A DNA stretch of 64,000 bases from Bradyrhizobium barranii subsp. barranii. GTDB lineage: Bacteria; Pseudomonadota; Alphaproteobacteria; Rhizobiales; Xanthobacteraceae. How positions within the stretch are numbered: the first letter of the stretch is position 1; the number at the start of each line of letters is the position of its first letter. Position numbers and translations under genes: made by a program. This document shows, one piece after another, positions 1 to 64,000 of this stretch. The notes beneath the pieces are model-generated. The model made no database searches. It saw only the letters and a list, made by a program, of their open reading frames with translations, and was not told the DNA's origin. The stretch covers positions 7,423,501 to 7,487,500 of the forward strand of contig NZ_CP086136.1 in assembly GCF_017565645.3 (NCBI RefSeq), given 5' to 3'.

Positions 1-30
1 CGCGCGGCAGCGGAGACAGCGACGTCATGA
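1..30 (+). CDS. 3' end of an upstream gene, possibly a [2Fe-2S] subunit (partial)
   Basis: The first thirty bases read as nine codons (RAAAETATS) and a TGA that overlaps the ATG of the next gene as ATGA. Molybdenum hydroxylase large-subunit genes are commonly preceded by a gene for the small [2Fe-2S] subunit, so this may be its C-terminus. The fragment is too short to identify by itself; the call rests on the overlap and on family gene order. Confidence 0.3.
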   Translation, partial: RAAAETATS

Positions 31-2159
31 GTATGCCGTCCCCCGTCCCGAAACTGCCGGTTAGCCTCGCGGCCAATCCAAAGCTGTCGTCCTGGGTGCG
101 GTTCAGCGGCGAAGGCGGTGTCGCAATTTCGCCCGGCAAGGTCGAGATCGGCCAGGGCATCGTCACGGCGCTGGCGCAGATCGCCGCGGACGAGCTCGAC
201 GTCGATATCGGCAGGATCGAGCTGATCCGCGCCTCGACGGCGACCAGCCCGAACGAGGGCGTCACCTCGGGCAGCCTTTCGGTCCAGCAGTCCGGCCGCG
301 CGCTGCGACACGTCTGCGCCGAGGTCCGCCAGCGCTTCCTCGCAGCTGCATCGGAGCGTCTCGGCGTCGATGCGGCGCTGCTCGATATCGATGACGGCAC
401 GATCTCGGGTCCCGGCAATGTCAGGACCAGCTATTGGGAGCTGGCTGGCGACGTCTCGCTCGACCGCGACGCCACCGCGGGTGTCGTGGCGAAGCCCGCT
501 GCCACACGCGGTGTCGCCGGACATTCGGTCCAGCGGGTCGACATTCCCGACAAGGTGTTCGCGCGACCGCGCTTCATTCACGATCGCGCACTGCCGGACC
601 TGGCACACGGCCGCGTGCTGCGGCCTGACATCTCGGGTGCCAGACTGATCGCGCTCGACGAGACGGCGGCGCGCGCCGTTCCCGGTCTCGTCGCGATCGT
701 CCGCGACGGCGGCTTTGCCGGCGTGGTTGCCGATACCGAGGCTGCGGCGGAAGCCGCACTGAAAGCCTTGCGCAAGGGCGCAGCCTGGTCGGCCGGCGAG
801 CTGTTGCCCAACGAAGACGATCTTGCAGGCTTTCTGAAGAGCCAGCCGGTCGAAACCACCGTCATCGACACCAGAGCAGCGTCAACGACGAAGAAAGCTG
901 CGCGCACCCTCCGCCTGCAATACACCCGTCCCTACATCGCACACGCCTCGATCGCGCCGTCCTGCGCCATGGCGCAATGGGACGGCGAGCGTGTCCATGT
1001 CTGGACCCACAGCCAGGGCGTCTATCTGCTGCGCGCCGATCTTGCGATCGTGCTCGAGCTGCCGGCCGAGAACATCGTCGTCGAGCATATGGAGGGGGCC
1101 GGCTGCTACGGGCACAATGCGGCCGACGACGTCGCGCTCGATGCCGTGTTGCTGGCGAAAGCCGCCGGCGGCCGCCCGGTGCGGGTGCAGTGGTCGCGCC
1201 ATGACGAGATGTCTCATGCGCCGTTCGGCGCAGCGATGGCCATCGAGATCGAGGCCGACCTCGATGCGGACAGCGAGATCGTCGGCTGGCGCCATGCAAT
1301 CTGGAGCAACGGCCATGCCGCGCGCCCGGGACGCGCGGCGCAGCCGGCGCTGCTTGCGGCGACCGAGATCGCGAACCCCTACCCGCGCATGATCTCGACG
1401 AATCCACCGGCCGCCAATGGCGGGGGCGGCGACCGCAACTCCGTTCCACTCTACGACCTCCCGGCCTGGACCATCACGAGCCACCGGGTGCTGACGATGC
1501 CGGTGCGCACGTCGGCACTGCGGACCCTGGGCGGGCAAGGCAATGTGTTCGCGATCGAATCCGTACTCGACGAGATCGCGGTCCTGCGCGGCGAGGACCC
1601 GATCGCGTTTCGCCTGCGTCATCTCCGCGACGAGCGCGCCAGCGACGTCATCCGCGCCGCGGCACGGCGCGCGCAGTGGAAACCGCAAAAACAGTCTGGC
1701 ATCGGCTATGGCGTCGGCTTCGCCCGCTACAAGAACACAGGCGCCTATTGCGCCGCGATCGCGGAGATCGAAGGCAACGACGACATCCGTGTCAGGCGGT
1801 TGACGCTTGCGGTCGACGTCGGCGAAGCCATCAATCCGGACGGCGTCATCAACCAGATCGAGGGCGGTGCGATCCAGGCCACGAGCTGGGTCCTGAAGGA
1901 GCGCGTGCGCTTCGATTGCACGCACATCACGTCGACATCTTGGACGGACTATCCGATCCTGACCTTCAGAGAGGTGCCGGCGGTGGATGTCGAAATCATC
2001 CAGCGGCCGGAGATCGAGCCGGTGGGCGCCGGCGAAGCCGCGCACGGCCCCGTGACGGCGGCGATCGCCAATGCGGTCTACGACTGCCTCGGCGTGCGCG
2101 TGCGCGACCTGCCGATCACGCGCGATAGGATCATCGCAGCCATGGAGCTTGCATCGTGA
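27..2159 (+). CDS. Molybdopterin-dependent hydroxylase, large subunit (IorB/NicB-like)
   Basis: This 710-residue protein resembles the large subunit of xanthine-oxidase-family hydroxylases of the isoquinoline 1-oxidoreductase/nicotinate dehydrogenase type, which hydroxylate N-heteroaromatics or oxidise aldehydes. The cofactor-binding stretch VEIGQG lies at about residues 39-44, near the N-terminus as in IorB, and the C-terminal GAGEAAHG (about residue 678) carries the expected catalytic glutamate. Its ATG overlaps an upstream stop codon, and its own stop overlaps the GTG of the next gene, so it belongs to an operon that begins outside the window. The substrate cannot be read from the sequence. 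Family assignment is firm; the specific name is not. Confidence 0.8.
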   Translation: MSMPSPVPKLPVSLAANPKLSSWVRFSGEGGVAISPGKVEIGQGIVTALAQIAADELDVDIGRIELIRASTATSPNEGVTSGSLSVQQSGRALRHVCAEVRQRFLAAASERLGVDAALLDIDDGTISGPGNVRTSYWELAGDVSLDRDATAGVVAKPAATRGVAGHSVQRVDIPDKVFARPRFIHDRALPDLAHGRVLRPDISGARLIALDETAARAVPGLVAIVRDGGFAGVVADTEAAAEAALKALRKGAAWSAGELLPNEDDLAGFLKSQPVETTVIDTRAASTTKKAARTLRLQYTRPYIAHASIAPSCAMAQWDGERVHVWTHSQGVYLLRADLAIVLELPAENIVVEHMEGAGCYGHNAADDVALDAVLLAKAAGGRPVRVQWSRHDEMSHAPFGAAMAIEIEADLDADSEIVGWRHAIWSNGHAARPGRAAQPALLAATEIANPYPRMISTNPPAANGGGGDRNSVPLYDLPAWTITSHRVLTMPVRTSALRTLGGQGNVFAIESVLDEIAVLRGEDPIAFRLRHLRDERASDVIRAAARRAQWKPQKQSGIGYGVGFARYKNTGAYCAAIAEIEGNDDIRVRRLTLAVDVGEAINPDGVINQIEGGAIQATSWVLKERVRFDCTHITSTSWTDYPILTFREVPAVDVEIIQRPEIEPVGAGEAAHGPVTAAIANAVYDCLGVRVRDLPITRDRIIAAMELAS

Positions 2160-2854
2160 CGACAGTGACCATTTTGAGCGGCGGCGCGGCGCAAGGCCTG
2201 GTGCGCGGCCTCGGCGAGCCCTTCAAGACGCAGACCGGCCTCAGCATCGACGGCGAGTTCGGCGCGGTCGGCATCATGGCCGACAAGCTGCGCGCGGGGA
2301 CGCCGGCCGATCTCGTGATCCTGACGCAGGCCCTCCTTGCGAAGCTCGCCGCGGAGAGGCTCGTCGTCCCCTCCTCGATCGCAGATATCGGCCGGGTCGA
2401 GACCGCGCTGGCGGTCCGTAACCGCGATCCGAAAGTCACGGTGAAGACTGAGGCCGATCTCCGCGAGGTGCTGCGATCCGCGGATGCCATCTACGTTCCG
2501 GACACCAAAGCCTCGACCGCGGGACAGCATGTCGCCAAAGTGCTGGATCAACTTGGGATCGCCTATGAGGTCGCATCGCGTCTCAAGATCTTTCCGAACG
2601 GAGCGACCGCGATGCGGGAGCTTGCTGATTCCACCGCAACTCAGCCGATCGGATGCACCCAGGCGACCGAGATCATCGCGACCGACGGCATCGCGCTGTC
2701 AGGATCGCTGCCGCCGGGCTGCGAGCTCGTGACGATGTACACGGCTGGCGTGACGGCGCGGGCCGCACATCCGACAGAAGCGGCCGCGCTTATCGCTCTA
2801 TTGACCGGCGCAGACCGGAAGGAGCTGCGCCGGAGCATGGGCTTTACCGGCTAG
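2156..2854 (+). CDS. ModA-like substrate-binding domain protein without a signal peptide
   Basis: The 232-residue product has the fold signature of molybdate/extracellular solute-binding proteins: a VTILSGGAAQG start, then a repeated alpha/beta pattern with conserved Ser, Gly and Tyr positions. It begins directly with the mature-like domain, with no hydrophobic leader, so it is predicted to be cytoplasmic. The GTG start overlaps the preceding stop by four bases (GTGA), which implies translational coupling to the molybdenum hydroxylase. A role in molybdate or cofactor handling for that enzyme is an inference. An export signal missed through a wrong start is unlikely, because the overlap fixes the start. 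Confidence 0.7.
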   Translation: MTTVTILSGGAAQGLVRGLGEPFKTQTGLSIDGEFGAVGIMADKLRAGTPADLVILTQALLAKLAAERLVVPSSIADIGRVETALAVRNRDPKVTVKTEADLREVLRSADAIYVPDTKASTAGQHVAKVLDQLGIAYEVASRLKIFPNGATAMRELADSTATQPIGCTQATEIIATDGIALSGSLPPGCELVTMYTAGVTARAAHPTEAAALIALLTGADRKELRRSMGFTG

Positions 2855-2869
2855 GTGCCGACGGCCGCC

Positions 2870-3675
2870 TTATTTGTGCAACTGGGTGAGACCGGTCGGC
2901 GGCCCATCGACGGCGGTCCAGCCGCCGTCGACGAACAGCGTGCTGCCGCTGACATAGCTCGCGGCATCAGAAGCAAGATAGGCGACCGCCGTCGCGACCT
3001 CGTCGGCGCTGCTCCAGCGGTTGAACACGGTATGGCCGGCATAGAGATTGTAGATATCGGGCCGCTGCTTGAACGGGCCGGTCAGCGCGGTCTCCGCAAT
3101 GCTCGGCGCGATCGCGTTGACGTGGACGCCGGCGTGGCCGACCTCTGAGCAAAACCCTTCACCAGCAGGCCGATCGCCGCCTTGGTCGAGCCATAGACGC
3201 CAAGACCGGGCTCGATGGTCACCGCGCGCACCGAGGAGCAGGCGATGATGCTGCCGCCCTTCTGCTCGACCATGATGCGGCCGAAGGCCTGGAAGAACCA
3301 GACGGTGCCCTTGATGTTGAGGTTGAGGACGCGGTCGAGATCCTCCTCGGTGTAGTCGAGGATGGTCTTGCGGATGTTGAGCCCGGGCGTCGTCACGGCG
3401 ATGTCGAGCCGCGAGAATTTCTGCATGACGATCTTGGCGAGCGCATTGACGTCCGCAGCACTCGCGGCGTCGCAGCTAGCTGCTTCCGCCCAGCCGCCCT
3501 TGTCGCGAATTCCGGCTGCCGTCGCCTCGGCGGCGTCAAGCGCACGATCTGCGCAAACGACGCGGGCGCCGAGCCCGGCCAGCGCCTCGGCCGACGATTT
3601 GCCGATGCCCGAGGCGGCGCCGAGCACCACGGCGGTCTTGCCGGTGAGATCGAAGAGCTTGCGATAGTCAGTCAC
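2870..3675 (-). pseudogene. SDR-family oxidoreductase, broken by a one-base frameshift
   Basis: The N-terminal frame (3675 down to about 3148) encodes a short-chain dehydrogenase: the nucleotide motif GAASGIG lies at residues 19-25, a catalytic serine in CSSVRA, and YGSTK near residue 160. At about 3143-3150 the frame is lost. The other frame then continues the normal SDR C-terminus (SYVSGSTLFVDGGW) to a TAA at 2870. One missing G after the codons for F-A-Q would restore a protein of about 268 residues, the usual family length. It lies 22 bases after dctM on the same strand, so it was probably the last gene of the TRAP operon and acted on the imported hydroxy-acid or sugar-like substrate. Confidence 0.8.
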
Positions 3676-3697
3676 GAACGGATTCTCCCTGTTGCTG

Positions 3698-4990
3698 CTA
3701 TCCCTTGTAGCCCATCAGCAGGCGGGGCAGCCACAGCGAGAACGCGGGGACGTAGGTCACGAACATCAGAGCTGCGATCAGGGCAGCATAGAACGGCAGG
3801 ATGGTGCGCATCACCGCACCCACCGAGATGCCGCCGATGGCGCAGCCCACGAATTGCGTCGTTCCGACAGGCGGGGTGTTCAGCCCCAGCGCGCAGTTGA
3901 TCAGCATCAGCATGCCGAACTGCACCGGATCCATGCCCGCCTTCATCGCGATCGGCAGGAAGATCGGGGTGCAGATCAGGATGGTCGCCGCCATGTCCAT
4001 GAACGTGCCGAGCACGAACAGGATGACGTTGATGAGCAGGAAGATGACCCAGGGCTGCGAGGACACCCTGCTCATCAAGTCACCGGCGAAGTCGGCGACC
4101 TCGTAGAGCCCCATCAGATACTGGAACATGGTGGAGACGCCGATCAGCAGCAGCACCACGCCCGTCGTCTTCACGGCCTTGGCGGCAGCCCGCAGGAAGT
4201 TCGGCAGGGTCATGGTGCGGTAGATGAAGAAGGTCAGCAGGATCGTGTAGGTGACCGCGACGGCAGCGGACTCAGTTGCGGTGAAGACACCGGACAGGAT
4301 GCCCGCCAGGATGATGCCGACGATCAGAAGTCCGGGCAGCGCGGCTGCGAACGAGCGGAAAACCTCGGCCCAGCCCGGGAACTTGCCGGCCGGATAGCCG
4401 CGCTTCACCGCGACCGCGTAGGCGGCGACCAGCATGCACACCATCAGCACGATCGCCGGCAGAAGTCCGGCGGCGATCAGCGCGCCGATCGAGACCTTGC
4501 CGCCGGCAGCGAGCGCATAGATGATCATGTTGTGGCTGGTCGGCATCAGCGCTCCGACCAGCGAAGCGTGGGTGGTGACGTTGACGGCGTAGTCGGTGTC
4601 GAACCCTTCCTTTTTCATCATCGGGATCATCACCGCGCCCATCGCCGACACGTCGGCCACGGGCGAGCCGGAGACGCCGCCGAACAGCGTGCAGGCGACC
4701 ACGTTCGACATGCCGAGCCCGCCGCGGATGTGCCCAACGAGATTCTTGGCGAGCTGCACGATCTTGTCGGCGACGCCGCCATGCAGCATGAGCTCACCGC
4801 TGAAGACGAAGAACGGAATGGCGAGGAAGGAGAAGATGTTCATCCCCGACATCATCTGCTGGAAGATGACTGCGACCGGCAGGCCTTCGTAGAGGATGGT
4901 GCAGATCGCGGAGAGACCGATCGCGAAGGCAACGGGTACGCCGAGGATCAGGAAGCCGAAGAAGGTTGCGCCGAGAATGATCAGTTCCAT
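3698..4990 (-). CDS. dctM: TRAP transporter large permease (DctM)
   Basis: The 430-residue, very hydrophobic protein has about twelve predicted membrane segments and the DctM pattern: an N-terminal LGVPVAFAIG, then GVSGSPVADVSAMG and GLNTPPVGTTQF. DctM is the ion-driven transport subunit of tripartite ATP-independent periplasmic transporters. It overlaps dctQ by ten bases, and the order dctP-dctQ-dctM is typical. The gene looks intact. The nearby SDR and molybdenum hydroxylase suggest an organic acid or aromatic substrate, but the ligand cannot be inferred. Confidence 0.93.
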   Translation of the reverse strand: MELIILGATFFGFLILGVPVAFAIGLSAICTILYEGLPVAVIFQQMMSGMNIFSFLAIPFFVFSGELMLHGGVADKIVQLAKNLVGHIRGGLGMSNVVACTLFGGVSGSPVADVSAMGAVMIPMMKKEGFDTDYAVNVTTHASLVGALMPTSHNMIIYALAAGGKVSIGALIAAGLLPAIVLMVCMLVAAYAVAVKRGYPAGKFPGWAEVFRSFAAALPGLLIVGIILAGILSGVFTATESAAVAVTYTILLTFFIYRTMTLPNFLRAAAKAVKTTGVVLLLIGVSTMFQYLMGLYEVADFAGDLMSRVSSQPWVIFLLINVILFVLGTFMDMAATILICTPIFLPIAMKAGMDPVQFGMLMLINCALGLNTPPVGTTQFVGCAIGGISVGAVMRTILPFYAALIAALMFVTYVPAFSLWLPRLLMGYKG

Positions 4991-5529
4991 GAGGGGACGA
5001 CCTCTTCGCCGCGTAGGAGCGCAATGATGTGCTCGATTGAAAAGGAGACGATCAGGACGCCGGAGGCGATCAGCGGGACGTAGCGGATGACCTCGGGGAG
5101 CCCGAGATTGGGGATCTTCACGGTTCCGACCGACGCTCCGAGGATCCAGCCGTTATAGGCCATCGCAATGCCGAACAGCGCGACCAGAACGTGGATCACG
5201 AGCTCGATCTTCTCTCGCAGATGATCCGGAAGCATCACCAGCAAACTGTCCATGCCGATGTGTCCGGCGTCGCGAACGCCAACGGCGGCGCCGATCAGCG
5301 TGACATACAGGATCAGGACCAGCGCAAGGTTCTCCGTCCAGGTCGGGCTGGAATTGAGCACGTAACGTCCGAACACCTGGTAGAACACGATGGTGACGAT
5401 GACGAGCAGGCCGGTCACGGACAGATACATGCCGAGGCGAGCAACGACGGCATTGATCCGCGACAGCAAGCCGGTCGACGGTCGGCCGGTTACCTCCTGC
5501 TCGTGGCTTGCGACATGTGGGTCTGTCAT
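4981..5529 (-). CDS. dctQ: TRAP transporter small permease (DctQ)
   Basis: This 182-residue protein has four predicted membrane helices and the DctQ signature around FYQVFGRYVLNSSPTWTENLA (W-T-E-N/L-A at the second helix). It forms the integral complex with DctM. It starts 62 bases after dctP, and the gap contains a strong inverted repeat; the 3' end overlaps dctM. The soluble N-terminal 25 residues are poorly conserved, and an internal start is possible. Confidence 0.9.
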   Translation of the reverse strand: MTDPHVASHEQEVTGRPSTGLLSRINAVVARLGMYLSVTGLLVIVTIVFYQVFGRYVLNSSPTWTENLALVLILYVTLIGAAVGVRDAGHIGMDSLLVMLPDHLREKIELVIHVLVALFGIAMAYNGWILGASVGTVKIPNLGLPEVIRYVPLIASGVLIVSFSIEHIIALLRGEEVVPSWN

Positions 5530-5545
5530 CGGCGTCTCCTTGCGG

Positions 5546-5579
5546 GGGTCCGGCGCCGCCTCGCGGCGACGCCGGACCC
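5546..5579. other. GC-rich inverted repeat between dctP and dctQ
   Basis: Arms GGGTCCGGCG (5546-5555) and CGCCGGACCC (5570-5579) form a perfect ten-pair stem, with a further CCGC/GCGG pairing inside. No T-run follows on the minus strand. Hairpins in this position of transporter operons commonly stabilise the binding-protein mRNA or attenuate read-through, so that the binding protein exceeds the permeases. The regulatory role is inferred. Confidence 0.5.
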
Positions 5580-5591
5580 GACGCTGTGGCC

Positions 5592-6563
5592 CTACTTCGT
5601 GTCCTGGATCCGCTTGACGAGGCCCTTCAGCTTCTCGTCGCCGGCGAACTTGTCGTACACCGGCTTCATCGCATCGACGAATTCCGCTTTGTTGGCGATC
5701 GTTACGACCTGCACGCCGGCCGCCTCGACGGTCTTGCGGGAGGCCTGCTCACGCTCGTCCCAGAGCTTGCGCATGACGGGCACCGATTCCTTGGCCGCCT
5801 TGCGGACCATCGCCTGATCCTCCTTGCTCAACGTGTCCCAGACCGTCTTGGACATCACGAGAACTTCCGGCGCGAGCGAGTGCTCGGTGACGTTGTAGAA
5901 CTTGGCGGCCTCGAAGTGACGCGAGGATTCGTAGGACGGCCAGTTGTTCTCGGCGGCGTCCACGAGGCCGGTCTTGAGCGCGGTATAGACCTCGCCATAC
6001 GGCATCGGTGTCGGGTTGGCGCCGAGGCTCTGGATCATGCCGACCCAGAGGTCGGACTGCTGGACGCGGATCTTCAGGCCCTTGAGGTCGGCGAGCGATT
6101 TGACCGGCGCCTTGACGGTGTAAATGGACCGGGCGCCGCTGTCGTAATAGGCAAGGCCGATCAGGCCCGCGGGCGCCATGGACGCCAGGATTTCGTCGCC
6201 GATCGGACCATCGAGAACCGTGCGCATGTGCTGCGTGTCCCGGAACACGAAGGGCAGGCACAACGCGATGGTCTCGGGCACGAAGTTGTTCAGCGGCGAT
6301 GCGTTGATCCGCATCATGTCGAGCGCGCCGATCTTCAGCTGCTCGATGGTGTCCTTCTCCGAGCCCAGGGCTCCGTTGGGAAACACCTTCACACCGAGCT
6401 TGCCGCCGCTCGCGGCTGCGAGCTGCTTGCCCATGAACTTGACGGCTTCGACGGTCGGATAATCGGCGGGGTGGATGTCGGCCGAGCGGAAATCGCGTGC
6501 GGTCGCCAGCGGCGCTGAGACCGCCAGTACGGCGGCTGCGATGATGCCGGTGAGTGTCTTCAT
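5592..6563 (-). CDS. dctP: TRAP transporter substrate-binding protein (DctP)
   Basis: The 323-residue protein begins with a Sec signal peptide (a hydrophobic stretch ending in ATA-RD near residue 23). It carries DctP landmarks: FPNGALGSEKD, then GLKIRVQQS with the conserved arginine that binds the substrate carboxylate, and GLVDAAENNW. A good ribosome site, AGGAGG, lies about nine bases before the ATG. It is the first gene of the dctP-dctQ-dctM-SDR operon. The conserved arginine supports a carboxylate ligand; the exact compound is unknown. Confidence 0.93.
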   Translation of the reverse strand: MKTLTGIIAAAVLAVSAPLATARDFRSADIHPADYPTVEAVKFMGKQLAAASGGKLGVKVFPNGALGSEKDTIEQLKIGALDMMRINASPLNNFVPETIALCLPFVFRDTQHMRTVLDGPIGDEILASMAPAGLIGLAYYDSGARSIYTVKAPVKSLADLKGLKIRVQQSDLWVGMIQSLGANPTPMPYGEVYTALKTGLVDAAENNWPSYESSRHFEAAKFYNVTEHSLAPEVLVMSKTVWDTLSKEDQAMVRKAAKESVPVMRKLWDEREQASRKTVEAAGVQVVTIANKAEFVDAMKPVYDKFAGDEKLKGLVKRIQDTK

Positions 6564-7171
6564 CTGGGGCTTCCTCCTGAGTTAATTATGTCGTTGTCGG
6601 GCCGATGCTGCAGGCCGCCTTGGGTCGCTCCACTTCGGGTGTAAAGTCAAGCGTTGCAAACGCACCACCTTGGTAGGATTGCGCGGCGGAGTCGAGCGGA
6701 TTTGACTGGTGAACGATCACGGCGAGGAAAGGTGCGAGCTTCATCGCGCCCTCTCCGGCGGGGACTTGCGCGGCAGGTGCCGGCTTCCCTTTAATCCCGC
6801 CTCGCCGTCGGCCAATGCCGGACGCGAGGTGACGATGCTCGTCATATCCATGGACGTTCCTCTGGTTTTAGAATCGACCGCTATTGGTTGCGGCTTGGAG
6901 GTGCAGACGTGACGGTCGCCCCATCCTTGCGATGCGCGCTGATCAGCGCGATGTCGCCAACGTCGTCCCTAGGGCGGGCGGCATTCTGAGTCCAAGCCAA
7001 ATCCGGCATCGATCAATGCTGGAGTTGCATCGATCGATCATGCATCACTTCGAGGGCGCGATCGACGAATGCCCCGTTTTTCCGAAATCGCCTGCACCGG
7101 GGCGTTACTTGACGCCAGAGGTAGAGCCCGCCCAAGATGCGCCGAAACGGAACATCGCGAGGGAAATGCCC
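6564..7171. other. Divergent intergenic region between dctP and the cyclase gene
   Basis: About 600 bases without a convincing gene. It should hold the promoters for the leftward TRAP operon and the rightward cyclase gene. A short open frame near 6709-6912 has no recognisable features. I see no clear operator palindrome, and no regulator gene adjoins it. Confidence 0.5.
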
Positions 7172-7953
7172 ATGCCGCGGAAGCTGATCGATATTTCCGT
7201 GCCGCTCAGAAACGACGTGACGGCCGATCCGCCGGGCAATCACCCGACGATCCAGTATATTGATCACCAGCAGGGCCTGCCCCGCATGCTGCAGTTCTTC
7301 GACGGCCTCAAGGCGGAGGATTTGCCGGATGGCCAGGGCTGGGCGGTCGAGCAGGTCTCGCTGTCCACCCACAACGGCACGCATCTCGACGCGCCCTGGC
7401 ACTTCCACCCGACCATGAATCGCGGCGAGCGGTCTGGACGATCGACGAGGTGCCGCTCGAATGGTGCCTGCAGCCCGGCGTGAAGCTCGACTTCCGCCAC
7501 CTGGCCGATGGGTACGTGGTGACTGCCGACGACGTCGAGAAGGAGCTGAAACGGATCGGGCACACGCTGTCGCCGCTGGAGATCGTGGTCGTCAACACCA
7601 GCGCCGGCGCCAAATTCGGCCAGGCCGATTACGTCAACTCCGGCTGCGGCATGGGCTATGAGGCCACCATGTACCTGCTTGAACGCGGTGTACGGCTGAC
7701 CGGCACCGACGGCTGGAGCTGGGACGCGCCGTTCGTCTACACCGCGAAGAAATATGCCGAAACAAAAGATGCCGGCCTGATCTGGGAAGGTCACAAGGCG
7801 GGACGACACATCGGCTATTGCCATCTCGAGAAGCTGCACAATCTCGACAAGCTGCCGTCGACTGGATTCACGGTCTCATGCTTCCCGGTGAAGATCGAGC
7901 GAGCGTCCGCAGGGTGGACCCGAGCGGTCGCCATCGTCGACAATCAGGTCTGA
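7172..7953 (+). pseudogene. Cyclase-family (KynB-like) hydrolase, broken by a one-base frameshift
   Basis: The first frame from the ATG at 7172 (GAGGG eight bases upstream) encodes MPRKLIDISVPL and the metal-binding motif HNGTHLDAPWHF of the cyclase/kynurenine-formamidase family. At about 7431 the frame changes; the second frame (VPLEWC onward to 7953) continues the family through DYVNSGCGMG and GTDGWSWDAPF. One missing base in the codons for GERVWTIDEV accounts for it. Joined, the protein would be about 260 residues, normal for the family. The substrate was probably a cyclic amide or lactone. It ends four bases from the convergent Crp gene. Confidence 0.8.
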
Positions 7954-7957
7954 GGCC

Positions 7958-8686
7958 TCACTCGCCGTCCAGGCCGCTCGCGGCGAGGTCGCGCAACGCA
8001 TCGGTATCCAGCACGACGATGGCGCCGTGCTCGAGACGGACCCAGTTGCGGCCGGCCCAGGCGCGCAATTGCTTGTTGATGCTCTCGCGCGTCATCCCCA
8101 CCATCTCGCTGATCTCCTGCTGCGTGATGGCGAGCGTGCCGCTGCCGGAGTCGAACTTGCGCTCTTCGGTGAGACCGAGCAGCGCGCTCGCAAGCCGGCC
8201 CGGCAGATTTTGCAGGATCACCTGCTCGACCTGCTGGCTGGTCCAGCGCAGGCGCGCGCAGAGCAGCTCGATGAACTTCATCGCTAGCGCCGGCTGGCTC
8301 TTCACGAATGGCAGGAAGTCGCGGCGGTCGATGATGTAGAGTTCGCAATTGGTGTTGGCAGTCGCGTCGGCCGAGCGCGGCGCGCCATCGAGAACCGCGA
8401 TCTCGCCAAAGATTTCTCCCGGACCGATCAGATTGAGAATTGCGTTCCTTCCATCCGGCGACGAAGAGGAAATCTTCACTGTTCCCGTGATCACCGCGAA
8501 CAGGTTGTTGCCGGGATCGCCCTTGGCGGCGATCGTCGCACCGCGCTTCACCGTGGTGTGCTTGGCATAGCGGCAGAGCTGATCGAGCGCATCTGGCTCC
8601 AGATCCGCGAAGATCGGGTGCTTGCGCAGGACCGATAATTTGTTGCCCGCCGCTTGTCGGGGGTCGCCGGTCTTGTCCTGAGGCAC
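7958..8686 (-). CDS. Crp/Fnr-family transcriptional regulator without Fe-S cysteines
   Basis: The 242-residue protein has an N-terminal cyclic-nucleotide-binding-type barrel (about residues 20-140, with GEIFGEIAVLDGAPRSADATA resembling the cAMP phosphate-binding cassette). The C-terminal helix-turn-helix is around ITQQEISEMVGMTRESINKQL. It has no N-terminal cysteine cluster, so it is not an oxygen-sensing FNR. The recognition helix (TRESINKQ) is closer to CRP than to FNR/FixK. The effector and targets are unknown. It sits one gene away from the FNR-like regulator but has no TTGA-N6-TCAA box in its own upstream gap. Confidence 0.88.
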   Translation of the reverse strand: MPQDKTGDPRQAAGNKLSVLRKHPIFADLEPDALDQLCRYAKHTTVKRGATIAAKGDPGNNLFAVITGTVKISSSSPDGRNAILNLIGPGEIFGEIAVLDGAPRSADATANTNCELYIIDRRDFLPFVKSQPALAMKFIELLCARLRWTSQQVEQVILQNLPGRLASALLGLTEERKFDSGSGTLAITQQEISEMVGMTRESINKQLRAWAGRNWVRLEHGAIVVLDTDALRDLAASGLDGE

Positions 8687-8968
8687 GCCGCTCGGCTCCT
8701 AAGACTGCGAGGCACTGGAGTTCCTGCGTAGTCAACGTTAGCAGGCTTTTCAACCGGAAAGCATGTGCACGGTTTGAGCCAAATACGGCGAAAATGCCGC
8801 GGTCGGGCGCCAAGGCGGCATCCGGGGGATGAGCCAATGTGTCCCGGTCGATGCAGAGTTGCAGCTATCGCGCGCACCATTGCGTTGAGGCGCTGCCGAA
8901 CGGCCGCGAGCTGGCCGTGGAAGCCTCCGCGGCAAGCACGGTAAAACGCGATTGTGATCTCGGGACCG

Positions 8969-9094
8969 TCAGTGCTTGGCGTCCGAATCGGGGCGACCTG
9001 CGCTGGTTTGCCGGTCTGCCCATGCCAAGGCCCCGGCGAATGTGACAAAAACGACCACGACAGCGATCGTCACCAGCAGTGCGTCAGTCGGCAT
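8969..9094 (-). CDS. Small single-span membrane protein (41 aa), FNR-box controlled
   Basis: A 41-codon reading frame starts MPTDALLVTIAVVVV and continues as one membrane helix followed by AWADRQTS and a polar tail. GGGAGGG lies six bases before the ATG, a strong ribosome site. A perfect FNR/FixK dyad sits about 60 bases upstream of the start (centre 9153.5), between this gene and the FNR-like regulator. It resembles small membrane peptides accompanying FnrN-type regulators in bradyrhizobia, in size similar to CcoQ/CydX-like accessory peptides. Its function is unknown. Confidence 0.7.
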   Translation of the reverse strand: MPTDALLVTIAVVVVFVTFAGALAWADRQTSAGRPDSDAKH

Positions 9095-9146
9095 GATGCC
9101 CTCCCCTGTTATTTTGGGCATTATTGGCGGCGCACGACCGCCGTCA

Positions 9147-9160
9147 TTGATTGGGATCAA
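9147..9160. promoter_or_regulatory. FNR/FixK box
   Basis: TTGATTGGGATCAA is a perfect TTGAT-N4-ATCAA dyad. Its centre lies about 60 bases before the start of the small membrane protein, leaving room for a class II promoter with a short leader. It lies just downstream of the fnr-like gene. Confidence 0.85.
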
Positions 9161-9177
9161 AATTGGCGAGCGCCGGA

Positions 9178-9891
9178 TCAGGCCGCAGCCAAGGCCTCGA
9201 CCTTCGCCGGATCGAGCAGGCTGATGCCGCCATGAACGATCTCGATCACCCCATGTCGCTCCAGCTTGGTGAAGGTGCGACTGACGGTTTCGATGGTCAG
9301 GCCGAGATAATCGGCAATGTCCTGACGACTCATCGGCAGCTGAACCGTGTCCGACGCCCCCTTCAGCGAGAATAGCCGCTCGCGCCAGGCGAGCAGAAAC
9401 GTCGCGACTTTCTCGTCCGCCGATCGGCGGCCGAGCAGGACCATGTGGTCGCGCGCCTGGCTCAACTCGCGAATCGCCAGCTCGTTGATCCGCCTGAGGA
9501 GGTGCGGCCGGCTCTCGACGAAGCGGCCGAAGGGCGCCTTCGCGAACTGGCACACTGTGACGCCACCGATCGCATCGGCCGAAAAATTGTGACGGCCGGA
9601 AATATTCATCCCCAGGAAATCGCCTGGTAACGCGAATCCCACGATCTGCCGCCGACCGTCGGGCAACAGCTTGTAGAGCCGCATGACGCCGTCGAGGAGA
9701 TTGTAGAACGAGGTCGTGCTGTCCTCCTCGGAGAAGACGGTCTCGCCCCCGTCAAAGAGGACGCGGCGCCCCAGATGCTCGAATTCCCTGAGCTCGGCCG
9801 GGTCCAGCGACGAGCACACCGCGAAGTCGCGGACCGCACAATCGCGACAGAAATGCCCGTTCGGCTCAATCGTCACCACGGAAGCCTTCAT
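9178..9891 (-). CDS. fnrN: Oxygen-sensing FNR-type regulator (FnrN/AadR-like)
   Basis: The 237-residue protein has cysteines at positions 15, 18 and 26 (C-x2-C-x7-C, the FnrN/AadR spacing) and a fourth at 114. Together these should ligate an oxygen-labile [4Fe-4S] cluster. The C-terminal helix-turn-helix includes IADYLGLTIETVSRTF, with the E-x2-S-R recognition residues of FNR that read TTGA half sites. A TTGA-N6-TCAA box lies about 90 bases upstream of the start, consistent with autoregulation or FixK control. Six further matching boxes lie within 11 kb, so this protein is the natural candidate regulator of the neighbouring genes. The gene symbol is by family resemblance. Confidence 0.9.
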   Translation of the reverse strand: MKASVVTIEPNGHFCRDCAVRDFAVCSSLDPAELREFEHLGRRVLFDGGETVFSEEDSTTSFYNLLDGVMRLYKLLPDGRRQIVGFALPGDFLGMNISGRHNFSADAIGGVTVCQFAKAPFGRFVESRPHLLRRINELAIRELSQARDHMVLLGRRSADEKVATFLLAWRERLFSLKGASDTVQLPMSRQDIADYLGLTIETVSRTFTKLERHGVIEIVHGGISLLDPAKVEALAAA

Positions 9892-9974
9892 CTACCGCTC
9901 CAAGCACCGGCTTGCCCCGCATCAGGCCGAGCCCACCGCGCGGGCTGCATTTTACTGCACTGCGCCAAAGCCGA

Positions 9975-9988
9975 TTGACCCAGATCAA
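9975..9988. promoter_or_regulatory. FNR/FixK box upstream of the fnr-like gene
   Basis: TTGACCCAGATCAA matches TTGA-N6-TCAA. It is centred about 90 bases upstream of the fnr-like start codon; class II spacing would give a leader of about 50 bases. Autoregulation is the likely role. Confidence 0.75.
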
Positions 9989-10019
9989 TTTTGGCGGGCA
10001 TGGCCGTCTTGTGCTGTTG

Positions 10020-11123
10020 CTAGACCGCCTGCACCGTCCAGCCGATCAGCTCCTTTGCAATGCGGGCGAAAGCTGTGTCGAACGCTGCGACCGCCGCGGC
10101 CGGCTCGACCTTGTCAAGCGTCTCGCTGGTCTCGACGAGGCGCGACGCCACCACTTTGCCGTTCTTGTCGACGATGCGTGCCGACAGTCCGATCTCGACC
10201 CGAGCCTCGCCTTCCGTGGCGATCCGGAAGCGCCTGATGTCGATCAGGAGCTGGTAGTCCGCCTGCCCGAGATCGCTCGTGCGCAAGGGCGCGTGGGCGA
10301 TGTCGTAATTCTCAAAGCTGTCGATCAGCCGCGCCTGCACCAGTTTTGGAATGCTGTCGGCCCAGAGGAATTCCGCAAAACCCGGATTATCCCCGCTGGG
10401 TGCAAACAACATCCGCTGGGTCTGGAGCATCGCGACCGCGGTCGGCTCGGGAATCGCCAGTGACGCCGAAAGCGTCTTGCCGGCCGGCCCAAGATTCTGC
10501 GGCGTGCGCAGGTCGTAGGTGATCTTCTGCGCCGGCGTCCCGCCGCCGGTCATCTTTTCGAGGCCTGCCAGAATACCGTCGATTTTGCCGGTGTTGCGCG
10601 CGAGCCCGTCGGAGAATGTCTTGAGGTTCGCGATAGTGTCCTTCAGCGGACCGGAATTGTCCTCCAGCACGGTGTCGACCCGTCGCAGCGCATCGCGCGC
10701 AGCCTGCGTCATGCTCTGGCCTGCACCGGCCTCGGCGATCAGGGTCACGGGCTCGCCGGCCTTGGCAACGATCATGCCGCCCTCCAGCGTCACCACCGGC
10801 ACGCCGGTCAGCCCCTGGAAATCGAGCCCGACCTTCGTGTCGGTACGCACGGGTGTCGTCGAGGCAACCGAGATCGTCGCATTGACGAAGCGCGGATTAT
10901 CCGGCGCGAGGCCGATCTGCGTCACCTCGCCGACCCGGATGCCGTTGAACAGCACACCGGCACCGACCAGCAGGCCCGGCACCGGCCCCTGGAATTGCAC
11001 ATGATAGTTTGCGCGCGGCCCGATGCCGCCTGTGTTGTTCAGCCAATAGACGAAGCCGAACACCGCGAGGATAGCGGCCAGCACGAAGCTGCCGATCAGC
11101 ACGTAGGGAGCGCGGGTTTCCAT
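10020..11123 (-). CDS. MlaD-family (MCE) protein fused to an auxiliary lipoprotein-like domain
   Basis: The 367-residue protein has one N-terminal membrane anchor (about residues 8-28) and an MCE domain (about 38-118, with GLLVGAGVLFNGIRVGEV). A linker follows, then a C-terminal region (about 200-360, including YQLLIDIRRFRI and RIVDKNGKVV) resembling the ABC-type transport auxiliary component (PqiC/YmbA-like). MCE proteins form periplasmic lipid-conducting rings in Mla-type systems. In enterobacteria the auxiliary component is a separate outer-membrane lipoprotein; here it appears fused. It is the last gene of the operon with the ATPase and permease. The symbol is left empty because paralogues are common. 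Confidence 0.85.
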   Translation of the reverse strand: METRAPYVLIGSFVLAAILAVFGFVYWLNNTGGIGPRANYHVQFQGPVPGLLVGAGVLFNGIRVGEVTQIGLAPDNPRFVNATISVASTTPVRTDTKVGLDFQGLTGVPVVTLEGGMIVAKAGEPVTLIAEAGAGQSMTQAARDALRRVDTVLEDNSGPLKDTIANLKTFSDGLARNTGKIDGILAGLEKMTGGGTPAQKITYDLRTPQNLGPAGKTLSASLAIPEPTAVAMLQTQRMLFAPSGDNPGFAEFLWADSIPKLVQARLIDSFENYDIAHAPLRTSDLGQADYQLLIDIRRFRIATEGEARVEIGLSARIVDKNGKVVASRLVETSETLDKVEPAAAVAAFDTAFARIAKELIGWTVQAV

Positions 11124-11126
11124 GTC

Positions 11127-11900
11127 TCATCTCATCTCGTGTTGCAGCATCTGAGAGCGCTTGCCGTGGAAATAGGCGCGCACCCAGGGATGCTCGGATT
11201 GCAGCAATTCGCGCATCGGGCCGATCGCCACGATCTTGCCGTCGGCGAGCGCGGCGACGCGGTCGCAGACCGTGGTGAGGCTCGCAAGATCATGGGTGAC
11301 CATGAACACGGTGAGGCCGAGGGTCTTCTGCAGCGTCCCGATCAGCGCGTCAAAATCGCCGGCGGCGATCGGGTCGAGACCGGAGGTCGGCTCGTCCAGG
11401 AACAGGATCGGCGGATCGAGTGCAAGTGCGCGGGCTAGCGCCACGCGTTTGGTCATGCCGCCCGAGAGCTCCGACGGATATTTGTCGGCGTCCTGCGCTC
11501 GCAACCCGACCATCTCGAGCTTGGCGATGGCGATCTCGTCCATCAGCTCCTGCGACAGCACGAGATTTTCGCGGAGCGGAAACTGCACGTTTTGACGTAC
11601 CGTCAGCGAGGAGAACAGCGCACCTTGCTGGAACAAAATGCCCCACGTCGTGGCCGCGCCTTCGGTGCGGCCACCGATCGGCCGTCCCATGACTTCGATG
11701 CTCCCGCCCTGGCGCGGGATCAGGCCGATGATGGTGCGCATCAAGACCGACTTGCCGCCGCCGGAGGCACCGACGAGCCCGAGGATCTCGCCTCGGCGGA
11801 CGTCGAGCGACAGATGGTCGAGCACGGTCTGGCGGCCGAAGCCGACCACGAGGTCGCGAACGCGGATCGCGAATACCTCTTGCGATTCGTCCATCGTCAC
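11127..11900 (-). CDS. Mla-type ABC transporter ATPase
   Basis: The 257-residue ATPase has Walker A GASGGGKS (about residues 42-49), signature LSGGMTKRVALARA, Walker B ILFLDEPTSGLDP and the H-loop VTHDL. The sequence is typical of MlaF/Ttg2A, which powers phospholipid movement between membranes. It overlaps the permease gene by four bases and precedes the MCE gene by three, so the three are co-translated. Confidence 0.92.
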   Translation of the reverse strand: MTMDESQEVFAIRVRDLVVGFGRQTVLDHLSLDVRRGEILGLVGASGGGKSVLMRTIIGLIPRQGGSIEVMGRPIGGRTEGAATTWGILFQQGALFSSLTVRQNVQFPLRENLVLSQELMDEIAIAKLEMVGLRAQDADKYPSELSGGMTKRVALARALALDPPILFLDEPTSGLDPIAAGDFDALIGTLQKTLGLTVFMVTHDLASLTTVCDRVAALADGKIVAIGPMRELLQSEHPWVRAYFHGKRSQMLQHEMR

Positions 11901-13033
11901 ATTCCGATCGAAGCGAAGAAGATCGCGAATAAGCCGTCGAGCACGATCACCAGGAAGATCGATTTCACCACCGACGTGGTCGTCTGCCGCCCGAGCGATT
12001 CCGCGCTGCCCTTCACACGCAATCCTTCGCTGCAGGCGACGATCCCGATCACCAGAGCCATGAAGGGCGCCTTCAGGATGCCGACCTCGAAATGGGTGAC
12101 GGAGATGGCCTCATGCAGCCGCGCGATGTAGATCGCCGGTGCCATCCCGCCGTAGAACTGCGCAACCAGTCCTCCGCCATAGAGCGCCGCAACCGCCCCA
12201 ATGAACGCGAGGATCGGCAGCGCGATGACGAGGGCTGCCACTCGCGGCAATATCAGGACATGGACGGGATCGAGGCCCATGGTCGAGAGCGCGTCGATCT
12301 CCTCGCGCATCTTCATCGAGCCGAGCTCGGCCGTGTACGCGCTCCCCGACCGGCCGGCGACCATGATGGCGACGATCAGCACACCCAGCTCGCGCAGCAC
12401 CAGGATGCCGACCATGTCGACAGTGTAGGACTCCGCACCGAACCTGCGGAAATGAAAGAACCCCTGCTGGGCGATGATGGCACCGATCAGGAAGGTAATG
12501 AGAACGACAATCGGAATGGCCTGCCAGCCGATCCGGTAGAGCTGATAGACAAGCGATGTCAGCCGCAGCGAGCGTGGCCGGCGCAGCACGCCGATCACGG
12601 CGATGAACAATGCACCCAGCATTTGAAGAAAGATCGTGACGTCTTCGCGCGCGCCAACCGTAGATTTGCCGAGATCGCCGAGCCTGAGCAGAATCGGGTT
12701 TGGCGCGGCCGCAACCGCCGGGGGGTGGCGGTTGACCTGACGCACCTCATCCATCAGGCCGCTGAAATGATCGGCAACGCCGACGAATTCGGCCGATCTG
12801 CCGGATGATGCGGCCCGTCGCGACAGCTTCTCCAACACCCAGGCGCCGAGCGTGTCGAGCGCGCTAACGCCGGACATGTCCAGCGTCACGGCACTGGATC
12901 GATCGACATCCGCTCCGACCGATCGGGACAGCGTTTCGAGCGCCGACACATTGGCTGCCGTCCACGGCCCTTCCGGGCGCAATTTCAGCACATCGCCGGA
13001 GGGCGTTGCCAGCAACAGCGGTTCGGAGTTCAC
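11897..13033 (-). CDS. Mla-type ABC permease with N-terminal STAS domain
   Basis: The 378-residue protein begins with a STAS-like domain (about residues 1-100, containing LDMSGVSALDTLGAWVLEKL) fused to the MlaE permease core of five to six helices. Core landmarks are GAIIAQQGFF and ELGSMKMREEIDALSTMGLDP. In enterobacteria the STAS protein MlaB is separate; fusion to MlaE is seen in many proteobacteria. It is the first gene of the operon. An FNR/FixK-type dyad lies 76 bases upstream of its start. Confidence 0.92.
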   Translation of the reverse strand: MNSEPLLLATPSGDVLKLRPEGPWTAANVSALETLSRSVGADVDRSSAVTLDMSGVSALDTLGAWVLEKLSRRAASSGRSAEFVGVADHFSGLMDEVRQVNRHPPAVAAAPNPILLRLGDLGKSTVGAREDVTIFLQMLGALFIAVIGVLRRPRSLRLTSLVYQLYRIGWQAIPIVVLITFLIGAIIAQQGFFHFRRFGAESYTVDMVGILVLRELGVLIVAIMVAGRSGSAYTAELGSMKMREEIDALSTMGLDPVHVLILPRVAALVIALPILAFIGAVAALYGGGLVAQFYGGMAPAIYIARLHEAISVTHFEVGILKAPFMALVIGIVACSEGLRVKGSAESLGRQTTTSVVKSIFLVIVLDGLFAIFFASIGM

Positions 13034-13102
13034 GCTTCCACCTCATCGGGACAATTGGTCCCCATTCAGCCGCCACTTCTAGGCCAGCCCGTGGCGGCCG
13101 GG

Positions 13103-13116
13103 TTGACCTGTCTCAA
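13103..13116. promoter_or_regulatory. FNR/FixK-type box facing the Mla-type operon
   Basis: TTGACCTGTCTCAA fits TTGA-N6-TCAA. It is centred 76 bases before the permease start on the minus strand. The inner bases deviate from the ideal TTGAT/ATCAA, so affinity may be lower than for the other sites. Confidence 0.65.
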
Positions 13117-13138
13117 CACCAGGGCCACGCGCCGTCCC

Positions 13139-13152
13139 TTGACGCAAATCAA
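13139..13152. promoter_or_regulatory. FNR/FixK-type box facing the DUF883 operon
   Basis: TTGACGCAAATCAA fits TTGA-N6-TCAA with a perfect right half (ATCAA). It is centred about 64 bases before the ATG at 13210. Together with the box at 13103 it gives each divergent operon its own site. Confidence 0.75.
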
Positions 13153-13209
13153 GCGCGGCCGCGCCGCCGGGCCTTAGGGTCGCTTCCATTCAAGGGAGTT
13201 CTCAAATCC

Positions 13210-13485
13210 ATGTTCAACAGCGACAGGATGAGCGAAGAACTGCGAGCGCTGAAGGTTGACGTCACGCGTCTGCTGAGCACCGCAGGCGAAGAGATGTTCG
13301 ACAGCTCGAAAGACCGGGCCGAGGCTCTGGCCGATCAGATCAAGGCCGCGCTTGCCGAGCTCGGAGAAACCGTCAGCGACGAGCAGGAGCAGCTTCAGCG
13401 CCTCATTGTGGAACGCCCGGTCACATCGCTCGCCTCCGCTTTCGCACTCGGCGTCGTCGTCGGCGTCATGCTGAGGAGACACTAA
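13210..13485 (+). CDS. DUF883 (ElaB/YqjD-like) membrane-anchored protein
   Basis: The protein has 91 residues when started at the ATG at 13210, with GGGAG eleven bases upstream. It has a long amphipathic, charged helix (about residues 8-65) and a C-terminal anchor ending GVVVGVMLRRH. This is the layout of ElaB/YqjD proteins, stress-induced inner-membrane proteins reported in Escherichia coli to bind ribosomes. The next gene starts immediately after its stop codon. Upstream in-frame codons before 13210 run through the promoter box and are unlikely to be translated. Confidence 0.8.
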   Translation: MFNSDRMSEELRALKVDVTRLLSTAGEEMFDSSKDRAEALADQIKAALAELGETVSDEQEQLQRLIVERPVTSLASAFALGVVVGVMLRRH

Positions 13486-13968
13486 GTGAATACCGAGAAT
13501 GTCGTCAAACATCTGCGCGTGCTGTGGCGCGCGGACAGGATCATCGCGGACATCAAGCTGCGCCATCTGTTGATCGGTCTCGGCCTGCGGGCCTTCGCGG
13601 CCCTGATCGCGACATTCGGGCTCCTGATGCTGGAGCTGTCGGCCTATTTCGCGCTGGTCCAGATCTGGAGCGCAATTGCGGCGGCTGCCATCCTCGGCAC
13701 CGTCAATTTCGCCATCGCGGCGGTTCTCTTCGTCGTTGCCGGCCGTCCTCCATCCGGCCGCGACATCGAGCTCGCCAATGAAATTCACGGCGCATCCATC
13801 GAAGCCTTGCAGCTCGAGGCGCGGGCGCTCCAGGCCCAGGTGTCAGGCGCGGTCCATCATCCGCTCAGCACGATTGTGCCGGTGCTGGTGCCGCTGATCG
13901 CGATCATCGTCAAGAGTCTGCGGAAAACGGCCACGGAATCCGCCGCATCGCGCGAAGCGCACTCGTGA
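13486..13968 (+). CDS. Phage-holin-family-like (YqjE-type) membrane protein
   Basis: The 160-residue protein starts at a GTG directly after the DUF883 stop; GAGGAG lies inside the previous gene. It has a basic N-terminus, two adjacent membrane helices (about residues 32-85), a cytoplasmic linker and another hydrophobic stretch near 128-143. In enterobacteria yqjD and yqjE sit together, and this pair appears to correspond to them. The precise function is unknown. Confidence 0.65.
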   Translation: MNTENVVKHLRVLWRADRIIADIKLRHLLIGLGLRAFAALIATFGLLMLELSAYFALVQIWSAIAAAAILGTVNFAIAAVLFVVAGRPPSGRDIELANEIHGASIEALQLEARALQAQVSGAVHHPLSTIVPVLVPLIAIIVKSLRKTATESAASREAHS

Positions 13969-13977
13969 TCGGAACGC

Positions 13978-16671
13978 TCAGAGCTTGAGCCTGACGTCAC
14001 AGAGGTCGGGCTCGGTCGAATCCGGCTTCACGTCGAAGCCGAGCTGGCGGCACATCTCAAGCATTGTGGTGTTCTCCCTGAGAACATCACCCGAGATGGT
14101 CTTCAGCCCCTCCGATCTCGCATAGTCGATGATCAACTGCATCAACGCCCATCCGAGCCCCCTGCCCTTGAGGTCGGAGCGCAGCAGGATCGCATATTCG
14201 CCGCTCTCATAGACCGAGTCCGAATGGAGCCGGACCACGCCGACCATCTCGCCGGTCGCTTCGTCGAATGCGATGAAGGCCATTGCGCGGGCATAATCGA
14301 GCTGGGTCAGGCGCGCGATGAACTCGTGGGTGAACTCCTTCATCGGCGCGAAGAAGCGCAGGCGGAGGTCGTGCGCCGTGACGTGACGCAGGAATTCGTG
14401 GATGGTCGGCTCGTCCTCGGGACGCAGGGGCCGTACGAAGATGCGCCAGTCATCCTTGAGCGCCAGGCGGCGCTCCCACTGCGACGGATAGGCCCGGACG
14501 GCGAAATTGGCCGGGCCGGAGCCGGCGAATTTGCGCTGCGGCGGCTCCACCGCGACGCGGGCGTCGACCGCGGTCACGCCGGTCTCGTCCGCAAGCAGTG
14601 GGTTGATGTCGAATTCACGGATCTCGGGAAGGTCGGCGGCCATCTGGGCGAGCTTGACCAACACCATCGCGACGGCGTCCGGCTCGACCGCGGGTACGTC
14701 GCGATAGGCCTGCAGCAGCCGTGATACGCGCGTGCGGCCGATCAGGTCGCGGGCGAGTTGCAGATCGAGCGGCGGAAGCGCCAGTGCCTTGTCGTTGATG
14801 ATCTCGACCGCCGTCCCGCCCCGGCCGAAGACGACAACGGTGCCAAAGGTGGGATCGTCGGCAAGACCCAGGATCAGCTCGCGCGCCTTCGCCTTGACGA
14901 CCATCGCCTGCACGATGACGCCCTCGATGCGGGCTTCGGGACGGAGCTTCCTCGCCCGCGCGAGAATGTCGGTGGCAGCCGCGCGCACGGCCTCCGGCGT
15001 GGTCAGATTGAGGACGACGCCGCCGACGTCCGACTTGTGGACGATGTCGCGCGACATGATCTTCAGCACGACTGTGACGCCCTGCGCGAACATCTCGCTG
15101 GCGTAGGCGACAGCCTGCTCGACATCGGTTGCAGCACGGGTCGGTACCATCGCGATGTCATAGGCTCCGAGCAGGTGCTTGATCTCGATGGGCTCGAGCC
15201 ATTTGCGGCCGTCCGCGATCGCAGCGGCGACGATCTGCCTGGCAGCCCGGGCGTCAGGCACGAACGTGTCGGGCATCGCGGGAGGAACCTGGCTCAGCTC
15301 CTCTACGACCTCGCGATGCCTCACGAGATGCATGAAGCCGCGCACCGCATCATCTTCGGTCGGATAATTCGGAATGCCCGCGCCGGAGAGCGCCTGAACG
15401 ATGTTCTGATCGGCTCCAACCCAAGCCGCCAGCACGGGCTTCGCCCATCGACGCTGCTTCTCGCGATATTTGCCGACGAGCTCCGTCACGGTCGCGGCGA
15501 TGTCGGCCGCCGGGGCGATCGCGGTCTGCACGTTGAGGACGAGGACGGCATCATTATCAGGGTCTGCGAGCAGCACCTCCAGCGCCGCCGCGTACCGCGA
15601 TGCATCGGCATCACCGACGATGTCGACGGGATTTGCACCGGACCAGGTCGGCGGCAGCACTGCATCGAGGCTCTTGCGCGTCTCAGCCGAGATGGATGCC
15701 GGGATTCCACCAAGGTCCACCAACCGATCCACGGCCAGGACACCGATGCCGCCGCCATTGGTGAGGATGGCGAGACGCTTTCCCGCCGGCGGTTCGACGC
15801 GACCGAGTGTCTCGGCGCAATCGAACAGCTCGCGCAGATCGGAGACCCGCAGGACGCCCGCACGGCGGAACGCGGCATCATAGACGGCGTCGGCGCCGGC
15901 GAGCGCGCCCGTATGGGTTGCCGCCGCTTTGGCACCCTGCGCCATGCGGCCGGACTTCACCACGACGACCGGCTTCACGCGCGCCGCGGCCCGTGCCGCC
16001 GACATGAACTTGCGCGCGTCCTTGATGGCTTCGATATAAAGCAGGATCGCGCGGGTCTTGGGGTCCATCGCGAAATGGTCGAGCAGGTCGGCAATATCGA
16101 CATCGATCTGATCGCCGATCGTGACAATTCCGGAGAACCCGACGCCGCGCTGCGCAGCCCAATCCACCATTCCGGCCGCGATCGCGCCGGATTGCGAGAT
16201 CAGCGCGAGGTTGCCCGCCCCCGGCATGTGCGCGGCAAAGCTGGCATTGAGGCTGACGCCGGGCATCATGATGCCGAGGCAGTTCGGCCCAATCAGCCGC
16301 ATGCCGTATTTGCGTGCCGCCGCGATCGCGGCCTCGTGCAGGGACCCAGGTCCGTGACCGAGGCCCGCCGAGACGATCAGCGCGCCGGCCGAGCCACGAC
16401 GTCCGGCCTGGTCGATAATACCGGGGACCTCGCGCGCCGGCGCGGTGATGACCACGAGCTCGGGCACGAAGTCCAGCCTGTCCAGACTGCCCACCGCGGC
16501 GATGCCGCCGATCTCGGCATGGCGCGGATTGACGAGGCCGAACCGACCCTTGAATTCGGCCTTGTGAATATTCTCAAGAACGGCGCGGCCGACGGAGACC
16601 GGGCGGGCGCTCGCGCCGACAAGCGCAACCGAACGCGGCGACAGCAGATTCTTCAAGCGATAGGTTGACAT
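13978..16671 (-). CDS. Acyl-CoA synthetase (NDP-forming)/GNAT fusion, protein acetyltransferase Pat-like
   Basis: The 897-residue protein has the order CoA-binding domain (about 8-130), succinyl-CoA-synthetase-like flavodoxin domain, ATP-grasp (about 480-700) and C-terminal GNAT (about 730-890, with the acetyl-CoA loop RSDLKGRGLGWALM). This is the architecture of Pat/PatZ protein lysine acetyltransferases, which inactivate AMP-forming acyl-CoA synthetases by acetylating the catalytic lysine. The stretch ATHTGALAGADAVYDAAF keeps a histidine at the NDP-forming active-site motif, so I cannot exclude residual synthetase activity. It lies 69 bases downstream of the universal stress gene and is probably co-transcribed from the FNR-boxed promoter. 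Confidence 0.85.
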   Translation of the reverse strand: MSTYRLKNLLSPRSVALVGASARPVSVGRAVLENIHKAEFKGRFGLVNPRHAEIGGIAAVGSLDRLDFVPELVVITAPAREVPGIIDQAGRRGSAGALIVSAGLGHGPGSLHEAAIAAARKYGMRLIGPNCLGIMMPGVSLNASFAAHMPGAGNLALISQSGAIAAGMVDWAAQRGVGFSGIVTIGDQIDVDIADLLDHFAMDPKTRAILLYIEAIKDARKFMSAARAAARVKPVVVVKSGRMAQGAKAAATHTGALAGADAVYDAAFRRAGVLRVSDLRELFDCAETLGRVEPPAGKRLAILTNGGGIGVLAVDRLVDLGGIPASISAETRKSLDAVLPPTWSGANPVDIVGDADASRYAAALEVLLADPDNDAVLVLNVQTAIAPAADIAATVTELVGKYREKQRRWAKPVLAAWVGADQNIVQALSGAGIPNYPTEDDAVRGFMHLVRHREVVEELSQVPPAMPDTFVPDARAARQIVAAAIADGRKWLEPIEIKHLLGAYDIAMVPTRAATDVEQAVAYASEMFAQGVTVVLKIMSRDIVHKSDVGGVVLNLTTPEAVRAAATDILARARKLRPEARIEGVIVQAMVVKAKARELILGLADDPTFGTVVVFGRGGTAVEIINDKALALPPLDLQLARDLIGRTRVSRLLQAYRDVPAVEPDAVAMVLVKLAQMAADLPEIREFDINPLLADETGVTAVDARVAVEPPQRKFAGSGPANFAVRAYPSQWERRLALKDDWRIFVRPLRPEDEPTIHEFLRHVTAHDLRLRFFAPMKEFTHEFIARLTQLDYARAMAFIAFDEATGEMVGVVRLHSDSVYESGEYAILLRSDLKGRGLGWALMQLIIDYARSEGLKTISGDVLRENTTMLEMCRQLGFDVKPDSTEPDLCDVRLKL

Positions 16672-16740
16672 GAAAGCAAATGCGCCCGGTCGGTGGCGGT
16701 TCCGATGGTTGGCGATCAGGCCGATAAACTGGCGATGCGC

Positions 16741-17580
16741 CTAGTGCGAGATAATAACCCAGCACGGCGGCTGGCCAATGACGGTCTTTGTCACACCACC
16801 CCAGACGATCTCGTTCAGGCGTGAATGATGGTAGGCGCCCATCACGATCGCATCCATGGCATGGGAATTCGCCCAGCTCCCGAGCACCTTGCCGATCGAG
16901 CTGCCGCCGCCCTTCGTCGTTTCGAACGAGGCGTAGACCCCGTGTTCCCTCAGATGGTCGACGAGCGCGGTTCCGGATTGCACGATGGCATCGGTCTTGT
17001 CGTCCGCCACCGTGACCACCCGGGCGGATGAAGCAGCCTGAAGAATGGGCAGCGCGTCGCCGACGGCCCGCGCGGCACGGGCGGAGTGATCCCAGGCGAT
17101 CATGACGTTCTCGAACTCCGGTCGCAGCTCGTCCACATGCTGTTCCGGGCAGAGCAGCAGCGGCCGGCCGGATTCGAACAGGAGCGTTTCGATGATGCGT
17201 TCCGTTTGACTGTCATGCGGCCTCACGGGGACCAACGTCAGATCGCTGAAGCGCGCATGCTCGGCCAGGATCGACGCCATCTGGTCCGCCGGCACCTTAC
17301 CCGATCGGCTTTGGGCACGAATGTTGGCGCGGGAGGCTGCATTGGTGAAGGCGTTGAGGAGTTGCTGCACGTCGCTTAGCTCACGCGAACCGCTCGCCTC
17401 CGGGGGATCCAAATCGCCAGGGATGATGACCTTCGGCCGCACGAAAACATCTTCCTCGAGCGCGAGCGCGGTGATCCTGGCGCCGAGGTCGGCGGCGACA
17501 GCCACGCATGTCGCGATCGCGGCGAGGGCCGGTCCGCGCGGTTGGCCGACAAGCGGCAGAAAGACATCCTTGATGGGCAT
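16741..17580 (-). CDS. Universal stress protein, tandem UspA domains
   Basis: The 279-residue protein contains two UspA-like domains (about 1-150 and 155-279). The second ends with the ATP-binding-like pattern MGAYHHSRLNEIVWGGVTKTVI. FNR/FixK family regulators control Usp genes in several alphaproteobacteria. Two TTGA-N6-TCAA boxes lie in the 171-base gap upstream. It probably forms an operon with the downstream Pat-like gene. The molecular role is not determinable from the sequence. Confidence 0.88.
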   Translation of the reverse strand: MPIKDVFLPLVGQPRGPALAAIATCVAVAADLGARITALALEEDVFVRPKVIIPGDLDPPEASGSRELSDVQQLLNAFTNAASRANIRAQSRSGKVPADQMASILAEHARFSDLTLVPVRPHDSQTERIIETLLFESGRPLLLCPEQHVDELRPEFENVMIAWDHSARAARAVGDALPILQAASSARVVTVADDKTDAIVQSGTALVDHLREHGVYASFETTKGGGSSIGKVLGSWANSHAMDAIVMGAYHHSRLNEIVWGGVTKTVIGQPPCWVIISH

Positions 17581-17627
17581 CGGGATTCTCCTTACCGGTT
17601 AGGATAAGCCACCTTTCGCCGGGAAGC

Positions 17628-17641
17628 TTGATCCTCCTCAA
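17628..17641. promoter_or_regulatory. FNR/FixK-type box facing usp
   Basis: TTGATCCTCCTCAA matches TTGA-N6-TCAA (left half TTGAT perfect, right half CTCAA). It is centred 54 bases before the usp start on the minus strand. Confidence 0.6.
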
Positions 17642-17676
17642 GGCGGGAACACCGCGCAGCCAGCCGACGACAGGCT

Positions 17677-17690
17677 TTGACCGATGTCAA
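17677..17690. promoter_or_regulatory. FNR/FixK-type box facing the kinase/CHAD operon
   Basis: TTGACCGATGTCAA matches TTGA-N6-TCAA. It is centred 68 bases before the start of the APH-like/P-loop gene on the plus strand. It forms a divergent pair with the box at 17628. Confidence 0.75.
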
Positions 17691-17751
17691 GGACTGGCCC
17701 CGATCCGCCTCTAAGGATTAGCCTGCTGCCTCACCGCTGACGCATCTGGAA

Positions 17752-19287
17752 ATGCCTGCTGAGATGACAGACGATTCTGCAATCCAGGAACGGGTCTTCG
17801 AAGCTCTAAACGCGCGTCCTGGCGTAAAGCGGATCGACACCCACGCAGCGTCGGTGTTTCTCGACGGAACGCGCGCCCTGAAGATCAAGCGGGCTGTCAA
17901 GTTTCCATTCCTCGACTATTCGACGCTCGAAAAGCGCGAGGCGGCCTGCGAAGAGGAGATCAGGATCAACCGGCCGCTCGCGCCGCAAATCTATCACCGC
18001 GTCGTGGCGATCACGGAGGAACCGGATGGATCGATCGAGATCGACGGTGGCGGCCGGCCGATCGAGTATGCGGTCGACATGTCCCGCTTCGACGAAAACC
18101 GGACGCTGGACCATGTGGCAAAAGCCGGCCCGCTGGATGCAGAGCTCGCTCCGGCCATCGCGAATGCGATCGCAGCATCGCATGCGAGGGCGCCCGTCGC
18201 GGATGGCGCCGCATGGATTGCCTCCATTCCTGCGCTGATCGATGGCAACAGCACCGGGCTGCGCAGCGGTGGCCATTTCGAAGCAGCAGAGGTTGATCAG
18301 CTTGACAAAGCCTCACACCGGGCATTCCTGCGCGTCCGCGCTACACTGGAAGAACGCGCGCGCCACGGTTTCGTGCGCCGCTGTCACGGCGACTTGCATC
18401 TCGCCAATATCGTGCTGATCGACCGGCAGCCTGTCCTGTTCGACGCGATCGAATTCGACGCGCAGATGGCGACTGTGGACGTGCTCTACGATCTTGCGTT
18501 CACGCTGATGGACCTGCTGCGCCATGACCAGTCGGCCACGGCCAATGCCGTCCTGAACCAGTATCTGATGACGGCGCCCGACGAAACGCTCGACGCCCTG
18601 GCGGCGCTGCCACTGTTCATGTCCATGCGCGCCGCGATCCGTGCGCAGGTGGCGCTGGCGCGACTGAGGCGGCTTGATGCCGACGGCCCCGGCACTCTCG
18701 ACGAGGCGCGCCGCTATTTCGAGCTCGCCCGGGCTTTGATTCATCCCCCCGCCCCTCGCCTGATCGCGGTTGGCGGACTGTCGGGCACCGGCAAATCCGT
18801 GCTCGCCCGCGCGCTGGCGCCCGTCGTGGCGCCACATCCGGGCGCCGTCGTGCTGCGCAGCGACGTCATTCGCAAGCAGCTGTTTCAGGTGGGACACACC
18901 GAACGGCTACCGCCGTCCACGTACCGGCCTGACGTGACGGCGCGCGTCTACGGGGTGCTGATGCAGCGCGCCCGGCAGGTTCTGGCGCAAGGCCACTCGG
19001 CAATCGTCGACGCCGTCTTTGCGCGCGAGACCGAGCGAGACGAGATGGCCGCCCTGGCACGCGAGTGCAGCGTACCGCTCAATGGACTATTCCTCGTCGC
19101 CGACCTCGCCACCCGCCAGGCGCGAATCGGCGGCCGCCGGGGCGACGCGTCCGACGCCACGCAAGAGGTTGCCGCGCAGCAAGAGCACTATAATATCGGC
19201 CATGTCGGTTGGGCGACCATCGATGCATCCGGGACACAAGCGCAGACGCTCCAGAATTGCCGGGACGTAATCGCTGAGGGCAAATAA
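17752..19287 (+). CDS. APH-like kinase fused to a P-loop ATPase/kinase domain
   Basis: The 511-residue protein has an N-terminal aminoglycoside-phosphotransferase-like half with HGDLHLANIVL (about residue 206) followed by LFDAIEFD. The C-terminal P-loop domain has GLSGTGKS at about residue 342, like the zeta-toxin/AAA_33 small-molecule kinases. This fusion is widespread in proteobacteria without an assigned substrate. It starts 68 bases after an FNR/FixK box and is followed closely by the CHAD gene, so both are probably induced together. A second ATG at 17764 is an alternative start. Confidence 0.82.
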   Translation: MPAEMTDDSAIQERVFEALNARPGVKRIDTHAASVFLDGTRALKIKRAVKFPFLDYSTLEKREAACEEEIRINRPLAPQIYHRVVAITEEPDGSIEIDGGGRPIEYAVDMSRFDENRTLDHVAKAGPLDAELAPAIANAIAASHARAPVADGAAWIASIPALIDGNSTGLRSGGHFEAAEVDQLDKASHRAFLRVRATLEERARHGFVRRCHGDLHLANIVLIDRQPVLFDAIEFDAQMATVDVLYDLAFTLMDLLRHDQSATANAVLNQYLMTAPDETLDALAALPLFMSMRAAIRAQVALARLRRLDADGPGTLDEARRYFELARALIHPPAPRLIAVGGLSGTGKSVLARALAPVVAPHPGAVVLRSDVIRKQLFQVGHTERLPPSTYRPDVTARVYGVLMQRARQVLAQGHSAIVDAVFARETERDEMAALARECSVPLNGLFLVADLATRQARIGGRRGDASDATQEVAAQQEHYNIGHVGWATIDASGTQAQTLQNCRDVIAEGK

Positions 19288-19312
19288 GGCAATCTGATTG
19301 GCGCGGGCTAGG

Positions 19313-20287
19313 ATGGCGCGACCCACCACGAGTTCGATGGCGACCGCTCGCGCCAAGCCTGCGGCGCGGCGCAATGTTCTGCCCGGCCGCCTCAGCCCCG
19401 GCATGGCCTGCGACACCGCGTTCCGGATTATCGCCCGCCGCCACCTCGATGCCGTCCTCGCCCAGCACGATGGCACCTGCCACGGCGATCCCGAGGCGCT
19501 GCATCAGATCCGGATCGCACTGACGCATCTGCGCACCGCCATCCGCTTCTTCTCGCCCATGGTCGACGATGCCCTGCGGCCGAATGTCTGGGCCGAACTG
19601 AAATGGCTGAACAGCCAGCTCGGCATGGTGCGCGACCTAGACGTGGCGATCGAGCGGGTTATCGCCGAAAGCGGAGGCGAGCTTGACGTGATCGCCGAGC
19701 TTCAGCATTGGGACGAGAAGCGCGCCGAGAGCCACCGCCTGCTGGCGCGCGCGCTGCAATCGGCGCGGTATCGCCGTCTTGTCGAGCAGACCTCCGCCTG
19801 GATCGAGAGCGGTCCTTGGTCGACCCGGCGCAGCAAGGAGGCCATCCGATTGCGCCGCTGCCCGCTTGCCGACCACGCGACGGCGCAGCTCACGGAATGG
19901 GAAACGACGCTGCTCAGGAAGGCGCGGAAACTGCGCAAGCTCGACGTCGGAAAACGGCACAAGCTGCGGCTCCTCAACAAGCGGCTGACCTATTCGATCG
20001 AATCGCTAGAGGATTTGTTTGCAGACGAATCGCTGACCAAACAGAAGTCGATCCTCAAGCAATTACGCAAGGCGCAGAAGTCCCTCGGGCAATTGAACGA
20101 CGATGCGCGAGGCCAAACCCTGGCAGCGTCGCTGAACGAGGCCGTCCCCGAGGCGGGCATTCGCTTCCACAACCGGAAGCGCCAAAAGAAGCTGTTGCGG
20201 ACCGCCTCGAACGCTTACCGGAAACTGGACATGGCCAAGCCGTTCCGCTCCTCCGACCTCGCCCCGAATGCGGAGCCCGAGGATTAG
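19313..20287 (+). CDS. CHAD-domain protein
   Basis: The protein has 324 residues from the ATG at 19313. It is rich in Arg and His, with the alpha-helical CHAD pattern LHQIRIALTHLRTAIRFF near residue 60 and RKLRKLDVGKRHKLRLLNKRL near 200. CHAD domains bind polyphosphate. It follows the kinase fusion by 25 bases, so it is likely in the same operon. A TTG at 19298 and an ATG at 19337 are other possible starts, as no strong ribosome site decides between them. Confidence 0.8.
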   Translation: MARPTTSSMATARAKPAARRNVLPGRLSPGMACDTAFRIIARRHLDAVLAQHDGTCHGDPEALHQIRIALTHLRTAIRFFSPMVDDALRPNVWAELKWLNSQLGMVRDLDVAIERVIAESGGELDVIAELQHWDEKRAESHRLLARALQSARYRRLVEQTSAWIESGPWSTRRSKEAIRLRRCPLADHATAQLTEWETTLLRKARKLRKLDVGKRHKLRLLNKRLTYSIESLEDLFADESLTKQKSILKQLRKAQKSLGQLNDDARGQTLAASLNEAVPEAGIRFHNRKRQKKLLRTASNAYRKLDMAKPFRSSDLAPNAEPED

Positions 20288-20299
20288 GTGCGGACCAGC

Positions 20300-20313
20300 T
20301 TGACTTGGGTCAA
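20300..20313. promoter_or_regulatory. FNR/FixK box upstream of the CBS-BON gene
   Basis: TTGACTTGGGTCAA is a TTGA-N6-TCAA dyad with symmetric GTCAA/TTGAC halves. It is centred about 73 bases before the ATG at 20380. Confidence 0.75.
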
Positions 20314-20379
20314 ATCAGCTTCCTGCCGGTGACCTAAGCTCCACACATCGATATTCGTGTGAACTTGCGGAGCTTCCCC

Positions 20380-21108
20380 ATGCGCGCCCACCAGATCATG
20401 ACCCGCTCGGTCATCTCGGTTGCCCCTCACACCAGCATCGTCGAGGCGGCAAACATCATGTTGAAGCGGCACGTCAGCGGCCTCACCGTGGTCGACGATG
20501 CCGGCAAGCTGGTCGGCGTGGTCTCCGAGGGCGATTTCGTTCGCCGCAGCGAAATCGGCACCGAGCGCAAGCGAGGCCGCTGGCTGCGGTTCATCCTCGG
20601 CCCCGGCAACTCCGCCAGCGATTTCGTCCACGAGCACGGCCGCAAGGTCTCGGAGGTGATGACCGCCTCGGTCGTGACCATCACCGAGGATACGGCGCTC
20701 GCGGAGATCGTTGATCTCATGGAACGGAACAACGTAAAGCGGCTGCCGGTGGTGCGCGGCGACAAGGTCGTCGGCATCGTCTCGCGCGCGAATTTGTTGC
20801 AGGCGGTGGCGGGGCTCGCCCGCGAGGTACCGGATCCGACGGCCGACGACGATCACATTCGCGGCCGTATCACCGACACCATGGAGAAAAACGACTGGTG
20901 CCCGTTCGGACTGAACGTCATCGTCCGGGACGGCATCGTTCATCTCAGCGGCGTCATCACCGAGGAATGCGCGCGTCAGGCCGCCGTCGTCGCGGCGGAG
21001 AACGTCGAGGGCGTCAAGAAGGTGCACGACCATCTGTGCTGGGTCGACACTGTATCGGGCGTCTATCTGAATTCGCCCGAGGACGACGATCTCGCCAGGG
21101 CCAGTTAG
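20380..21108 (+). CDS. CBS-domain pair with C-terminal BON domain
   Basis: The protein has 242 residues from the ATG at 20380, which has GGAG eight bases upstream; the upstream GTG at 20359 lacks one. Two CBS motifs (about residues 1-60 and 90-150, each beginning with IMT or VMTAS) flank a charged linker. A BON domain follows (about 165-225, WCPFGLNVIVRDGIVHLSG). CBS pairs sense adenine nucleotides, and BON domains bind membranes or other proteins. An FNR/FixK box upstream puts it in the low-oxygen set. Confidence 0.85.
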   Translation: MRAHQIMTRSVISVAPHTSIVEAANIMLKRHVSGLTVVDDAGKLVGVVSEGDFVRRSEIGTERKRGRWLRFILGPGNSASDFVHEHGRKVSEVMTASVVTITEDTALAEIVDLMERNNVKRLPVVRGDKVVGIVSRANLLQAVAGLAREVPDPTADDDHIRGRITDTMEKNDWCPFGLNVIVRDGIVHLSGVITEECARQAAVVAAENVEGVKKVHDHLCWVDTVSGVYLNSPEDDDLARAS

Positions 21109-21126
21109 GCGCGAACCGAAGGCGAC

Positions 21127-21591
21127 TTAGCGGGGAATGACGGCCGTGGCTTCGATCTCGACGCGCGCCGCCTTCTCGACGAGGCGGACGACCTGCACCA
21201 GCGCCATCGCAGGATAGTGCGCACCGAAGGTGGCACGGTAGCTCTTGCCGAGCTCCCTCAGGTTCGCCAGGTATTCGTCCATGTCGACGACGTACCAGGT
21301 CAGCCGCACGAGGTGCTCGGGCCGCGCACCCGCCTCGGCTAATATCTCGGCGATGTTGCTCAGGGCTTGGCGCACCTGTGCGACAAAGCCGTCCGCGAGA
21401 CGCTCCTCGGCGTCCCAGCCGATCACGCCGCCGGTGACGACGATGCGTCCCTCGGCGGCCATGCCGTTGGCATAGCCTTTCGGTAGCGGCCAGCCGGACG
21501 GTTGGAGCACCTGCGCCCTGGAGCCGGTTTCGCTCTCGGCTGCTGTCGGCAGCACCGCGAGGTGCGGGCCTTTCGGCGTCGTCACGGACAA
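21127..21591 (-). CDS. RidA-family enamine/imine deaminase
   Basis: The 154-residue protein belongs to the YjgF/YER057c/UK114 family. After an N-terminal extension it shows GYANGMAAEGRIVVTGGVIGWD, and it ends near EIEATAVIP with the conserved glutamate. RidA proteins hydrolyse enamine/imine intermediates to ketones and ammonia. Its place directly behind a benzoate/2-aminobenzoate-CoA ligase gene fits removal of the amino group from a dearomatised aminobenzoate intermediate; that link is an inference. Confidence 0.85.
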   Translation of the reverse strand: MSVTTPKGPHLAVLPTAAESETGSRAQVLQPSGWPLPKGYANGMAAEGRIVVTGGVIGWDAEERLADGFVAQVRQALSNIAEILAEAGARPEHLVRLTWYVVDMDEYLANLRELGKSYRATFGAHYPAMALVQVVRLVEKAARVEIEATAVIPR

Positions 21592-21606
21592 TTCTTCATC
21601 CTTCTC

Positions 21607-23298
21607 TTATTCCGCCGCAACGCCAGAGGACGTCGCTGCAGCCTGCGCCAACTGCCGCAGGGCAAATCGCTTCAACTTGCCGGTCTCGGTCTTCGGCAGT
21701 TGCACCACGAACTCGATCGCGCGCGGATATTTGTAAGGTGCAATCTCACGTTTGACATGCTCCTGCAACTCCGCTGCGAGTTGAGCGTCCGGCGTCACAC
21801 CTGGGGCGGCGATGACATAGGCCTTCACGATCATGCCACGCGCCTCGTCCGGCGCACCGACGACGCCGCACTCGGCTACGGATGGATGCGTCAGCAGCGC
21901 CGCCTCCACATCCGTGCCCGCGATGTTGTACCCGGCTGACACGATCATGTCGTCGGAGCGCGACTGGTACCAGAAGTAGCCGTCGCTATCCATCAGATAG
22001 GTATCGCCGGTGATGTTCCAGCCGTTCTGGACGTATTTGCGCTGCCGCTCGTCGGCGAGATAGCGGCAGCCGGTCGGGCCGCGCACCGCGAGCCGCCCCA
22101 TCGTGCCCGGCGGCAGGTCATTGCCGTCGTCATCGACGATTTTTGCTTCGTAACCCGGCACGGGTTTGCCGGTTGCGCCGGGACGGATCTCGTCCACGGT
22201 CGCGCTGATGAAGATGTGCAGCAGCTCGGTCGAACCGATGCCGTCCATCAGCTTGATGCCGGTGGCCTTGAGCCAGGCATCGAATGTCGGCTTGGGGAGG
22301 GTCTCGCCCGCAGAGACGCACTTTCGCAGCGAAGAAATGTCGCGACCCGCGAGCTTGCCGATCATGGCGCGATAGGCGGTTGGCGCGGTGAAGCAGACCG
22401 AGGTCTTGTATTGCTCGATCGCCGTCAGCATGTCGTCCGGTGTCGTCTTCTCCAGCACGACGAAGGAAGCGCCGATATGCATCGGAAACAACACGCCGCC
22501 GAAGCCGAAGGTAAAGGCGAGCGGGGCTGAACCGACGAAGCGATCCTTCTGCTCCGCCCTCAAGATGTTGCGCGCATAACCGTCGCAGACCGCCAGCATA
22601 TCCCGATGGAAATGCATGGTGCCCTTGGGATCGCCCGTCGTGCCCGACGTGAAGGCAATCAGGCAGATGTCATCGGCGGCGGTATCGACCGCCTTGAACT
22701 CCGGGCTCGCATCAGTAATCAGCGCCTCGAGCGAGTCCGACGCGCCGTTGCCCCAATAGACCACGTGCTTGAGGCCGGGCGCCGCCGCTTTCGCCTTCTC
22801 CATCTCCTCCGAGAGTTTTCCATCGCAGAGCGCGAGTGTAATCTCCGCCTTCTGGATCGGATAAGATAGTTCCTTGGCGCGCAGCAGAGGCATGGTCGCC
22901 ACGACGATGCCGCCAGCCTTGATCACCGCGAGATAGGTCGCAACCATCATCGGATTGTTGGCGGAGCGCAGCAGCACGCGTCCGCCGGTTACGAGACCAA
23001 GCTTGCGAACCAGCACGTCGGCGATGCGGTTCACGAGCGCTTGCAGCTCGCGATAGGTGTAGCTGACGGCCGGACTGATGACGCACGGCGCGTCGCCGTG
23101 GCCCTGCTCGACCCAGCGGTCGAGAAAATAGCTGACGCAGTTCAATCGCTGCGGATAGTGCAGCTCCGGCCGCGTGAAGATGAATTCGGGCCAGAACTCG
23201 CGCGGCGGCAGATGCTGCCGTGCGAATGTATCGACGTGGGCTGTCGCGGCGTTGCCGTCATACGAACCCGACTCTTGAGCCTTAGCGGCGTTGGCCAT
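21607..23298 (-). CDS. AMP-forming benzoate/2-aminobenzoate-CoA ligase
   Basis: The 563-residue member of the ANL superfamily has the P-loop-like TSGTTGDPKG (about residue 210), the A5 motif GIGSTE and the hinge/A8 region GYFWYQSRSDDMIVSAGYNI. The A10 catalytic lysine is in PKTETGKLKRF. The N-terminal DTFARQHLPPREFWPE is typical of the benzoate-CoA ligase subgroup, including 2-aminobenzoate-CoA ligase. The A10 motif fits P-X4-G-K, the recognition pattern of the Pat acetyltransferase of Rhodopseudomonas palustris. Next to it are RidA and a divergent MarR. A MarR-operator-like palindrome lies about 50 bases upstream. Confidence 0.87.
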   Translation of the reverse strand: MANAAKAQESGSYDGNAATAHVDTFARQHLPPREFWPEFIFTRPELHYPQRLNCVSYFLDRWVEQGHGDAPCVISPAVSYTYRELQALVNRIADVLVRKLGLVTGGRVLLRSANNPMMVATYLAVIKAGGIVVATMPLLRAKELSYPIQKAEITLALCDGKLSEEMEKAKAAAPGLKHVVYWGNGASDSLEALITDASPEFKAVDTAADDICLIAFTSGTTGDPKGTMHFHRDMLAVCDGYARNILRAEQKDRFVGSAPLAFTFGFGGVLFPMHIGASFVVLEKTTPDDMLTAIEQYKTSVCFTAPTAYRAMIGKLAGRDISSLRKCVSAGETLPKPTFDAWLKATGIKLMDGIGSTELLHIFISATVDEIRPGATGKPVPGYEAKIVDDDGNDLPPGTMGRLAVRGPTGCRYLADERQRKYVQNGWNITGDTYLMDSDGYFWYQSRSDDMIVSAGYNIAGTDVEAALLTHPSVAECGVVGAPDEARGMIVKAYVIAAPGVTPDAQLAAELQEHVKREIAPYKYPRAIEFVVQLPKTETGKLKRFALRQLAQAAATSSGVAAE

Positions 23299-23348
23299 CG
23301 CACGCTCCTTTCAGCATGGAAAGCACCCGGCAGCATCATCTGGAAAAC

Positions 23349-23362
23349 ATTTTAGGCTTAAA
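23349..23362. promoter_or_regulatory. Putative MarR operator upstream of the CoA-ligase gene
   Basis: An imperfect palindrome, ATTTTAGGCTTAAA, in AT-rich sequence about 50 bases before the ligase start. It shares TTTAGGCTT with sites at 24060 and (reverse) 24022 near the MarR gene. Binding by the adjacent MarR is an inference. Confidence 0.45.
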
Positions 23363-23446
23363 ACAATTCGGCGCAATAGCGGATTTTGGGCATCCCATGC
23401 ATTTTCCGGCGGCAAGGTGGGACTGGCGGGGTGCCCCGCTGGCGGA

Positions 23447-23956
23447 CTACGGCCGGCGGCGACCGGCCGATTTCTGCGCCGACGCCTTTGTCTTGGCCAG
23501 GAGCCGCATCAATTCGCGGACATCCTTCGGAGTCAGGTCGGCGAACAGATCGGCGATCCAGGTCTCGTGCTCCGCAGCCATCCTGCGAAACTCGGCGCGA
23601 CCCAGCTTTGTGAGGCGGATCACCTGGACGCGGCGGTCCGTCTCCGAGGTGCGCCGGTCGAGATGGCCCGATTCCACCAGCCGTTCGACGAGGCCGGTGA
23701 CGTTGCCGTTGGACACCATCATGCGCTTGGAGACGTCGGACAGCGTCATGCCATCGGGCGCCTTGTCGAGCTGCGCCATCAGGTCGAACCGGGGCAGCGT
23801 GACGTCGAAGCGCTGTCGCAGGCGGCCACGGACTTCGCCTTCGATCAGGGTGGTGCAGGTGAGCAGACGCAGCCACAGCCGAAGCTCTTCGGCGTGGTCC
23901 TCCGGCGTCTCGACGGCTTTGGTCTCGGAATCGAGCATCTCGATGCAGTCACTCAT
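23447..23956 (-). CDS. MarR-family transcriptional regulator
   Basis: The protein has 169 residues from MSDCIEML (AGGG about six bases upstream). The winged helix-turn-helix lies around TLSDVSKRMMVSNGNVTGLVERL, followed by the wing DRRVQVIRLTKLG, as in MarR proteins. Such regulators in CoA-dependent aromatic clusters usually repress and release DNA on binding the aryl-CoA. It lies between the ligase (same strand) and the divergent binding protein, and the gap carries repeats of TTTAGGCTTCAAA that are probable operators. An upstream in-frame start at 23977 is less likely. Confidence 0.87.
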   Translation of the reverse strand: MSDCIEMLDSETKAVETPEDHAEELRLWLRLLTCTTLIEGEVRGRLRQRFDVTLPRFDLMAQLDKAPDGMTLSDVSKRMMVSNGNVTGLVERLVESGHLDRRTSETDRRVQVIRLTKLGRAEFRRMAAEHETWIADLFADLTPKDVRELMRLLAKTKASAQKSAGRRRP

Positions 23957-23991
23957 GGCCGGCCCTGGCGCCAGCACGGATTCCCCAACGT

Positions 23992-24072
23992 TTTGAGCTT
24001 CAAATAAATCGGCCCCGGCCGCAAGCCTAAAGCTGCAACAATCGACCGCACCGAATTTCTTTAGGCTTCAAA
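23992..24072. promoter_or_regulatory. Cluster of three MarR-operator-like sites
   Basis: Between marR and the binding-protein gene there are TTTGAGCTTCAAA (23992-24004), AAGCCTAAA (about 24023-24031, the reverse of TTTAGGCTT) and TTTAGGCTTCAAA (24060-24072). The repeated core suggests cooperative binding at a divergent promoter. Confidence 0.5.
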
Positions 24073-24213
24073 TAACTGGCGCGCCGCTTGCATGCGCACT
24101 GCCCGCAGGATGGCCACGCCTTGAGCTTGCTTGCCGCGGCCGCCATCATCGGCATAAGCTTGGATTGGAGTACGCGGCTTGCTGCGCAAGCCCGATCGTC
24201 ACGGGGACACATC

Positions 24214-25389
24214 ATGAAGACGCAAACGACCTTGGCCGCTGCCGCCCTGCTGCTCGGCACCGCGGTGAGCCCTTCCCTCGCCCAGGAGAAGATCAAGCTG
24301 GGCGTGGTCGTGACCCTGTCGGGCCCCGCCGCCGCGCTTGGCCAGCAGGTCCGCGACGGCTTTGCGCTCGCCGTGAAGGATCTCGGCGGGAAGATGGGGG
24401 GCCGAGATGTCGAGGTGATCGTCGCCGATGACGAGTTGAAGCCCGACGCAGCGGTCACGAAGGTCAAGGGCCTTCTGGAGCGCGACAAGGTCGACTTCGT
24501 GGTGGGCCCGATCTTCTCCAACATCCTCCAGGCGATCCACCGCCCCATTACGGAGTCCAAGACGTTCCTGATCAGCCCCAACGCCGGCCCATCGACTTTC
24601 GCCGGTAAGGACTGCAACCCGTTCTTCTATGTGACGTCGTACCAGAACGATCAGGTCCACGAGATCCTCGGCAAGGTGGCGCAGGATCGCGGCTACAAGC
24701 GCATGTATCTGATGGTGCCGAACTATCAGGCCGGCAAGGATTCGGTGGCGGGCTTCAAGCTCGACTACAAGGGCGAGATCGTCGAAGAATCCTACATCCC
24801 GCTGAACACGCAGGACTTCCAGCCGGAACTTTCCAAGATCTCGTCGCAGAAGCCCGATGCGCTGTTCACGTTCATGCCGGGCGGCCTCGGCGTCAATCTC
24901 GTCAAGCAATACCGGCAGGCCGGCCTTGCCGACAGCATTCCGGTGCTCTCGGCTTTCACGGTGGATGAATCGACCTTGCCGGCGCAGCAGGATGCGGCCG
25001 TCGGCATGTTTGGCGGCGCGAACTGGGCGCCCAATCTCGACAATCCCCAGAACAAGAAGTTCGTCGCGGCCTATGAAGCCGCCTACAACGTCGTGCCCGG
25101 CACCTACGCTTTTCAGGCCTATGACGCCGCGATGCTGATCGACAGCGCGGTCAAGGCCGTGAAAGGCGATCTCTTGAACAAGGATGCGGTTGGGGCTGCG
25201 CTGAAGAAGGCCGACTTCACCTCTCTGCGCGGCGCCTTCAAGTTCAACACCAACGGCTATCCGATCCAGGATTTCTATCTGACCAAGGTCGCCAAGCGTG
25301 CGGACGGCAAGTTCCAGACCGAGATCGTTCAGAAAGTCTTTGAGAACTATGGCGACCGCTATGCCAAGGACTGCAAGGCGGCAAACTAA
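24214..25389 (+). CDS. Branched-chain-amino-acid-type ABC substrate-binding protein
   Basis: The protein has 391 residues from MKTQTTLAA, with a Sec signal peptide ending near SLAQ-EK. It is a type I periplasmic binding protein (LivJ/HmgD class): IKLGVVVTLSGPAAALGQQ, then MGGRDVEVIVADDE. In related genomes such proteins feed aromatic acids to high-affinity importers. No permease or ATPase gene adjoins it, so it must use a transporter encoded elsewhere or have lost its partners. The divergent MarR sites suggest co-regulation with the CoA-ligase cluster. Confidence 0.88.
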   Translation: MKTQTTLAAAALLLGTAVSPSLAQEKIKLGVVVTLSGPAAALGQQVRDGFALAVKDLGGKMGGRDVEVIVADDELKPDAAVTKVKGLLERDKVDFVVGPIFSNILQAIHRPITESKTFLISPNAGPSTFAGKDCNPFFYVTSYQNDQVHEILGKVAQDRGYKRMYLMVPNYQAGKDSVAGFKLDYKGEIVEESYIPLNTQDFQPELSKISSQKPDALFTFMPGGLGVNLVKQYRQAGLADSIPVLSAFTVDESTLPAQQDAAVGMFGGANWAPNLDNPQNKKFVAAYEAAYNVVPGTYAFQAYDAAMLIDSAVKAVKGDLLNKDAVGAALKKADFTSLRGAFKFNTNGYPIQDFYLTKVAKRADGKFQTEIVQKVFENYGDRYAKDCKAAN

Positions 25390-25416
25390 GCCGCACCGCA
25401 TTACGGGAGGACTACA

Positions 25417-25872
25417 ATGAAGAGCGAAATCACCGGCATCACGCGGGCTAATGAAGGGATCCAGGGCATTTCCTGGAACATCCTCGGCCAGACCTATGTG
25501 CCGAAGAGCAATACCGAGCACAGCTTCTCCTGGCACGCGACATTGCCGCCGGGCACATTCGTGCCGCCGCACATCCATCCCGACCAGGATGAGTATCTCT
25601 ACATGCTCGAGGGCAAGCTTGACTTCGTGCTCGGCAATTCGGAGTCGCAGGCGACCCCGGGCGATCTGATCCGCCTCGGCATGGGCGTGCCGCACGGCAT
25701 CTTCAACAAGTCGGAGCAGACGGCAAAGGTGCTGTTCTGGGTGTCGCCGACCCGCAAGCTGTTCGACCTGTTCTGGGGCCTTCACAACATGAAGGAACAG
25801 AAGCCGGAGGACGTGGTGGCGATGGCCGCCGAGTTCAACATCCACTTCCTGCCGCCGCCGCCCGGCGGCTAG
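25417..25872 (+). CDS. Cupin-domain protein
   Basis: This 151-residue single cupin has motif 1 HIHPDQDEYLYMLEGKLDF (His, His, Glu metal ligands) and motif 2 GVPHGIFN. It starts 27 bases after the binding-protein gene with GGAGG eight bases upstream of the ATG. The metal ligands are present, so an isomerase or dioxygenase-like activity is possible, but its reaction cannot be assigned. It converges on the flavin hydroxylase gene. Confidence 0.82.
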   Translation: MKSEITGITRANEGIQGISWNILGQTYVPKSNTEHSFSWHATLPPGTFVPPHIHPDQDEYLYMLEGKLDFVLGNSESQATPGDLIRLGMGVPHGIFNKSEQTAKVLFWVSPTRKLFDLFWGLHNMKEQKPEDVVAMAAEFNIHFLPPPPGG

Positions 25873-25881
25873 GAGCTAGTC

Positions 25882-27132
25882 TTAAGCGCGCACCGCCGCC
25901 AGACCCGGCACGGCGGCGAAGCCGGCCTTGGTGGCATAGCCGCGCACGATCGCCTCGCGCTGGGAATAGCTCAGCACGTTGTCGACGTTGTCGAAGCCAT
26001 CGGGCGCAAGCTGCTCGACGGCGTCGATGACGCCCTCGGGGCCGCCGCGCCGGTTGGAGCGGACGATGTCAGCGGTCATCGGCAGACGTTTCTTCTCATA
26101 TTCAAGCAAAGCCTGGCGCGGATGCTCGGCGCGCACCAGCGCATCGGCAAGGCAGCGCGCGTCGAGGATCGCCTGAGATGCGCCATTGGAGCCGACCGGA
26201 TACATGGGATGCGCGGCGTCACCGAGCAGCGTAACGCGCCCGGACGACCAGTAAGGCAAGGGATCACGGTCGCAGGTCGGATATTCGTAGAATTCCGGCG
26301 TTGCCGAGATCAGGCTCTTGACGTCGATATAAGGCACCGAGAAGCGCGCGACATGCGGCATCAACTCCTCGCGCCGGCCGGGCCGCGACCAGTCTTCCTT
26401 CCGGGGCGGCGGGGCATTGCCCTCGCCGACCTTCACCAGCACCGCCCAGTTGGTGAGACGGCTCGCCGGACTCGATCCCTCTGCGATCGGATAGATCACC
26501 ACCTTGGCGTTGAGGCCGCCGGCCACGATCATCGACTTGCCGGTGAGGAACAGCGGCCAATCGCGCGCACCGCGCCATAGCATCAGGCCGTTCCAGCACG
26601 GCGGTCCCTCGTTCGGGAACAGCGTATCGCGAACGCGTGAATGGATGCCGTCAGCGCCGATCAGGATATCGCCGCGCGCAGTATGAATGTGCGCGCCCGA
26701 GCGGTCGAAGAAATAAGCGGTGACGCCGCCCTCGTCCTGCGTGAAGGCGCCGAGGCGGCAGCCGGTGTGAATTGCCTCCGGCCCGAGCCGCTCCTCGACG
26801 GCGCGATGGATGACGCCCTGAAGGCGGCCGCGGTGAATCGAGAATTGCGGCACGTCATGGCCGGCGTCGATGCCGCGGGCCTCGCGCCATACCTCCTGGC
26901 CGTGGCGATTGAGGTAATAGAGCTGGTCGGTGCGGATCGCGACGTCGTCGAGCTGCTGGAGGAGACCGAGGCCGGCAAGCTCCCGCATCGCATGCGGCAG
27001 CGTGTTGATGCCGACACCGAGCTCGCGGATGGTGTCGGCCTGTTCGAAAATCTCGCACCCGATGCCGCGCGAGCGCAGCATCAATGCCGTGGTGAGACCA
27101 CCGATACCGCCACCGACGATAATCGCCTTCAT
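25882..27132 (-). CDS. FAD-dependent aromatic hydroxylase (3-hydroxybenzoate 6-hydroxylase-like)
   Basis: The protein has 416 residues from MKAIIVGGGIGGLTTAL, the FAD GxGxxG motif. The class A flavoprotein monooxygenase motifs ADGIHSRVRD and GDAAHPM follow at about residues 160 and 300. The family hydroxylates small aromatics using NAD(P)H and oxygen. The next upstream sequence on the strand is the remnant of a different monooxygenase gene, then enoyl-CoA hydratase and SDR genes. Whether it takes part in the same pathway is unclear. Confidence 0.85.
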   Translation of the reverse strand: MKAIIVGGGIGGLTTALMLRSRGIGCEIFEQADTIRELGVGINTLPHAMRELAGLGLLQQLDDVAIRTDQLYYLNRHGQEVWREARGIDAGHDVPQFSIHRGRLQGVIHRAVEERLGPEAIHTGCRLGAFTQDEGGVTAYFFDRSGAHIHTARGDILIGADGIHSRVRDTLFPNEGPPCWNGLMLWRGARDWPLFLTGKSMIVAGGLNAKVVIYPIAEGSSPASRLTNWAVLVKVGEGNAPPPRKEDWSRPGRREELMPHVARFSVPYIDVKSLISATPEFYEYPTCDRDPLPYWSSGRVTLLGDAAHPMYPVGSNGASQAILDARCLADALVRAEHPRQALLEYEKKRLPMTADIVRSNRRGGPEGVIDAVEQLAPDGFDNVDNVLSYSQREAIVRGYATKAGFAAVPGLAAVRA

Positions 27133-27188
27133 CGCCCTTACTCCACTCGAAAATACGCCAGGCAATGGGGCTAAAGTCGCACGGGCGG

Positions 27189-27338
27189 TCACTCCGCCGC
27201 AAGCGGCTTTGTCGCCTCCGCCTTGAGCTCGGCCCGGGTCTTGGGCTTAGCCTTAATTCTCAGCTCCTCGAGATCCCGCCGGTCGCGCACGTTGTTGCGG
27301 AAAATCTGATCTTTTCCGGGCAGGTATTGCGGCGCAAG
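27189..27338 (-). pseudogene. C-terminal remnant, probably of a 2-aminobenzoyl-CoA monooxygenase/reductase
   Basis: Fifty codons read LAPQYLPGKDQIFRNN, then a charged tail containing KPKTRAELKAE, and end at a TGA at 27189; an in-frame stop closes the frame just upstream. No start codon or ribosome site fits. The pattern P-x-YLPGKDQ followed by an Arg/Glu/Lys-rich tail is what I recall at the C-terminus of bifunctional 2-aminobenzoyl-CoA monooxygenase/reductases (annotated salicylyl-CoA 5-hydroxylases). These proteins are near 780 residues and are found between such SDR/hydratase genes and a ligase. It therefore looks like the scar of a large deletion. The recognition is from memory. Confidence 0.55.
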
Positions 27339-27373
27339 TCACCGTTGCTGGCTTCCCGCAGCAAGTCCGGGGC

Positions 27374-28210
27374 TCAGTCGCCCCTGAAGACCGGCTTGAC
27401 CTTGTTGGCGAATGCTTCAAAGGCGCGCTCGAAATCCGCCGTGGTCATGCACAGCGCCTGAGCAACCGCTTCCGCTTCGATCGCCTCTTCAATCGACATC
27501 GCCCATTCCATCGCCAGCATCCGCTTGGTCATGGTGTTGCCGAAGGTCGGGCCTTCCGCAACCTGCTTGGCCAGCAACTGCGCCTGGGGCAGCACCTGCT
27601 CGGGCGTGACGATGCGGCTGAAGAAGCCCCAGCGCTCGCCCTCCTCCGCCGTCATGAACCGGCCGGTGTAGAGCAGCTCGGAGGCGCGGGACTGTCCGAT
27701 GATCCGCGGCAGGATCGCACAGGCGCCCATGTCGCAGCCGCCAAGGCCGACCTTGTTGAAGAGGAACGCGACCTTCGCGCCGCTCGCCGCAAGCCGCATA
27801 TCCGATGCCATCGCGATGATCGCGCCGGCGCCGGCGCAGATGCCTTCGACCGCGGCCACAATGGGTTGAGGGCAGGCCCGCATCGCTTTGACGAGGTCGC
27901 CGGTCATCCGCGTGAAAGCGGTCAGCCCCTTGGTGTCCATCTTCACGAGCGGGCCGATGATCTCGAACACATCGCCGCCGGACGAGAAGTTACCGCCGGC
28001 GCCGGTGACGATGATGGCCTTGACTGCATCATCGAAAGCGCAGGCGCGGAAGAAATCCGTCAGTTCCCGATAGCTCTCGAAGGTCAGTGGATTCTTCCGC
28101 TCGGGACGGTTGAGCGTCACCGTGGCAACGCTGTCGACCACCGCCAGCAGGAAGTGCTGCGGCGAATAATCCGCGAGCGGCACGGTCACAGGATTGGCTG
28201 GTCTGCTCAT
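27374..28210 (-). CDS. Enoyl-CoA hydratase/isomerase family protein
   Basis: The 278-residue crotonase-fold protein has the oxyanion-hole segments GNFSSGGDV (about residue 75) and [15 protein letters not shown] (about 123), and [12 protein letters not shown] at the second catalytic loop. It lacks the classical glutamate pair of pure hydratases at the usual place, so the reaction could be hydration, isomerisation or ring opening. It starts 31 bases after the SDR gene, so the two are in one operon. Its genomic partners suggest a role in beta-oxidation-like degradation of an alicyclic CoA ester. Confidence 0.85.
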
Positions 28211-28241
28211 GCGATCTCCTAACTATGTTTGTTCCGCGCTA

Positions 28242-29003
28242 CTAGATTTCGCCGCCTGCGACTGCAATCGCCTGCCCGGTGATCGCACCAGCGCCTTCGC
28301 CGCACAACCAAAGCACTGCGTCAGCCACCTCTTGAGGCGTGATCAGCCGTCCCTGCGGATTGTGCTTCGCGAGCTCGGCGATCGCCTGCTCGCGGCTCCT
28401 GCCGGTCTTCTTCATGATGTTTTCAATGCTGCCGGCGACCAGATCGGTGTCGGTGAAGCCCGGACACACCGCATTCACAGTCACATTGCTTCCGGCCGTC
28501 TCGAGGGCAAGAGAGCGCACGAGACCGACGACGGCGTGCTTCGCCGCCGTATACGCGCTGACATAGGCGTAGCCCTTGAGCCCTGCCGTCGAGGCAATCG
28601 CGACGATGCGGCCATAGGGACGATCCTTCATGCCCGGCAGAACGCCCTGGATGGCATGGACAACGCCCATGAAATTGACGTCCATCATGCGCGCAAACAG
28701 GGCAGCGTCCGATTTCGCGAACGGCGCGGATTCTGCACTTCCCGCGTTGGCGATCAGGATGTCGATCGGCTTTCGCGCGCTCGCTTCAGCGATAGCGGCT
28801 TTCAGTGATAATTCGTTCGAGACGTCGGCGATCGCAGCAAAATGCGCGGCACCTGCGCCGACCGCCTCTTCTAGAACAGCGACGTTCCGGCCGAGCACCG
28901 TCACGGTTGCGCCTGCTCCGACAAGAGAGGCTGCGACGGCGCGGCCGATGCCGCGACCGCCACCGGTCACGAGCGCGTGCGGCGAGTGCGGCAATCCGGA
29001 CAT
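28242..29003 (-). CDS. SDR-family dehydrogenase (3-hydroxyacyl-CoA-type)
   Basis: The 253-residue classical SDR has TGGGRGIG (residues 14-21), NAG (about 86-88), catalytic Ser in IASTAG and YTAAK (about 153-157). In the CoA-dependent aminobenzoate pathway an SDR of this size acts on a hydroxycyclohexane-carboxyl-CoA intermediate. It is the first gene of the leftward operon. Its upstream gap, shared with the divergent hydrolase operon, has TTTA..TAAA palindromes like those near marR. Confidence 0.88.
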   Translation of the reverse strand: MSGLPHSPHALVTGGGRGIGRAVAASLVGAGATVTVLGRNVAVLEEAVGAGAAHFAAIADVSNELSLKAAIAEASARKPIDILIANAGSAESAPFAKSDAALFARMMDVNFMGVVHAIQGVLPGMKDRPYGRIVAIASTAGLKGYAYVSAYTAAKHAVVGLVRSLALETAGSNVTVNAVCPGFTDTDLVAGSIENIMKKTGRSREQAIAELAKHNPQGRLITPQEVADAVLWLCGEGAGAITGQAIAVAGGEI

Positions 29004-29042
29004 GCGCTGGCTCCTTGGCTCTGCTGATCGTTCCTCGATATA

Positions 29043-29134
29043 TTTTAACCTTCAAGTTTTTGCAACGAAGCTGCCGTAGCGCCGCGAACGCCTTCGCGCG
29101 AGAGACCGGCCCGAAAATTGCTTTAAGTATAAAA
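29043..29134. promoter_or_regulatory. Divergent promoter with two MarR-operator-like sites
   Basis: TTTTAACCTTCAAG (29043-29056) and TTTAAGTATAAAA (29122-29134) lie in the gap between the leftward SDR and rightward hydrolase operons. They resemble, but do not equal, the TTTAGGCTTCAAA motif near marR. Control of both operons by that MarR is an inference. Confidence 0.4.
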
Positions 29135-29195
29135 TTATCGCTTCCCATCCCCTACAGGCCTGTTAGCATCGACCGGCCGAGCAAAAGGATGTCGC

Positions 29196-30011
29196 GTGTC
29201 GCAGCCTGCGCCAATGATAACAAAAGACGGCCGCTTCGCCTATGAAGCCGCGGGCGATCCGGACGCGACACCCCTGATTTTCCTGCATGGCATTGGCGGC
29301 GCGGCACGGGCCTGGCGGCAACAGCTTGCGAGATTCAGCACCCAGTTCCGCGCGATTGCATGGGACATGCCGGGCTACGGCGGATCGGCGCCGCTCGCCA
29401 GCGTCAGCATCGCGGCCCTTGCCGATGCGCTCCAGCAATTCATTGAGCAGCTTGGTGCAACCAAGCCAATTCTGGTCGGCCATTCGATCGGTGGCATGAT
29501 CGTCCAGAAATGGCTGGCGCAATCCCCGAAACTGGCCCGCGCGGTCGTCCTTGCGCAGACCAGCCCGGCCTTCGGCAAGGCCGATGGCGATTGGCAGAAA
29601 TCGTTCATCGCGGCGCGGCTTGGGCCGCTCGATCGCGGCGAGACCATCAAGTCGCTGGCTCCCTCCCTGGTGAAGGAGCTTGTCGGCGACGATCCCGATC
29701 CGAAGGGAATGGAGCTTGCGCGCGAGTGCATGGCAAGCGTGCCCGAGGCGAGCTATCGCGCCATGATGCTGGCTTTGATGGGCTTCGATCAGCGCAGCAC
29801 ACTCAAGGACATTTCCGTCCCGACGCTGTTGCTGTCCGGCTCCAAGGACAACAATGCGCCTGCCCCCATGATGGCAAAGACAGCAACATTCATTCCCTCT
29901 GCCGAATATGTCGAGCTGGCTGGTGTCGGCCATCTCGCCAACCTTGAACGCGCTGACGCGTTCGACGAAGCCCTCGGCCAGTTCCTGAATTCCGTCGCGA
30001 CCAAAACGTAG
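29196..30011 (+). CDS. Alpha/beta-hydrolase
   Basis: The protein has 271 residues from a GTG with AAAGGAT about eight bases upstream. The oxyanion motif FLHGIGG lies at residue 28, the nucleophile elbow GHSIGG (Ser near 98), an aspartate in LSGSKDN (about 226) and the catalytic histidine in GVGHLAN (about 249). The family includes enol-lactonases and CoA-thioester or C-C hydrolases. It is the first gene of a five-gene operon with an acyl-CoA dehydrogenase, a CoA ligase and two dehydrogenases, so it probably acts on an acyl-CoA or lactone intermediate. Confidence 0.87.
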   Translation: MSQPAPMITKDGRFAYEAAGDPDATPLIFLHGIGGAARAWRQQLARFSTQFRAIAWDMPGYGGSAPLASVSIAALADALQQFIEQLGATKPILVGHSIGGMIVQKWLAQSPKLARAVVLAQTSPAFGKADGDWQKSFIAARLGPLDRGETIKSLAPSLVKELVGDDPDPKGMELARECMASVPEASYRAMMLALMGFDQRSTLKDISVPTLLLSGSKDNNAPAPMMAKTATFIPSAEYVELAGVGHLANLERADAFDEALGQFLNSVATKT

Positions 30012-30023
30012 GGTGGCTGCGCA

Positions 30024-31313
30024 ATGACCATGCAAGTCAGAAAGAACATCGGCGCAACCGACAAGGTCGCGCTGGATACGCCGATCTTCGATCCCGTCGC
30101 ATTCCGCCTGAACGACGAGCAGGCCGGCATCATCGCGCGCGCCCGCGAGATCGGCCAGAGCGTGTTCGCTGGTCGCGCGGCGACTTACGATCGCGAGGCG
30201 ATCTTCCCGACAGAGAATTATCGCGACCTGCATCGCGTCGGCCTGCTCGGCATCGCGGTGCCCAAGAAGCATGGCGGGCTCGGCGCGAACTATCAAACTT
30301 ACGCACTGGCGGCAGCGGAAATCGGCCGCTATTGCGGCGCGACCGCCCTCACCTGGAACATGCACGTCTGCTCGACCCTGTGGTCAGGTCCGCTCGCCGA
30401 CGATCTCGACATGGACGCGGAGACCCGCGCCGAGCACGAGCGGCGGCGCGCGGTTCATTACAAGCGTATCGTCGAGGATGGCGCGATCTACTCGCAGCCC
30501 TTTTCCGAGGGCGGAGCGGCCGCGGCCGGCGGCGTCGCGTTCGGCACGGAAGCAAAGCCCGTAAAGGGCGGTTGGATCGTCAACGGCAAGAAGATCTTTG
30601 CATCGCTGTCCGGTCATGCCGACTACTACGGCGTGCTCTGCACCGAGATGGAGGAGGGCGAAAAAGCCTCGCGCCGCAACACCCTTTACCTCGCGATCTC
30701 CGCGAAATCGGACGGTGTCTCGGTAGTCGGCGACTGGGATCCGCTCGGCATGCGCGGCACAGTCTCTCGCACGCTGCTGTTCAAGGATGTGTTCGTCCCT
30801 GAGGATTCCGCGCTGATGCCGCGCGGCGTCTATTTCCAGGCGGCGATGCGCTGGCCTCACATGTTCCTGACGCTGTCGCCGACCTATATGGGCCTGGCGC
30901 AAGCCGCCTATGATTTCACCGTGCGCTATCTTCGCGGCGAGGTACCGGGCATGCCGCCGGTCAAGCGCCGGATGTACCCGACCAAGCAGATCGCGGTCGC
31001 GCAGATGCAGATCAAGCTCGAGCAGATCAAGGCGATCTGGTTCCAGGCCGTCACCGAGGCCCACGCCAATCCAAGCAAGGAGCAGGTGCTGCGCGCCTAT
31101 GCCGCGCAATATTCGGTGATGGAGGGCGCCAATGAGCTCGCCGCGCTCGCGATCCGCACCTGCGGCGGTCAGGCCATGCTCCGCTCGCTGCCGCTGGAGC
31201 GCATCTATCGCGACAGCCGCTGCGGCTCGCTGATGCTGCCCTGGACCGCCGAGCTCTGCCTCGACCGGATCGGGCGCGAGGCGCTGTACGAGGCCGGTGA
31301 AACGGACGACTGA
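30024..31313 (+). CDS. Acyl-CoA dehydrogenase family flavoprotein
   Basis: This 429-residue protein has the N-terminal helical, beta (SQPFSEGGAAAAGG, IVNGKKIFASLSGHADYYGV) and C-terminal helical domains of the family. A C-terminal region, RTCGGQAMLRSLPLERIYRDSRCGS, replaces the usual flavin-contact end. The catalytic base position is not obvious to me by eye. It starts twelve bases after the hydrolase gene and is followed three bases later by the CoA ligase. Probably it oxidises the CoA ester made by the latter. Confidence 0.85.
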   Translation: MTMQVRKNIGATDKVALDTPIFDPVAFRLNDEQAGIIARAREIGQSVFAGRAATYDREAIFPTENYRDLHRVGLLGIAVPKKHGGLGANYQTYALAAAEIGRYCGATALTWNMHVCSTLWSGPLADDLDMDAETRAEHERRRAVHYKRIVEDGAIYSQPFSEGGAAAAGGVAFGTEAKPVKGGWIVNGKKIFASLSGHADYYGVLCTEMEEGEKASRRNTLYLAISAKSDGVSVVGDWDPLGMRGTVSRTLLFKDVFVPEDSALMPRGVYFQAAMRWPHMFLTLSPTYMGLAQAAYDFTVRYLRGEVPGMPPVKRRMYPTKQIAVAQMQIKLEQIKAIWFQAVTEAHANPSKEQVLRAYAAQYSVMEGANELAALAIRTCGGQAMLRSLPLERIYRDSRCGSLMLPWTAELCLDRIGREALYEAGETDD

Positions 31314-31315
31314 CC

Positions 31316-32842
31316 GTGGACCTCTGTAGTCTGATCGATCGCAACGCGGCGTTCGCGCCAGACAAGACGGCGATCGCCTTCGAGGGTGAGCGGCTGAGCT
31401 ACGCCGCACTCGCCGCGCGCATCGAACGGACCGCCACGGCGTTGAAGCAGGAGCTCGGCGTCGGCCGAGGCGACCGCGTCGCAATCCTGAGCCTGAACCG
31501 GCCGGACTATCTGGTTCTGCTCTACGCATGCGCGCGACTTGGTGCGATGCTGGTGCCGCTGAACTGGCGGCTGGCGGTTGCCGAGCAGCGCTTCATTCTC
31601 ACCGATGCGGGCGCAAAGGTCCTGGTACTCGAGCAGGCATTTGCCGGAGTTCTCCCGGAGCTTGCGCCGGGGACGGCCGTCATCGGCCTCGATTTCGCGC
31701 CGTCGCGGGGCGTGACATTCGAAGACCTGCTGGCTCGCAGCGAAGGCGGCGGCCGCAATCCGCACACTGATCTCTCCTGCCCGCTGCTCGTCGTCTACAC
31801 GTCTGGAACGACGGGACGGCCGAAGGGCGCTCTTCTGCGGCAAGAAGCCTTGTTCTGGAATGGCGTCATGAGCCAGCACATGCACAACATGACGTCAGGT
31901 GATCGCGTGCTGACGGTGCTGCCATTCTTCCATGTCGGCGGCCTCAACATCCAGACCACGCCGGCGCTGCAGCTTGGTGCGACCGTCACAATCCACGCCC
32001 GCTTCACGCCAGATACTGCGCTCGCGGCCATTGAACGGGAACGACCGACCCTGACAGTGATGGTGCCTGCAATCCTCCAGGCCGTGAGCGAGCATCCCGC
32101 CTGGACAACGACCGATCTCTCGTCGCTCAAAGCCGCCTCGACCGGCTCGACCATCGTGCCACCGCACCTGATCGATCGCTTCGTGGCGCGCGATGTTCCG
32201 GTGCTTCAGGTTTATGGATCGACGGAAACTTGCCCCATCGCAGTCTACACCCGGCTTGGCGGCGATCTTTCGCGCGCGGGATCGACTGGACTTGCCGGCC
32301 TGTGCTGCGAAGCGAAGGTGATCGATCAGGCCGGCAATGAGGTCCCTGCGGGTACGCCGGGCGAAATCGCCGTGCGCGGGCCCAACGTGTTTTTCGAATA
32401 TTGGGGCAATGCGGATGCCACGCACGATGCGCTGCACGACGGTTGGTATCGCACCGGCGATATCGGCCTGTGCGATGCCGACGGGTATTTCTGGGTCCGC
32501 GACCGCAAGAAGAATGTGATCATTTCCGGCGGCGAGAACGTCTATCCGGCCGAGGTCGAGCGCGTCCTGCTCGAACATCCCGATGTCAGCGAATGCGCCG
32601 TGATCGGCCGGCCGGACCCGCGCTGGGACGAGGTGCCGATCGCCTATGTCATCGGGCGGTCCGGCTCCCGGCTCGAAGTGGACGAGCTGAGAGCGCATCT
32701 TCAGACGCAGCTCGCCCGTTACAAGGTTCCGCGCGACATCGTCTTCGTCGACGACCTGCCGCGCACGGCACTGGGCAAGGTCCAGCATTTCCTGCTGAAG
32801 CAGCTTGATGCGCAGTCGCGCGCGCAAGGAGAAGCATCTTGA
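31316..32842 (+). CDS. AMP-forming fatty/aryl acyl-CoA ligase
   Basis: The 508-residue ANL-family ligase starts at a GTG two bases after the previous stop. Motifs: YTSGTTGRPKG (about residue 159), VYGSTE, the hinge region GYFWVRDRKKNVIISGGENV and the A10 lysine in PRTALGKVQ. As with the other ligase in the window, A10 fits P-X4-G-K and could be a target of the Pat-like acetyltransferase. The substrate is unknown; the neighbouring genes form a complete beta-oxidation-like set. Confidence 0.88.
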   Translation: MDLCSLIDRNAAFAPDKTAIAFEGERLSYAALAARIERTATALKQELGVGRGDRVAILSLNRPDYLVLLYACARLGAMLVPLNWRLAVAEQRFILTDAGAKVLVLEQAFAGVLPELAPGTAVIGLDFAPSRGVTFEDLLARSEGGGRNPHTDLSCPLLVVYTSGTTGRPKGALLRQEALFWNGVMSQHMHNMTSGDRVLTVLPFFHVGGLNIQTTPALQLGATVTIHARFTPDTALAAIERERPTLTVMVPAILQAVSEHPAWTTTDLSSLKAASTGSTIVPPHLIDRFVARDVPVLQVYGSTETCPIAVYTRLGGDLSRAGSTGLAGLCCEAKVIDQAGNEVPAGTPGEIAVRGPNVFFEYWGNADATHDALHDGWYRTGDIGLCDADGYFWVRDRKKNVIISGGENVYPAEVERVLLEHPDVSECAVIGRPDPRWDEVPIAYVIGRSGSRLEVDELRAHLQTQLARYKVPRDIVFVDDLPRTALGKVQHFLLKQLDAQSRAQGEAS

Positions 32843-33927
32843 AGATTGCAGTTCTGGGTGGGGGAAACGGCTCTTTCGCGGCCGCGGGCGATTTTGCGCT
32901 GTCGGGGCATGAGGTCCGGCTCTGGCGCCGCGACACCGATCAGGTGACGGCGCATCGCGCGGCCGGCTCGCGCATCCTGGTGAAGGATCATAATGGCCGG
33001 CACGATGTGAAGCTCGCGCTGGTGACGACCGACATCGCCGAAGCAATTGATGGCACCGAGCTGATTCTGTGTCCCGCCCCTGCCTTCGCGCAGCCGGACA
33101 TTGCTCGCTTGCTCGTTCCGCATCTGCGGGACGGCCAGGTCGTGTTCCTGCCGCCCGCCACATTCGGCTCTATGATCTTCGCCCAAGCCGCGCGGGATGC
33201 CGGAAACCACGCCAAGGCAAGTTTTGCCGAGACCGGCACGCTGCCTTGGCTGACCCGCAAGCACGGGCCGTTCGAGGTCGCGATTACCATCCGCGCCAAG
33301 CGGTTGCCGGTCGGCGTGTTTCCGCTCGATCGGGCCGCGCATGCAATCGAAGTGATCGGACGCGCTTTCCCTGATGCGATCGAGCCCTGCGGCGATGCGC
33401 TCTCCGGCGCGCTGATGAATGCTGGGCCCATTATTCACCCGCCGCTGATCGTGATGAACGCGGGCCCGATCGAGCATTTCGAACGATGGGACATCCACAA
33501 GGAAGGAACGCAGGCCGCGATCCGCCGGGTGACCGACGCGCTCGACGCAGAACGGATCGCGGTGCGCGAAGCGCTTGGCTATGGCGCACCGCATTTCCCG
33601 CTGGCCCACCACTACGCCAAGGAGGGCGAGATCTGGATGTATGGCCGTGGCTCGCACGACCGGCTGACCGATTCCGGCGACTGGCGCGAGCGGATCGTGC
33701 TGACCGAGCACCGCTATATGCGTGAGGATCTGCGGCTTGGGCTGTCGCTGCTGGTCTCCGCCGCCGCCCTGGCGGGCACGCCCACACCGTTGGCCAAGGC
33801 CTTTCTGGCCATCGGCGGTGCGATTTGCGGCGAGGATTTTGCGCAGCGCGGCCGAACGCTCGAGACACTGGGGCTTGGCAATCTCGGCAAAGCCGAGCTC
33901 CAGGCGCTTCTTCGCAGGGGATTTTGA
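32839..33927 (+). CDS. Opine-dehydrogenase-family NAD(P)-dependent protein
   Basis: The 362-residue protein starts with a Rossmann motif VLGGGNGS (residues 5-12) and shows the NAD/NADP octopine/nopaline dehydrogenase family pattern. The C-terminal part has the conserved NAGPIIHPPLIVMNAGPIE and later FPLAHHYAKEG. Opine dehydrogenases interconvert N-carboxyalkyl amino acids and keto acid plus amino acid. The start is TTG, overlapping the ligase stop (TTGA). Its presence inside an acyl-CoA operon is unusual and hints at an imine- or amine-containing intermediate; the true substrate is unknown. Confidence 0.82.
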   Translation: MKIAVLGGGNGSFAAAGDFALSGHEVRLWRRDTDQVTAHRAAGSRILVKDHNGRHDVKLALVTTDIAEAIDGTELILCPAPAFAQPDIARLLVPHLRDGQVVFLPPATFGSMIFAQAARDAGNHAKASFAETGTLPWLTRKHGPFEVAITIRAKRLPVGVFPLDRAAHAIEVIGRAFPDAIEPCGDALSGALMNAGPIIHPPLIVMNAGPIEHFERWDIHKEGTQAAIRRVTDALDAERIAVREALGYGAPHFPLAHHYAKEGEIWMYGRGSHDRLTDSGDWRERIVLTEHRYMREDLRLGLSLLVSAAALAGTPTPLAKAFLAIGGAICGEDFAQRGRTLETLGLGNLGKAELQALLRRGF

Positions 33928-33930
33928 CCG

Positions 33931-34923
33931 ATGACCAGCCGCGCCAACATTGCCTGCCTCGGGGCCGGCCGCATGGGGCGCGGCATCGCCGTCGCGTTCG
34001 CCTACGCAGGGCATATGGTCACGATGATCGACATCAAGGGCCGTTCCGCGGAAGATTTCGCCAAGCTGGAGGCGGACGCGCTCGACGAAGTCAGGAAGAC
34101 CTTTGCCAGCCTGTCGAAGCTGGGACTGCTGACCGAGGCAGATGTCGATCCGCTTATCGCACGGGTCTCGGTGCTACCAGCCAGCCGAAGCGGCGCAGCG
34201 TTGTCCGGCGCCGGAATGGTTTTCGAGGGCGTTCCGGAGGTCGTCGAGCTCAAGCGCGAGGTGCTGGGGGCGGCTTCAAAACAAGTCGGCCCTGATACGA
34301 TCATCGCTTCGACCACGTCGACCATCCTCGTCGACGATCTCTCCGGTGCAATCGTGAACCCTCGCCGCTTCCTCAATGTGCACTGGCTCAATCCGGCCTA
34401 TCTGATCCCCCTGGTCGAGATTTCGCCCGGCAAAGCCACCGATCCCGCCATCATCGATGAGGTCAAGGCGCTGCTCGAAGCCATCGGAAAGGTCCCCGTG
34501 GTCTGCGCGGCGACGCCCGGCTTCATCGTCCCGCGCATCCAGGCGCTGGCGATGAACGAGGCCGCACGCATGGTCGAGGAAGGCGTCGCCAGCGCCGAGG
34601 AGATCGACAAAGCGATCCGTTACGGCTTTGGCTTCCGCTATGCCGTGCTCGGACTGCTCGAGTTCATCGACTGGGGCGGCGGCGACATCTTATACTACGC
34701 CAGCCGGTATCTCGAAGGCGCGCTCGGCAGCGACCGCTATCGCGCGCCGGACGTCATTTCCCGCAATATGCAAGAAGGCCGCATCGGCTTGCGAACGGGT
34801 GCCGGCTTCCTCGATTATTCAGGCATGGACGTCGACGCCTATCGCGTTAAGCGGCTTCAGGCCATGGTCGACCTGCTCCGGCATTTCGGCCTGGCGCGCC
34901 CACCGGTCCTCGACCGCAGCTAG
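33931..34923 (+). CDS. 3-hydroxyacyl-CoA dehydrogenase
   Basis: The 330-residue protein has the NAD-binding CLGAGRMGRGIAVAF (residues 8-22), the conserved catalytic histidine in NVHWLNPAYLIPLVE (about 150) and the C-terminal domain with GFGFRYAVLG. It is like 3-hydroxybutyryl-CoA dehydrogenases but slightly long. It is the last gene of the rightward operon. The 3' end overlaps the convergent NicX-like gene by four bases. Confidence 0.88.
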   Translation: MTSRANIACLGAGRMGRGIAVAFAYAGHMVTMIDIKGRSAEDFAKLEADALDEVRKTFASLSKLGLLTEADVDPLIARVSVLPASRSGAALSGAGMVFEGVPEVVELKREVLGAASKQVGPDTIIASTTSTILVDDLSGAIVNPRRFLNVHWLNPAYLIPLVEISPGKATDPAIIDEVKALLEAIGKVPVVCAATPGFIVPRIQALAMNEAARMVEEGVASAEEIDKAIRYGFGFRYAVLGLLEFIDWGGGDILYYASRYLEGALGSDRYRAPDVISRNMQEGRIGLRTGAGFLDYSGMDVDAYRVKRLQAMVDLLRHFGLARPPVLDRS

Positions 34924-35966
34924 CCGAAGACGTCCTGCAGCACGCCTTCGCGAACGACCGCGACGCCGTCGAGTTCGATCGTCGTTCCCATCATCGGCAA
35001 ATCAAAGTGGCCCGCCGTGTAGCGGCCGGCAAATTCGTTCGCGCCGGTCGAGAACAGGAAATTGCCGGAGACGGCACGAATTTCAGTGCCGTTGGTGTCG
35101 CGCTGGTCATACATCGAGAGGGCTTCGTAGCGGGCCCCCGGATTCATGCCGAAACCGACATGCGAGACCGCATAGGCCTCGCGATCGCCCCACGCCGCGA
35201 GATAGGCGCGCATCATCGCCGCATCCGTGCCCTCGCCCTCCAGCTCGACAACATAATCGTCCTTCAGCGTCATTTTCACCGGGGACGCCAGGTAGCGCTT
35301 GAAGGTCAGATTGATGTCACCGGGGGCCATCACCAGGGTCCCGTTGATCGTTCCGCTCTTGGGAAAGCTAACCACAATGCCACCCGGCCAGTGCGCCAGC
35401 GTGCCCGGCTTGTCGGTCCAGCCCCACACGCCGACCGTGGACGCACCGACCATGTCAACGTCGAGCGCCGTGCCGGCTTTCGATGTCACGCGCATCCGCT
35501 TCGTCCCACGCAACAACTTCGCCGCCGCGCGAACGCGCTTCTCGAGCGCGGGATCCGGCACCATCCGCTCCAGCGCTTCCGGGTGTTCGTTGGAGATCAC
35601 CAGTATCCGCGCGCCGGCCTTGAGGATTTCCGGCGTTTCCACCGCATGCATCAAGCCCTCGATGGTGCAATCTACCACAAAGCCGGCCTGCTGGAGTGCG
35701 GTGATGACCGGACCAAGCCGCTGGATTGCCTCGCTTGCCCCGGTCGAGCGAACCGGCACGATATTCCGGTTACGCGGCGTCGGCATCACCACATGAAACG
35801 GCCGCGCGCCCATCCGCAGCAGGGCGAGCTCCGCCAAATGAACGTTCAGGGCACGCGATTGGGTTTCCGAGAGGATCGCCGCGGTGTCGCCGGCCTTGAC
35901 GGCGCAGCGCTCAAAGATCTCGCAAAACGCGTCGATCCATTTTGCCTCGATGCGATCCGCCAGCAT
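34920..35966 (-). CDS. NicX-like ring-cleavage dioxygenase (2,5-dihydroxypyridine dioxygenase family)
   Basis: This 348-residue protein aligns by memory with Pseudomonas putida NicX, sharing HWPGGIVVSFP-like, GTLVMAPGDI, GNFLFSTGAN and the general length of about 350. The NicX iron ligands are two His and one Asp; here SHVGFG and GHFDLP supply the His and the H-x-D pair. Proteins of this fold are often misnamed leucyl aminopeptidase. It is the last gene of an operon with an ABC importer and an IlvD-type dehydratase, 39 bases after the permease. Activity on a hydroxypyridine is suggested by the ligands but not proven. Confidence 0.78.
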   Translation of the reverse strand: MLADRIEAKWIDAFCEIFERCAVKAGDTAAILSETQSRALNVHLAELALLRMGARPFHVVMPTPRNRNIVPVRSTGASEAIQRLGPVITALQQAGFVVDCTIEGLMHAVETPEILKAGARILVISNEHPEALERMVPDPALEKRVRAAAKLLRGTKRMRVTSKAGTALDVDMVGASTVGVWGWTDKPGTLAHWPGGIVVSFPKSGTINGTLVMAPGDINLTFKRYLASPVKMTLKDDYVVELEGEGTDAAMMRAYLAAWGDREAYAVSHVGFGMNPGARYEALSMYDQRDTNGTEIRAVSGNFLFSTGANEFAGRYTAGHFDLPMMGTTIELDGVAVVREGVLQDVFG

Positions 35967-36005
35967 GGTCCACTCCCGGTCTTCTGGTTTCTTTGTTCAG
36001 TCAGA

Positions 36006-36772
36006 TCACGCTTCGGGGAAGCCCCGCAAGAGATACGATCGCAGGGCACCCAGCAAGCCGTTCAGGATCAACCCCAGCAGCGAGATCGTGATCAGTGGTA
36101 CGAACATGTCGACGCCCTGAAAGGTTCGGGCCGCCGTCACCAGCACATGCCCCAACCCGTCCGTCGACGTGATCATTTCGGCCAGAAACACCACGATGCA
36201 GGAAATGACAAGGCCGATCCGGCAGCCGGTCAGGATCGAAGGCATCGCTGCCGGCAAAACCACCTTGAACAAGATCTCATAGCGCGGCGTTCCCGCCGCC
36301 ATGGCCGACCAGATCAGCTTCTGCTCCACAGCCGATGCGCCGTAGTAGGTGGACAGCAGAATGGGAAAGAGAGCGTCCGCCGCCACCAGCGTGATCTTCG
36401 ATCCGTGGCCGAAGCCGAGCAGAAGCAGCAGCGCCGGATAAAGTGCGACTTTAGGCAACGGCGCCAACACGCGCACGATTGGCCGAACCACGGCATTGAT
36501 CGTTGGATTGGCGGCCGCGGCGATGCCAATACTTACGCCGAGCACGACCGCAATCGCAAAGCCGGCAAACAGCCGGATCAGGGTCGCCGCGATCTCCTGC
36601 TGAAACGTCCACGTCACGAGTTGCTGGAGCAACTGCTGAAGACATATCCCGGCGGTGGCAGCAAGACCACAGGCGCAAAGCCGAATGATACGAGGCCTTG
36701 CCACACCGCGATCACCAGCACAATTGGCACGAGCCCAAGAACGACGTTTGCTGAGAGAAGACGCGATGTCAT
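36006..36772 (-). pseudogene. Taurine/nitrate-type ABC permease, broken by a one-base frameshift
   Basis: The gene starts at an ATG (36772) that overlaps the previous permease stop as ATGA. It reads MTSRLLSANVVLGLVPIV through PPPGYVF, then falls out of frame at about 36639. The second frame continues QQLLQQLVTWTFQQ to the end at 36006 with the EAA-like motif AAGTPRYEILFKVVLPAAMP. One missing C in the codons for VFQQ explains the break. Joined, it would be about 255 residues, like its partner. Unless the frameshift is a sequencing error, the importer lacks one full-length permease. The downstream frame has its own ATG, so a truncated product is possible. Confidence 0.78.
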
Positions 36773-37554
36773 GAGAAGCTCAGCGGCATGTCGAACTGAG
36801 GCTCGGACCAGCGCACCAGCCGTGCGCGGACCCGCTCGAAAATAGCATCGAGGCAAATTCCCATCGCCCCCACGATGATGATCATCGCGAAGACGGTGTC
36901 GTATTGGCCCATGTCCAAAGCGTTGAACAGAATGTTGCCGGCGCCGGACTGGCGGGCGATCATCTCGCTGGTGATCATCGTGATCAGCGCCAGCACGAGA
37001 CCGGTGCGACATCCGGTCAGTATCTCCGGCAATGCCGCCGGCAGCACGATCCGCACCAGCCGTTGCAGCGGTGACAGTCCCATCGCTGCGCCTGACCACA
37101 GCATCTTCTCTTCGACGGCTTGGGCGCCCTCAAAGCTGTGATAGATCACGGGGAGGCTGACGCCGAGGAAGATCACAAGCGTCTTCGTGATGTCCCCGAC
37201 GCCCAGCCAAAGCATGATGATCGGCATCAGCGCCGCTTTCGGCACCGGATAGATCACCATTAGAAGCGGGTTGAAGAAGGCCGCGACGGCGCGGCTACGC
37301 CCCATCAACAGACCCAGCGGGATCGAAACCAGCACGGCTACACCGAACCCGATCGCCATGCGGCGAAGCGAGGCCAGGATGTTGATCAGCGACTCCTTGT
37401 CGCCAAGGATGTCCGGGATCGCGCGGATCGCCTCGATCGCCGTCGGAAAACTGTCATTCTTCAGCGCGAGCGACGCGACCTGCCACACCGCCAGCAGCCC
37501 GATGCAAGCGAACACCGGGGCGGCACGTCTGGCGGCGGCAGCAGGCGATATCAT
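36769..37554 (-). CDS. Taurine/nitrate/riboflavin-type ABC permease
   Basis: The 261-residue protein has six predicted helices and the cytoplasmic EAA loop GAAMGLSPLQRLVRIVLPAALPEILTG. This is the BPD_transp_1 fold of SsuC/TauC-like importers. It overlaps the ATPase gene by four bases. Two different permeases imply a heterodimeric channel, although the second is frameshifted. Confidence 0.9.
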   Translation of the reverse strand: MISPAAAARRAAPVFACIGLLAVWQVASLALKNDSFPTAIEAIRAIPDILGDKESLINILASLRRMAIGFGVAVLVSIPLGLLMGRSRAVAAFFNPLLMVIYPVPKAALMPIIMLWLGVGDITKTLVIFLGVSLPVIYHSFEGAQAVEEKMLWSGAAMGLSPLQRLVRIVLPAALPEILTGCRTGLVLALITMITSEMIARQSGAGNILFNALDMGQYDTVFAMIIIVGAMGICLDAIFERVRARLVRWSEPQFDMPLSFS

Positions 37555-38417
37555 GACGGCGATCCGGTCTCGTCGACCTCGTCGAACATGCGCTCGATGT
37601 CGACGACGTATTTCTGATAGCGCGGATCGAGCAACAGCTCGTTGCGGCGACGCGGCCGAGGCAGATCGATGTCGATCACCTGCCGAATGCGGCCGGGAGA
37701 TTTCGACATCATCACGACCTTGTCCGACAGGAACACGGCCTCGTCGACCGAATGGGTCACGAACAGCACCGTCTTGCGGTCGCGCTCCCAGATGTTCAGG
37801 AGATCATTCTGGAGACGTGTACGGGTGTGCGCGTCGAGCGCGCCGAACGGCTCGTCCATTAGCAGAACTTCAGGGTGGTAAGCCAAAGTCCGGGCCAGCG
37901 CGACGCGCTGCTTCATGCCACCCGAGAGCTCCTTGGGATAAAAGTTCTCATAGCCTTTGAGGCCGACCATCTCGATCAAGGCCCGGCTCTGTGCTCCGGC
38001 CTCGGTGGCAGGCATACCTTGCTGGCGCGGGCCATACATCACATTGCCCAGCACCGTCTTCCAGGGAAACAGAGCGAACTCCTGAAACACCGGTCCGCGA
38101 TCCGGACCCGGCCCCGTGATCGTCTGTCCCTTCATCCTCGCCACACCGCTGGTCGGGCTGACGAAGCCGCCGACGATATAAAGAAGTGTCGACTTGCCGC
38201 AGCCGGACGGACCAAGGATGGCGACGAAGGCTCCTTCCTCGATCGTCAGCGAGATGTCCGATAGCGCCAAATGATCCTTGCGCGCCGAGGTCTGGAAAAC
38301 CTGGGAGACGCGGTCGATCTCGATGATCGCAGAAGCCGGCCTTTGTGGCGTCACCGGATTCACCCATTCGCTCGATCTCGAAGGCACTACCCTCATTCCG
38401 TCTCTCACTTGATTCAC
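37551..38417 (-). CDS. Taurine/nitrate-type ABC ATPase
   Basis: The 288-residue ATPase has Walker A GPSGCGKST (about residue 68), Q-loop VFQEFALFPW, signature LSGGMKQRVALARTLA, Walker B VLLMDEPFGALD and H-loop VTHSVDEA. This is the TauB/SsuB/NrtD type. The start could be 38417 or an internal ATG at 38396. It follows the IlvD-type gene by about 100 bases in the same operon. Confidence 0.92.
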   Translation of the reverse strand: MNQVRDGMRVVPSRSSEWVNPVTPQRPASAIIEIDRVSQVFQTSARKDHLALSDISLTIEEGAFVAILGPSGCGKSTLLYIVGGFVSPTSGVARMKGQTITGPGPDRGPVFQEFALFPWKTVLGNVMYGPRQQGMPATEAGAQSRALIEMVGLKGYENFYPKELSGGMKQRVALARTLAYHPEVLLMDEPFGALDAHTRTRLQNDLLNIWERDRKTVLFVTHSVDEAVFLSDKVVMMSKSPGRIRQVIDIDLPRPRRRNELLLDPRYQKYVVDIERMFDEVDETGSPS

Positions 38418-38520
38418 GCGCGAATGTCACGCAACCGATCCGCTGATGTCCTCCATCAGCTGATCGAGCTTAGCAAGAAACTTGCCAGACAGGCGGTCAT
38501 TCTCGCCCGGGAGCGGCGCA

Positions 38521-40215
38521 TCATTCGAACCAAGGCCATTCTGCAGGGCCCTCATGTGTCACGGCTCCGCCCGGCGCCTGTCCGACCAGCCGCGCATACT
38601 TTGCGAGCGCACCTGCACGGTGACGGGGCGGCCTCGGCTTCCAATCGCGTCGGCGCGCCGTGAGTTCCTGCTCGTCGACCAGCATATCCATCCGCCGGTT
38701 TGCGGCATCGATCCGGATCCTGTCGCCGTCGCGAACAAGCGCCAACGGACCGCCGACAAACGCTTCGGGGGACACGTAGCCGATGCACATGCCGCGAGTA
38801 GCGCCGGAGAACCGTCCATCGGTGATCAGGGCCACTTTCTCGCCCATACCCTGGCCGTATATCAGCGCGGTAACGCCGAGCATCTCGCGCATGCCCGGGC
38901 CGCCGACTGGCCCTTCATTGCGGATCACCAGCACCTCGCCGGCCGTGTAGGCGCGGTCACGGACCGCTTTGACACATGCCTCCTCATCTTCGAAGACGCG
39001 CGCAACGCCCTCGAAGTGCTGACTCTTTAAACCTGCGACCTTGATCACCGCACCGTCTGGACAGAGATTGCCCTTCAGAACCGCCACGCCACCATCAGGC
39101 ATGATCGGCGCACGAGACGCGTAAACGACTTCACCATCGGGAGCGTTGGCCGCGCCATATTCTTCGGCGAGCGTGCGCCCCGTGACGGACAAGCAGCTCC
39201 CATCGATGTGCCCGCTCTGGATCAACTCGCGGATCACGACGGCCGCGCCGCCGATGTCGTAGACATCCTTCGCAGTGTACTTGCCGCCCGGCCGCAAGTT
39301 TCCAATCAGCGGCGTCCTGGCAAAGACCTTGCCGACGTCATCAATCGTGAATGCGATCCCGGCCTCATTCGCGATCGCCGGCAGATGCAGCGCTGCGTTG
39401 GTCGAGCCGCCCGTGGCGGCAACAATCGCCGCGCCGTTCTCGAGGGATTTCCGAGTCACGAGGTCGCGCGGCAGCGGGCCGCCACGTTCCAGCATCTCCA
39501 TCACCAGTCGCCCGGCGCGGCGCGAGATCTGTGCACGTTCGGCATAGACACCGGGTACCATCGAGACGTTGGGAATGGTCAGCCCCATCGCCTCCGACAC
39601 CATCCCCATCGTATTCGCGGTAAACTGGCCGGCGCACGCGCCAATGGTCGGCAGGCAGGCGCGCTCGATCCGCTCGAGCGTGGCGCCGTCGATCTCTCCG
39701 GTCATGAAGCTGCCGACAGCTTCATAGGAGTCGAGCACCGTGAGAGTCCGCCCGTCCACCCGGCCCGGCAGCGAACTGCCGCCGTAGATGAAAATGGACG
39801 GTACGTTGCAACGAACCATACCCATCATCACGCCGGGAAGCGTCTTGTCGCATCCGCCGTACCCGATCAGCGCGTCATAGGCGAGACCATGAACGACGGC
39901 TTCGATCGAATCGGCAATCAGCTCGCGTGAAAAGAGAGAAAACTTCATTCCCTCGTGATTCATGCTGATGCCGTCGGAGACCGACACGGTGGAGAATTCG
40001 CGCGGCGTGCCACCAGCCTCCTCGATTCCCGTCTTGGCCGCGGCCACCTGGAAGTCGTGGGTCATATTGCAGGGCGTCTGCTCGCCCTTCATGCTGACGA
40101 CGCCCACCATCGGCTTGGCGATCGCTGCGTCGTCGAGCCCCATTGCGCGCATGAAAGCGCGGTGCGGGGCCCGGTCGAGGCCGTCAGTCGAGACCCGTGA
40201 TCGCAACTTCTTCAT
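38521..40215 (-). CDS. IlvD/Edd-family Fe-S dehydratase
   Basis: The protein has 564 residues from the ATG at 40215 (a longer TTG start at 40278 is possible). It has the Fe-S and Mg motifs of the family: [19 protein letters not shown] and [11 protein letters not shown], then a C-terminal [18 protein letters not shown]. Members dehydrate dihydroxy acids in branched-chain amino acid synthesis or sugar acids in catabolism. Its place inside an importer operon argues for a catabolic substrate rather than valine and isoleucine synthesis, but family membership alone cannot tell. Confidence 0.87.
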
Positions 40216-40290
40216 GCGCGCATCTTTTTCATGCAACGTCCGGGATGATCCGGGACGCCGCGCCCCTTGTTCGGACAATTCGCCCGTTGC

Positions 40291-41274
40291 CTATTCCAGC
40301 GGCGCGACGATCGTCGCGTGCTTGAACTGCATGGCATCCAGCTTCGGCAGCATTCCGGTCTCCGCGTAGATGTCCAGCATCTTCTGGATCGCGGGGAAGT
40401 TCGGCGCCGCACCTGGATCGCGGCCGAAATCGTTGTCCTTGAGCAGATAGGTCTCGAGCACCGGAATAGGCGCCTTCAGAACCTCATTCACGACCTTTAG
40501 CGTCTCTTCGCGGTTGGCCAGCGCTTTCTTCATACCTGAGGTAATGTCACGCACGTAGGCCTTCACCAAGTCGGGGTTCTTGTCGACGAAATCAGCGCGG
40601 CAGGCTTCCAGGATGTGCACGATGTTCGGCATCGCCTGCGACAATGAGAACAGCTTTCTTGTGCCACCCTTCGCCTCCGCACGTGCGGCAAAGGGCTGGT
40701 TCATGTTGACCGCGTCGACACGGCCCTGGCGCAGCGCATCTTCGGAGACGGCAAAGCCGACCTCGACCAGCTTGATGTCCTTGGCCGGATCGACGCCATT
40801 CTGCTTGAGCAACAGGTTGAAGGGGCCTTGCGTGCCACCGCCGATCACGGAAATGCCGACCGTCTTGCCCTTGAGATCGGCGATCGTCTTGATCGGCGAG
40901 TCATCCATCACCGCCCAATAGACCGAGAAACCGCCGGGCTTCTCGAAGACGTGCTGCGCCACGATGTAGGCCTTGAGATTGCCGCCGACCACACCGTTGG
41001 CCAGCGAGAGCGGCGCTTGCGTCGCGCAATCCAGCGCGCCGGCCGCCAATGCCTGCGTCATCGGCGCGGTGCCCTGAAATTGGGTCCATTCGATGTTGTA
41101 GGCCTTGCCGATATTGGGAAACTCAGCTGGCCTGCGCATCATCCAGTACTTGGATTCCTCGGCCGGGATGGTCCAGCCGACGCGAATGGTCTGCTGTGCC
41201 CATGACGGGGCTGCCCCCGCGCTCGCAGCCGCGGCCGCTCCCAAAGCCAGGATCCACTTCGAAACGGTTCGCAT
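40291..41274 (-). CDS. NMT1/TauA-like ABC substrate-binding protein
   Basis: The protein has 327 residues from MRTVSKWILALG, with a signal peptide ending at SWAQ-QT. Landmarks QALAAGALDCA, LKGKTVGISVIGGGTQG and LRQGRVDAVNMNQP are typical of the taurine/alkanesulfonate/thiamine-precursor binding proteins. It is the first gene of the operon binding protein-IlvD-ATPase-permease-permease-NicX-like. The ligand is unknown; the downstream dioxygenase suggests a heteroaromatic compound. Confidence 0.88.
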   Translation of the reverse strand: MRTVSKWILALGAAAAASAGAAPSWAQQTIRVGWTIPAEESKYWMMRRPAEFPNIGKAYNIEWTQFQGTAPMTQALAAGALDCATQAPLSLANGVVGGNLKAYIVAQHVFEKPGGFSVYWAVMDDSPIKTIADLKGKTVGISVIGGGTQGPFNLLLKQNGVDPAKDIKLVEVGFAVSEDALRQGRVDAVNMNQPFAARAEAKGGTRKLFSLSQAMPNIVHILEACRADFVDKNPDLVKAYVRDITSGMKKALANREETLKVVNEVLKAPIPVLETYLLKDNDFGRDPGAAPNFPAIQKMLDIYAETGMLPKLDAMQFKHATIVAPLE

Positions 41275-41440
41275 CGTGCCCACTCCGCTGCTCCGGCGCC
41301 GACCAGCGCCGCCCAACCCGACCACTCAAATGTTTCATGGTTCAAACAATCAGGCAAGCCATGCGAGCCGGACGGTTTCGCTGTCCGACCTGCAATGTAT
41401 GGTAAGGCGGCGTTTGCGCTGCGACAGAAGGAGGCAACCT

Positions 41441-42349
41441 ATGGCTGATGCGAGCAAGACAAACCCGCAGGGCGTCGAGAGGCTCGGCTATCTCGGCCTT
41501 GGACTGATGGGAACGCCGATGACCCGGCGCCTGCTCACAGCCGGCCATCAGGTCGCTGTCTGGAATCGTTCGGAGGGCAAGGTCGCTCCGCTCGTCGCGG
41601 CCGGCGCCAGGCGCGCAGCCACGCCCCGCGACATGTTGACGAACGCGGATATCGTCTTCATGTGCGTGACCGATGCCGCCGCCGTCGAAGAGGTAATCTT
41701 CGGACCCGAGGGTCTTGCAGCGGCTTCCGGCGCAGGCAGGCTCGTCGTCGACTTCTCGTCGATCCATCCCGACGCCGCACGCGATCTTGCAGCGAGGCTG
41801 AAAGACGCGAATGGCGCGGGCTGGATAGATGCGCCGGTGTCCGGCGGCACCAAGGGCGCAGAGGAAGGCACGCTCGCCATCATGGCCGGCGGAGAAGCTG
41901 CTGACATCGAGCGGGCACGGCCCTATGTGCTGCACATGGCACGCAGGTTCACCCACATGGGCCCGATCGGGGCTGGCCAAACCACAAAACTCTGCAACCA
42001 GGTGATCGTCGGATGCGCGATGGCCGTTCTGGCGGAAGCAACGCGCCTTGCCTCGAATGCGGGGATTGACGCAGGCCGGCTGCCCGAAGCGCTCGCCGGC
42101 GGCTTTGCGGATTCCATCCCGCTTCAGCTCTTCGTGCCGCGCATGGTCCAGGGCATCCACTCGCCGCCGCTTGGCCATATCGCGACAATGCTCAAGGATC
42201 TCGACACGGTCGCCGATGTCGCCCAGGCGACGTCAACGCCGGTGCCGATGGCGCCCCTCGCGGGACAGATATTCAGGCTGGCCAAGGCTGCACGCGGCGC
42301 CGACGCAGACGCTTTGGAAATCTACAAGCTCTCGGCAACAGACCGCTGA
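41441..42349 (+). CDS. 3-hydroxyisobutyrate-dehydrogenase-family oxidoreductase
   Basis: The protein has 302 residues from the ATG at 41441, which has GAAGGAGG six bases upstream. It has the Rossmann motif GLGLMGTPM (about residues 18-26), the substrate motif IDAPVSGGTKGAEEGTL and the catalytic lysine in GAGQTTKLCNQ (about 185). The family reduces or oxidises small beta-hydroxy acids, including tartronate semialdehyde. It is divergent from the ABC operon and convergent with the flavin reductase gene. Confidence 0.9.
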   Translation: MADASKTNPQGVERLGYLGLGLMGTPMTRRLLTAGHQVAVWNRSEGKVAPLVAAGARRAATPRDMLTNADIVFMCVTDAAAVEEVIFGPEGLAAASGAGRLVVDFSSIHPDAARDLAARLKDANGAGWIDAPVSGGTKGAEEGTLAIMAGGEAADIERARPYVLHMARRFTHMGPIGAGQTTKLCNQVIVGCAMAVLAEATRLASNAGIDAGRLPEALAGGFADSIPLQLFVPRMVQGIHSPPLGHIATMLKDLDTVADVAQATSTPVPMAPLAGQIFRLAKAARGADADALEIYKLSATDR

Positions 42350-42373
42350 GCCGACGAGCGTCCTTGAATTGCC

Positions 42374-42937
42374 TTATCGCGACTTCTTGCGTTCATCATC
42401 AGCCAGGAACCGGCCATACCCCCCGCGCGCAAACAGCAGGGGCTCCTTGGCACTGTAGGCGTAGGCCTCGACCGCGCCGAGAAAGATCACGTGGTCACCG
42501 CCATAATAGCGATTGACCGATCGGCATTGAAAGTTGGCGACACTCTCGGCAAGGACCGGCGCGTTCCCGAGGCCCGGGGTCCAGTCGACCCCGGCGAACT
42601 TGTCTTCGGTCGATTTTGCAAATTTGTTCGCAAGCGTTTGCTGCGACGTGCCGAGTATGTGAACGGCGAAATGGCTGGCGTTCTGAAACACGGGGAGGCT
42701 TGAGGAATAGAATCCGAGGCTCCAGAGGACCAGAGGGGGATTCAAGGAGACTGACGCGAACGAATTGCAGGTGATACCATAGGGCTTACCATCAGCGGCC
42801 ATGGCCGTGATGATCGTTACGCCCGTTCCGTATGTGCCTAGCGCGTTGCGAAAATCACGAGGATCGATCGGCGAACTGTCGCTGGCGAGTTCATTCGCTG
42901 GATCGGAAATGGCCGGCTGCTTCGGCAGATCATTCAT
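42374..42937 (-). CDS. Flavin reductase component
   Basis: The protein has 187 residues. The flavin reductase-like FMN-binding domain shows GTYGTGVTIITA and GITCNSFASVSLNPPLVLWSL, then HFAVHILG. Such small NADH:flavin reductases supply reduced flavin to a partner oxygenase. The adjacent acyl-CoA-dehydrogenase-like monooxygenase, nine bases upstream on the strand, is that partner, making a two-component system. Confidence 0.88.
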   Translation of the reverse strand: MNDLPKQPAISDPANELASDSSPIDPRDFRNALGTYGTGVTIITAMAADGKPYGITCNSFASVSLNPPLVLWSLGFYSSSLPVFQNASHFAVHILGTSQQTLANKFAKSTEDKFAGVDWTPGLGNAPVLAESVANFQCRSVNRYYGGDHVIFLGAVEAYAYSAKEPLLFARGGYGRFLADDERKKSR

Positions 42938-42946
42938 CGGCCGGCC

Positions 42947-44176
42947 TCACAGCGTGAGATTGTCGGACGGCAGGCCCAGAGCCACCCGTCCGTAATTGGT
43001 TCCGGCCGCATCGAAGTTGAACGCAAGATGCGAGTTTATCGCGTGCGCATCGCGGAACTGCCGCTGCAACACGCCCGTCGTGAACAGACCGCGCGCTCCG
43101 CTCGCCGCAAACAGCATCGAGACCGCGTCGGTGCACAGATTCACGGAAAATGCGCCATCGCGACGATATCTGGTCTTGGTCGCCATATCAGGAATACGGC
43201 CGCGCCTTGCATCTTCCATTGCATTGACGCAGGCCGAACGCATGATCAGGCGCGCAGCGTCGATCTTGGCCGAAGCCTCCGCGATCTTGATCTGCGTGCT
43301 TTGAAAGTCGCTGAGCTTGGCGCGGTTGTAGGTCGAGATGCGATGACGCGCGACCTCCGCATAATCGTCGAGGCATGCTTGAGCGTTCCCCAGCGCGACG
43401 CCGGAGAGGACGTAAGGAAACAGCGAGAACACGGGTAGCGCATACAGCGGATTGGGATTGACCTTGCTTCCCGGCGTCGGGCCGCCGGCAAGATCGCCAA
43501 CCGCGACCGTCATATAGTCGGCCACGAAAGCGTCCCTGACTTCGACATCGCAGGAGCCGGTACCGCGCAGTCCCGTGACATTCCAGGTGTCGAGCACCTT
43601 GTAGTCGACTTTCGGCAACAGGAAGATTCGGTACTCGATCCCGTCTGCTTCGTCGTCAGAATAGACAACGCTTGCAAGCATGTTCCATTCGCAGGAGCCA
43701 ACGCCCGAGGAAAACGGCCAGCTGCCGTGCAACCGGTAGCCGCCCTCGACCCGCGTGGCGCGTCCGGCAGGAAAAATGAACGAGGACGCGATCAGCGCGT
43801 CCGGATCGCGGTCCCAGACCAGATCCTGCGCCTTTTGCGCGAACATGCCGAGCATCCAATGATGGCTCGCCAGGTTAGCGAGATTCCACGCCACTGATGC
43901 ATCCGCCATTCCCAGCAGTTCGGCGCAGTCGACGAGAGCGACATAGTCAAGCTCGGCGCCGCCGATGCGCTTCGGCTGCAGCATGCGGAACAGGCCAGCG
44001 TCGTGGAGATCCTTCTCGGTTTCCGTCGGAAGATGCCGCAGTTCCTCCGTGCGGGCAGCCCGCTCTCGCAGCCGCGGCACGAGCGCCCGGGTCCTCGCGA
44101 TCATGGCCGCATAGGCGCGTTCGCCGGCTTCCTGCCCCGTCGGCTGGCCCATGCTCGGCTCTTGACCAGGCGCCAT
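42947..44176 (-). CDS. Two-component flavin-dependent monooxygenase, oxygenase subunit
   Basis: The 409-residue protein has the acyl-CoA dehydrogenase fold of HpaH/HsaA/C2-type monooxygenases, with SSFIFPAGRATRVEGGYRLHG (middle domain) and a C-terminal domain ending with FNFDAAGTNYGRVALG. It uses reduced flavin from the adjacent reductase to hydroxylate an aromatic ring. The position of the active-site histidine cannot be fixed by eye. It is the first gene of the pair. Substrate unknown. Confidence 0.85.
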   Translation of the reverse strand: MAPGQEPSMGQPTGQEAGERAYAAMIARTRALVPRLRERAARTEELRHLPTETEKDLHDAGLFRMLQPKRIGGAELDYVALVDCAELLGMADASVAWNLANLASHHWMLGMFAQKAQDLVWDRDPDALIASSFIFPAGRATRVEGGYRLHGSWPFSSGVGSCEWNMLASVVYSDDEADGIEYRIFLLPKVDYKVLDTWNVTGLRGTGSCDVEVRDAFVADYMTVAVGDLAGGPTPGSKVNPNPLYALPVFSLFPYVLSGVALGNAQACLDDYAEVARHRISTYNRAKLSDFQSTQIKIAEASAKIDAARLIMRSACVNAMEDARRGRIPDMATKTRYRRDGAFSVNLCTDAVSMLFAASGARGLFTTGVLQRQFRDAHAINSHLAFNFDAAGTNYGRVALGLPSDNLTL

Positions 44177-44364
44177 TCGAGTCCCTCGCTTTCACATAGT
44201 TATGCGGCGGGAACTTCGCCAAATCAAGCTGGGCAGCGCTTACGTTGCGTGGTCGCCCCGCACCCCGGCTGTTCACAGGAATGCGATGTCGCGTATACCG
44301 TCTTCTCAAAGCAGCTATCCGCAAGCTTAGCGATGCCTGGCTCCATGGAGCTGACCGCTCAGGC

Positions 44365-45633
44365 TTAGCCTGATGTCGATGGCTTGCCTGATCCAAAGAC
44401 GCCCTTCTGAGTGAATTCCGAAATCTGGCGCTCGTCGTAACCGAGCGTATCACGCAGGACGTCTTCGGTATGCTCGCCTAACAGGGGCGCAGCGACGGGA
44501 TCAATCGCTCCCGTCAGGCTCATATTGATCGGAGGTTCGATATTGGGGACCCACTCTGCAGTACGGTGCGGAATCCTGTTCAGGCGATGGCGCTCGCGGG
44601 CCTCGGGCGCATTGAACCCCTCCTCGACCGTTCGGAGATAGCCGACCGGGATATTGGCCAGCTTCATCTTCGCCATCCAGTTCTCGAGGGTATCGCTCGC
44701 AAAGACCTCTGCGATGGCTGCCCGCAGGAGCTCCTTGTTCTCAGAGCGCGCTTTGCGCGACGCGAACTGCGGATCAGTGATCAAATCGGGCCGGTTCAGC
44801 ACCTCGACCACCAGCCGGCGATAGAGCCGGTCGTTGGCGCAGGCCATGTAAAGCGGCCCATCGGAAGCTTCATAGACACCAACAGTGGGGGACCCGTTCG
44901 GCGAATTGCCGAACCGGCCAGGGTTTTCGCCGTTGATCAGATAGGCCATGCCGTAGAAGCCGGTCATGCCCATGGCGACGTCGAACAGGGCGACCTCGAC
45001 ATGCTGCCCACGGCCGAGCCGATCGCGCGCCAACAGCGCCAGCAGGATGGCGTTGCAGGCGGACATCCCCGTCGCCATGTCCACGATCGGGGGGCCGGTA
45101 CGAACCGCAGGCCCGTCGGCAAACCCATTGAGGGACATGAAGCCGCTTTCCGCCTGCGTGATGGGATCGAAGCCGGGCCGCGCGGCAAATGGTCCTGAGC
45201 GTCCGTAAGCCGAGATCGAGCAATAGACCAGCCGCGGGTTGAGCGGCGCGACCGCCTCGTAGTCGAGGCCGAATTTCTTCATGACTCCACTTGAAAAATT
45301 CTCCACGACCACATCCGCCTTCCGGATCAGGTCCAGCGCGATCTCGCGAGCCTGCGGCACGGTCAGGTCGAGCGCGATACCGCGCTTGTTGCGGTTCAGG
45401 CTCAGATAGGCGGCGCTTTCGCCGCCGATTTCGGCGTGCTCGTAGGCGCGCGTATCGTCGCCGCCATCCGGATTCTCGATCTTGATGACGCGTGCACCGA
45501 AATCGGCAAGCGTCTGCGTGCAGGCCGGCCCCGCCACGACCCGCGTAAAATCGACGACCAAGAGACCGTCGAGCGCGGTAGGCGCGCCCGTCGCCCGCAA
45601 CGAACGTTCCGGTAATTGAGGCTTGGTGGGCAT
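44365..45633 (-). CDS. CaiB/BaiF-family CoA transferase
   Basis: The protein has 422 residues from the ATG at 45633 (GGGAG eight bases upstream; an earlier in-frame start at 45708 has none). Type III CoA transferase motifs: VVDFTRVVAGPACTQTLADFGARVIKIE, then the catalytic aspartate in PGFDPITQAESG (about 170) and a long C-terminal domain with GYLRTVEEGF. It moves CoA between an acyl-CoA and a free acid. It lies upstream of the flavin monooxygenase on the same strand with a 188-base gap, so co-transcription is uncertain. Confidence 0.88.
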   Translation of the reverse strand: MPTKPQLPERSLRATGAPTALDGLLVVDFTRVVAGPACTQTLADFGARVIKIENPDGGDDTRAYEHAEIGGESAAYLSLNRNKRGIALDLTVPQAREIALDLIRKADVVVENFSSGVMKKFGLDYEAVAPLNPRLVYCSISAYGRSGPFAARPGFDPITQAESGFMSLNGFADGPAVRTGPPIVDMATGMSACNAILLALLARDRLGRGQHVEVALFDVAMGMTGFYGMAYLINGENPGRFGNSPNGSPTVGVYEASDGPLYMACANDRLYRRLVVEVLNRPDLITDPQFASRKARSENKELLRAAIAEVFASDTLENWMAKMKLANIPVGYLRTVEEGFNAPEARERHRLNRIPHRTAEWVPNIEPPINMSLTGAIDPVAAPLLGEHTEDVLRDTLGYDERQISEFTQKGVFGSGKPSTSG

Positions 45634-45744
45634 CGACGGCGCTCCCTTACATCGGCTTATGGTTGCCGAATTTCCTGCAAGAGCAAACTTAAAGCCCGCC
45701 ACCACCAACTTCGCAAGTGCTTCACCCGCATCGCTTCAATACGC

Positions 45745-45779
45745 AAAAAGGGCCCGGCAGCCATCAAGCTGCCGGGCCC
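45745..45779 (-). terminator. Intrinsic terminator
   Basis: A perfect twelve-pair stem (GGGCCCGGCAGC, 45750-45761, with its complement at 45768-45779) around a six-base loop, followed on the minus strand by a run of five T (45749-45745). It lies downstream of the decayed GNAT gene and upstream of the CoA transferase, insulating the two. Confidence 0.8.
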
Positions 45780-45870
45780 CCGAACATTTTGGGCGTACGA
45801 GGCCACGCCGTGTCTGGCATTGGCCATCCTACGCCGAGAAGAGCACGTTCCGCATCACGGGAAACCCCGC

Positions 45871-46358
45871 TCAGCGAAGCCACTTCCGCCAATAGAGCGT
45901 GTGCGCCCAGGCCCAGGGCACCTCTGGCTCGAAGAGCCGATAGCCCGCCTGGATGAAGTTATTCGCAGAGACCGGATTGTCAGTCGTATCAGAGACAATG
46001 GCATCTCATCCGACACGCCGCCCCCTCGCCTCGATCACACGCATCAACCTGCGCTGCAGTCCCCGCTCCCAATGCCGTCGCAGCACGCCGACCCTCGAGA
46101 AGTAGCGCCGTTTCGAATGTGCGTCGACGGTATGACGCCGGCAAATGCGACCGCCTCATCGCCATGTTAGGCAAGCCACCACGCTCCCAGCTCGAATTGC
46201 GGCATGGCCGCCGCGTCGAAGAACGTCGACCGATGCAGATCAGCCAACGTATCGACGAGGTCGTCATCGGGTGCATCAACGATGCGAATTTTGTACGGCC
46301 CGTTTGCGGGAAATAGCGTGCGTGCAAGTGCAGAGATGTCGGCACCGTGGGAGCTCAC
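45871..46358 (-). pseudogene. Decayed GNAT acetyltransferase gene
   Basis: The GTG at 46358 overlaps the upstream stop (GTGA). The first 63 codons (MSSHGADISALARTLF to ELGAWWLA) read well, then hit TAA where a tyrosine codon is expected. Further family pieces follow in other frames: FAGVIPSTH, then RVGVLRRHWERGLQRRLM, and last IVSDTTDNPVSANNFIQAG with the end PWAWAHTLYWRKWLR at 45871. At least one nonsense change and two frameshifts are needed. The gene is beyond simple sequencing error and was probably part of an island or prophage. Confidence 0.72.
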
Positions 46359-46810
46359 TTGCCCAGCACGACCCTAACGCCTAGCAAAACGGCCCCCATC
46401 AGTCCGGTCGCGATCACCGTGATAACGGCTTTGAAGGTGTAGCTCTGCGCCTGCTCCACGCTCTTTCGCCACCTCCGCACGTGTTGGAGATCAGTCCTTA
46501 GCTCCTTCCGGTCGTCGTGTTCGATTCCGAAGGAAGTTAGCACCGATGCGACGGCCTTCAGTACGAAGGCATCGATGCTCTCCTGTTGCAGCCTGTGTTG
46601 CTCGGCAAGCGTCTCAGCCACGATCGCCCTGATTTCATCATCTGGTTGATGATCCTTGCAACGTTCTCGAGACCTCGCTTGGCGAAGTAGAAGGATACAA
46701 TCAGTCTCGGTCAGCATCCGCGCCTTAGACGTCTTCCGTCGCGCGGGCGGGCGGGCCGGCTCGCTCGCGAGCTCGCCTTCGATCTCATCGCTCAAGAAAA
46801 CGTCTCCCAC
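46355..46810 (-). CDS. Small phage-like protein with C-terminal membrane anchor
   Basis: The 151-residue protein starts at a GTG. It has a basic, poorly ordered N-terminus, a helical middle, the segment DLQHVRRWRKSVEQAQ and a C-terminal membrane helix (about residues 128-148). I recall similar R-R-W-R-K-S-V-E-Q proteins beside terminase and GNAT genes in alphaproteobacterial prophages. The overlap with the decayed GNAT gene supports a phage cassette remnant. The function is unknown. Confidence 0.6.
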   Translation of the reverse strand: MGDVFLSDEIEGELASEPARPPARRKTSKARMLTETDCILLLRQARSRERCKDHQPDDEIRAIVAETLAEQHRLQQESIDAFVLKAVASVLTSFGIEHDDRKELRTDLQHVRRWRKSVEQAQSYTFKAVITVIATGLMGAVLLGVRVVLGK

Positions 46811-47233
46811 AACACGATTGCAACCAGGCCCGCGCGCGAGTGCGAGCGATATCAGTTAGGCGGTCATCATCTCTCCACGAAAAAGAAAAAGGCGGCAGAT
46901 CGCGTGACCAAGCGCGATCGTTTCGGGCGCGAACCCTATGTCCGTGAGCCCCGAGACCGCGCCGGCGCGGGCAACGGACCCGGCGCCGCGCCGGTCGGCG
47001 TTCCTTGAACGTGGTCTAGCGAGTGCGTGGCCGGATGCGCGGCCACCGTCCGATCTCAAAATCGAGACGAAAAACCCGCGGCGGGTGTTTCCAGCGCGGG
47101 TGACCAAACTCGTCTCGTTGATGTCATTTGCCAGTGTTTCGACATGTCAAACATCCCTCGTTCGACCACACCGTGCCGGAACTTAGCCGAAGAGCGGCGC
47201 GTTTATTCCTTCAGTCAAAGGACCGTGCGCGCG
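46811..47233. other. Intergenic region with one copy of repeat family A
   Basis: No convincing gene. It contains the repeat at 47070-47151 and the promoter region of the receiver gene. A 250-base open frame on the minus strand near 46856-47107 looks like chance. Confidence 0.5.
47070..47151. repeat. Dispersed hairpin repeat family A, copy 1
   Basis: An A-run, then CCCGCG (47075) pairing with CGCGGG (47095), a spacer with CAAACTCGTCTC, and the tail CCAGTGTTT..GACATGTCAA. It is the most diverged of the four copies in this window. Confidence 0.65.
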
Positions 47234-47578
47234 ATGAGCCATGCTGTACTGGTTGTTGACGACGATCCCGGCGTCCTCGACGTCATCGTGGGCATGCTGG
47301 AAGATCTCGGCTGCGAGGTGACAAGCGCCCAAAGCGGCCCGGATGCGCTTGATCGGCTCAGGCAGAACGAGAACATCTCCATCCTCATCACGGACATCAA
47401 TATGCCGGGCATGGACGGTCACGAACTGGCCGAACTGGCGAAGCGGCTACGCCCGGAATTGAAGATCCTGCAATTATCGGGGCGCGAACCGCGGCGCGGG
47501 GGCCTGCCAATGATCAGGAAGCCGTTTTCGTTCGAGGAGCTCGCCGACACCATGCGGCGAACCACCGGCGTTCGCTGA
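47234..47578 (+). CDS. Stand-alone response-regulator receiver (CheY-like)
   Basis: The protein has 114 residues from the ATG at 47234. The receiver has acidic residues in VVDDDPG (about 7-9), the phosphorylation site in TDINMPGMDG (about 54) and a conserved lysine near the end (IRKPFS). There is no output domain or adjacent histidine kinase gene. The final residues end soon after the last helix, the normal receiver length. Partner unknown. Confidence 0.88.
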   Translation: MSHAVLVVDDDPGVLDVIVGMLEDLGCEVTSAQSGPDALDRLRQNENISILITDINMPGMDGHELAELAKRLRPELKILQLSGREPRRGGLPMIRKPFSFEELADTMRRTTGVR

Positions 47579-47594
47579 ACGCCAGAGCCCAAAA

Positions 47595-47681
47595 GAAAAC
47601 CCGCGGCGGGAGCTCCCGCGCGGGTCGAACCAAACTCATGTCGATGATGCCATTCTGCCGGTGTTTTGCCCGACGTGTCAA
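47595..47681. repeat. Dispersed hairpin repeat family A, copy 2
   Basis: It begins 16 bases after the receiver stop codon. An A-rich lead, CCCGCGGCGGG..CCCGCGCGGG hairpin (47600-47624), spacer, then GTGTTTTGCCCGACGTGTCAA. The position and hairpin suggest a terminator role for the receiver gene. Confidence 0.75.
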
Positions 47682-47817
47682 CGCGGCGAACGCGGAAGAA
47701 GGAGTCATTCCTCCCAGCTTGATATGTGGTGCGCAAGGGGCTTGCTTCAAGTCCCCCGCTCTGCCGTAGAACCCCCGACCCAATGAGCATCCAAAGCAGC
47801 GACGCGAGGGGGTCCAC

Positions 47818-49347
47818 ATGCCTGTATTGCTTCCGTCGTCCCGGCCGCGCGGCCGTACCGAGCGGGCCGGCGCCAGCCGCGCGAGTCACCATGCCGTGCT
47901 GATCGCCGGCGGCGGCCCGACCGGTTTGATGCTGGGCGCCGAGCTCGCGCTCGCGGATGTCGACGTCGCCGTGGTCGAGCGGCGCCCGGATCAGGAGCTC
48001 GTCGGTACGCGGGCCGGCGGATTGCACGCGCGGACCATCGAGATCCTCGATCAGCGCGGCGTCGCGGAGCGCTTCCTGCGCGAGGGGCAAGTCACCCAGC
48101 TCGCGGGCTTCGCCTGGACCAGGCTCGACATCGGCGATCTCCCCACCCGGCACGCTTATGGCCTCGCGCTGCGGCAGAGCCACATCGAGCGCATCCTGGC
48201 CGACTGGGTCGAGGAGCTCGCGGTGCCGATCTATCGAAACTCCGAGGTGATCGGCTTCGTTAAGGATGCGACCGGCATCGACGTTGCGCTCGCCGGCGGC
48301 AAGACATTGCGCGCAAGCTACCTCGTCGGCTGCGACGGCGGTCGCAGCCTGGTACGCAAGAAGGCCGGCATCGATTTCGTCGGCTCCGATCCGACGCTCA
48401 GCAATCTCATGGCCGAAGTCGAGATGCGCGACGAGCCGGTATGTGGTCTCCGCCACGACGCCATCGGCTTTCATGGCCTCAGCAAGGCGGAGAGCGGTCG
48501 CGTGCTGGTCGTCGTGACGGAAGCGACGCTCGACCGCACCGGCGAACCCGGCCTGCGCGATCTCAGCGATGCGCTCGTCGCCGTGTACGGCACCGACTTC
48601 GGGCTCCAAAATCCCGCCTGGATCTCCCGCTTCACCGATGCGGCGCGGCAGGCCGTGTCCTATCGCCGGGAGCGCGTGCTGCTCGCCGGCGATGCCGCGC
48701 ATATCCATCACTCCGTCGGCGGGCAAGGCCTCAACACCGGCGTGCAGGACGCGGTCAATCTCGGTTGGAAGCTGGCGCAGGTGGTCAGGGGCATTTCGCC
48801 CGACGGCCTGCTCGACACCTACCACGCCGAACGTCATCCCGTCGCTGCGCGCGTCTTGCGCAACACCATGGCGCAAATCGCCATGCTCCGCCGCGGCGAG
48901 GCCGGCCTCAAGGCCGCGCGCGATGTGGTGTCCGACCTGCTCGCCATGGAGGAGCCGCGCAAACGTTTTGGCGCGATGATGAGCGGACTCGATATCCGCT
49001 ATGATCTCGGCGAAGGACACGAGCTGCTCGGGCGCCGGATGCCCGATCTCGACTTGATCGTCGAGGGCCATCCGCAGAGATTGTTCACGCTGCTGCACGG
49101 AGCGCAGGCCCTGCTGATCAATTTCGGCAAGTCCGGCGGGTTCGACATCGCACCCTGGGCAGATCGCATCAGAGTCATCAACGCCAGCCACGACGGCGCG
49201 TGGGAGCTCCTCGCCATCGGGCAGGTCGCCACGCCCGAAGCCGTGCTGGTTCGGCCAGACGGGCACGTGGCGTGGGTCGGAGATGAAAGCCAACGAGGGC
49301 TCGAGGACGCGCTGACCACCTGGTTTGGACCGGCTGCTGCGGCGTAG
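47818..49347 (+). CDS. FAD-dependent aromatic/antibiotic hydroxylase (PheA/TfdB-RdmE type)
   Basis: The 509-residue class A flavoprotein monooxygenase has IAGGGPTGLMLGAEL (about residues 28-42), GCDGGRSLVRKKAGI (the DG motif) and GDAAHIHHSVGGQGLNTGVQDAVNLGWKLA. The C-terminal thioredoxin-like domain ends near HVAWVGDE, as in phenol hydroxylase-like and polyketide or rifampicin hydroxylases. The ATG has GAGGGGG six bases upstream. It stands alone, followed by a hairpin, so its pathway is unclear. Confidence 0.87.
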   Translation: MPVLLPSSRPRGRTERAGASRASHHAVLIAGGGPTGLMLGAELALADVDVAVVERRPDQELVGTRAGGLHARTIEILDQRGVAERFLREGQVTQLAGFAWTRLDIGDLPTRHAYGLALRQSHIERILADWVEELAVPIYRNSEVIGFVKDATGIDVALAGGKTLRASYLVGCDGGRSLVRKKAGIDFVGSDPTLSNLMAEVEMRDEPVCGLRHDAIGFHGLSKAESGRVLVVVTEATLDRTGEPGLRDLSDALVAVYGTDFGLQNPAWISRFTDAARQAVSYRRERVLLAGDAAHIHHSVGGQGLNTGVQDAVNLGWKLAQVVRGISPDGLLDTYHAERHPVAARVLRNTMAQIAMLRRGEAGLKAARDVVSDLLAMEEPRKRFGAMMSGLDIRYDLGEGHELLGRRMPDLDLIVEGHPQRLFTLLHGAQALLINFGKSGGFDIAPWADRIRVINASHDGAWELLAIGQVATPEAVLVRPDGHVAWVGDESQRGLEDALTTWFGPAAAA

Positions 49348-49377
49348 CGCGCGAACGTCAGAGGCGCCATACAAACA

Positions 49378-49401
49378 AAGCCCGCGGGATTCCGCGGGCT
49401 T
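49378..49401. terminator. Hairpin downstream of the flavin hydroxylase gene
   Basis: AAGCCCGCGG (49378-49387) pairs perfectly with CCGCGGGCTT (49392-49401) around a four-base loop, 30 bases after the stop. The trailing T-run is weak on the plus strand (TTGATTGG). Confidence 0.65.
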
Positions 49402-49461
49402 GATTGGCATCAGGTTTTCGAAACACGGCTCAATATCCGAACGTTACGCCGCTCGCTGCTC

Positions 49462-49502
49462 TCCGAAGGCAAAGGTCACACGTTCGAATCGTGTCGGGGG
49501 TC
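49462..49502 (+). pseudogene. 3' end of a tRNA gene (T-arm and acceptor strand), possible attachment site
   Basis: ACACG-TTCGAAT-CGTGT (49478-49494) is a perfect five-pair T-stem with the canonical seven-base T-loop. It is followed by seven bases CGGGGGT as a 3' acceptor strand. CCGAAGG just upstream could be the end of the anticodon stem and variable region. No D-arm, 5' acceptor strand or CCA is visible. Duplicated tRNA 3' ends are left where integrases act, and the sequence to the right is accessory. Which tRNA it derives from is not certain. Confidence 0.5.
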
Positions 49503-49735
49503 TAGTGCCCCGTCCACTCCCTCGTGCATCTGTCTTTTGCCTTTTTCCCCTAGAGTTAGACCCCAATAGCGGGATTGGCCCTAGCTGTTCGTCTAGATCG
49601 CTGTTCGGAGGGTAGGACGGCTACCTTTATTAGAAACCAAAATTGAGGTTTACACCCTGAAATCCTCTCAGGTAATAGACTGCAATCCAGTTGAAATATT
49701 TGGAAACGTTGCAGCTTCTGGTGGCCTCATTGGAG

Positions 49736-51688
49736 ATGATAGGTTCGGAGGGAACGAGCTTTCGCGGGGAAATCGTTCAACTTCGAGCGATTGCTGTCCT
49801 GAGCGTTCTGCTGTTTCACTTGAAAGTGCCGGGCTTTCAGGGCGGCTTCGTCGGAGTCGACGTCTTTTTCGTCATCTCCGGCTACTTGATCACTCGCAAT
49901 ATCCTCATGGACGACGCTGGCGGTCGCTTTTCCTTTAGCGCGTTCTACTTGCGACGAACGAGGCGCATCTATCCAGCCCTGATCTTCACGGTGCTTATGA
50001 CGTACCTGTCGGGCGCGTTGTGGACGGCGCCTCTACTGTTTCTCGATATTGCGAAGGAGTGCACGCATGCGCTGCTGTCGATCGCAAACATCCAATATTG
50101 GAGAGAAGCAAGCCATTACTTCGCAGCGAAGTCGGACGAACTCGCTCTGCTTCACTGTTGGTCGCTGTCGCTTGAAGAGCAGTTCTATCTTATTTGGCCC
50201 GCACTCCTGATCACCGCGGCGCGCGTTGGATGCATAAGATCGGCAATCGTCCTGTTGTCGCTTGCATCCTTCTTGGCCACGATATGGGTTGGCCCCATCG
50301 ACAGCTCTGCCGTATTCTTCTTGATGCCGTTTCGCATGTTCGAGTTCGGTTGTGGCGCCTTGGTGCTTTTCGCCGGTCAAACGCCACGCCGCCAATCGGT
50401 CCGTGAATTGCTTTCGGCGGCTGGCTTCGCTGTGATCTTGTCCAGTGCCCTTTTGTTGCAGCCAGACACGTCACGGCAAGAATTGCTCGTTATGATCCCA
50501 TGCCTTGGCGCTGCTGCTGTGATTTGGACCGGAGATACAACCTTCGTTTCTCGCGCTCTACGCTCTCAGGCGCTAACCGCCATCGGAACAATCTCGTATT
50601 CACTCTATCTTTGCCACTGGCCGATCATTTTCTACTCGCGCTTCATCTTTGGTGAGGCGGCCGACACTGCTGGAGGCAATATAGTCATGCTTGTGACGAT
50701 GCTTTTCGTCGCTACCAGCATGTACTATTTCGTGGAACGTCGCTTCATCGTTGCTGGAGGCGCAGCCTCTGGAGCGCCGTTGAAGACATTGATGAAATTC
50801 AGCGCGGCTATTCTGGCATTTGCGATTCTGACTCACGCAACATTCATTCTGAAGGGTTTTGCATGGCGGGTGCCTGAGTCGGTTTTGGCGGATGGAAGGC
50901 TCGACAGTTCTCCCACTACTGATCAAGTCGTTTGGCCGCCGGGCCTACCGATTGTTGACTTGGCTGGAGACTCCCATGCTGAAATGTACGTGGCGGCAAT
51001 GTTGCCGTTAGTCGAGAGCCTAGGTGGAAACCTTCAGTACGTTGGCACTGCCGGATGCCCGATTGTCAAAGGAGCAGCCATCAGATCGCGACGACGCGTG
51101 GATTGTCTTCGGGTTCGCGATGAGCAAATCGCTCAACTTGAGACCCAAACGCACCCGCTGATATTCATCCAGCGGTGGGAAACCTATGACGATGCGGGCA
51201 TCGATTACGACCAACCAGGCATGTGGCCGAACGATGCTGGATCGTTCGCCAAGCTCGAAGCGGCCCTTTCTGAGACGCTACGCGTGTTAACGCCTGTTCG
51301 GCGTGTAATGATTGTGGGCGCCCAAGTTCCTGCCGGCTGCGAGATCAATCGGCCGCGGTTACTTCAAGGGCCGCTGCCTCATGTGCCACCTCCTCCATGT
51401 GCGCCCATGTCAAAGGTGAACGCGGTAGCGGCGGGCGCAGCCATCAATGCAATGCTCGCTCGTGTGCAGTCTAAGTATCCCGGAAGGGTCGACTTGCTCA
51501 AACCGGTCGATTATCTCTGCGACCAAACGTGCCCAACGTATCACGCAGGCCATTGGCTTTATTGGGACGCTACGCATTTTACCTTGGCCGGATCGACTTT
51601 CATGACCGATAGGGCTGCCTCAACATTTCGCACGTTCATCCTGGGTGGATCGAACGCGATGTCTTCAGGCGCACCAACTGAGAACTGA
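49736..51688 (+). CDS. OafA/YrhL-type membrane acyltransferase with SGNH domain
   Basis: The protein has 650 residues from the ATG at 49736 (a TTG at 49691 would add 15). An acyltransferase-3 domain of about ten helices carries LLFHLKVPGFQGGFVGVDVFFVISGYLI near the N-terminus, including the conserved His. A periplasmic SGNH esterase-like domain follows, with GDSH (about residue 400) and D-A-T-H near the C-terminus. Such proteins O-acetylate lipopolysaccharide or exopolysaccharide. Codon use is visibly less GC-rich than that of the flanking genes, and the gene lies just right of the tRNA fragment, suggesting horizontal acquisition. Confidence 0.88.
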   Translation: MIGSEGTSFRGEIVQLRAIAVLSVLLFHLKVPGFQGGFVGVDVFFVISGYLITRNILMDDAGGRFSFSAFYLRRTRRIYPALIFTVLMTYLSGALWTAPLLFLDIAKECTHALLSIANIQYWREASHYFAAKSDELALLHCWSLSLEEQFYLIWPALLITAARVGCIRSAIVLLSLASFLATIWVGPIDSSAVFFLMPFRMFEFGCGALVLFAGQTPRRQSVRELLSAAGFAVILSSALLLQPDTSRQELLVMIPCLGAAAVIWTGDTTFVSRALRSQALTAIGTISYSLYLCHWPIIFYSRFIFGEAADTAGGNIVMLVTMLFVATSMYYFVERRFIVAGGAASGAPLKTLMKFSAAILAFAILTHATFILKGFAWRVPESVLADGRLDSSPTTDQVVWPPGLPIVDLAGDSHAEMYVAAMLPLVESLGGNLQYVGTAGCPIVKGAAIRSRRRVDCLRVRDEQIAQLETQTHPLIFIQRWETYDDAGIDYDQPGMWPNDAGSFAKLEAALSETLRVLTPVRRVMIVGAQVPAGCEINRPRLLQGPLPHVPPPPCAPMSKVNAVAAGAAINAMLARVQSKYPGRVDLLKPVDYLCDQTCPTYHAGHWLYWDATHFTLAGSTFMTDRAASTFRTFILGGSNAMSSGAPTEN

Positions 51689-52064
51689 TCTATTTCGCCT
51701 TCGCGCTCGACGAGGTCCGTCCTCTCGCATACTTCGTCGTGCGCGTGGTGCACGTTGTCGATCACGTATGAAGTAACAGGAGTAAGATTCGGGTTCATGC
51801 ACGAGCTCTCCTGTGTCCGACAAGTACACGCTGGGATGTGCGCCAACTTAAACTTGCGAAAAATGACGGATTTTTTTGTGGGGGCATCAGATAGGTTAAC
51901 GCTTGCAAGTTTCCCCCATGCCGCGCGTGCGTCGGCAAATTGTGGTCACAGCACTGTCACAACGGTCACATCAATTCGGCTTGCCTCGACTTGACCTTTG
52001 GGGGGTACGCCCCCTAACATATTGTAGTGATCGCCAGTGTTTTCAGGGACTTTTGAGACTTGCA
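51689..52064. other. Gene-free stretch downstream of the acyltransferase
   Basis: About 375 bases of lower-GC sequence with only short chance frames. It includes a T-rich run (near 51867) and a GGGGGTACGCCCCC palindrome around 52000-52013 that could terminate transcription. Nothing else is recognised. Confidence 0.45.
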
Positions 52065-52274
52065 CTAGAGAGACGCCAAGCTCACCGAACCGATCGCCTT
52101 GCCCTCCAATGCAGCCGTTTCACCTGGCGAGCCGACGTCTAGAGCCGGGCTCTGTGGTCTGTATGCAAGCGCGTCGGCCATCCAGCGCGGCCAACCGGTC
52201 AATTCCGCAATGCCTTGAGCTGGGGGATCTGGCTCAATCCGCCGTTGGCGCGGCTTCTGTCGGTCAGTGCTCAT
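52065..52274 (-). CDS. Small proline/arginine-rich hypothetical protein
   Basis: The 69-residue product starts at an ATG (52274) that overlaps the upstream gene stop as ATGA, with AGGAG seven bases before it. This argues strongly for translation. The sequence MSTDRQKPRQRRIEPDPP then AELTGWPRWMADALAY has no domain I can name. It is probably part of a small phage- or island-type cassette with the preceding gene. Confidence 0.55.
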   Translation of the reverse strand: MSTDRQKPRQRRIEPDPPAQGIAELTGWPRWMADALAYRPQSPALDVGSPGETAALEGKAIGSVSLASL

Positions 52275-52708
52275 GTATTCTCCTGCGAACGCAGCCAAAG
52301 CTCTTCGTGAGAGACGTCGAAATCGCCCGTCGCGCCGATGCTTCCAAGAACGCTTAGCGGTTCGCGGAGCACGGATTCCTCAACATGGGCGTCGAACGTT
52401 TGACCGTCGCCGGGATGTACAATGACCCGCTCGATGCGATGAATAAACTCAAGGGGCTTACCGTCTTCATTCGCGATGGGCTGCAACGGCTTGCCCCATC
52501 CGCGATCGAGAATGGCATTGGCGGCCGAGACACGTGCATGCGCTGGAGCATTCTTGTCGAGCATGATCTTCACGAGAGTATTCACGGCGTGTACCGTGTG
52601 CGTCCGCGCCAAGGATTTGATCTCAGTCATCGTTCGCTGCTTCAAAGTTCTGCGAGCCGCCTCCCTCGCCAACGCCACTTCAGAGCGCTTGTTCACCAAT
52701 TCGGCCAT
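52271..52708 (-). CDS. Hypothetical protein of a phage/island type
   Basis: The protein has 145 residues from MAELVNKRSEVALAREAAR. The helical middle section HTVHAVNTLVKIMLDKNAPAHARVSAANAILDRGWGKP resembles small HEAT-like proteins commonly seen near terminase genes in prophages and islands. The C-terminal part contains FIHRIERVIVHPG. It is coupled to the downstream small gene by ATGA overlap. No function is assigned. Confidence 0.6.
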   Translation of the reverse strand: MAELVNKRSEVALAREAARRTLKQRTMTEIKSLARTHTVHAVNTLVKIMLDKNAPAHARVSAANAILDRGWGKPLQPIANEDGKPLEFIHRIERVIVHPGDGQTFDAHVEESVLREPLSVLGSIGATGDFDVSHEELWLRSQENT

Positions 52709-52752
52709 CTGAAAAAACCCTTTGCAATCAGGTCCTGTCCTGGATCGGGAAT

Positions 52753-52844
52753 AAAAAAACCCGCGGCGGATGAATCTCCGGCGCGGGTGCGAGCAAAATC
52801 GTCTCAATGATAGTATTATGCCAGTGTGTTGCCCGACGTGTCAA
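52753..52844. repeat. Dispersed hairpin repeat family A, copy 3
   Basis: A seven-A run, CCCGCGGCGGA..CCGGCGCGGG hairpin (52760-52787), spacer TCGTCTCAATGATAG, tail CCAGTGTGTTGCCCGACG then TGTCAA. It sits upstream of the leftward phage-like pair. Confidence 0.75.
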
Positions 52845-52906
52845 AGACGCCAAAGCGGCTCCGGGTGCAGGTCGCGCCGGCGCCGTCATTCCAACCGCAA
52901 ATCGGC

Positions 52907-52971
52907 GACGTCGGTTTTTGGGATTTGAGCAGAAATTCTCTGCTCAACCAGAGTATTGCCGGTTTTGACCC
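52907..52971. repeat. Dispersed repeat family B, copy 1
   Basis: A 65-base element, GACGTCGG-TTTTTGGG..GAGCAG-aaattct-CTGCTC..CAGAGTATTGCC then GGTTTTGACCC. The GAGCAG/CTGCTC arms form a hairpin. It is about 85 percent identical, by eye, to the copy at 59280. Confidence 0.75.
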
Positions 52972-53036
52972 AACTCGGACCTCGACAGCTACGGCCGCGC
53001 GACCAGTGTTGCCAGACGATTTCTCATGGCTCTCAA

Positions 53037-53564
53037 CTACTTCTTGTAGCCGACGTAATAGGTGCCGATTTCGGCGCCCGTACTGTCCTTGATCGGTTCG
53101 TATCCGGTTATGTAGGGCGTACCCAGTATAGGCACCTCGCCGTAATAGCTCTTCCCCGCCTTGATCGCTTCAAGTGCTGGCCCGGCCAGGACGGTGCCAA
53201 CTGCTCGGCCGCTTCCATCGGGTTTTGGCACGCTTGTGGACACTCGGACGTATTCGCCTCCGTCTTTTGCAAACAGCGTGGCCGTCATCCCTTTGCCGTC
53301 CTCGCTTCCAACCGCGTCGACGATGTCAAAGTTGTTATTGATCTTAGTCGTGCCGAAATACAGAGCGGGTGCGTCTTTACCCCCAACAGCTTCCCTTCCT
53401 TCGAGCTTGGGGGCTCCTAATTTCGCCGTCATAGCTTTTAAGGTTTCCATCGATTTCGTTACTCTCGGATCCGCTTGGGCGTGCCCGGTGCCCGGCATTA
53501 CTGTAGAGGTTGCAACAAGGCATGCGGCGGCGATAATGCCGACCAGAAAGGTTTTCCGATCCAT
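53037..53564 (-). CDS. Secreted single-Cache-domain protein
   Basis: The 175-residue protein has a signal peptide (MDRKTFLVGIIAAACLVATS, cleavage near GHAQA). The remainder resembles the Cache_3/Cache_2-type ligand-binding domain of chemoreceptors and kinases, with TLFAKDGGEYVRVSTSVP, GRAVGTVLAG and GYEPIKDSTGAEIGTYYVGY. There is no membrane anchor after the domain and no signalling domain, so it is a stand-alone periplasmic sensor-like domain. The partner is unknown. Confidence 0.8.
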   Translation of the reverse strand: MDRKTFLVGIIAAACLVATSTVMPGTGHAQADPRVTKSMETLKAMTAKLGAPKLEGREAVGGKDAPALYFGTTKINNNFDIVDAVGSEDGKGMTATLFAKDGGEYVRVSTSVPKPDGSGRAVGTVLAGPALEAIKAGKSYYGEVPILGTPYITGYEPIKDSTGAEIGTYYVGYKK

Positions 53565-54056
53565 TGTAAGCTCCTGATGTGAAATGCGGCATTTTCCTTC
53601 ACGCGCACATCACGCGGTGTGCACGTCATTCGCGCCTCGGTTTTGACTGCGATTGAACAGACCAGAGATTACAGGTCTAGGAATTTGCCCGCCGACGGCA
53701 TCAGCGCTGCCGCTAAGATAATTGGCGAGTACAGGACTGTCGGCACGTCCTCATGGCAGCTCGCAAGAGAAGTTACATCACTTCTGCCTTGCCGCAAAGC
53801 GCGGTCGCGGCCCGCGCGTTGGCACACGGTTCACTCTGCTTCAAGGTCCTGCGTTAGATTTGTAGTCGGGGTACCCGAAACTGGCGAGCCCGTCGGCACT
53901 CGAGCAGTCACAGAAGTGCGCTGTGTTGGGCAGACCGGACATAGGCGACACGGTCGCTGATCGATGCGATTGACCGAGGCGGTCCTGCACGCGGATGGCG
54001 CGTTGTCGCATGCACCATCCGCACCCCACAATCGATCTCTTGCGAAGAAACGAGCG
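53565..54056. other. Gene-poor stretch
   Basis: About 490 bases. Short frames on the plus strand (for example 53619-53960) lack ribosome sites or recognisable motifs. It contains the promoter of the Cache-protein gene near its left end. No other signal seen. Confidence 0.45.
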
Positions 54057-54464
54057 TTAAGCCTTCAAGTCGGTGATCCGCATAATCGCGACCACATTCC
54101 CATCGTTGAACGCCTGTTCTTTTGTTTCCTTGTTGCAGGTCAAGACAAAATTCTTCTTGCCCGTAAAGGTCTTTCCGTCCTGCTCAAGCCGAAGCTCCCC
54201 TTCGGTGATATGGCAGATCATGGCATTCATCATCGGGGGCCCCATGGTCTTCGCCCCCGGCTGCATAATGATATCGCGCATTGAGACGGTCTTAAAACCT
54301 GGGATCAAGGATGGTGTTTCGCCTTCATATTCACGCACCACGACACCTGGCCAAGGCGTCGTATCCTTGTAGCTTGTGGCTTGAGCGGCGGCTGGCTTGA
54401 CCATGGCAGCCGAAACTGCAGCCAACGCGATTCCCAGAGCGGACCTTCGATCGATCTTGCTCAT
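54057..54464 (-). CDS. Secreted cupin-like hypothetical protein
   Basis: The 135-residue protein has an N-terminus MSKIDRRSALGIALAAVSA of twin-arginine-like character (D-R-R-S-A-L), and a hydrophobic core ending near AAAQA. The mature part has a cupin-like beta pattern (PGAKTMGPPMMNAMICHITEGELRL). Metal ligands are mostly absent, so it may be a binding rather than a catalytic cupin. It is a monocistronic gene in the accessory stretch. Confidence 0.7.
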   Translation of the reverse strand: MSKIDRRSALGIALAAVSAAMVKPAAAQATSYKDTTPWPGVVVREYEGETPSLIPGFKTVSMRDIIMQPGAKTMGPPMMNAMICHITEGELRLEQDGKTFTGKKNFVLTCNKETKEQAFNDGNVVAIMRITDLKA

Positions 54465-54870
54465 CGCTTTCTCCCGACGTTACCGAACGAGCCGCCGCAT
54501 AAGCAGCGCGCAAAGTTCGTGGTGAACGGTGGTACGAAACCGAAAAAGAACGGTCTCTAAGAGAGCGTGCTTGCCGACGGCACAAGTGCTGCTCGTTTGC
54601 CCGGACGGTGATTTCGGCACGTCCCGCTTCAAGGGGCAGTGGCATTCTACGTCACCTGACGCATCCGGGAAACAGGTGGCGTCACACGAAGACACTGTGG
54701 CCCCTAAGCAATGTCCGGAATTGGCCCTTAATGCACAGGCCAACCTGACGTCTGTTTGCCCATTGATGTGAATACAGACATCATTACGACTAGCGACCCC
54801 CCTCACTCGAAATTACCTTTGGCCGGGCGAGCGGCAAGGAATAATGGTCTCCATGTGCTGGTGTGGACGG
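54465..54870. other. Gene-poor stretch before the insertion sequence
   Basis: About 400 bases with no supported gene. The frames present lack ribosome sites. The left end of the IS110-type element probably lies at its right edge. Confidence 0.4.
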
Positions 54871-56227
54871 CCTCTCATCCCCACGGTTCTATGGCGCTCC
54901 GGCGTCATAGCTAGATGAGAGGAAAGTCTGATGAATCTTCCCATTCGTATCGGTATGGATACTTCCAAGTCGGTCTTCCAGCTTCACGGTGTTGACGAGA
55001 ACGAGGCGGTAGTTGTCCGGCGGCAGTTTCGGCGAGCCGAGATGATCCGCTACTTCGAGCGCCTTCCGCCGGTCCTCGTCGCCATCGAGTCCTGCGGCAG
55101 TTCGCATCACTGGGCGCGCCTGCTGCAGTCGTTTGGTCATGAAGTGAAGCTGATCCCGCCCCCAATATGTGAAGGCTTTCGTAAAGCGCGGCAAGAACGA
55201 CGCGGCCGATGCCGAGGCGCTGTGCGAGGCGGTCACCCGGCCGAGTATGCGGTTTGTACCGGTGAAGTCAAAAGAACGGCAAGCGGCCTGCATGTTGATG
55301 ACCGTGCGGGAACGCCTGGTCAGCGTGAAGTCCCAGCTTTCTAATGCCTTCAGGAGTTATGCGGCTGAGTTTGGCATCGTTGGCCCCGCCGGTCGGCAGA
55401 ACGTCACGGCTCTTATCAAGCGGGTGCTCGAGGATGACAACTTACCGGAAATGGCGCGGGATCTCTTCCGCCTTCAAGCGGAGGAGTATGCCGCGGTCGA
55501 AGCCCGCCTGGCAAAGATCGAAGCCAAGCTGATGAAGTGGCATCGTGAGGATGATGTCAGCAGGCGGATCGCGACGATTCCCGGCGTCGGTCCGATTGGG
55601 TCGTCCATGCTAAGCATGAAGGCGCCCCCGCCGGAGACGTTCAGATCAGGCCGCGACTTCGCGGCTTGGCTCGGACTGACACCCAAGGATCACTCAACTG
55701 GCGGCCGGCAACGATATGGCGGTATCACAAAGGCCGGAGATTCAATGCTCCGATCGACGTTGATTGTCGGCGCGACTGCGCTGCTGAGGCACATTCGAAA
55801 GGGCCGTCATAAGCCGACACCCTGGCTCACTTCGCTGCTGGAGCGAAAGCCGCCGAAGTTGGTCGCGGTGGCCTTAGCCAACAAGTTCGCCCGTATCGCC
55901 TGGCGCTTGATGATATCGGGTGGCGTGTACAACCGGCCGGTAGCCGCCATGCCCATCTGATCTGAACTCGGTGTACCGGTCGAGATTGCTCGCCGGATAA
56001 CCCACGAACTTGCAGGACGCAGTAGATGGAAGGTGGACCGATCGGTCGATACGCGCGAGCTTCCGTAGATTACACTGGCATCACGAATGTCGCCTATGTG
56101 CTTGGAGCGTGCGTAGCGAACACCATCTTGGCCAGCGGGCTTTGTCCGCGCAAACAGGCCGGACATCTGATAGCAAGCGATCTGGCCAGAAGTCTGCTAT
56201 AATCCTGACAAGCGGGGGGCCGTCCAC
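54871..56227 (+). mobile_element. IS110-family insertion sequence (approximate limits)
   Basis: The element consists of an upstream stem-loop (CCTCTCATC at 54871-54879 paired with GATGAGAGG at 54914-54922, enclosing CTATGGCGC/GCGTCATAG), the transposase, and a 267-base non-coding tail. IS110 elements lack classical terminal repeats, so the exact ends cannot be seen; I take the tail to the next gene as the upper limit. The non-coding tail, as in the IS1111 subgroup, could encode the bridge RNA. Confidence 0.55.
54931..55960 (+). pseudogene. IS110-family DEDD transposase, frameshifted
   Basis: Residues of the RuvC-like domain are seen in IGMDTSKS, AIESCGSS and KNDAADAEAL. The Transposase_20 domain follows with IPGVGPIGSSML and GLTPKDHSTGG-K. 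The reading frame breaks at a run of five C (55159-55163): removing one C joins LIPP to QYVKAFVKRGKNDAADAEA. The joined protein would be about 342 residues, normal for the family. Without correction both halves are non-functional. Confidence 0.85.
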
Positions 56228-56914
56228 ATCTGCAATCTGTATTCGATCACCACCAATCAGGCCGCCATCGCCGGGCTCTTCCGTGTGGTCCGTCGCTACG
56301 AGGGCAACTTGCCACCAATGCCGGGCGTATTTCCGGATTACCCGGCACCGGTCATTCGCGACGCAGGCGGGGGCGAACGGGAGATTGTGATGATGCGTTG
56401 GGGCATGCCGCCACCACCGAGCAAGCCCGGCCCGCCCGTCACCAACATCCGCAACACCTCGTCGCCGCACTGGCGCGCATGGCTCAAGCCGGAGCATCGC
56501 TGTCTCGTGCCCGTCAACAGTTTTGCTGAGTATGCGCCTGAGCCGAATCCGGAAACAAAGAAGAAAGACGTCGTGTGGTTTGCGATAGACGAGACGCGGC
56601 CGCTGTTCGCGTTCGCCGGTATCTGGACAACTTTCAAGGGCGATCGCGGTACGAAGTCAAAGCCCGTGCCTGGACCTCATCAGGTCTATGGTTTTCTCAC
56701 GACGGCGCCGAATGCCGTTGTCGAGCCCATTCATCCAAAGGCAATGCCGGCGATCCTGACGACGGCCGAAGAACGAGATGTTTGGCTGCGGGCGCCATGG
56801 GACGAGGCTAAGGCGCTCCAACGGCCTTTGTCAGATCAAGCGCTTAAAATCGTGGCGCGGGGCGCAGACAAGGAGGATAGACCTTCAATCGCCGATGCCA
56901 CTTCCGTTCAATAG
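56228..56914 (+). CDS. SRAP-family (YedK/HMCES) abasic-site processing protein with an ATC at the expected start
   Basis: The frame from 56228 reads [ATC][17 protein letters not shown] and continues for 228 codons. Family residues are visible: Cys2, Asn in VTNIRNT, Glu in NSFAEY and His in [15 protein letters not shown] proteins cross-link covalently to abasic sites in single-stranded DNA through Cys2, exposed after Met removal. The codon expected to be ATG is ATC. The first ordinary start (GTG, 56285) would delete Cys2 and inactivate the protein. So the gene is either expressed from a rare start codon or silenced. It lies in accessory sequence after the IS element. Confidence 0.8.
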
Positions 56915-57093
56915 TGAACTTAGGAACTACCTGCACGCGATAGGAATAAAACTGCTCAAACCGAGCTGCGATGACGCCCGAGAGATTGTTCGAACCAATT
57001 AACAAATGATACAGACTCTCCTCGGCCCGAGGCGTAGAGTTGAAGTATCACCGCACGGCACTTGGCATCGGTCGGTGATGAGAACGCTAGTTG

Positions 57094-57121
57094 CGCTCCC
57101 GCCCCACTTTACCGAGGGAGC
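57094..57121 (+). promoter_or_regulatory. Leader hairpin masking the ribosome site, copy 1
   Basis: GCTCCC (57095-57100) pairs with GGGAGC (57116-57121) around a fifteen-base loop. GGGAG is the ribosome site of the ATG at 57128. It is preceded by a conserved TGATGAGAACGC. The same arrangement occurs before 59530 and 59851. Confidence 0.55.
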
Positions 57122-57127
57122 AGTGCC

Positions 57128-57328
57128 ATGCTGAAGCGACGTCGTTTCAAACAGTCCAAAACTCTCCACGAGCGGCTCGCAGACGAGGCCGCACGCCTTC
57201 GCGAGGAGGCCCAGGTGCTTGCGCCGCGACGCCGCCGTGAGATCCTGCTGCGCCGGGCGCGACAGGACGAGACGGCGATCCAGATCGAGTCCTGGCTGCA
57301 TTCGCCCGGCCTGAGGCCACCGACATGA
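57128..57328 (+). CDS. Small basic protein, paralogue of the 59851 gene
   Basis: The 66-residue arginine-rich protein (MLKRRRFKQSKTLHERLADEAARLREEA, then RRARQDETAIQIESWL) has GGGAG seven bases before its ATG. It is a predicted long helix with high charge. It is clearly homologous to the 63-residue product at 59851. I recall such proteins as common and unassigned in Bradyrhizobium. The next gene overlaps it by four bases. Confidence 0.7.
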   Translation: MLKRRRFKQSKTLHERLADEAARLREEAQVLAPRRRREILLRRARQDETAIQIESWLHSPGLRPPT

Positions 57329-57522
57329 GCCGGCAATACCGCGCCTATCTGGTCGGCGAGAACGGCGTGTTTCGCTCCGCCGAAGCATTCGAGGCCGACT
57401 CCGATGCATCTGCGCTTCGCGTCGCACAACAGTTCACGCGCCGGGGCAACGTCGAGGTCTGGCAGCTCGACCGGAAGATCGGGCTGCTGTTGGCGCAAGC
57501 CACGCCGCCCGTCGCAGCCTGA
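57325..57522 (+). CDS. Small hypothetical protein
   Basis: The 65-residue protein starts at an ATG overlapping the previous stop (ATGA). It reads MSRQYRAYLVGENGVFRSAEAFEADSDASA, then AQQFTRRGNVEVWQLDRKIG: a compact alpha/beta pattern with no named domain. It is probably co-translated with the upstream basic protein. The function is unknown. Confidence 0.65.
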   Translation: MSRQYRAYLVGENGVFRSAEAFEADSDASALRVAQQFTRRGNVEVWQLDRKIGLLLAQATPPVAA

Positions 57523-57560
57523 CCGGCAGCCATGCGCCTGAACCGCCGCACCGGAAGGTG

Positions 57561-57809
57561 TCACTCCTCCGCAAGCTTGCGCTCGATATAGGCGTCCACC
57601 GTCTCCGCGAAGGAGCGCTGCACCCCGACCGCGGCACCGTGCTGGTCGAGCGCGTCGCGCTGGAGCACGCGCAAGCCGCGCCCGCGGAGGCTGGCCGGCG
57701 CGGTGTTCAGGTATTGATCGATGGCGCCTTTGGCGAGCGGAATGGCCCTCGGATCGCCCCTTGCGATCAACAGACGCAAGAGGCTCTGGCAATCGGCCAA
57801 ACCGGGCAT
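57561..57809 (-). CDS. Small hypothetical protein
   Basis: The 82-residue product (MPGLADCQSLLRLLIARGDPRAIPLAKGAIDQYL, ending YIERKLAEE) has helical character. It starts ten bases after the tiny gene at 57820 and is probably co-transcribed. No domain is recognised. Confidence 0.55.
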   Translation of the reverse strand: MPGLADCQSLLRLLIARGDPRAIPLAKGAIDQYLNTAPASLRGRGLRVLQRDALDQHGAAVGVQRSFAETVDAYIERKLAEE

Positions 57810-57819
57810 GGCTCAGCCT

Positions 57820-57924
57820 TCAGCGTTGCTGCGATTTCGGCTTCGGTCGCTTGACCGGCTGGGTGTGCGTGCCGAACAGCGCCAGCAGAAACGCGACTTC
57901 TTCCTTCGAACCGACCTGGATCAT
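57820..57924 (-). CDS. 34-residue peptide with a strong ribosome site
   Basis: MIQVGSKEEVAFLLALFGT followed by a basic tail (KRPKPKSQQR). AAGGAG lies seven bases before the ATG, close to ideal. The upstream helix and basic end could bind a membrane or nucleic acid. It is first in a two-gene unit with the 57809 gene. The function is unknown. Confidence 0.5.
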   Translation of the reverse strand: MIQVGSKEEVAFLLALFGTHTQPVKRPKPKSQQR

Positions 57925-58250
57925 GACTTGTCTCCTTCTCGCTCCGTTGGTCGAGGCGAACGGGCGCGGCGTTCAGGACAATCGGGTTTCAGCAATGTTT
58001 CAGGCGTGTTTCGTCGAGACCGAAGACGATCTCCGGTTGCCTGCTGAAGGTCTGCCGGCGATGCAAAAGGGCCTGCCCCAGTGTTTTTGTCGGACCAGCC
58101 CTAACTCCTGAAAACGGCCCCGGCGCGGGACGGGGGGCTGGGGGGCGCCGGAGCCGCCATTCCAGGCCGGCCATCGGCGGTGGGCCGACCACAAAACTAA
58201 TTCCAGTTTGGAGCAAGAAGTTCCAAAGGGGACCTGGCAAAGCGAACAGC
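57925..58250. other. Gene-free stretch
   Basis: About 325 bases, including a G/C-rich tract near 58110-58160. No supported gene or clear signal beyond the promoter expected for the leftward peptide gene. Confidence 0.4.
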
Positions 58251-58478
58251 TCAATACTGAGGACGCTTCAACAGCTCCGGCAATCGCGAGATTGCCGTTG
58301 CGATCCGTCGCGCCTCGTCGCGCGATAGATACTGGTGGGCATATTGGTAGCCCCACGAGTGCAGGTCATCGCGATGAAGAACGCAGCAGATCGTGAAGCC
58401 GTTCGCGTCCTTGACCCGGAAGCACTCCTCTTCCGCGATCATGACCCACGGCGCCGGAAACCGCCTGAGATTGTCCAT
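58251..58478 (-). CDS. Small conserved hypothetical protein
   Basis: 75 residues: MDNLRRFPAPWVMIAEEECFRVKDANGF then HQYLSRDEARRIATAISRLPELL. The pattern of an N-terminal beta hairpin and a C-terminal helix is one I recall as frequent in Bradyrhizobium proteomes. No function is known. It lies six bases downstream of the 58485 gene on the same strand. Confidence 0.7.
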   Translation of the reverse strand: MDNLRRFPAPWVMIAEEECFRVKDANGFTICCVLHRDDLHSWGYQYAHQYLSRDEARRIATAISRLPELLKRPQY

Positions 58479-58484
58479 CCATGA

Positions 58485-58799
58485 TCACGGGCGTGCGTGG
58501 CCCCGTTGCTGCTCAATTCCGTGCGGTACGAGGCGGCGCTTGGCAAGACCAGTCCGCAGCGTTGCCGGCGGCCGGCGCGGAACGAACAGGCTGTGCACGA
58601 GAATAGGCTCGCTGTCGCCGAGCCGTGTCCGCTCCTGAACCAGGCCGCTCATCACGACGCGCATCTTCATGATCTCTTCCGCCACGAAGGTGCAGTCCTC
58701 GTCGCGATTGATCTGCGCGTGCATGATGGCCTCGGCCTCTCGCATGCTGACGCGTAACGCTCTGACGATGTTGCGGATTTCATTGATGCGGTTGTCCAC
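58485..58799 (-). CDS. Small helical hypothetical protein
   Basis: 104 residues from a GTG at 58799 (GGAG seven bases upstream; the ATG at 58847 has no good site). The N-terminal part MDNRINEIRNIVRALRVSMREAEAIMHAQINRDEDC is predicted helical. The tail EPILVHSLFVPRRPP is basic. It forms an operon with the next gene. Unassigned. Confidence 0.6.
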   Translation of the reverse strand: MDNRINEIRNIVRALRVSMREAEAIMHAQINRDEDCTFVAEEIMKMRVVMSGLVQERTRLGDSEPILVHSLFVPRRPPATLRTGLAKRRLVPHGIEQQRGHARP

Positions 58800-58926
58800 G
58801 GCCGATCTCCATCTGACGACGGGACAATAAGAACAAATCATGAACAATGAGTCAATACGATCTTCACTTCGGGTTCATGGTGCCCTGCCTCAAGCTGCGG
58901 CCAATAACGGCACGTAGGTAGGAAAC

Positions 58927-59253
58927 ATGTCCTTTGACCCGATGGCCGCTGCGGTTGACTGGCTTGATGCCTACCGCGCCGGCGACATCGAAACCATTTT
59001 GGGAATGTACGCCGATGATGCGATCGTCCATTGCGCCTGCGGCGGCATGAAGAGGATTTCGACCCGGCAGGGCCTGCGCGCCTATTGGGTCGACCGCCTC
59101 AGGGATTATCCCGCTTCGCATCTGGACGATCTCCATCCGTCCGAGGATGGAGCAGCCATTTCCTATACCGCGCGCGATGGCGTCGTGAGCGCGGTCCTCA
59201 CCTTCAACGCGTCCGGCAAGATTGCTTCGTTGACGTGCGGGCCTTTGAACTAG
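58927..59253 (+). CDS. NTF2-like (SnoaL-type) protein
   Basis: The 108-residue protein has the NTF2-like cone pattern: WLDAYRAGDIETILGMYADDAIVHCACGG, then TRQGLRAYWVDRL and a beta-sheet end. The family includes small isomerases and ligand-binding proteins with highly varied roles. It stands alone; catalytic residues cannot be assigned. Confidence 0.75.
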   Translation: MSFDPMAAAVDWLDAYRAGDIETILGMYADDAIVHCACGGMKRISTRQGLRAYWVDRLRDYPASHLDDLHPSEDGAAISYTARDGVVSAVLTFNASGKIASLTCGPLN

Positions 59254-59279
59254 CTAGGGCGTGTACTCATAAAGGAGCA

Positions 59280-59344
59280 GACGTCGGCTTTTGGGGTCTA
59301 GCAGAAATTCTTTGCTCAATCAGAGTATTGCCGGTTTTGACCCT
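59280..59344. repeat. Dispersed repeat family B, copy 2
   Basis: GACGTCGGCTTTTGGGG..AGCAG-aaattctt-TGCTC..CAGAGTATTGCC then GGTTTTGACCC. The hairpin arms are less perfect than in the copy at 52907. Confidence 0.75.
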
Positions 59345-59494
59345 CAACAGACATTCACCTCGTTTGCCTTCGTTCGGACGTGTCCTTTGGCGGCTCCGGC
59401 CACCATTAGGACTGGCATTCCCCGTTCGACAAGCGCACAGTTGACCATCGCAGCACGGTCCTTGGCGTTCATCTGTGATGAGACCGCCAGTAGC

Positions 59495-59524
59495 GCTCCC
59501 GCCCAACTCAAGCAGGCGGGGAGC
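59495..59524 (+). promoter_or_regulatory. Leader hairpin masking the ribosome site, copy 2
   Basis: GCTCCCGCC (59495-59503) pairs with GGCGGGGAGC (59515-59524, one bulged G). The GGGGAG is six bases before the ATG at 59530. TGTGATGAGACCGCC precedes it, as in the other copies. Confidence 0.55.
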
Positions 59525-59529
59525 CAGCG

Positions 59530-59706
59530 ATGAAGGACTTTCACACTTCGGTCGAAAAGCTTCGGAGGGATGCGGCCGATGCCGCCGTGATCCGTGACCT
59601 TGCAACCGACAGGGTCAAGCGCGAGATGTACGACAAGCTGAATATTCATTTCAGCAGGCTGGCGGACGAAGTTGAGCAGGCCATAAGGTCCTTTGGACCG
59701 GATTAA
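59530..59706 (+). CDS. 58-residue helical protein
   Basis: MKDFHTSVEKLRRDAADAAVIRDLATDRVK then LNIHFSRLADEVEQAIRSF, predicted as a two-helix charged protein. The start is fixed by GGGGAG six bases upstream inside the shared leader hairpin. I recall this type as common in Bradyrhizobium; the function is unknown. Confidence 0.65.
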   Translation: MKDFHTSVEKLRRDAADAAVIRDLATDRVKREMYDKLNIHFSRLADEVEQAIRSFGPD

Positions 59707-59816
59707 GGCCGTCCAGCAGAGCGGACTTTTAGTGCGGAACCCGCCCCTTGGTGTGGGAGTTCCTAAGCCACCACAGAACGGCCCTCGGCTTTTATCTGTG
59801 ACGAGAACGCCTACTC

Positions 59817-59849
59817 GCGCTCCCGCCCCACTCAAACAGGGAGTAGCGC
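59817..59849 (+). promoter_or_regulatory. Leader hairpin masking the ribosome site, copy 3
   Basis: GCGCTCCC (59817-59824) pairs with GGGA-gta-GCGC (59839-59849). An alternative CTACTC/GAGTAG pairing (59811/59841) exists. GGGAG is seven bases before the ATG at 59851. TCTGTGACGAGAACGCC precedes it. Confidence 0.55.
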
Positions 59850-59850
59850 C

Positions 59851-60042
59851 ATGCAACAGCAGCGACGCCGTTTCAAACAAACTAGGACGCTTGAAGAACG
59901 CCTTGCCGAACGGGCGAAGCGGCTGCGCGAAGAAGCCAAATTGCTTCCTCCTGGTATCGGCCGTGAGTATGCGGTCCGCAAAGCAAGGCAAGCAGAGACC
60001 GGCTCGCACATCACGGAGTGGCTAAATTCGCCCGGACTATAG
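59851..60042 (+). CDS. Small basic protein, paralogue of the 57128 gene
   Basis: 63 residues, MQQQRRRFKQTRTLEERLAERAKRLREEAK then RKARQAETGSHITEWLNSPGL. The same pattern, including the W-L-x-S-P-G-L end, is seen at 57128. The start has GGGAG seven bases upstream in the shared leader. Unassigned. Confidence 0.72.
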   Translation: MQQQRRRFKQTRTLEERLAERAKRLREEAKLLPPGIGREYAVRKARQAETGSHITEWLNSPGL

Positions 60043-60050
60043 CCTCCAAA

Positions 60051-60161
60051 GTGAGCGTTGAAGCAGCAACCGGCTTGTACTATCCCGATGGGATGTCAGA
60101 GGAGGATGTTGCACGGTTCCGCGCTCAAGCCGATGAGTGCCGCCAACAGGCGGATTTATGA
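60051..60161 (+). pseudogene. Truncated small gene (36 codons)
   Basis: A GTG-started frame encodes SVEAATGLYYPDGMSEEDVARF then RAQADECRQQADL and stops. I recall longer Bradyrhizobium proteins beginning with a similar YPDGMSEEDVARFRAQADECR segment and continuing for several tens of residues, so this is probably a truncated copy. Confidence 0.4.
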
Positions 60162-60327
60162 GTACACGCTTTGGCCGCGTTCATTTTTTTGCGTCACGGC
60201 ATCGTTTACCTGACGCTTCAAATTTTATCCAAATGCGGCGGTGCGGATTCGGCGGAATGAAATCTCTCCGCGCCAAGCTGGGACATGTCCCTTGCGAGGG
60301 CGCATGGGCAAGCTGGAGATTTCGTCG

Positions 60328-60513
60328 ATGTATTACGTCGCCGCCGCATTGCTGGTGCTGTCGGGACTGTTCTACTCCGCGAGCCATCACGAGCTCGGCC
60401 AGTTCGGTGCGAACGTGTGCAGCTATGGCAGCACGTTCTGCGACAACCCGGTGGTCGTCTTCACCGGCGGCGCGCTGGCCGCCGCCTGGGGCATGTTCGT
60501 CAGCATCAAGTAG
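60328..60513 (+). CDS. Small membrane protein (61 aa)
   Basis: MYYVAAALLVLSGLFYSA, a loop with two cysteines (VCSYGSTFCDNP), then a second hydrophobic stretch to VSIK. GGAG lies nine bases before the ATG at 60328; an upstream in-frame ATG at 60304 lacks a good site. Two spans with a cysteine loop. The function is unknown. Confidence 0.65.
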   Translation: MYYVAAALLVLSGLFYSASHHELGQFGANVCSYGSTFCDNPVVVFTGGALAAAWGMFVSIK

Positions 60514-60546
60514 CAGCACGCCCCCGGCGCGAATGCGCTCGACGCG

Positions 60547-60720
60547 TTACGTCGCCAATTCCTTGCGGACGGCGGCGGCTGAATTGCCGACCTTGTCGAC
60601 GGCCTTCTGCAGCTCCTCCTTCGATATGCCGAGCGCGTGCGTCCAGTACTTGACCTCGTGGGCCTCGTGCATGTTGATCTTGCTGCGGTCCGGTTGCCCG
60701 CGCTTCGTCAGATTGTCCAT
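60547..60720 (-). CDS. DUF3606-type small protein
   Basis: 57 residues from the ATG at 60720 (GGGAGG eight bases upstream). The sequence MDNLTKRGQPDRSKINMHEAHEVKYWTHALG, then SKEELQKAVDKVGNSAAAVRKEL, matches the DUF3606 pattern as I recall it, a helical stress-associated small protein in alphaproteobacteria. Confidence 0.75.
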   Translation of the reverse strand: MDNLTKRGQPDRSKINMHEAHEVKYWTHALGISKEELQKAVDKVGNSAAAVRKELAT

Positions 60721-60816
60721 CGCGTTTCCTCCCTCATGGAAGAGCAAACGCCACCATGGACCGGCCGTTCCAAACGGCAGGACGAGACTCATACGTCGAG
60801 GCTCACGCGTCGAGGC

Positions 60817-60906
60817 TCATACGTTCAGCCACAGCATCGAAGCGAGCACCGCTGAAAACAGAAACAGCCCGACAATTGCAATTCTGAAAACCAGATCGGC
60901 GGCCAA
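60817..60906 (-). CDS. Putative 29-residue membrane peptide
   Basis: A TTG-started frame (AGGGGG about six bases upstream) encodes LAADLVFRIAIVGLFLFSA then VLASMLWLNV, a single membrane helix. The rare start and short length make it uncertain; a longer frame without a ribosome site also exists. Confidence 0.35.
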   Translation of the reverse strand: MAADLVFRIAIVGLFLFSAVLASMLWLNV

Positions 60907-61244
60907 ATGTGCCCCCTTTTGTCGTTGCAAATTCTTTGCTCGTACCGCGCGCGGCCTCGCCTTGGGCAAGGCAGGACCGCACCGTGACTTTGCTGCCGGG
61001 GCGGGTTGGAACGGCCCGTCAAACGGCACCGCAACGCGCTCATCCAGCGTTGGTTCCAAATTTTCGGAAGGCGCGAATCAGAGCAACAACGTTAACCCCG
61101 CCGGGCGGAGGGCGCCACTGGCATGAGAACCAGACCGTCGAGCAAGTGCTGCCTGATCGCCGACGGCTTTCTGTGACCAGGGATCGGCCGACCGTCGGCG
61201 ACATGTTCTGGCGCGCGGGGCTGGCGACCGTTTTGAACGGAGGG
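60907..61244. other. Gene-free stretch upstream of repeat A copy 4
   Basis: About 340 bases with no supported gene. Confidence 0.4.
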
Positions 61245-61333
61245 AAAAGGAAGAGCCCGCAACCGGTGACGGTGCGGGCTCGAACGATCTCTGTGATGGT
61301 ACTACTCTACAAGTGTTTTGCCCGACGTGTCAA
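61245..61333. repeat. Dispersed hairpin repeat family A, copy 4
   Basis: An A/G-rich lead, AGCCCGC..GCGGGCT hairpin (61254-61281), spacer with ACGATCTCTGTGATGG, tail AAGTGTTTTGCCCGACG then TGTCAA. The hairpin bases differ from the other copies, but the tail is identical. Confidence 0.75.
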
Positions 61334-61397
61334 AGGATGACGGGGTGTTGGCATCAGCAGACGGCGCGGCGCCGGCCGACGCAGGAACTTTGCGGCC

Positions 61398-62765
61398 ATG
61401 ACGCGCTTGAAGCACACTTCGCAATTCCGGAAGCCGGAAGGTCAGCCCCTGTCAAACCGATCGAAGCAGCACGCCGCCAAGCACGCCAGCGCCGAAGCAT
61501 CGGCGAAGTCCGGGCCGGGGCTGCTGCAACGGCTGGGGCCCGGGCTCATCACCGGCGCAGCCGACGATGATCCGTCGGGCATCGCCACCTATTCGCAGGC
61601 GGGTGCGCAATTCGGCTACGGGCTGCTCTGGACGGTGTTTCTGACCCTGCCGTTCATGATCGCGATTCAACTCGTCAGCGCGCGCATCGGCCGGGTCACC
61701 GGCAAAGGGCTCGCCGCCAACGTCCTGCAGCTCGCGCCGCGCTGGATCGTGCTGGGGCTCGTCTCGCTGCTCGTCATCGCCAACACCTTCAACATCGCCG
61801 CCGACATCGCCGCGATGGCGGAGGCGCTCTCGCTGGTCATCGGCGGGCTCAATCACGAGCACGCCCTGATCTTCGCGGCGGGCTCGACCCTGCTCCAGGT
61901 GTTCGTGCCCTATCGCCGCTATTCGCCGGTGCTGAAATTCCTGACGCTGACGCTGTTCGCCTATGTCGCCACCGCCTTCACCGTGAAGATCCCGTGGGGC
62001 ACCGCGTTGCTCGCCGCGGTATGGCCGAAGGCGACGATCAGCGCCGACTATTTCCTGATGGTCGTCGCCGTGCTCGGCACAACCATCAGCCCCTATCTCT
62101 TCTTCTGGCAGGCCTCGCAGGAGGTCGAGGAGATGAACCAGGGCAAGCGCGACAAGCCGCTGCGCGACCTTCCAACCGGGGGCGGCCCCGAGATCGCGCG
62201 CATCAAGGCCGACACCATCGTCGGCATGCTGCTCTCCAACAGCATCGCCTTCTTCATCATCCTGACCACGGCGACCGTGCTGAACGGCAATGGCGTCACC
62301 AGGATCAATTCGGCGACGGAAGCGGCCGAAGCGCTGCGTCCGCTCGCCGGCGACTTCACCTTCGCGCTGTTCGCGCTCGGCATCATCGGCACCGGCCTTC
62401 TGGCGATCCCGGTGCTGGCGGGCTCGGCGGCTTACGCCGTTGCGGAGACTTTCGGCTGGCACGCCACGCTGGAGGCGAAGCCGGAAAAAGCGGTCGGCTT
62501 CTACACCATCATCGCGGCCGCAACCATCATCGGCTTCGGCCTCGGCTTCACCGGCATCGACTCGATACAAATGCTGGTATGGAGCGCGGTGCTCAACGGC
62601 ATCGTTGCCGTGCCGGTCATGGCCATGATGATGCTGATCGTCTCGAGCCGTGCGATCATGGGCCGCTTCAAGGCCCGCTCACGGCTGGTCGCGCTGGGCT
62701 GGCTCGGCACCGCGATCATGGCGCTGGCCGTCCTCGCTCTGCTCGGCTCGTCCGCGATCGGCTGA
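61398..62765 (+). CDS. NRAMP-family divalent metal transporter with DPSG motif
   Basis: The 455-residue protein has about eleven helices. In helix 1, where canonical NRAMP proteins have D-P-G-N, this protein has DDDPSGIATYSQAG. In helix 6, in place of M-P-H-N, it has TTISPYLFFWQASQEVEE. The metal-coordinating Met and Asn are thus replaced, as in divergent NRAMP-like groups that carry other cations. The N-terminus is long and charged (about 45 residues). Ion specificity cannot be assigned. Repeat A copy 4 ends 65 bases upstream. Confidence 0.85.
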   Translation: MTRLKHTSQFRKPEGQPLSNRSKQHAAKHASAEASAKSGPGLLQRLGPGLITGAADDDPSGIATYSQAGAQFGYGLLWTVFLTLPFMIAIQLVSARIGRVTGKGLAANVLQLAPRWIVLGLVSLLVIANTFNIAADIAAMAEALSLVIGGLNHEHALIFAAGSTLLQVFVPYRRYSPVLKFLTLTLFAYVATAFTVKIPWGTALLAAVWPKATISADYFLMVVAVLGTTISPYLFFWQASQEVEEMNQGKRDKPLRDLPTGGGPEIARIKADTIVGMLLSNSIAFFIILTTATVLNGNGVTRINSATEAAEALRPLAGDFTFALFALGIIGTGLLAIPVLAGSAAYAVAETFGWHATLEAKPEKAVGFYTIIAAATIIGFGLGFTGIDSIQMLVWSAVLNGIVAVPVMAMMMLIVSSRAIMGRFKARSRLVALGWLGTAIMALAVLALLGSSAIG

Positions 62766-62866
62766 CCCGACCGGCGGCAGCGACGCCGAGCTCTGCGACG
62801 CCAAGATCTGCGACACAACGACGATGATGAAGGCCGCGACCACGGCCCGCACGCTGAAGGACCGTA

Positions 62867-63151
62867 TTACGGCGTCACGGGATTGACGGTCGGAGATGTC
62901 TTCGGCCCCGGCCGCTCCGGCTCGACCGGCGACTTCGGTGCGGTGGGAAGCACCTTGGCGCCGGCGGCATGTGCGGCCTCGCCCGTCGTCGCATACATCG
63001 CAACATGAGCCGGCTGAGTCTTGGCGCGGTTCCACGGCCCGTGATCGACGATCACCATCGCAGCAATCGTCAAGCCGGCCACGATCAGCGCGATCACGCC
63101 GGGATGGCGAAGCGCCGAGGACATGGAGTTTGCGAAGCGATGTGTTGTCAT
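62867..63151 (-). CDS. Small single-span membrane protein
   Basis: 94 residues with a single hydrophobic segment (PGVIALIVAGLTIAAMVIV, about 18-36) and a proline-rich tail (PTAPKSPVEPERPGPKTSP). The first residues are basic, predicting the tail outside the cytoplasm. It has no recognised family and lies 113 bases downstream of the cytochrome gene on the same strand. Confidence 0.65.
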   Translation of the reverse strand: MTTHRFANSMSSALRHPGVIALIVAGLTIAAMVIVDHGPWNRAKTQPAHVAMYATTGEAAHAAGAKVLPTAPKSPVEPERPGPKTSPTVNPVTP

Positions 63152-63264
63152 CGAAGGACCCGTGCTGTTTCCTCTCGCGGGTTAACTCAAACGCATCCTG
63201 CGAGTTCCGCGCTTCGCTTAAGCAAGTTCCGAGCCACTGCGCGGAACTGATCGTCCCGATACGA

Positions 63265-63807
63265 TCACTTTTTCACGTCCGGGCGCGCATCGCCGACGAA
63301 GCTGTCGCGGTTCGGCATTTTGACTGCCGAAAGCGATTTGGCATCGAGTGTCGCATCGGCTCCCACCAGCCCGTTCAGGTTCAGGATATAGGCGGACACC
63401 GCATAGACGTCCTCGTCACTCAGCGACTGCGGCGCGTTCTGCGGCATGGCGCGGCGGATATAATCGAACAGCGTCGGCGCATAAGGCCAATAGCTGCCGA
63501 CGGTACGGATCGGCTTGGCCGTTGCGATCGTGCCCTGCCCACCGGCGAGCCGGTCACCCAGGCCACCCTCGCCTTTATCGCCATGGCAGGAGGCACATTG
63601 CTGGGCGAACACCTCGCGCCCATGGCTGACCGAACCGCCTCCCTTCGGCAGATTGCGGCCGTCACGTCCGACATCGATATTCCAGCCCGCGATCTCCGCA
63701 GCCGTCGCAGGGCGACCGATGCCGTAAGGGCTTTGCGCCTGCGCTTCGCTCGCGAAGGCACCCAGCGCGATTGCGACGGCAACGCCGCAGGTCTCACGCC
63801 AGCGCAT
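63265..63807 (-). CDS. SoxD-like c-type cytochrome
   Basis: The 180-residue protein has a signal peptide (ALGAFASEAQAQ) and one heme-binding motif CASCHG near residue 72. A likely methionine ligand lies in RRAMPQNAPQSLSD. The layout matches the cytochrome subunit that receives electrons from the SoxC-like molybdoenzyme. Its ATG overlaps the end of that gene by fourteen bases. It is shorter than the two-heme SoxD, so it is a one-domain form. Confidence 0.85.
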   Translation of the reverse strand: MRWRETCGVAVAIALGAFASEAQAQSPYGIGRPATAAEIAGWNIDVGRDGRNLPKGGGSVSHGREVFAQQCASCHGDKGEGGLGDRLAGGQGTIATAKPIRTVGSYWPYAPTLFDYIRRAMPQNAPQSLSDEDVYAVSAYILNLNGLVGADATLDAKSLSAVKMPNRDSFVGDARPDVKK

Positions 63808-64000
63808 TGGTCACCTCGCCGTCGGCCGCAATGCGCCAGGGCCAGATCGCGTTGTTGTGGTAGAAATAGTTCTCGCCGCGCACCGCGAGCAGCTCTGCCA
63901 GCGTCGGCTGCACATAGCCGGTCTCGTCGACGGCACGGCTCTGGATCACGGCTGGCTTGCCGTCCCATTGCCAAGGCAGGCGGAAGCGCGTGAGGGCGCG
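63794..64000 (-). CDS. soxC: SoxC-like sulfite/sulfane dehydrogenase molybdenum subunit (3' part)
   Basis: The last 68 codons of a gene that continues beyond the window. RALTRFRLPWQWDGKPAVIQ, then SRAVDETGYVQPTLAELLAVRG and the ending HNNAIWPWRIAADGEVTNA, are typical of the C-terminal dimerisation domain of SoxC/sulfite oxidase. It overlaps the cytochrome gene, so the pair is translated together. Together they would oxidise sulfane sulfur or sulfite in the periplasm. Confidence 0.85.
   Translation of the reverse strand, partial: RALTRFRLPWQWDGKPAVIQSRAVDETGYVQPTLAELLAVRGENYFYHNNAIWPWRIAADGEVTNALA

Follow-up and report, generated by a model that had tools for sequence, protein, structure and literature searches.

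Within the window, that is, the whole 64-kb stretch of Bradyrhizobium barranii subsp. barranii DNA that was analysed, 11 kb hold genes for a membrane microprotein, an FNR-type regulator, a lipid transporter, a 91-aa protein paired with a holin-like protein, a universal stress protein (Usp) with a Pat-type acetyltransferase, a kinase with a CHAD-domain protein, and a CBS-BON protein (Table 1). CHAD proteins bind polyphosphate and Pat enzymes acetylate proteins. The initial annotation had labelled these genes from their translations, and its 41-residue membrane peptide has the length that it gave. Its holin-like protein does match a Pfam family, at a score of 25.3 bits that lies below the cut-off of 28.4, while its DUF883 label for the 91-aa protein is not supported, as the protein gave no Pfam match at 1e-3 and only four irrelevant ones with E values of 0.085-2.6.

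Table 1. Genes and TTGA-N6-TCAA boxes of the cluster, in window coordinates; loci are those of relatives in which a box precedes the orthologous gene
Feature	Position	Strand	Details
41-aa membrane microprotein, one hydrophobic stretch, no named family	8969..9094	-	own box 9147
Box, 41-aa peptide gene	9147..9160	-	-10-like AATAAT 9125-9120; 50/50 loci
FNR-type regulator, FixK1 (bll6061) orthologue by gene order	9178..9891	-	Cys15, 18, 26, 114
Box, fixK1	9975..9988	-	-10-like TAAAAT 9954-9949; 64/64 loci
MlaD: MCE domain fused to PqiC-like ABC_trans_aux domain	10020..11123	-	domain hits
MlaF-type ATPase	11127..11900	-	ABC_tran
MlaE-type permease with N-terminal STAS domain	11897..13033	-	domain hits
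Box assigned to mlaE-F-D	13103..13116	-	-10-like TAGAAG 13081-13076; upstream of MlaE in 76/80 loci
Box assigned to 91-aa/holin-like pair	13139..13152	+	-10-like TTAGGG 13174-13179; 62/63 loci
91-aa protein, bsr6066-like by position	13210..13485	+	own upstream box 13139
Holin-like membrane protein, blr6067-like by position	13486..13968	+	Phage_holin_3_6, below cut-off
Pat-type acyl-CoA-ligase/GNAT acetyltransferase	13978..16671	-	69 nt behind usp
Universal stress protein	16741..17580	-	Usp 26.0 bits, cut-off 24
Box, usp-pat	17628..17641	-	-10-like TTATCC 17607-17602; 50/50 loci
Box, kinase-CHAD pair	17677..17690	+	-10-like TAAGGA 17712-17717; directly before kinase in 20/63 loci
APH-like/AAA_33 kinase	17752..19287	+	domain hits
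CHAD-domain protein	19313..20287	+	domain hit
Box, CBS-BON	20300..20313	+	-10-like TAAGCT 20335-20340; 57/59 loci
CBS-BON protein, blr6074-like by position	20359..21108	+	domain hits

A pattern scan of the 64 kb found exactly seven matches to TTGA-N6-TCAA, which are the seven dyads that the initial annotation had reported, and all of them lie between called genes, in promoter gaps as it had claimed. Dinucleotide shuffles of the window (n=100) contained on average 0.50 boxes and at most 3, in agreement with its chance rate of about one per 65 kb and fewer in GC-rich DNA, and the genome-wide count that it called for gave 209 places in 11,399,526 bp versus 47 for the reversed pattern used as control. 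When 209 sites were placed uniformly, seven within 11,153 bp were seen in none of 20,000 simulations. Random matches do exist, as the 47 places of the reversed pattern illustrate, but none of the 100 shuffles reached seven boxes, and with the promoter placement and the conservation described below, a clustering of palindromes by chance retains virtually no probability and is taken as refuted. The initial annotation had also stated that boxes packed as closely in other parts of the genome would speak against its reading; such a density is found, and the idea that this cluster is unique in box density is rejected. The comparison covered 61 of the 209 places, up to about 3.0 Mb, and so gives at least one second dense cluster, of seven boxes in 6.7 kb (C1:1,119,280-1,126,022), with 22 boxes between 1.115 and 1.185 Mb. 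By eye, from gene names given to translated starts, this region resembles another Usp/CBS/FixK2-type cluster, which counts against uniqueness and not against a regulon.

The boxes are followed by a regular promoter architecture. A -10-like hexamer begins at nucleotide 21 or 22 past each of the seven boxes in the direction of its assigned gene, and inspection by eye revealed no such hexamer at the equivalent position on the opposite side of any of the seven. In the pooled promoters of relatives (n=379), nucleotide 22 is T in 59% and nucleotide 23 is A in 78%. Genome-wide, TA lies 20-22 nt past a box 54 times versus 13 for the reversed pattern, a list that includes six of the seven window boxes, box 9147 being absent; TA at the control spacing of 10-12 nt occurs 26 times versus 14, which shows that boxes are often followed by TA and weakens the evidence from its spacing. 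With starts placed from the -10-like hexamers, the boxes would be centred about 40.5 bp before the starts with the -10 downstream, which fits class II and equals the published box-to-start distance of nosR (40.5), and the seven boxes are predicted FixK/FNR-type promoters of class II.

As the hexamers lie only on the near gene's side, they also bear out the claim that each of the two divergent gaps carries one box per direction. A different arrangement, in which a box of a divergent gap serves both genes or one of the boxes is a repressor site, could explain why PMC9104804 lists for bsr6066 a box at -105 whose letters are those of box 13103, here assigned to mlaE, and why the corresponding gap of B. 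diazoefficiens SZCCT0423 (L207) has a single exact box, nearer the 91-aa gene. However, correctly spaced hexamers are restricted to the near gene's side and the MlaE gap holds two boxes in 65 of 80 loci, so that we regard shared or repressing boxes as unlikely and retain one activating box per gene or operon. In these 65 of 80 loci the two boxes of the MlaE gap are spaced 23-51 bp apart, an observation that suggests no further reading.

Conservation was followed in 80 loci from 79 genomes, out of 96 genus matches of at least 66% (counted by hand, the window's own excluded); of the 16 left out, 2 were second copies and 14 appeared, from the listing, to lie on short contigs or close to the end of a contig. 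Scoring of a gene required 260 bp of upstream sequence and a match above the identity and coverage cut-offs, which accounts for the denominators of 50 to 80. The box precedes every scored orthologue of fixK1, usp and the 41-aa peptide gene, and nearly all those of mlaE, the 91-aa protein gene and the CBS-BON gene (Table 1). The kinase value is low because an extra gene often intervenes between box and kinase. Other genes of the locus lacked a box throughout, namely the CRP-like gene (0/51), MlaD and MlaF (0/80 each), the holin-like gene (0/63) and CHAD (0/54). Across the related loci, boxes number 0 within genes (811 kb) versus 508 outside (393 kb), and the reversed pattern 1 and 5, respectively. 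In a set of named genomes that overlaps the genus set, the box was present in 62 of 80 and absent in 18.

Gene order and printed annotation match this locus to the fixK1 region of B. diazoefficiens (bll6060-blr6074), which likewise runs through CRP/FNR, fixK1, MCE, ABC, MlaE, the hypothetical/holin pair, GNAT, Usp, kinase and CBS genes, and of which one published box is identical to box 13103 in all 14 letters (PMC9104804). Most relatives, unlike the window, carry a PhaC-sized gene between CHAD and CBS-BON and an extra gene, ADH-like in L036, that separates usp from the kinase gene. SZCCT0423 also encodes a cytochrome with a CxxCH motif, which lies between MlaD and fixK1 and is missing from the window. 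Rhodopseudomonas palustris JSC-3b (L196) shares the FNR-type regulator, MlaD, MlaF, MlaE with its box, Pat, CBS and kinase, but has a cytochrome, and where the window has the 91-aa/holin-like pair it has a 137-aa protein. Its regulator gene, from its position, is presumably the one called aadR. By order and annotation, these genes probably correspond to RPA4235-4239, of which RPA4235, 4236, 4238 and 4239, together with an ATPase printed as RSP4237, belong to the published FixK-dependent core FixK regulon of R. palustris. Orthologues of the locus genes already stand in the expression tables of PMC2908626 (2010) and PMC6515984 (2019), and are published as induced in microoxia, some of them in dependence on FixK2 or FixK. 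The locus is a real, ordinary and largely published one, known as the fixK1 region in B. diazoefficiens and as the aadR-type region in Rhodopseudomonas.

The initial annotation had proposed an FnrN-type sensor; the protein is indeed FNR-type, having four cysteines and an ETVSR recognition helix, but by gene order it corresponds to FixK1, and bll6061 is fixK1 in the table of PMC4070659. Its cysteine motif is predicted to hold a [4Fe-4S] cluster. It reaches neither NCBIfam equivalog cut-off (FnrL, 176 of 300 bits; FixK, 153 of 300), so that FixK1 is assigned from gene order. Two FixK2-type proteins (motif PMCRRDIGDYLGLTLETVSR; L105, L107) and further proteins with an ETVSR helix are encoded in the genome as well, which precludes assigning the sites to the FixK1-type regulator alone. 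The position of fixK1 inside the cluster, the cysteines and helix of its product, and the box that precedes it in every scored locus would suit a self-contained oxygen sensor in which FixK1 is the main activator and FixK2 secondary. However, the activator named in B. diazoefficiens is FixK2, of which fixK1 itself is a named target, and published data show that bsr6066, blr6067, bll6073 and blr6074 drop 21- to 93-fold in a fixK2 mutant; with two FixK2-type genes in the genome, a lead role of FixK1 appears quite improbable.

Based on these findings, we propose that the 11 kb are very probably the fixK1 locus, which forms one of the clusters in the low-oxygen regulon of FixLJ, FixK2 and FixK1, with induction and dependence carried over from orthologues. 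At low oxygen, FixLJ would raise FixK2, and FixK2, perhaps along with FixK1 or further FNR-type proteins that recognise this site, would bind each box as a dimer; since each box would be centred about 40.5 bp before its start, it would recruit RNA polymerase to the -10 on the side of its own gene and turn on fixK1, the 41-aa peptide gene, mlaE-F-D, the 91-aa/holin-like pair, usp-pat, the kinase-CHAD pair and CBS-BON. The dense FNR/FixK regulon and the list of controlled genes proposed initially both agree with where the boxes lie, with their -10 spacing and conservation, and with the published expression of orthologues, whereas the joining of lipid transport, polyphosphate-type binding and protein acetylation to oxygen limitation holds at the promoter level and partly in print, and is putative as a physiological link.

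Two members of this otherwise well-studied rhizobial regulon have been less noticed, the MCE/PqiC-like lipid transporter and the conserved membrane microprotein with its own box beside fixK1. The MCE and ABC_trans_aux domains are fused in 80 of 80 genus loci. A box lies upstream of the transporter in all 30 best-scoring family loci (the window itself, 5 of the same genus and 24 others, with eight other genera represented), although in several of the 24 a single box 95-114 or 286-289 nt before MlaE might serve a divergent gene. By contrast, a 57%-identical transporter copy has no upstream box in any of 20 cases among the paralogues listed, and the MCE protein of the genome's second MlaE operon is unfused (293 aa). 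The closer MlaE copy is absent from 23 of 117 genus genomes, which counts against the regulon reading proposed above. The transporter resembles Mpc, the Mla-Pqi chimera of PMC12436622, in its STAS-MlaE permease, MlaF-type ATPase, MCE protein and PqiC-like module, and differs in that the MCE and PqiC-like parts form one polypeptide and the operon lies behind a FixK box. As described in the accessible text, from which the PqiC likeness of MpcA is drawn, Mpc has an extended helical MCE C-terminus and a separate PqiC-like MpcA, and we therefore suggest likeness to Mpc rather than membership. In PMC6515984, bll6063 (MCE), bll6064, bll6065 (MlaE) and bll6068 are induced but not marked as FixK2 targets. 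The literature searched, as far as its text was accessible, did not discuss Mla/MCE transport as being under FixK/FNR control.

Tentatively, and with somewhat less than even confidence, we suggest that the FixK-switched STAS-MlaE/MlaF system with its one-chain MCE-PqiC bridge may be a low-oxygen trans-envelope lipid transporter of Bradyrhizobium and related genera, working beside a second, box-less MCE system and co-induced with the genus-conserved 41-aa microprotein and the 91-aa/holin-like membrane pair, thereby rebuilding envelope lipid traffic in the microoxic (bacteroid) programme. The conservation data add a firm, testable case that the transporter and the unnamed microprotein are constant members where the locus occurs, and existing laboratory strains would then permit study of envelope remodelling under low oxygen such as that of nodules.

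The microprotein has zero Pfam/NCBIfam matches, and no description of it was found in the literature searched, including the accessible part of PMC5082802. A FixQ-like identity was rejected, since one of 19 members scanned matched FixQ (E 0.1) and the window's own member matched nothing up to E 10. Of the 58 loci in which a box lies 3' of fixK1, 56 have an ORF of this type, and 29 orthologues, each compared with one reference and without a tree, carry 400 synonymous versus 326 non-synonymous codon changes.

The pattern search returned seven exact TTGA-N6-TCAA matches (FixK/FNR-type boxes, each named here by its start) in the 64-kb window, at 9147, 9975, 13103, 13139, 17628, 17677 and 20300; all seven boxes of the initial annotation were thus located and no eighth exact match was found in the window, while 100 dinucleotide shuffles of it averaged 0.50 matches, no shuffle exceeding 3. 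The genome (11.4 Mb; window = G000:C1:7,423,501-7,487,500) holds 209 box places versus 47 for the backwards-read pattern, and when 209 sites were placed at random over it, seven boxes fell within 11,153 bp in 0 of 20,000 simulations. However, a second cluster at C1:1,119,280-1,126,022 carries 7 boxes in 6.7 kb. The proposed dense FNR/FixK regulon stood as an observation and mostly as an interpretation, but not in the uniqueness of its density: the cluster in the window is real, yet is one of more than one such in the genome. That second cluster lies inside a larger one, G000:C1:1,115,000-1,184,999 (fetched loci L017-L020), whose 70 kb contain 22 exact boxes; judged by eye, it holds genes for Usp, CBS, CBS-BON, P-type ATPase, GroEL and FixK2-type proteins. 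The PMCRRDIGDYLGLTLETVSR motif is encoded by two FixK2-type genes, at G000:C1:3,303,294 (L105) and 1,179,843 (L107), and an exact box stands upstream of each.

Genes of the boxed region, in window positions
Product	Position	Strand
CRP-like regulator	7958-8686	minus
41-aa peptide	8969-9094	minus
FNR-type regulator (fixK1 by gene order)	9178-9891	minus
MlaD with ABC_trans_aux	10020-11123	minus
MlaF	11127-11900	minus
STAS-MlaE	11897-13033	minus
91-aa protein	13210-13485	plus
Weakly holin-like protein	13486-13968	plus
Pat	13978-16671	minus
Usp	16741-17580	minus
APH/AAA_33 kinase	17752-19287	plus
CHAD	19313-20287	plus
CBS-BON	20359-21108	plus

Cysteines at positions 15, 18, 26 and 114 (Cys15, 18, 26, 114) and an ETVSR helix are present in the FNR-type regulator, which scores too low to pass either NCBIfam cut-off, for FnrL or for FixK; on gene order it is fixK1, the name of bll6061 in a table of PMC4070659.

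An MlaE match occurs in 117/117 genus genomes, 23 of them with only a ~57%-identity copy, so that not every member of the genus carries the locus. For the closer copy 80 loci were fetched; in these, the 250 bp upstream were examined for an exact box, which is present upstream of fixK1 (64/64), the 41-aa peptide gene (50/50), usp (50/50), mlaE (76/80), the 91-aa protein gene (62/63) and the CBS-BON gene (57/59), less often of the kinase (20/63) and Pat (7/69) genes, and never of the CRP-like (0/51), MlaD (0/80), MlaF (0/80), holin-like (0/63) or CHAD (0/54) genes. Within the thirteen genes these loci contain no box in 811 kb (reversed pattern, 1), and outside them 508 in 393 kb (reversed, 5). 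The ~57% copy had no box within 300 bp in 20 loci taken from the matches listed. At family level, MlaE is preceded by a box at no more than 300 bp in each of the 30 best loci, of which 24 belong to eight other genera; named-genome loci have one in 62/80, the 18 boxless ones being mostly more distant copies.

A -10-like hexamer begins at nucleotide 21 or 22 past the box on the gene side for all seven window boxes, and none was seen by eye at that distance on the opposite side; the inferred start would lie ~40.5 bp from the box centre, likewise the distance reported for the nosR FixK2 box (PMC5582078). Of 379 boxed promoters pooled from the 80 related loci, 59% have T at nucleotide 22 and 78% have A at nucleotide 23. 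Genome-wide, TA occurs 20-22 nt past the box 54 times (reversed pattern, 13), six window boxes being included and 9147 the exception, and 10-12 nt past it 26 times (reversed, 14).

By this -10 spacing we assign box 13103 to mlaE and 13139 to the 91-aa gene, 107 and 71 nt before which they respectively sit. This is in tension with the box published for bsr6066, TTGACCTGTCTCAA at -105 (PMC9104804), whose 14 letters are those of 13103. In Bradyrhizobium diazoefficiens SZCCT0423 (L207) this gap contains only one exact box, corresponding to the one closer to the 91-aa gene.

The locus and its low-oxygen/FixK control are largely known already from the published data consulted. In B. diazoefficiens at 0.5% oxygen, bll6060 (CRP/FNR), bll6063 (MCE family, 10.5-fold at transcript level), bll6064, bll6065 (MlaE), bll6068 (GNAT), bll6069 (Usp), bll6073 (phaC2) and blr6074 (CBS) are up, of which bll6069, bll6073 and blr6074 bear the FixK2-target mark and the other five are unmarked (PMC6515984). 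The fixK2 mutant shows -92.6 and -20.9 fold for bsr6066-blr6067, -27.9 for bll6073 and -90.9 for blr6074 (PMC9104804); blr6070, blr6071 and blr6074 are FixK2-dependent (PMC2908626). In R. palustris, the FixK regulon, with FixK-dependent expression, takes in cytochrome c RPA4235, RPA4239 and an ABC transporter made up of RPA4236, RPA4238 and an ATPase that appears in print as RSP4237 (PMC2908626); aadR itself is lower in the fixK mutant on several substrates (PMC3050613). In R. palustris JSC-3b (L196) an FNR-type regulator is followed by a CxxCH cytochrome, MlaD, MlaF and MlaE; as this order matches the RPA annotations, the RPA4236-RPA4238 transporter is very probably the mlaE-F-D operon. RPA4236 was stabilised by zinc in a ligand screen (PMC3223731).

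Less known are the fused-MlaD transporter and the 41-aa microprotein. By domain search MlaD (367 aa) joins an MCE and a PqiC-like domain in one chain, one half matching one chain of PDB entry 13hr and the other half another; a single alignment covers the fusion in 80/80 genus and 71/80 named loci. The transporter is similar to Mpc, a system present in many Hyphomicrobiales (PMC12436622). In the second MlaE operon of the source genome the MCE protein is unfused (293 aa, L251:3326-4207, minus strand), with no box within 300 bp.

The membrane microprotein has its own FixK box and is conserved beside fixK1: in loci with fixK1 and enough sequence a box lies 3′ of it in 58/63, 56 of these 58 having a similar ORF of 34-47 aa. 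Its 29 ungapped orthologues differ by 217/185/512 changes at codon positions 1/2/3, with 400 synonymous versus 326 non-synonymous codon changes, a pattern which is a sign of selection on the peptide as a protein. It is assigned to no Pfam or NCBIfam family, its hits being weak. Tentatively, the region could be a low-oxygen lipid-transport module together with this microprotein.

Gene order differs from that of relatives at two places. In many, the usp and kinase starts lie ~1.15-1.18 kb apart because of a further gene (ADH-like by its start in related locus L036); the window is without this gene (at 17642-17751; compare L031, L036), found in most relatives. Also missing, at 20288-20358, is the PhaC-size gene (616 aa in L031, 645 aa in L036) which most relatives have between CHAD and CBS-BON. 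Elsewhere, G+C falls to 0.58-0.59 in 48001-56000, and the ORF at 55169-55960 resembles, by eye, an IS110-type transposase.
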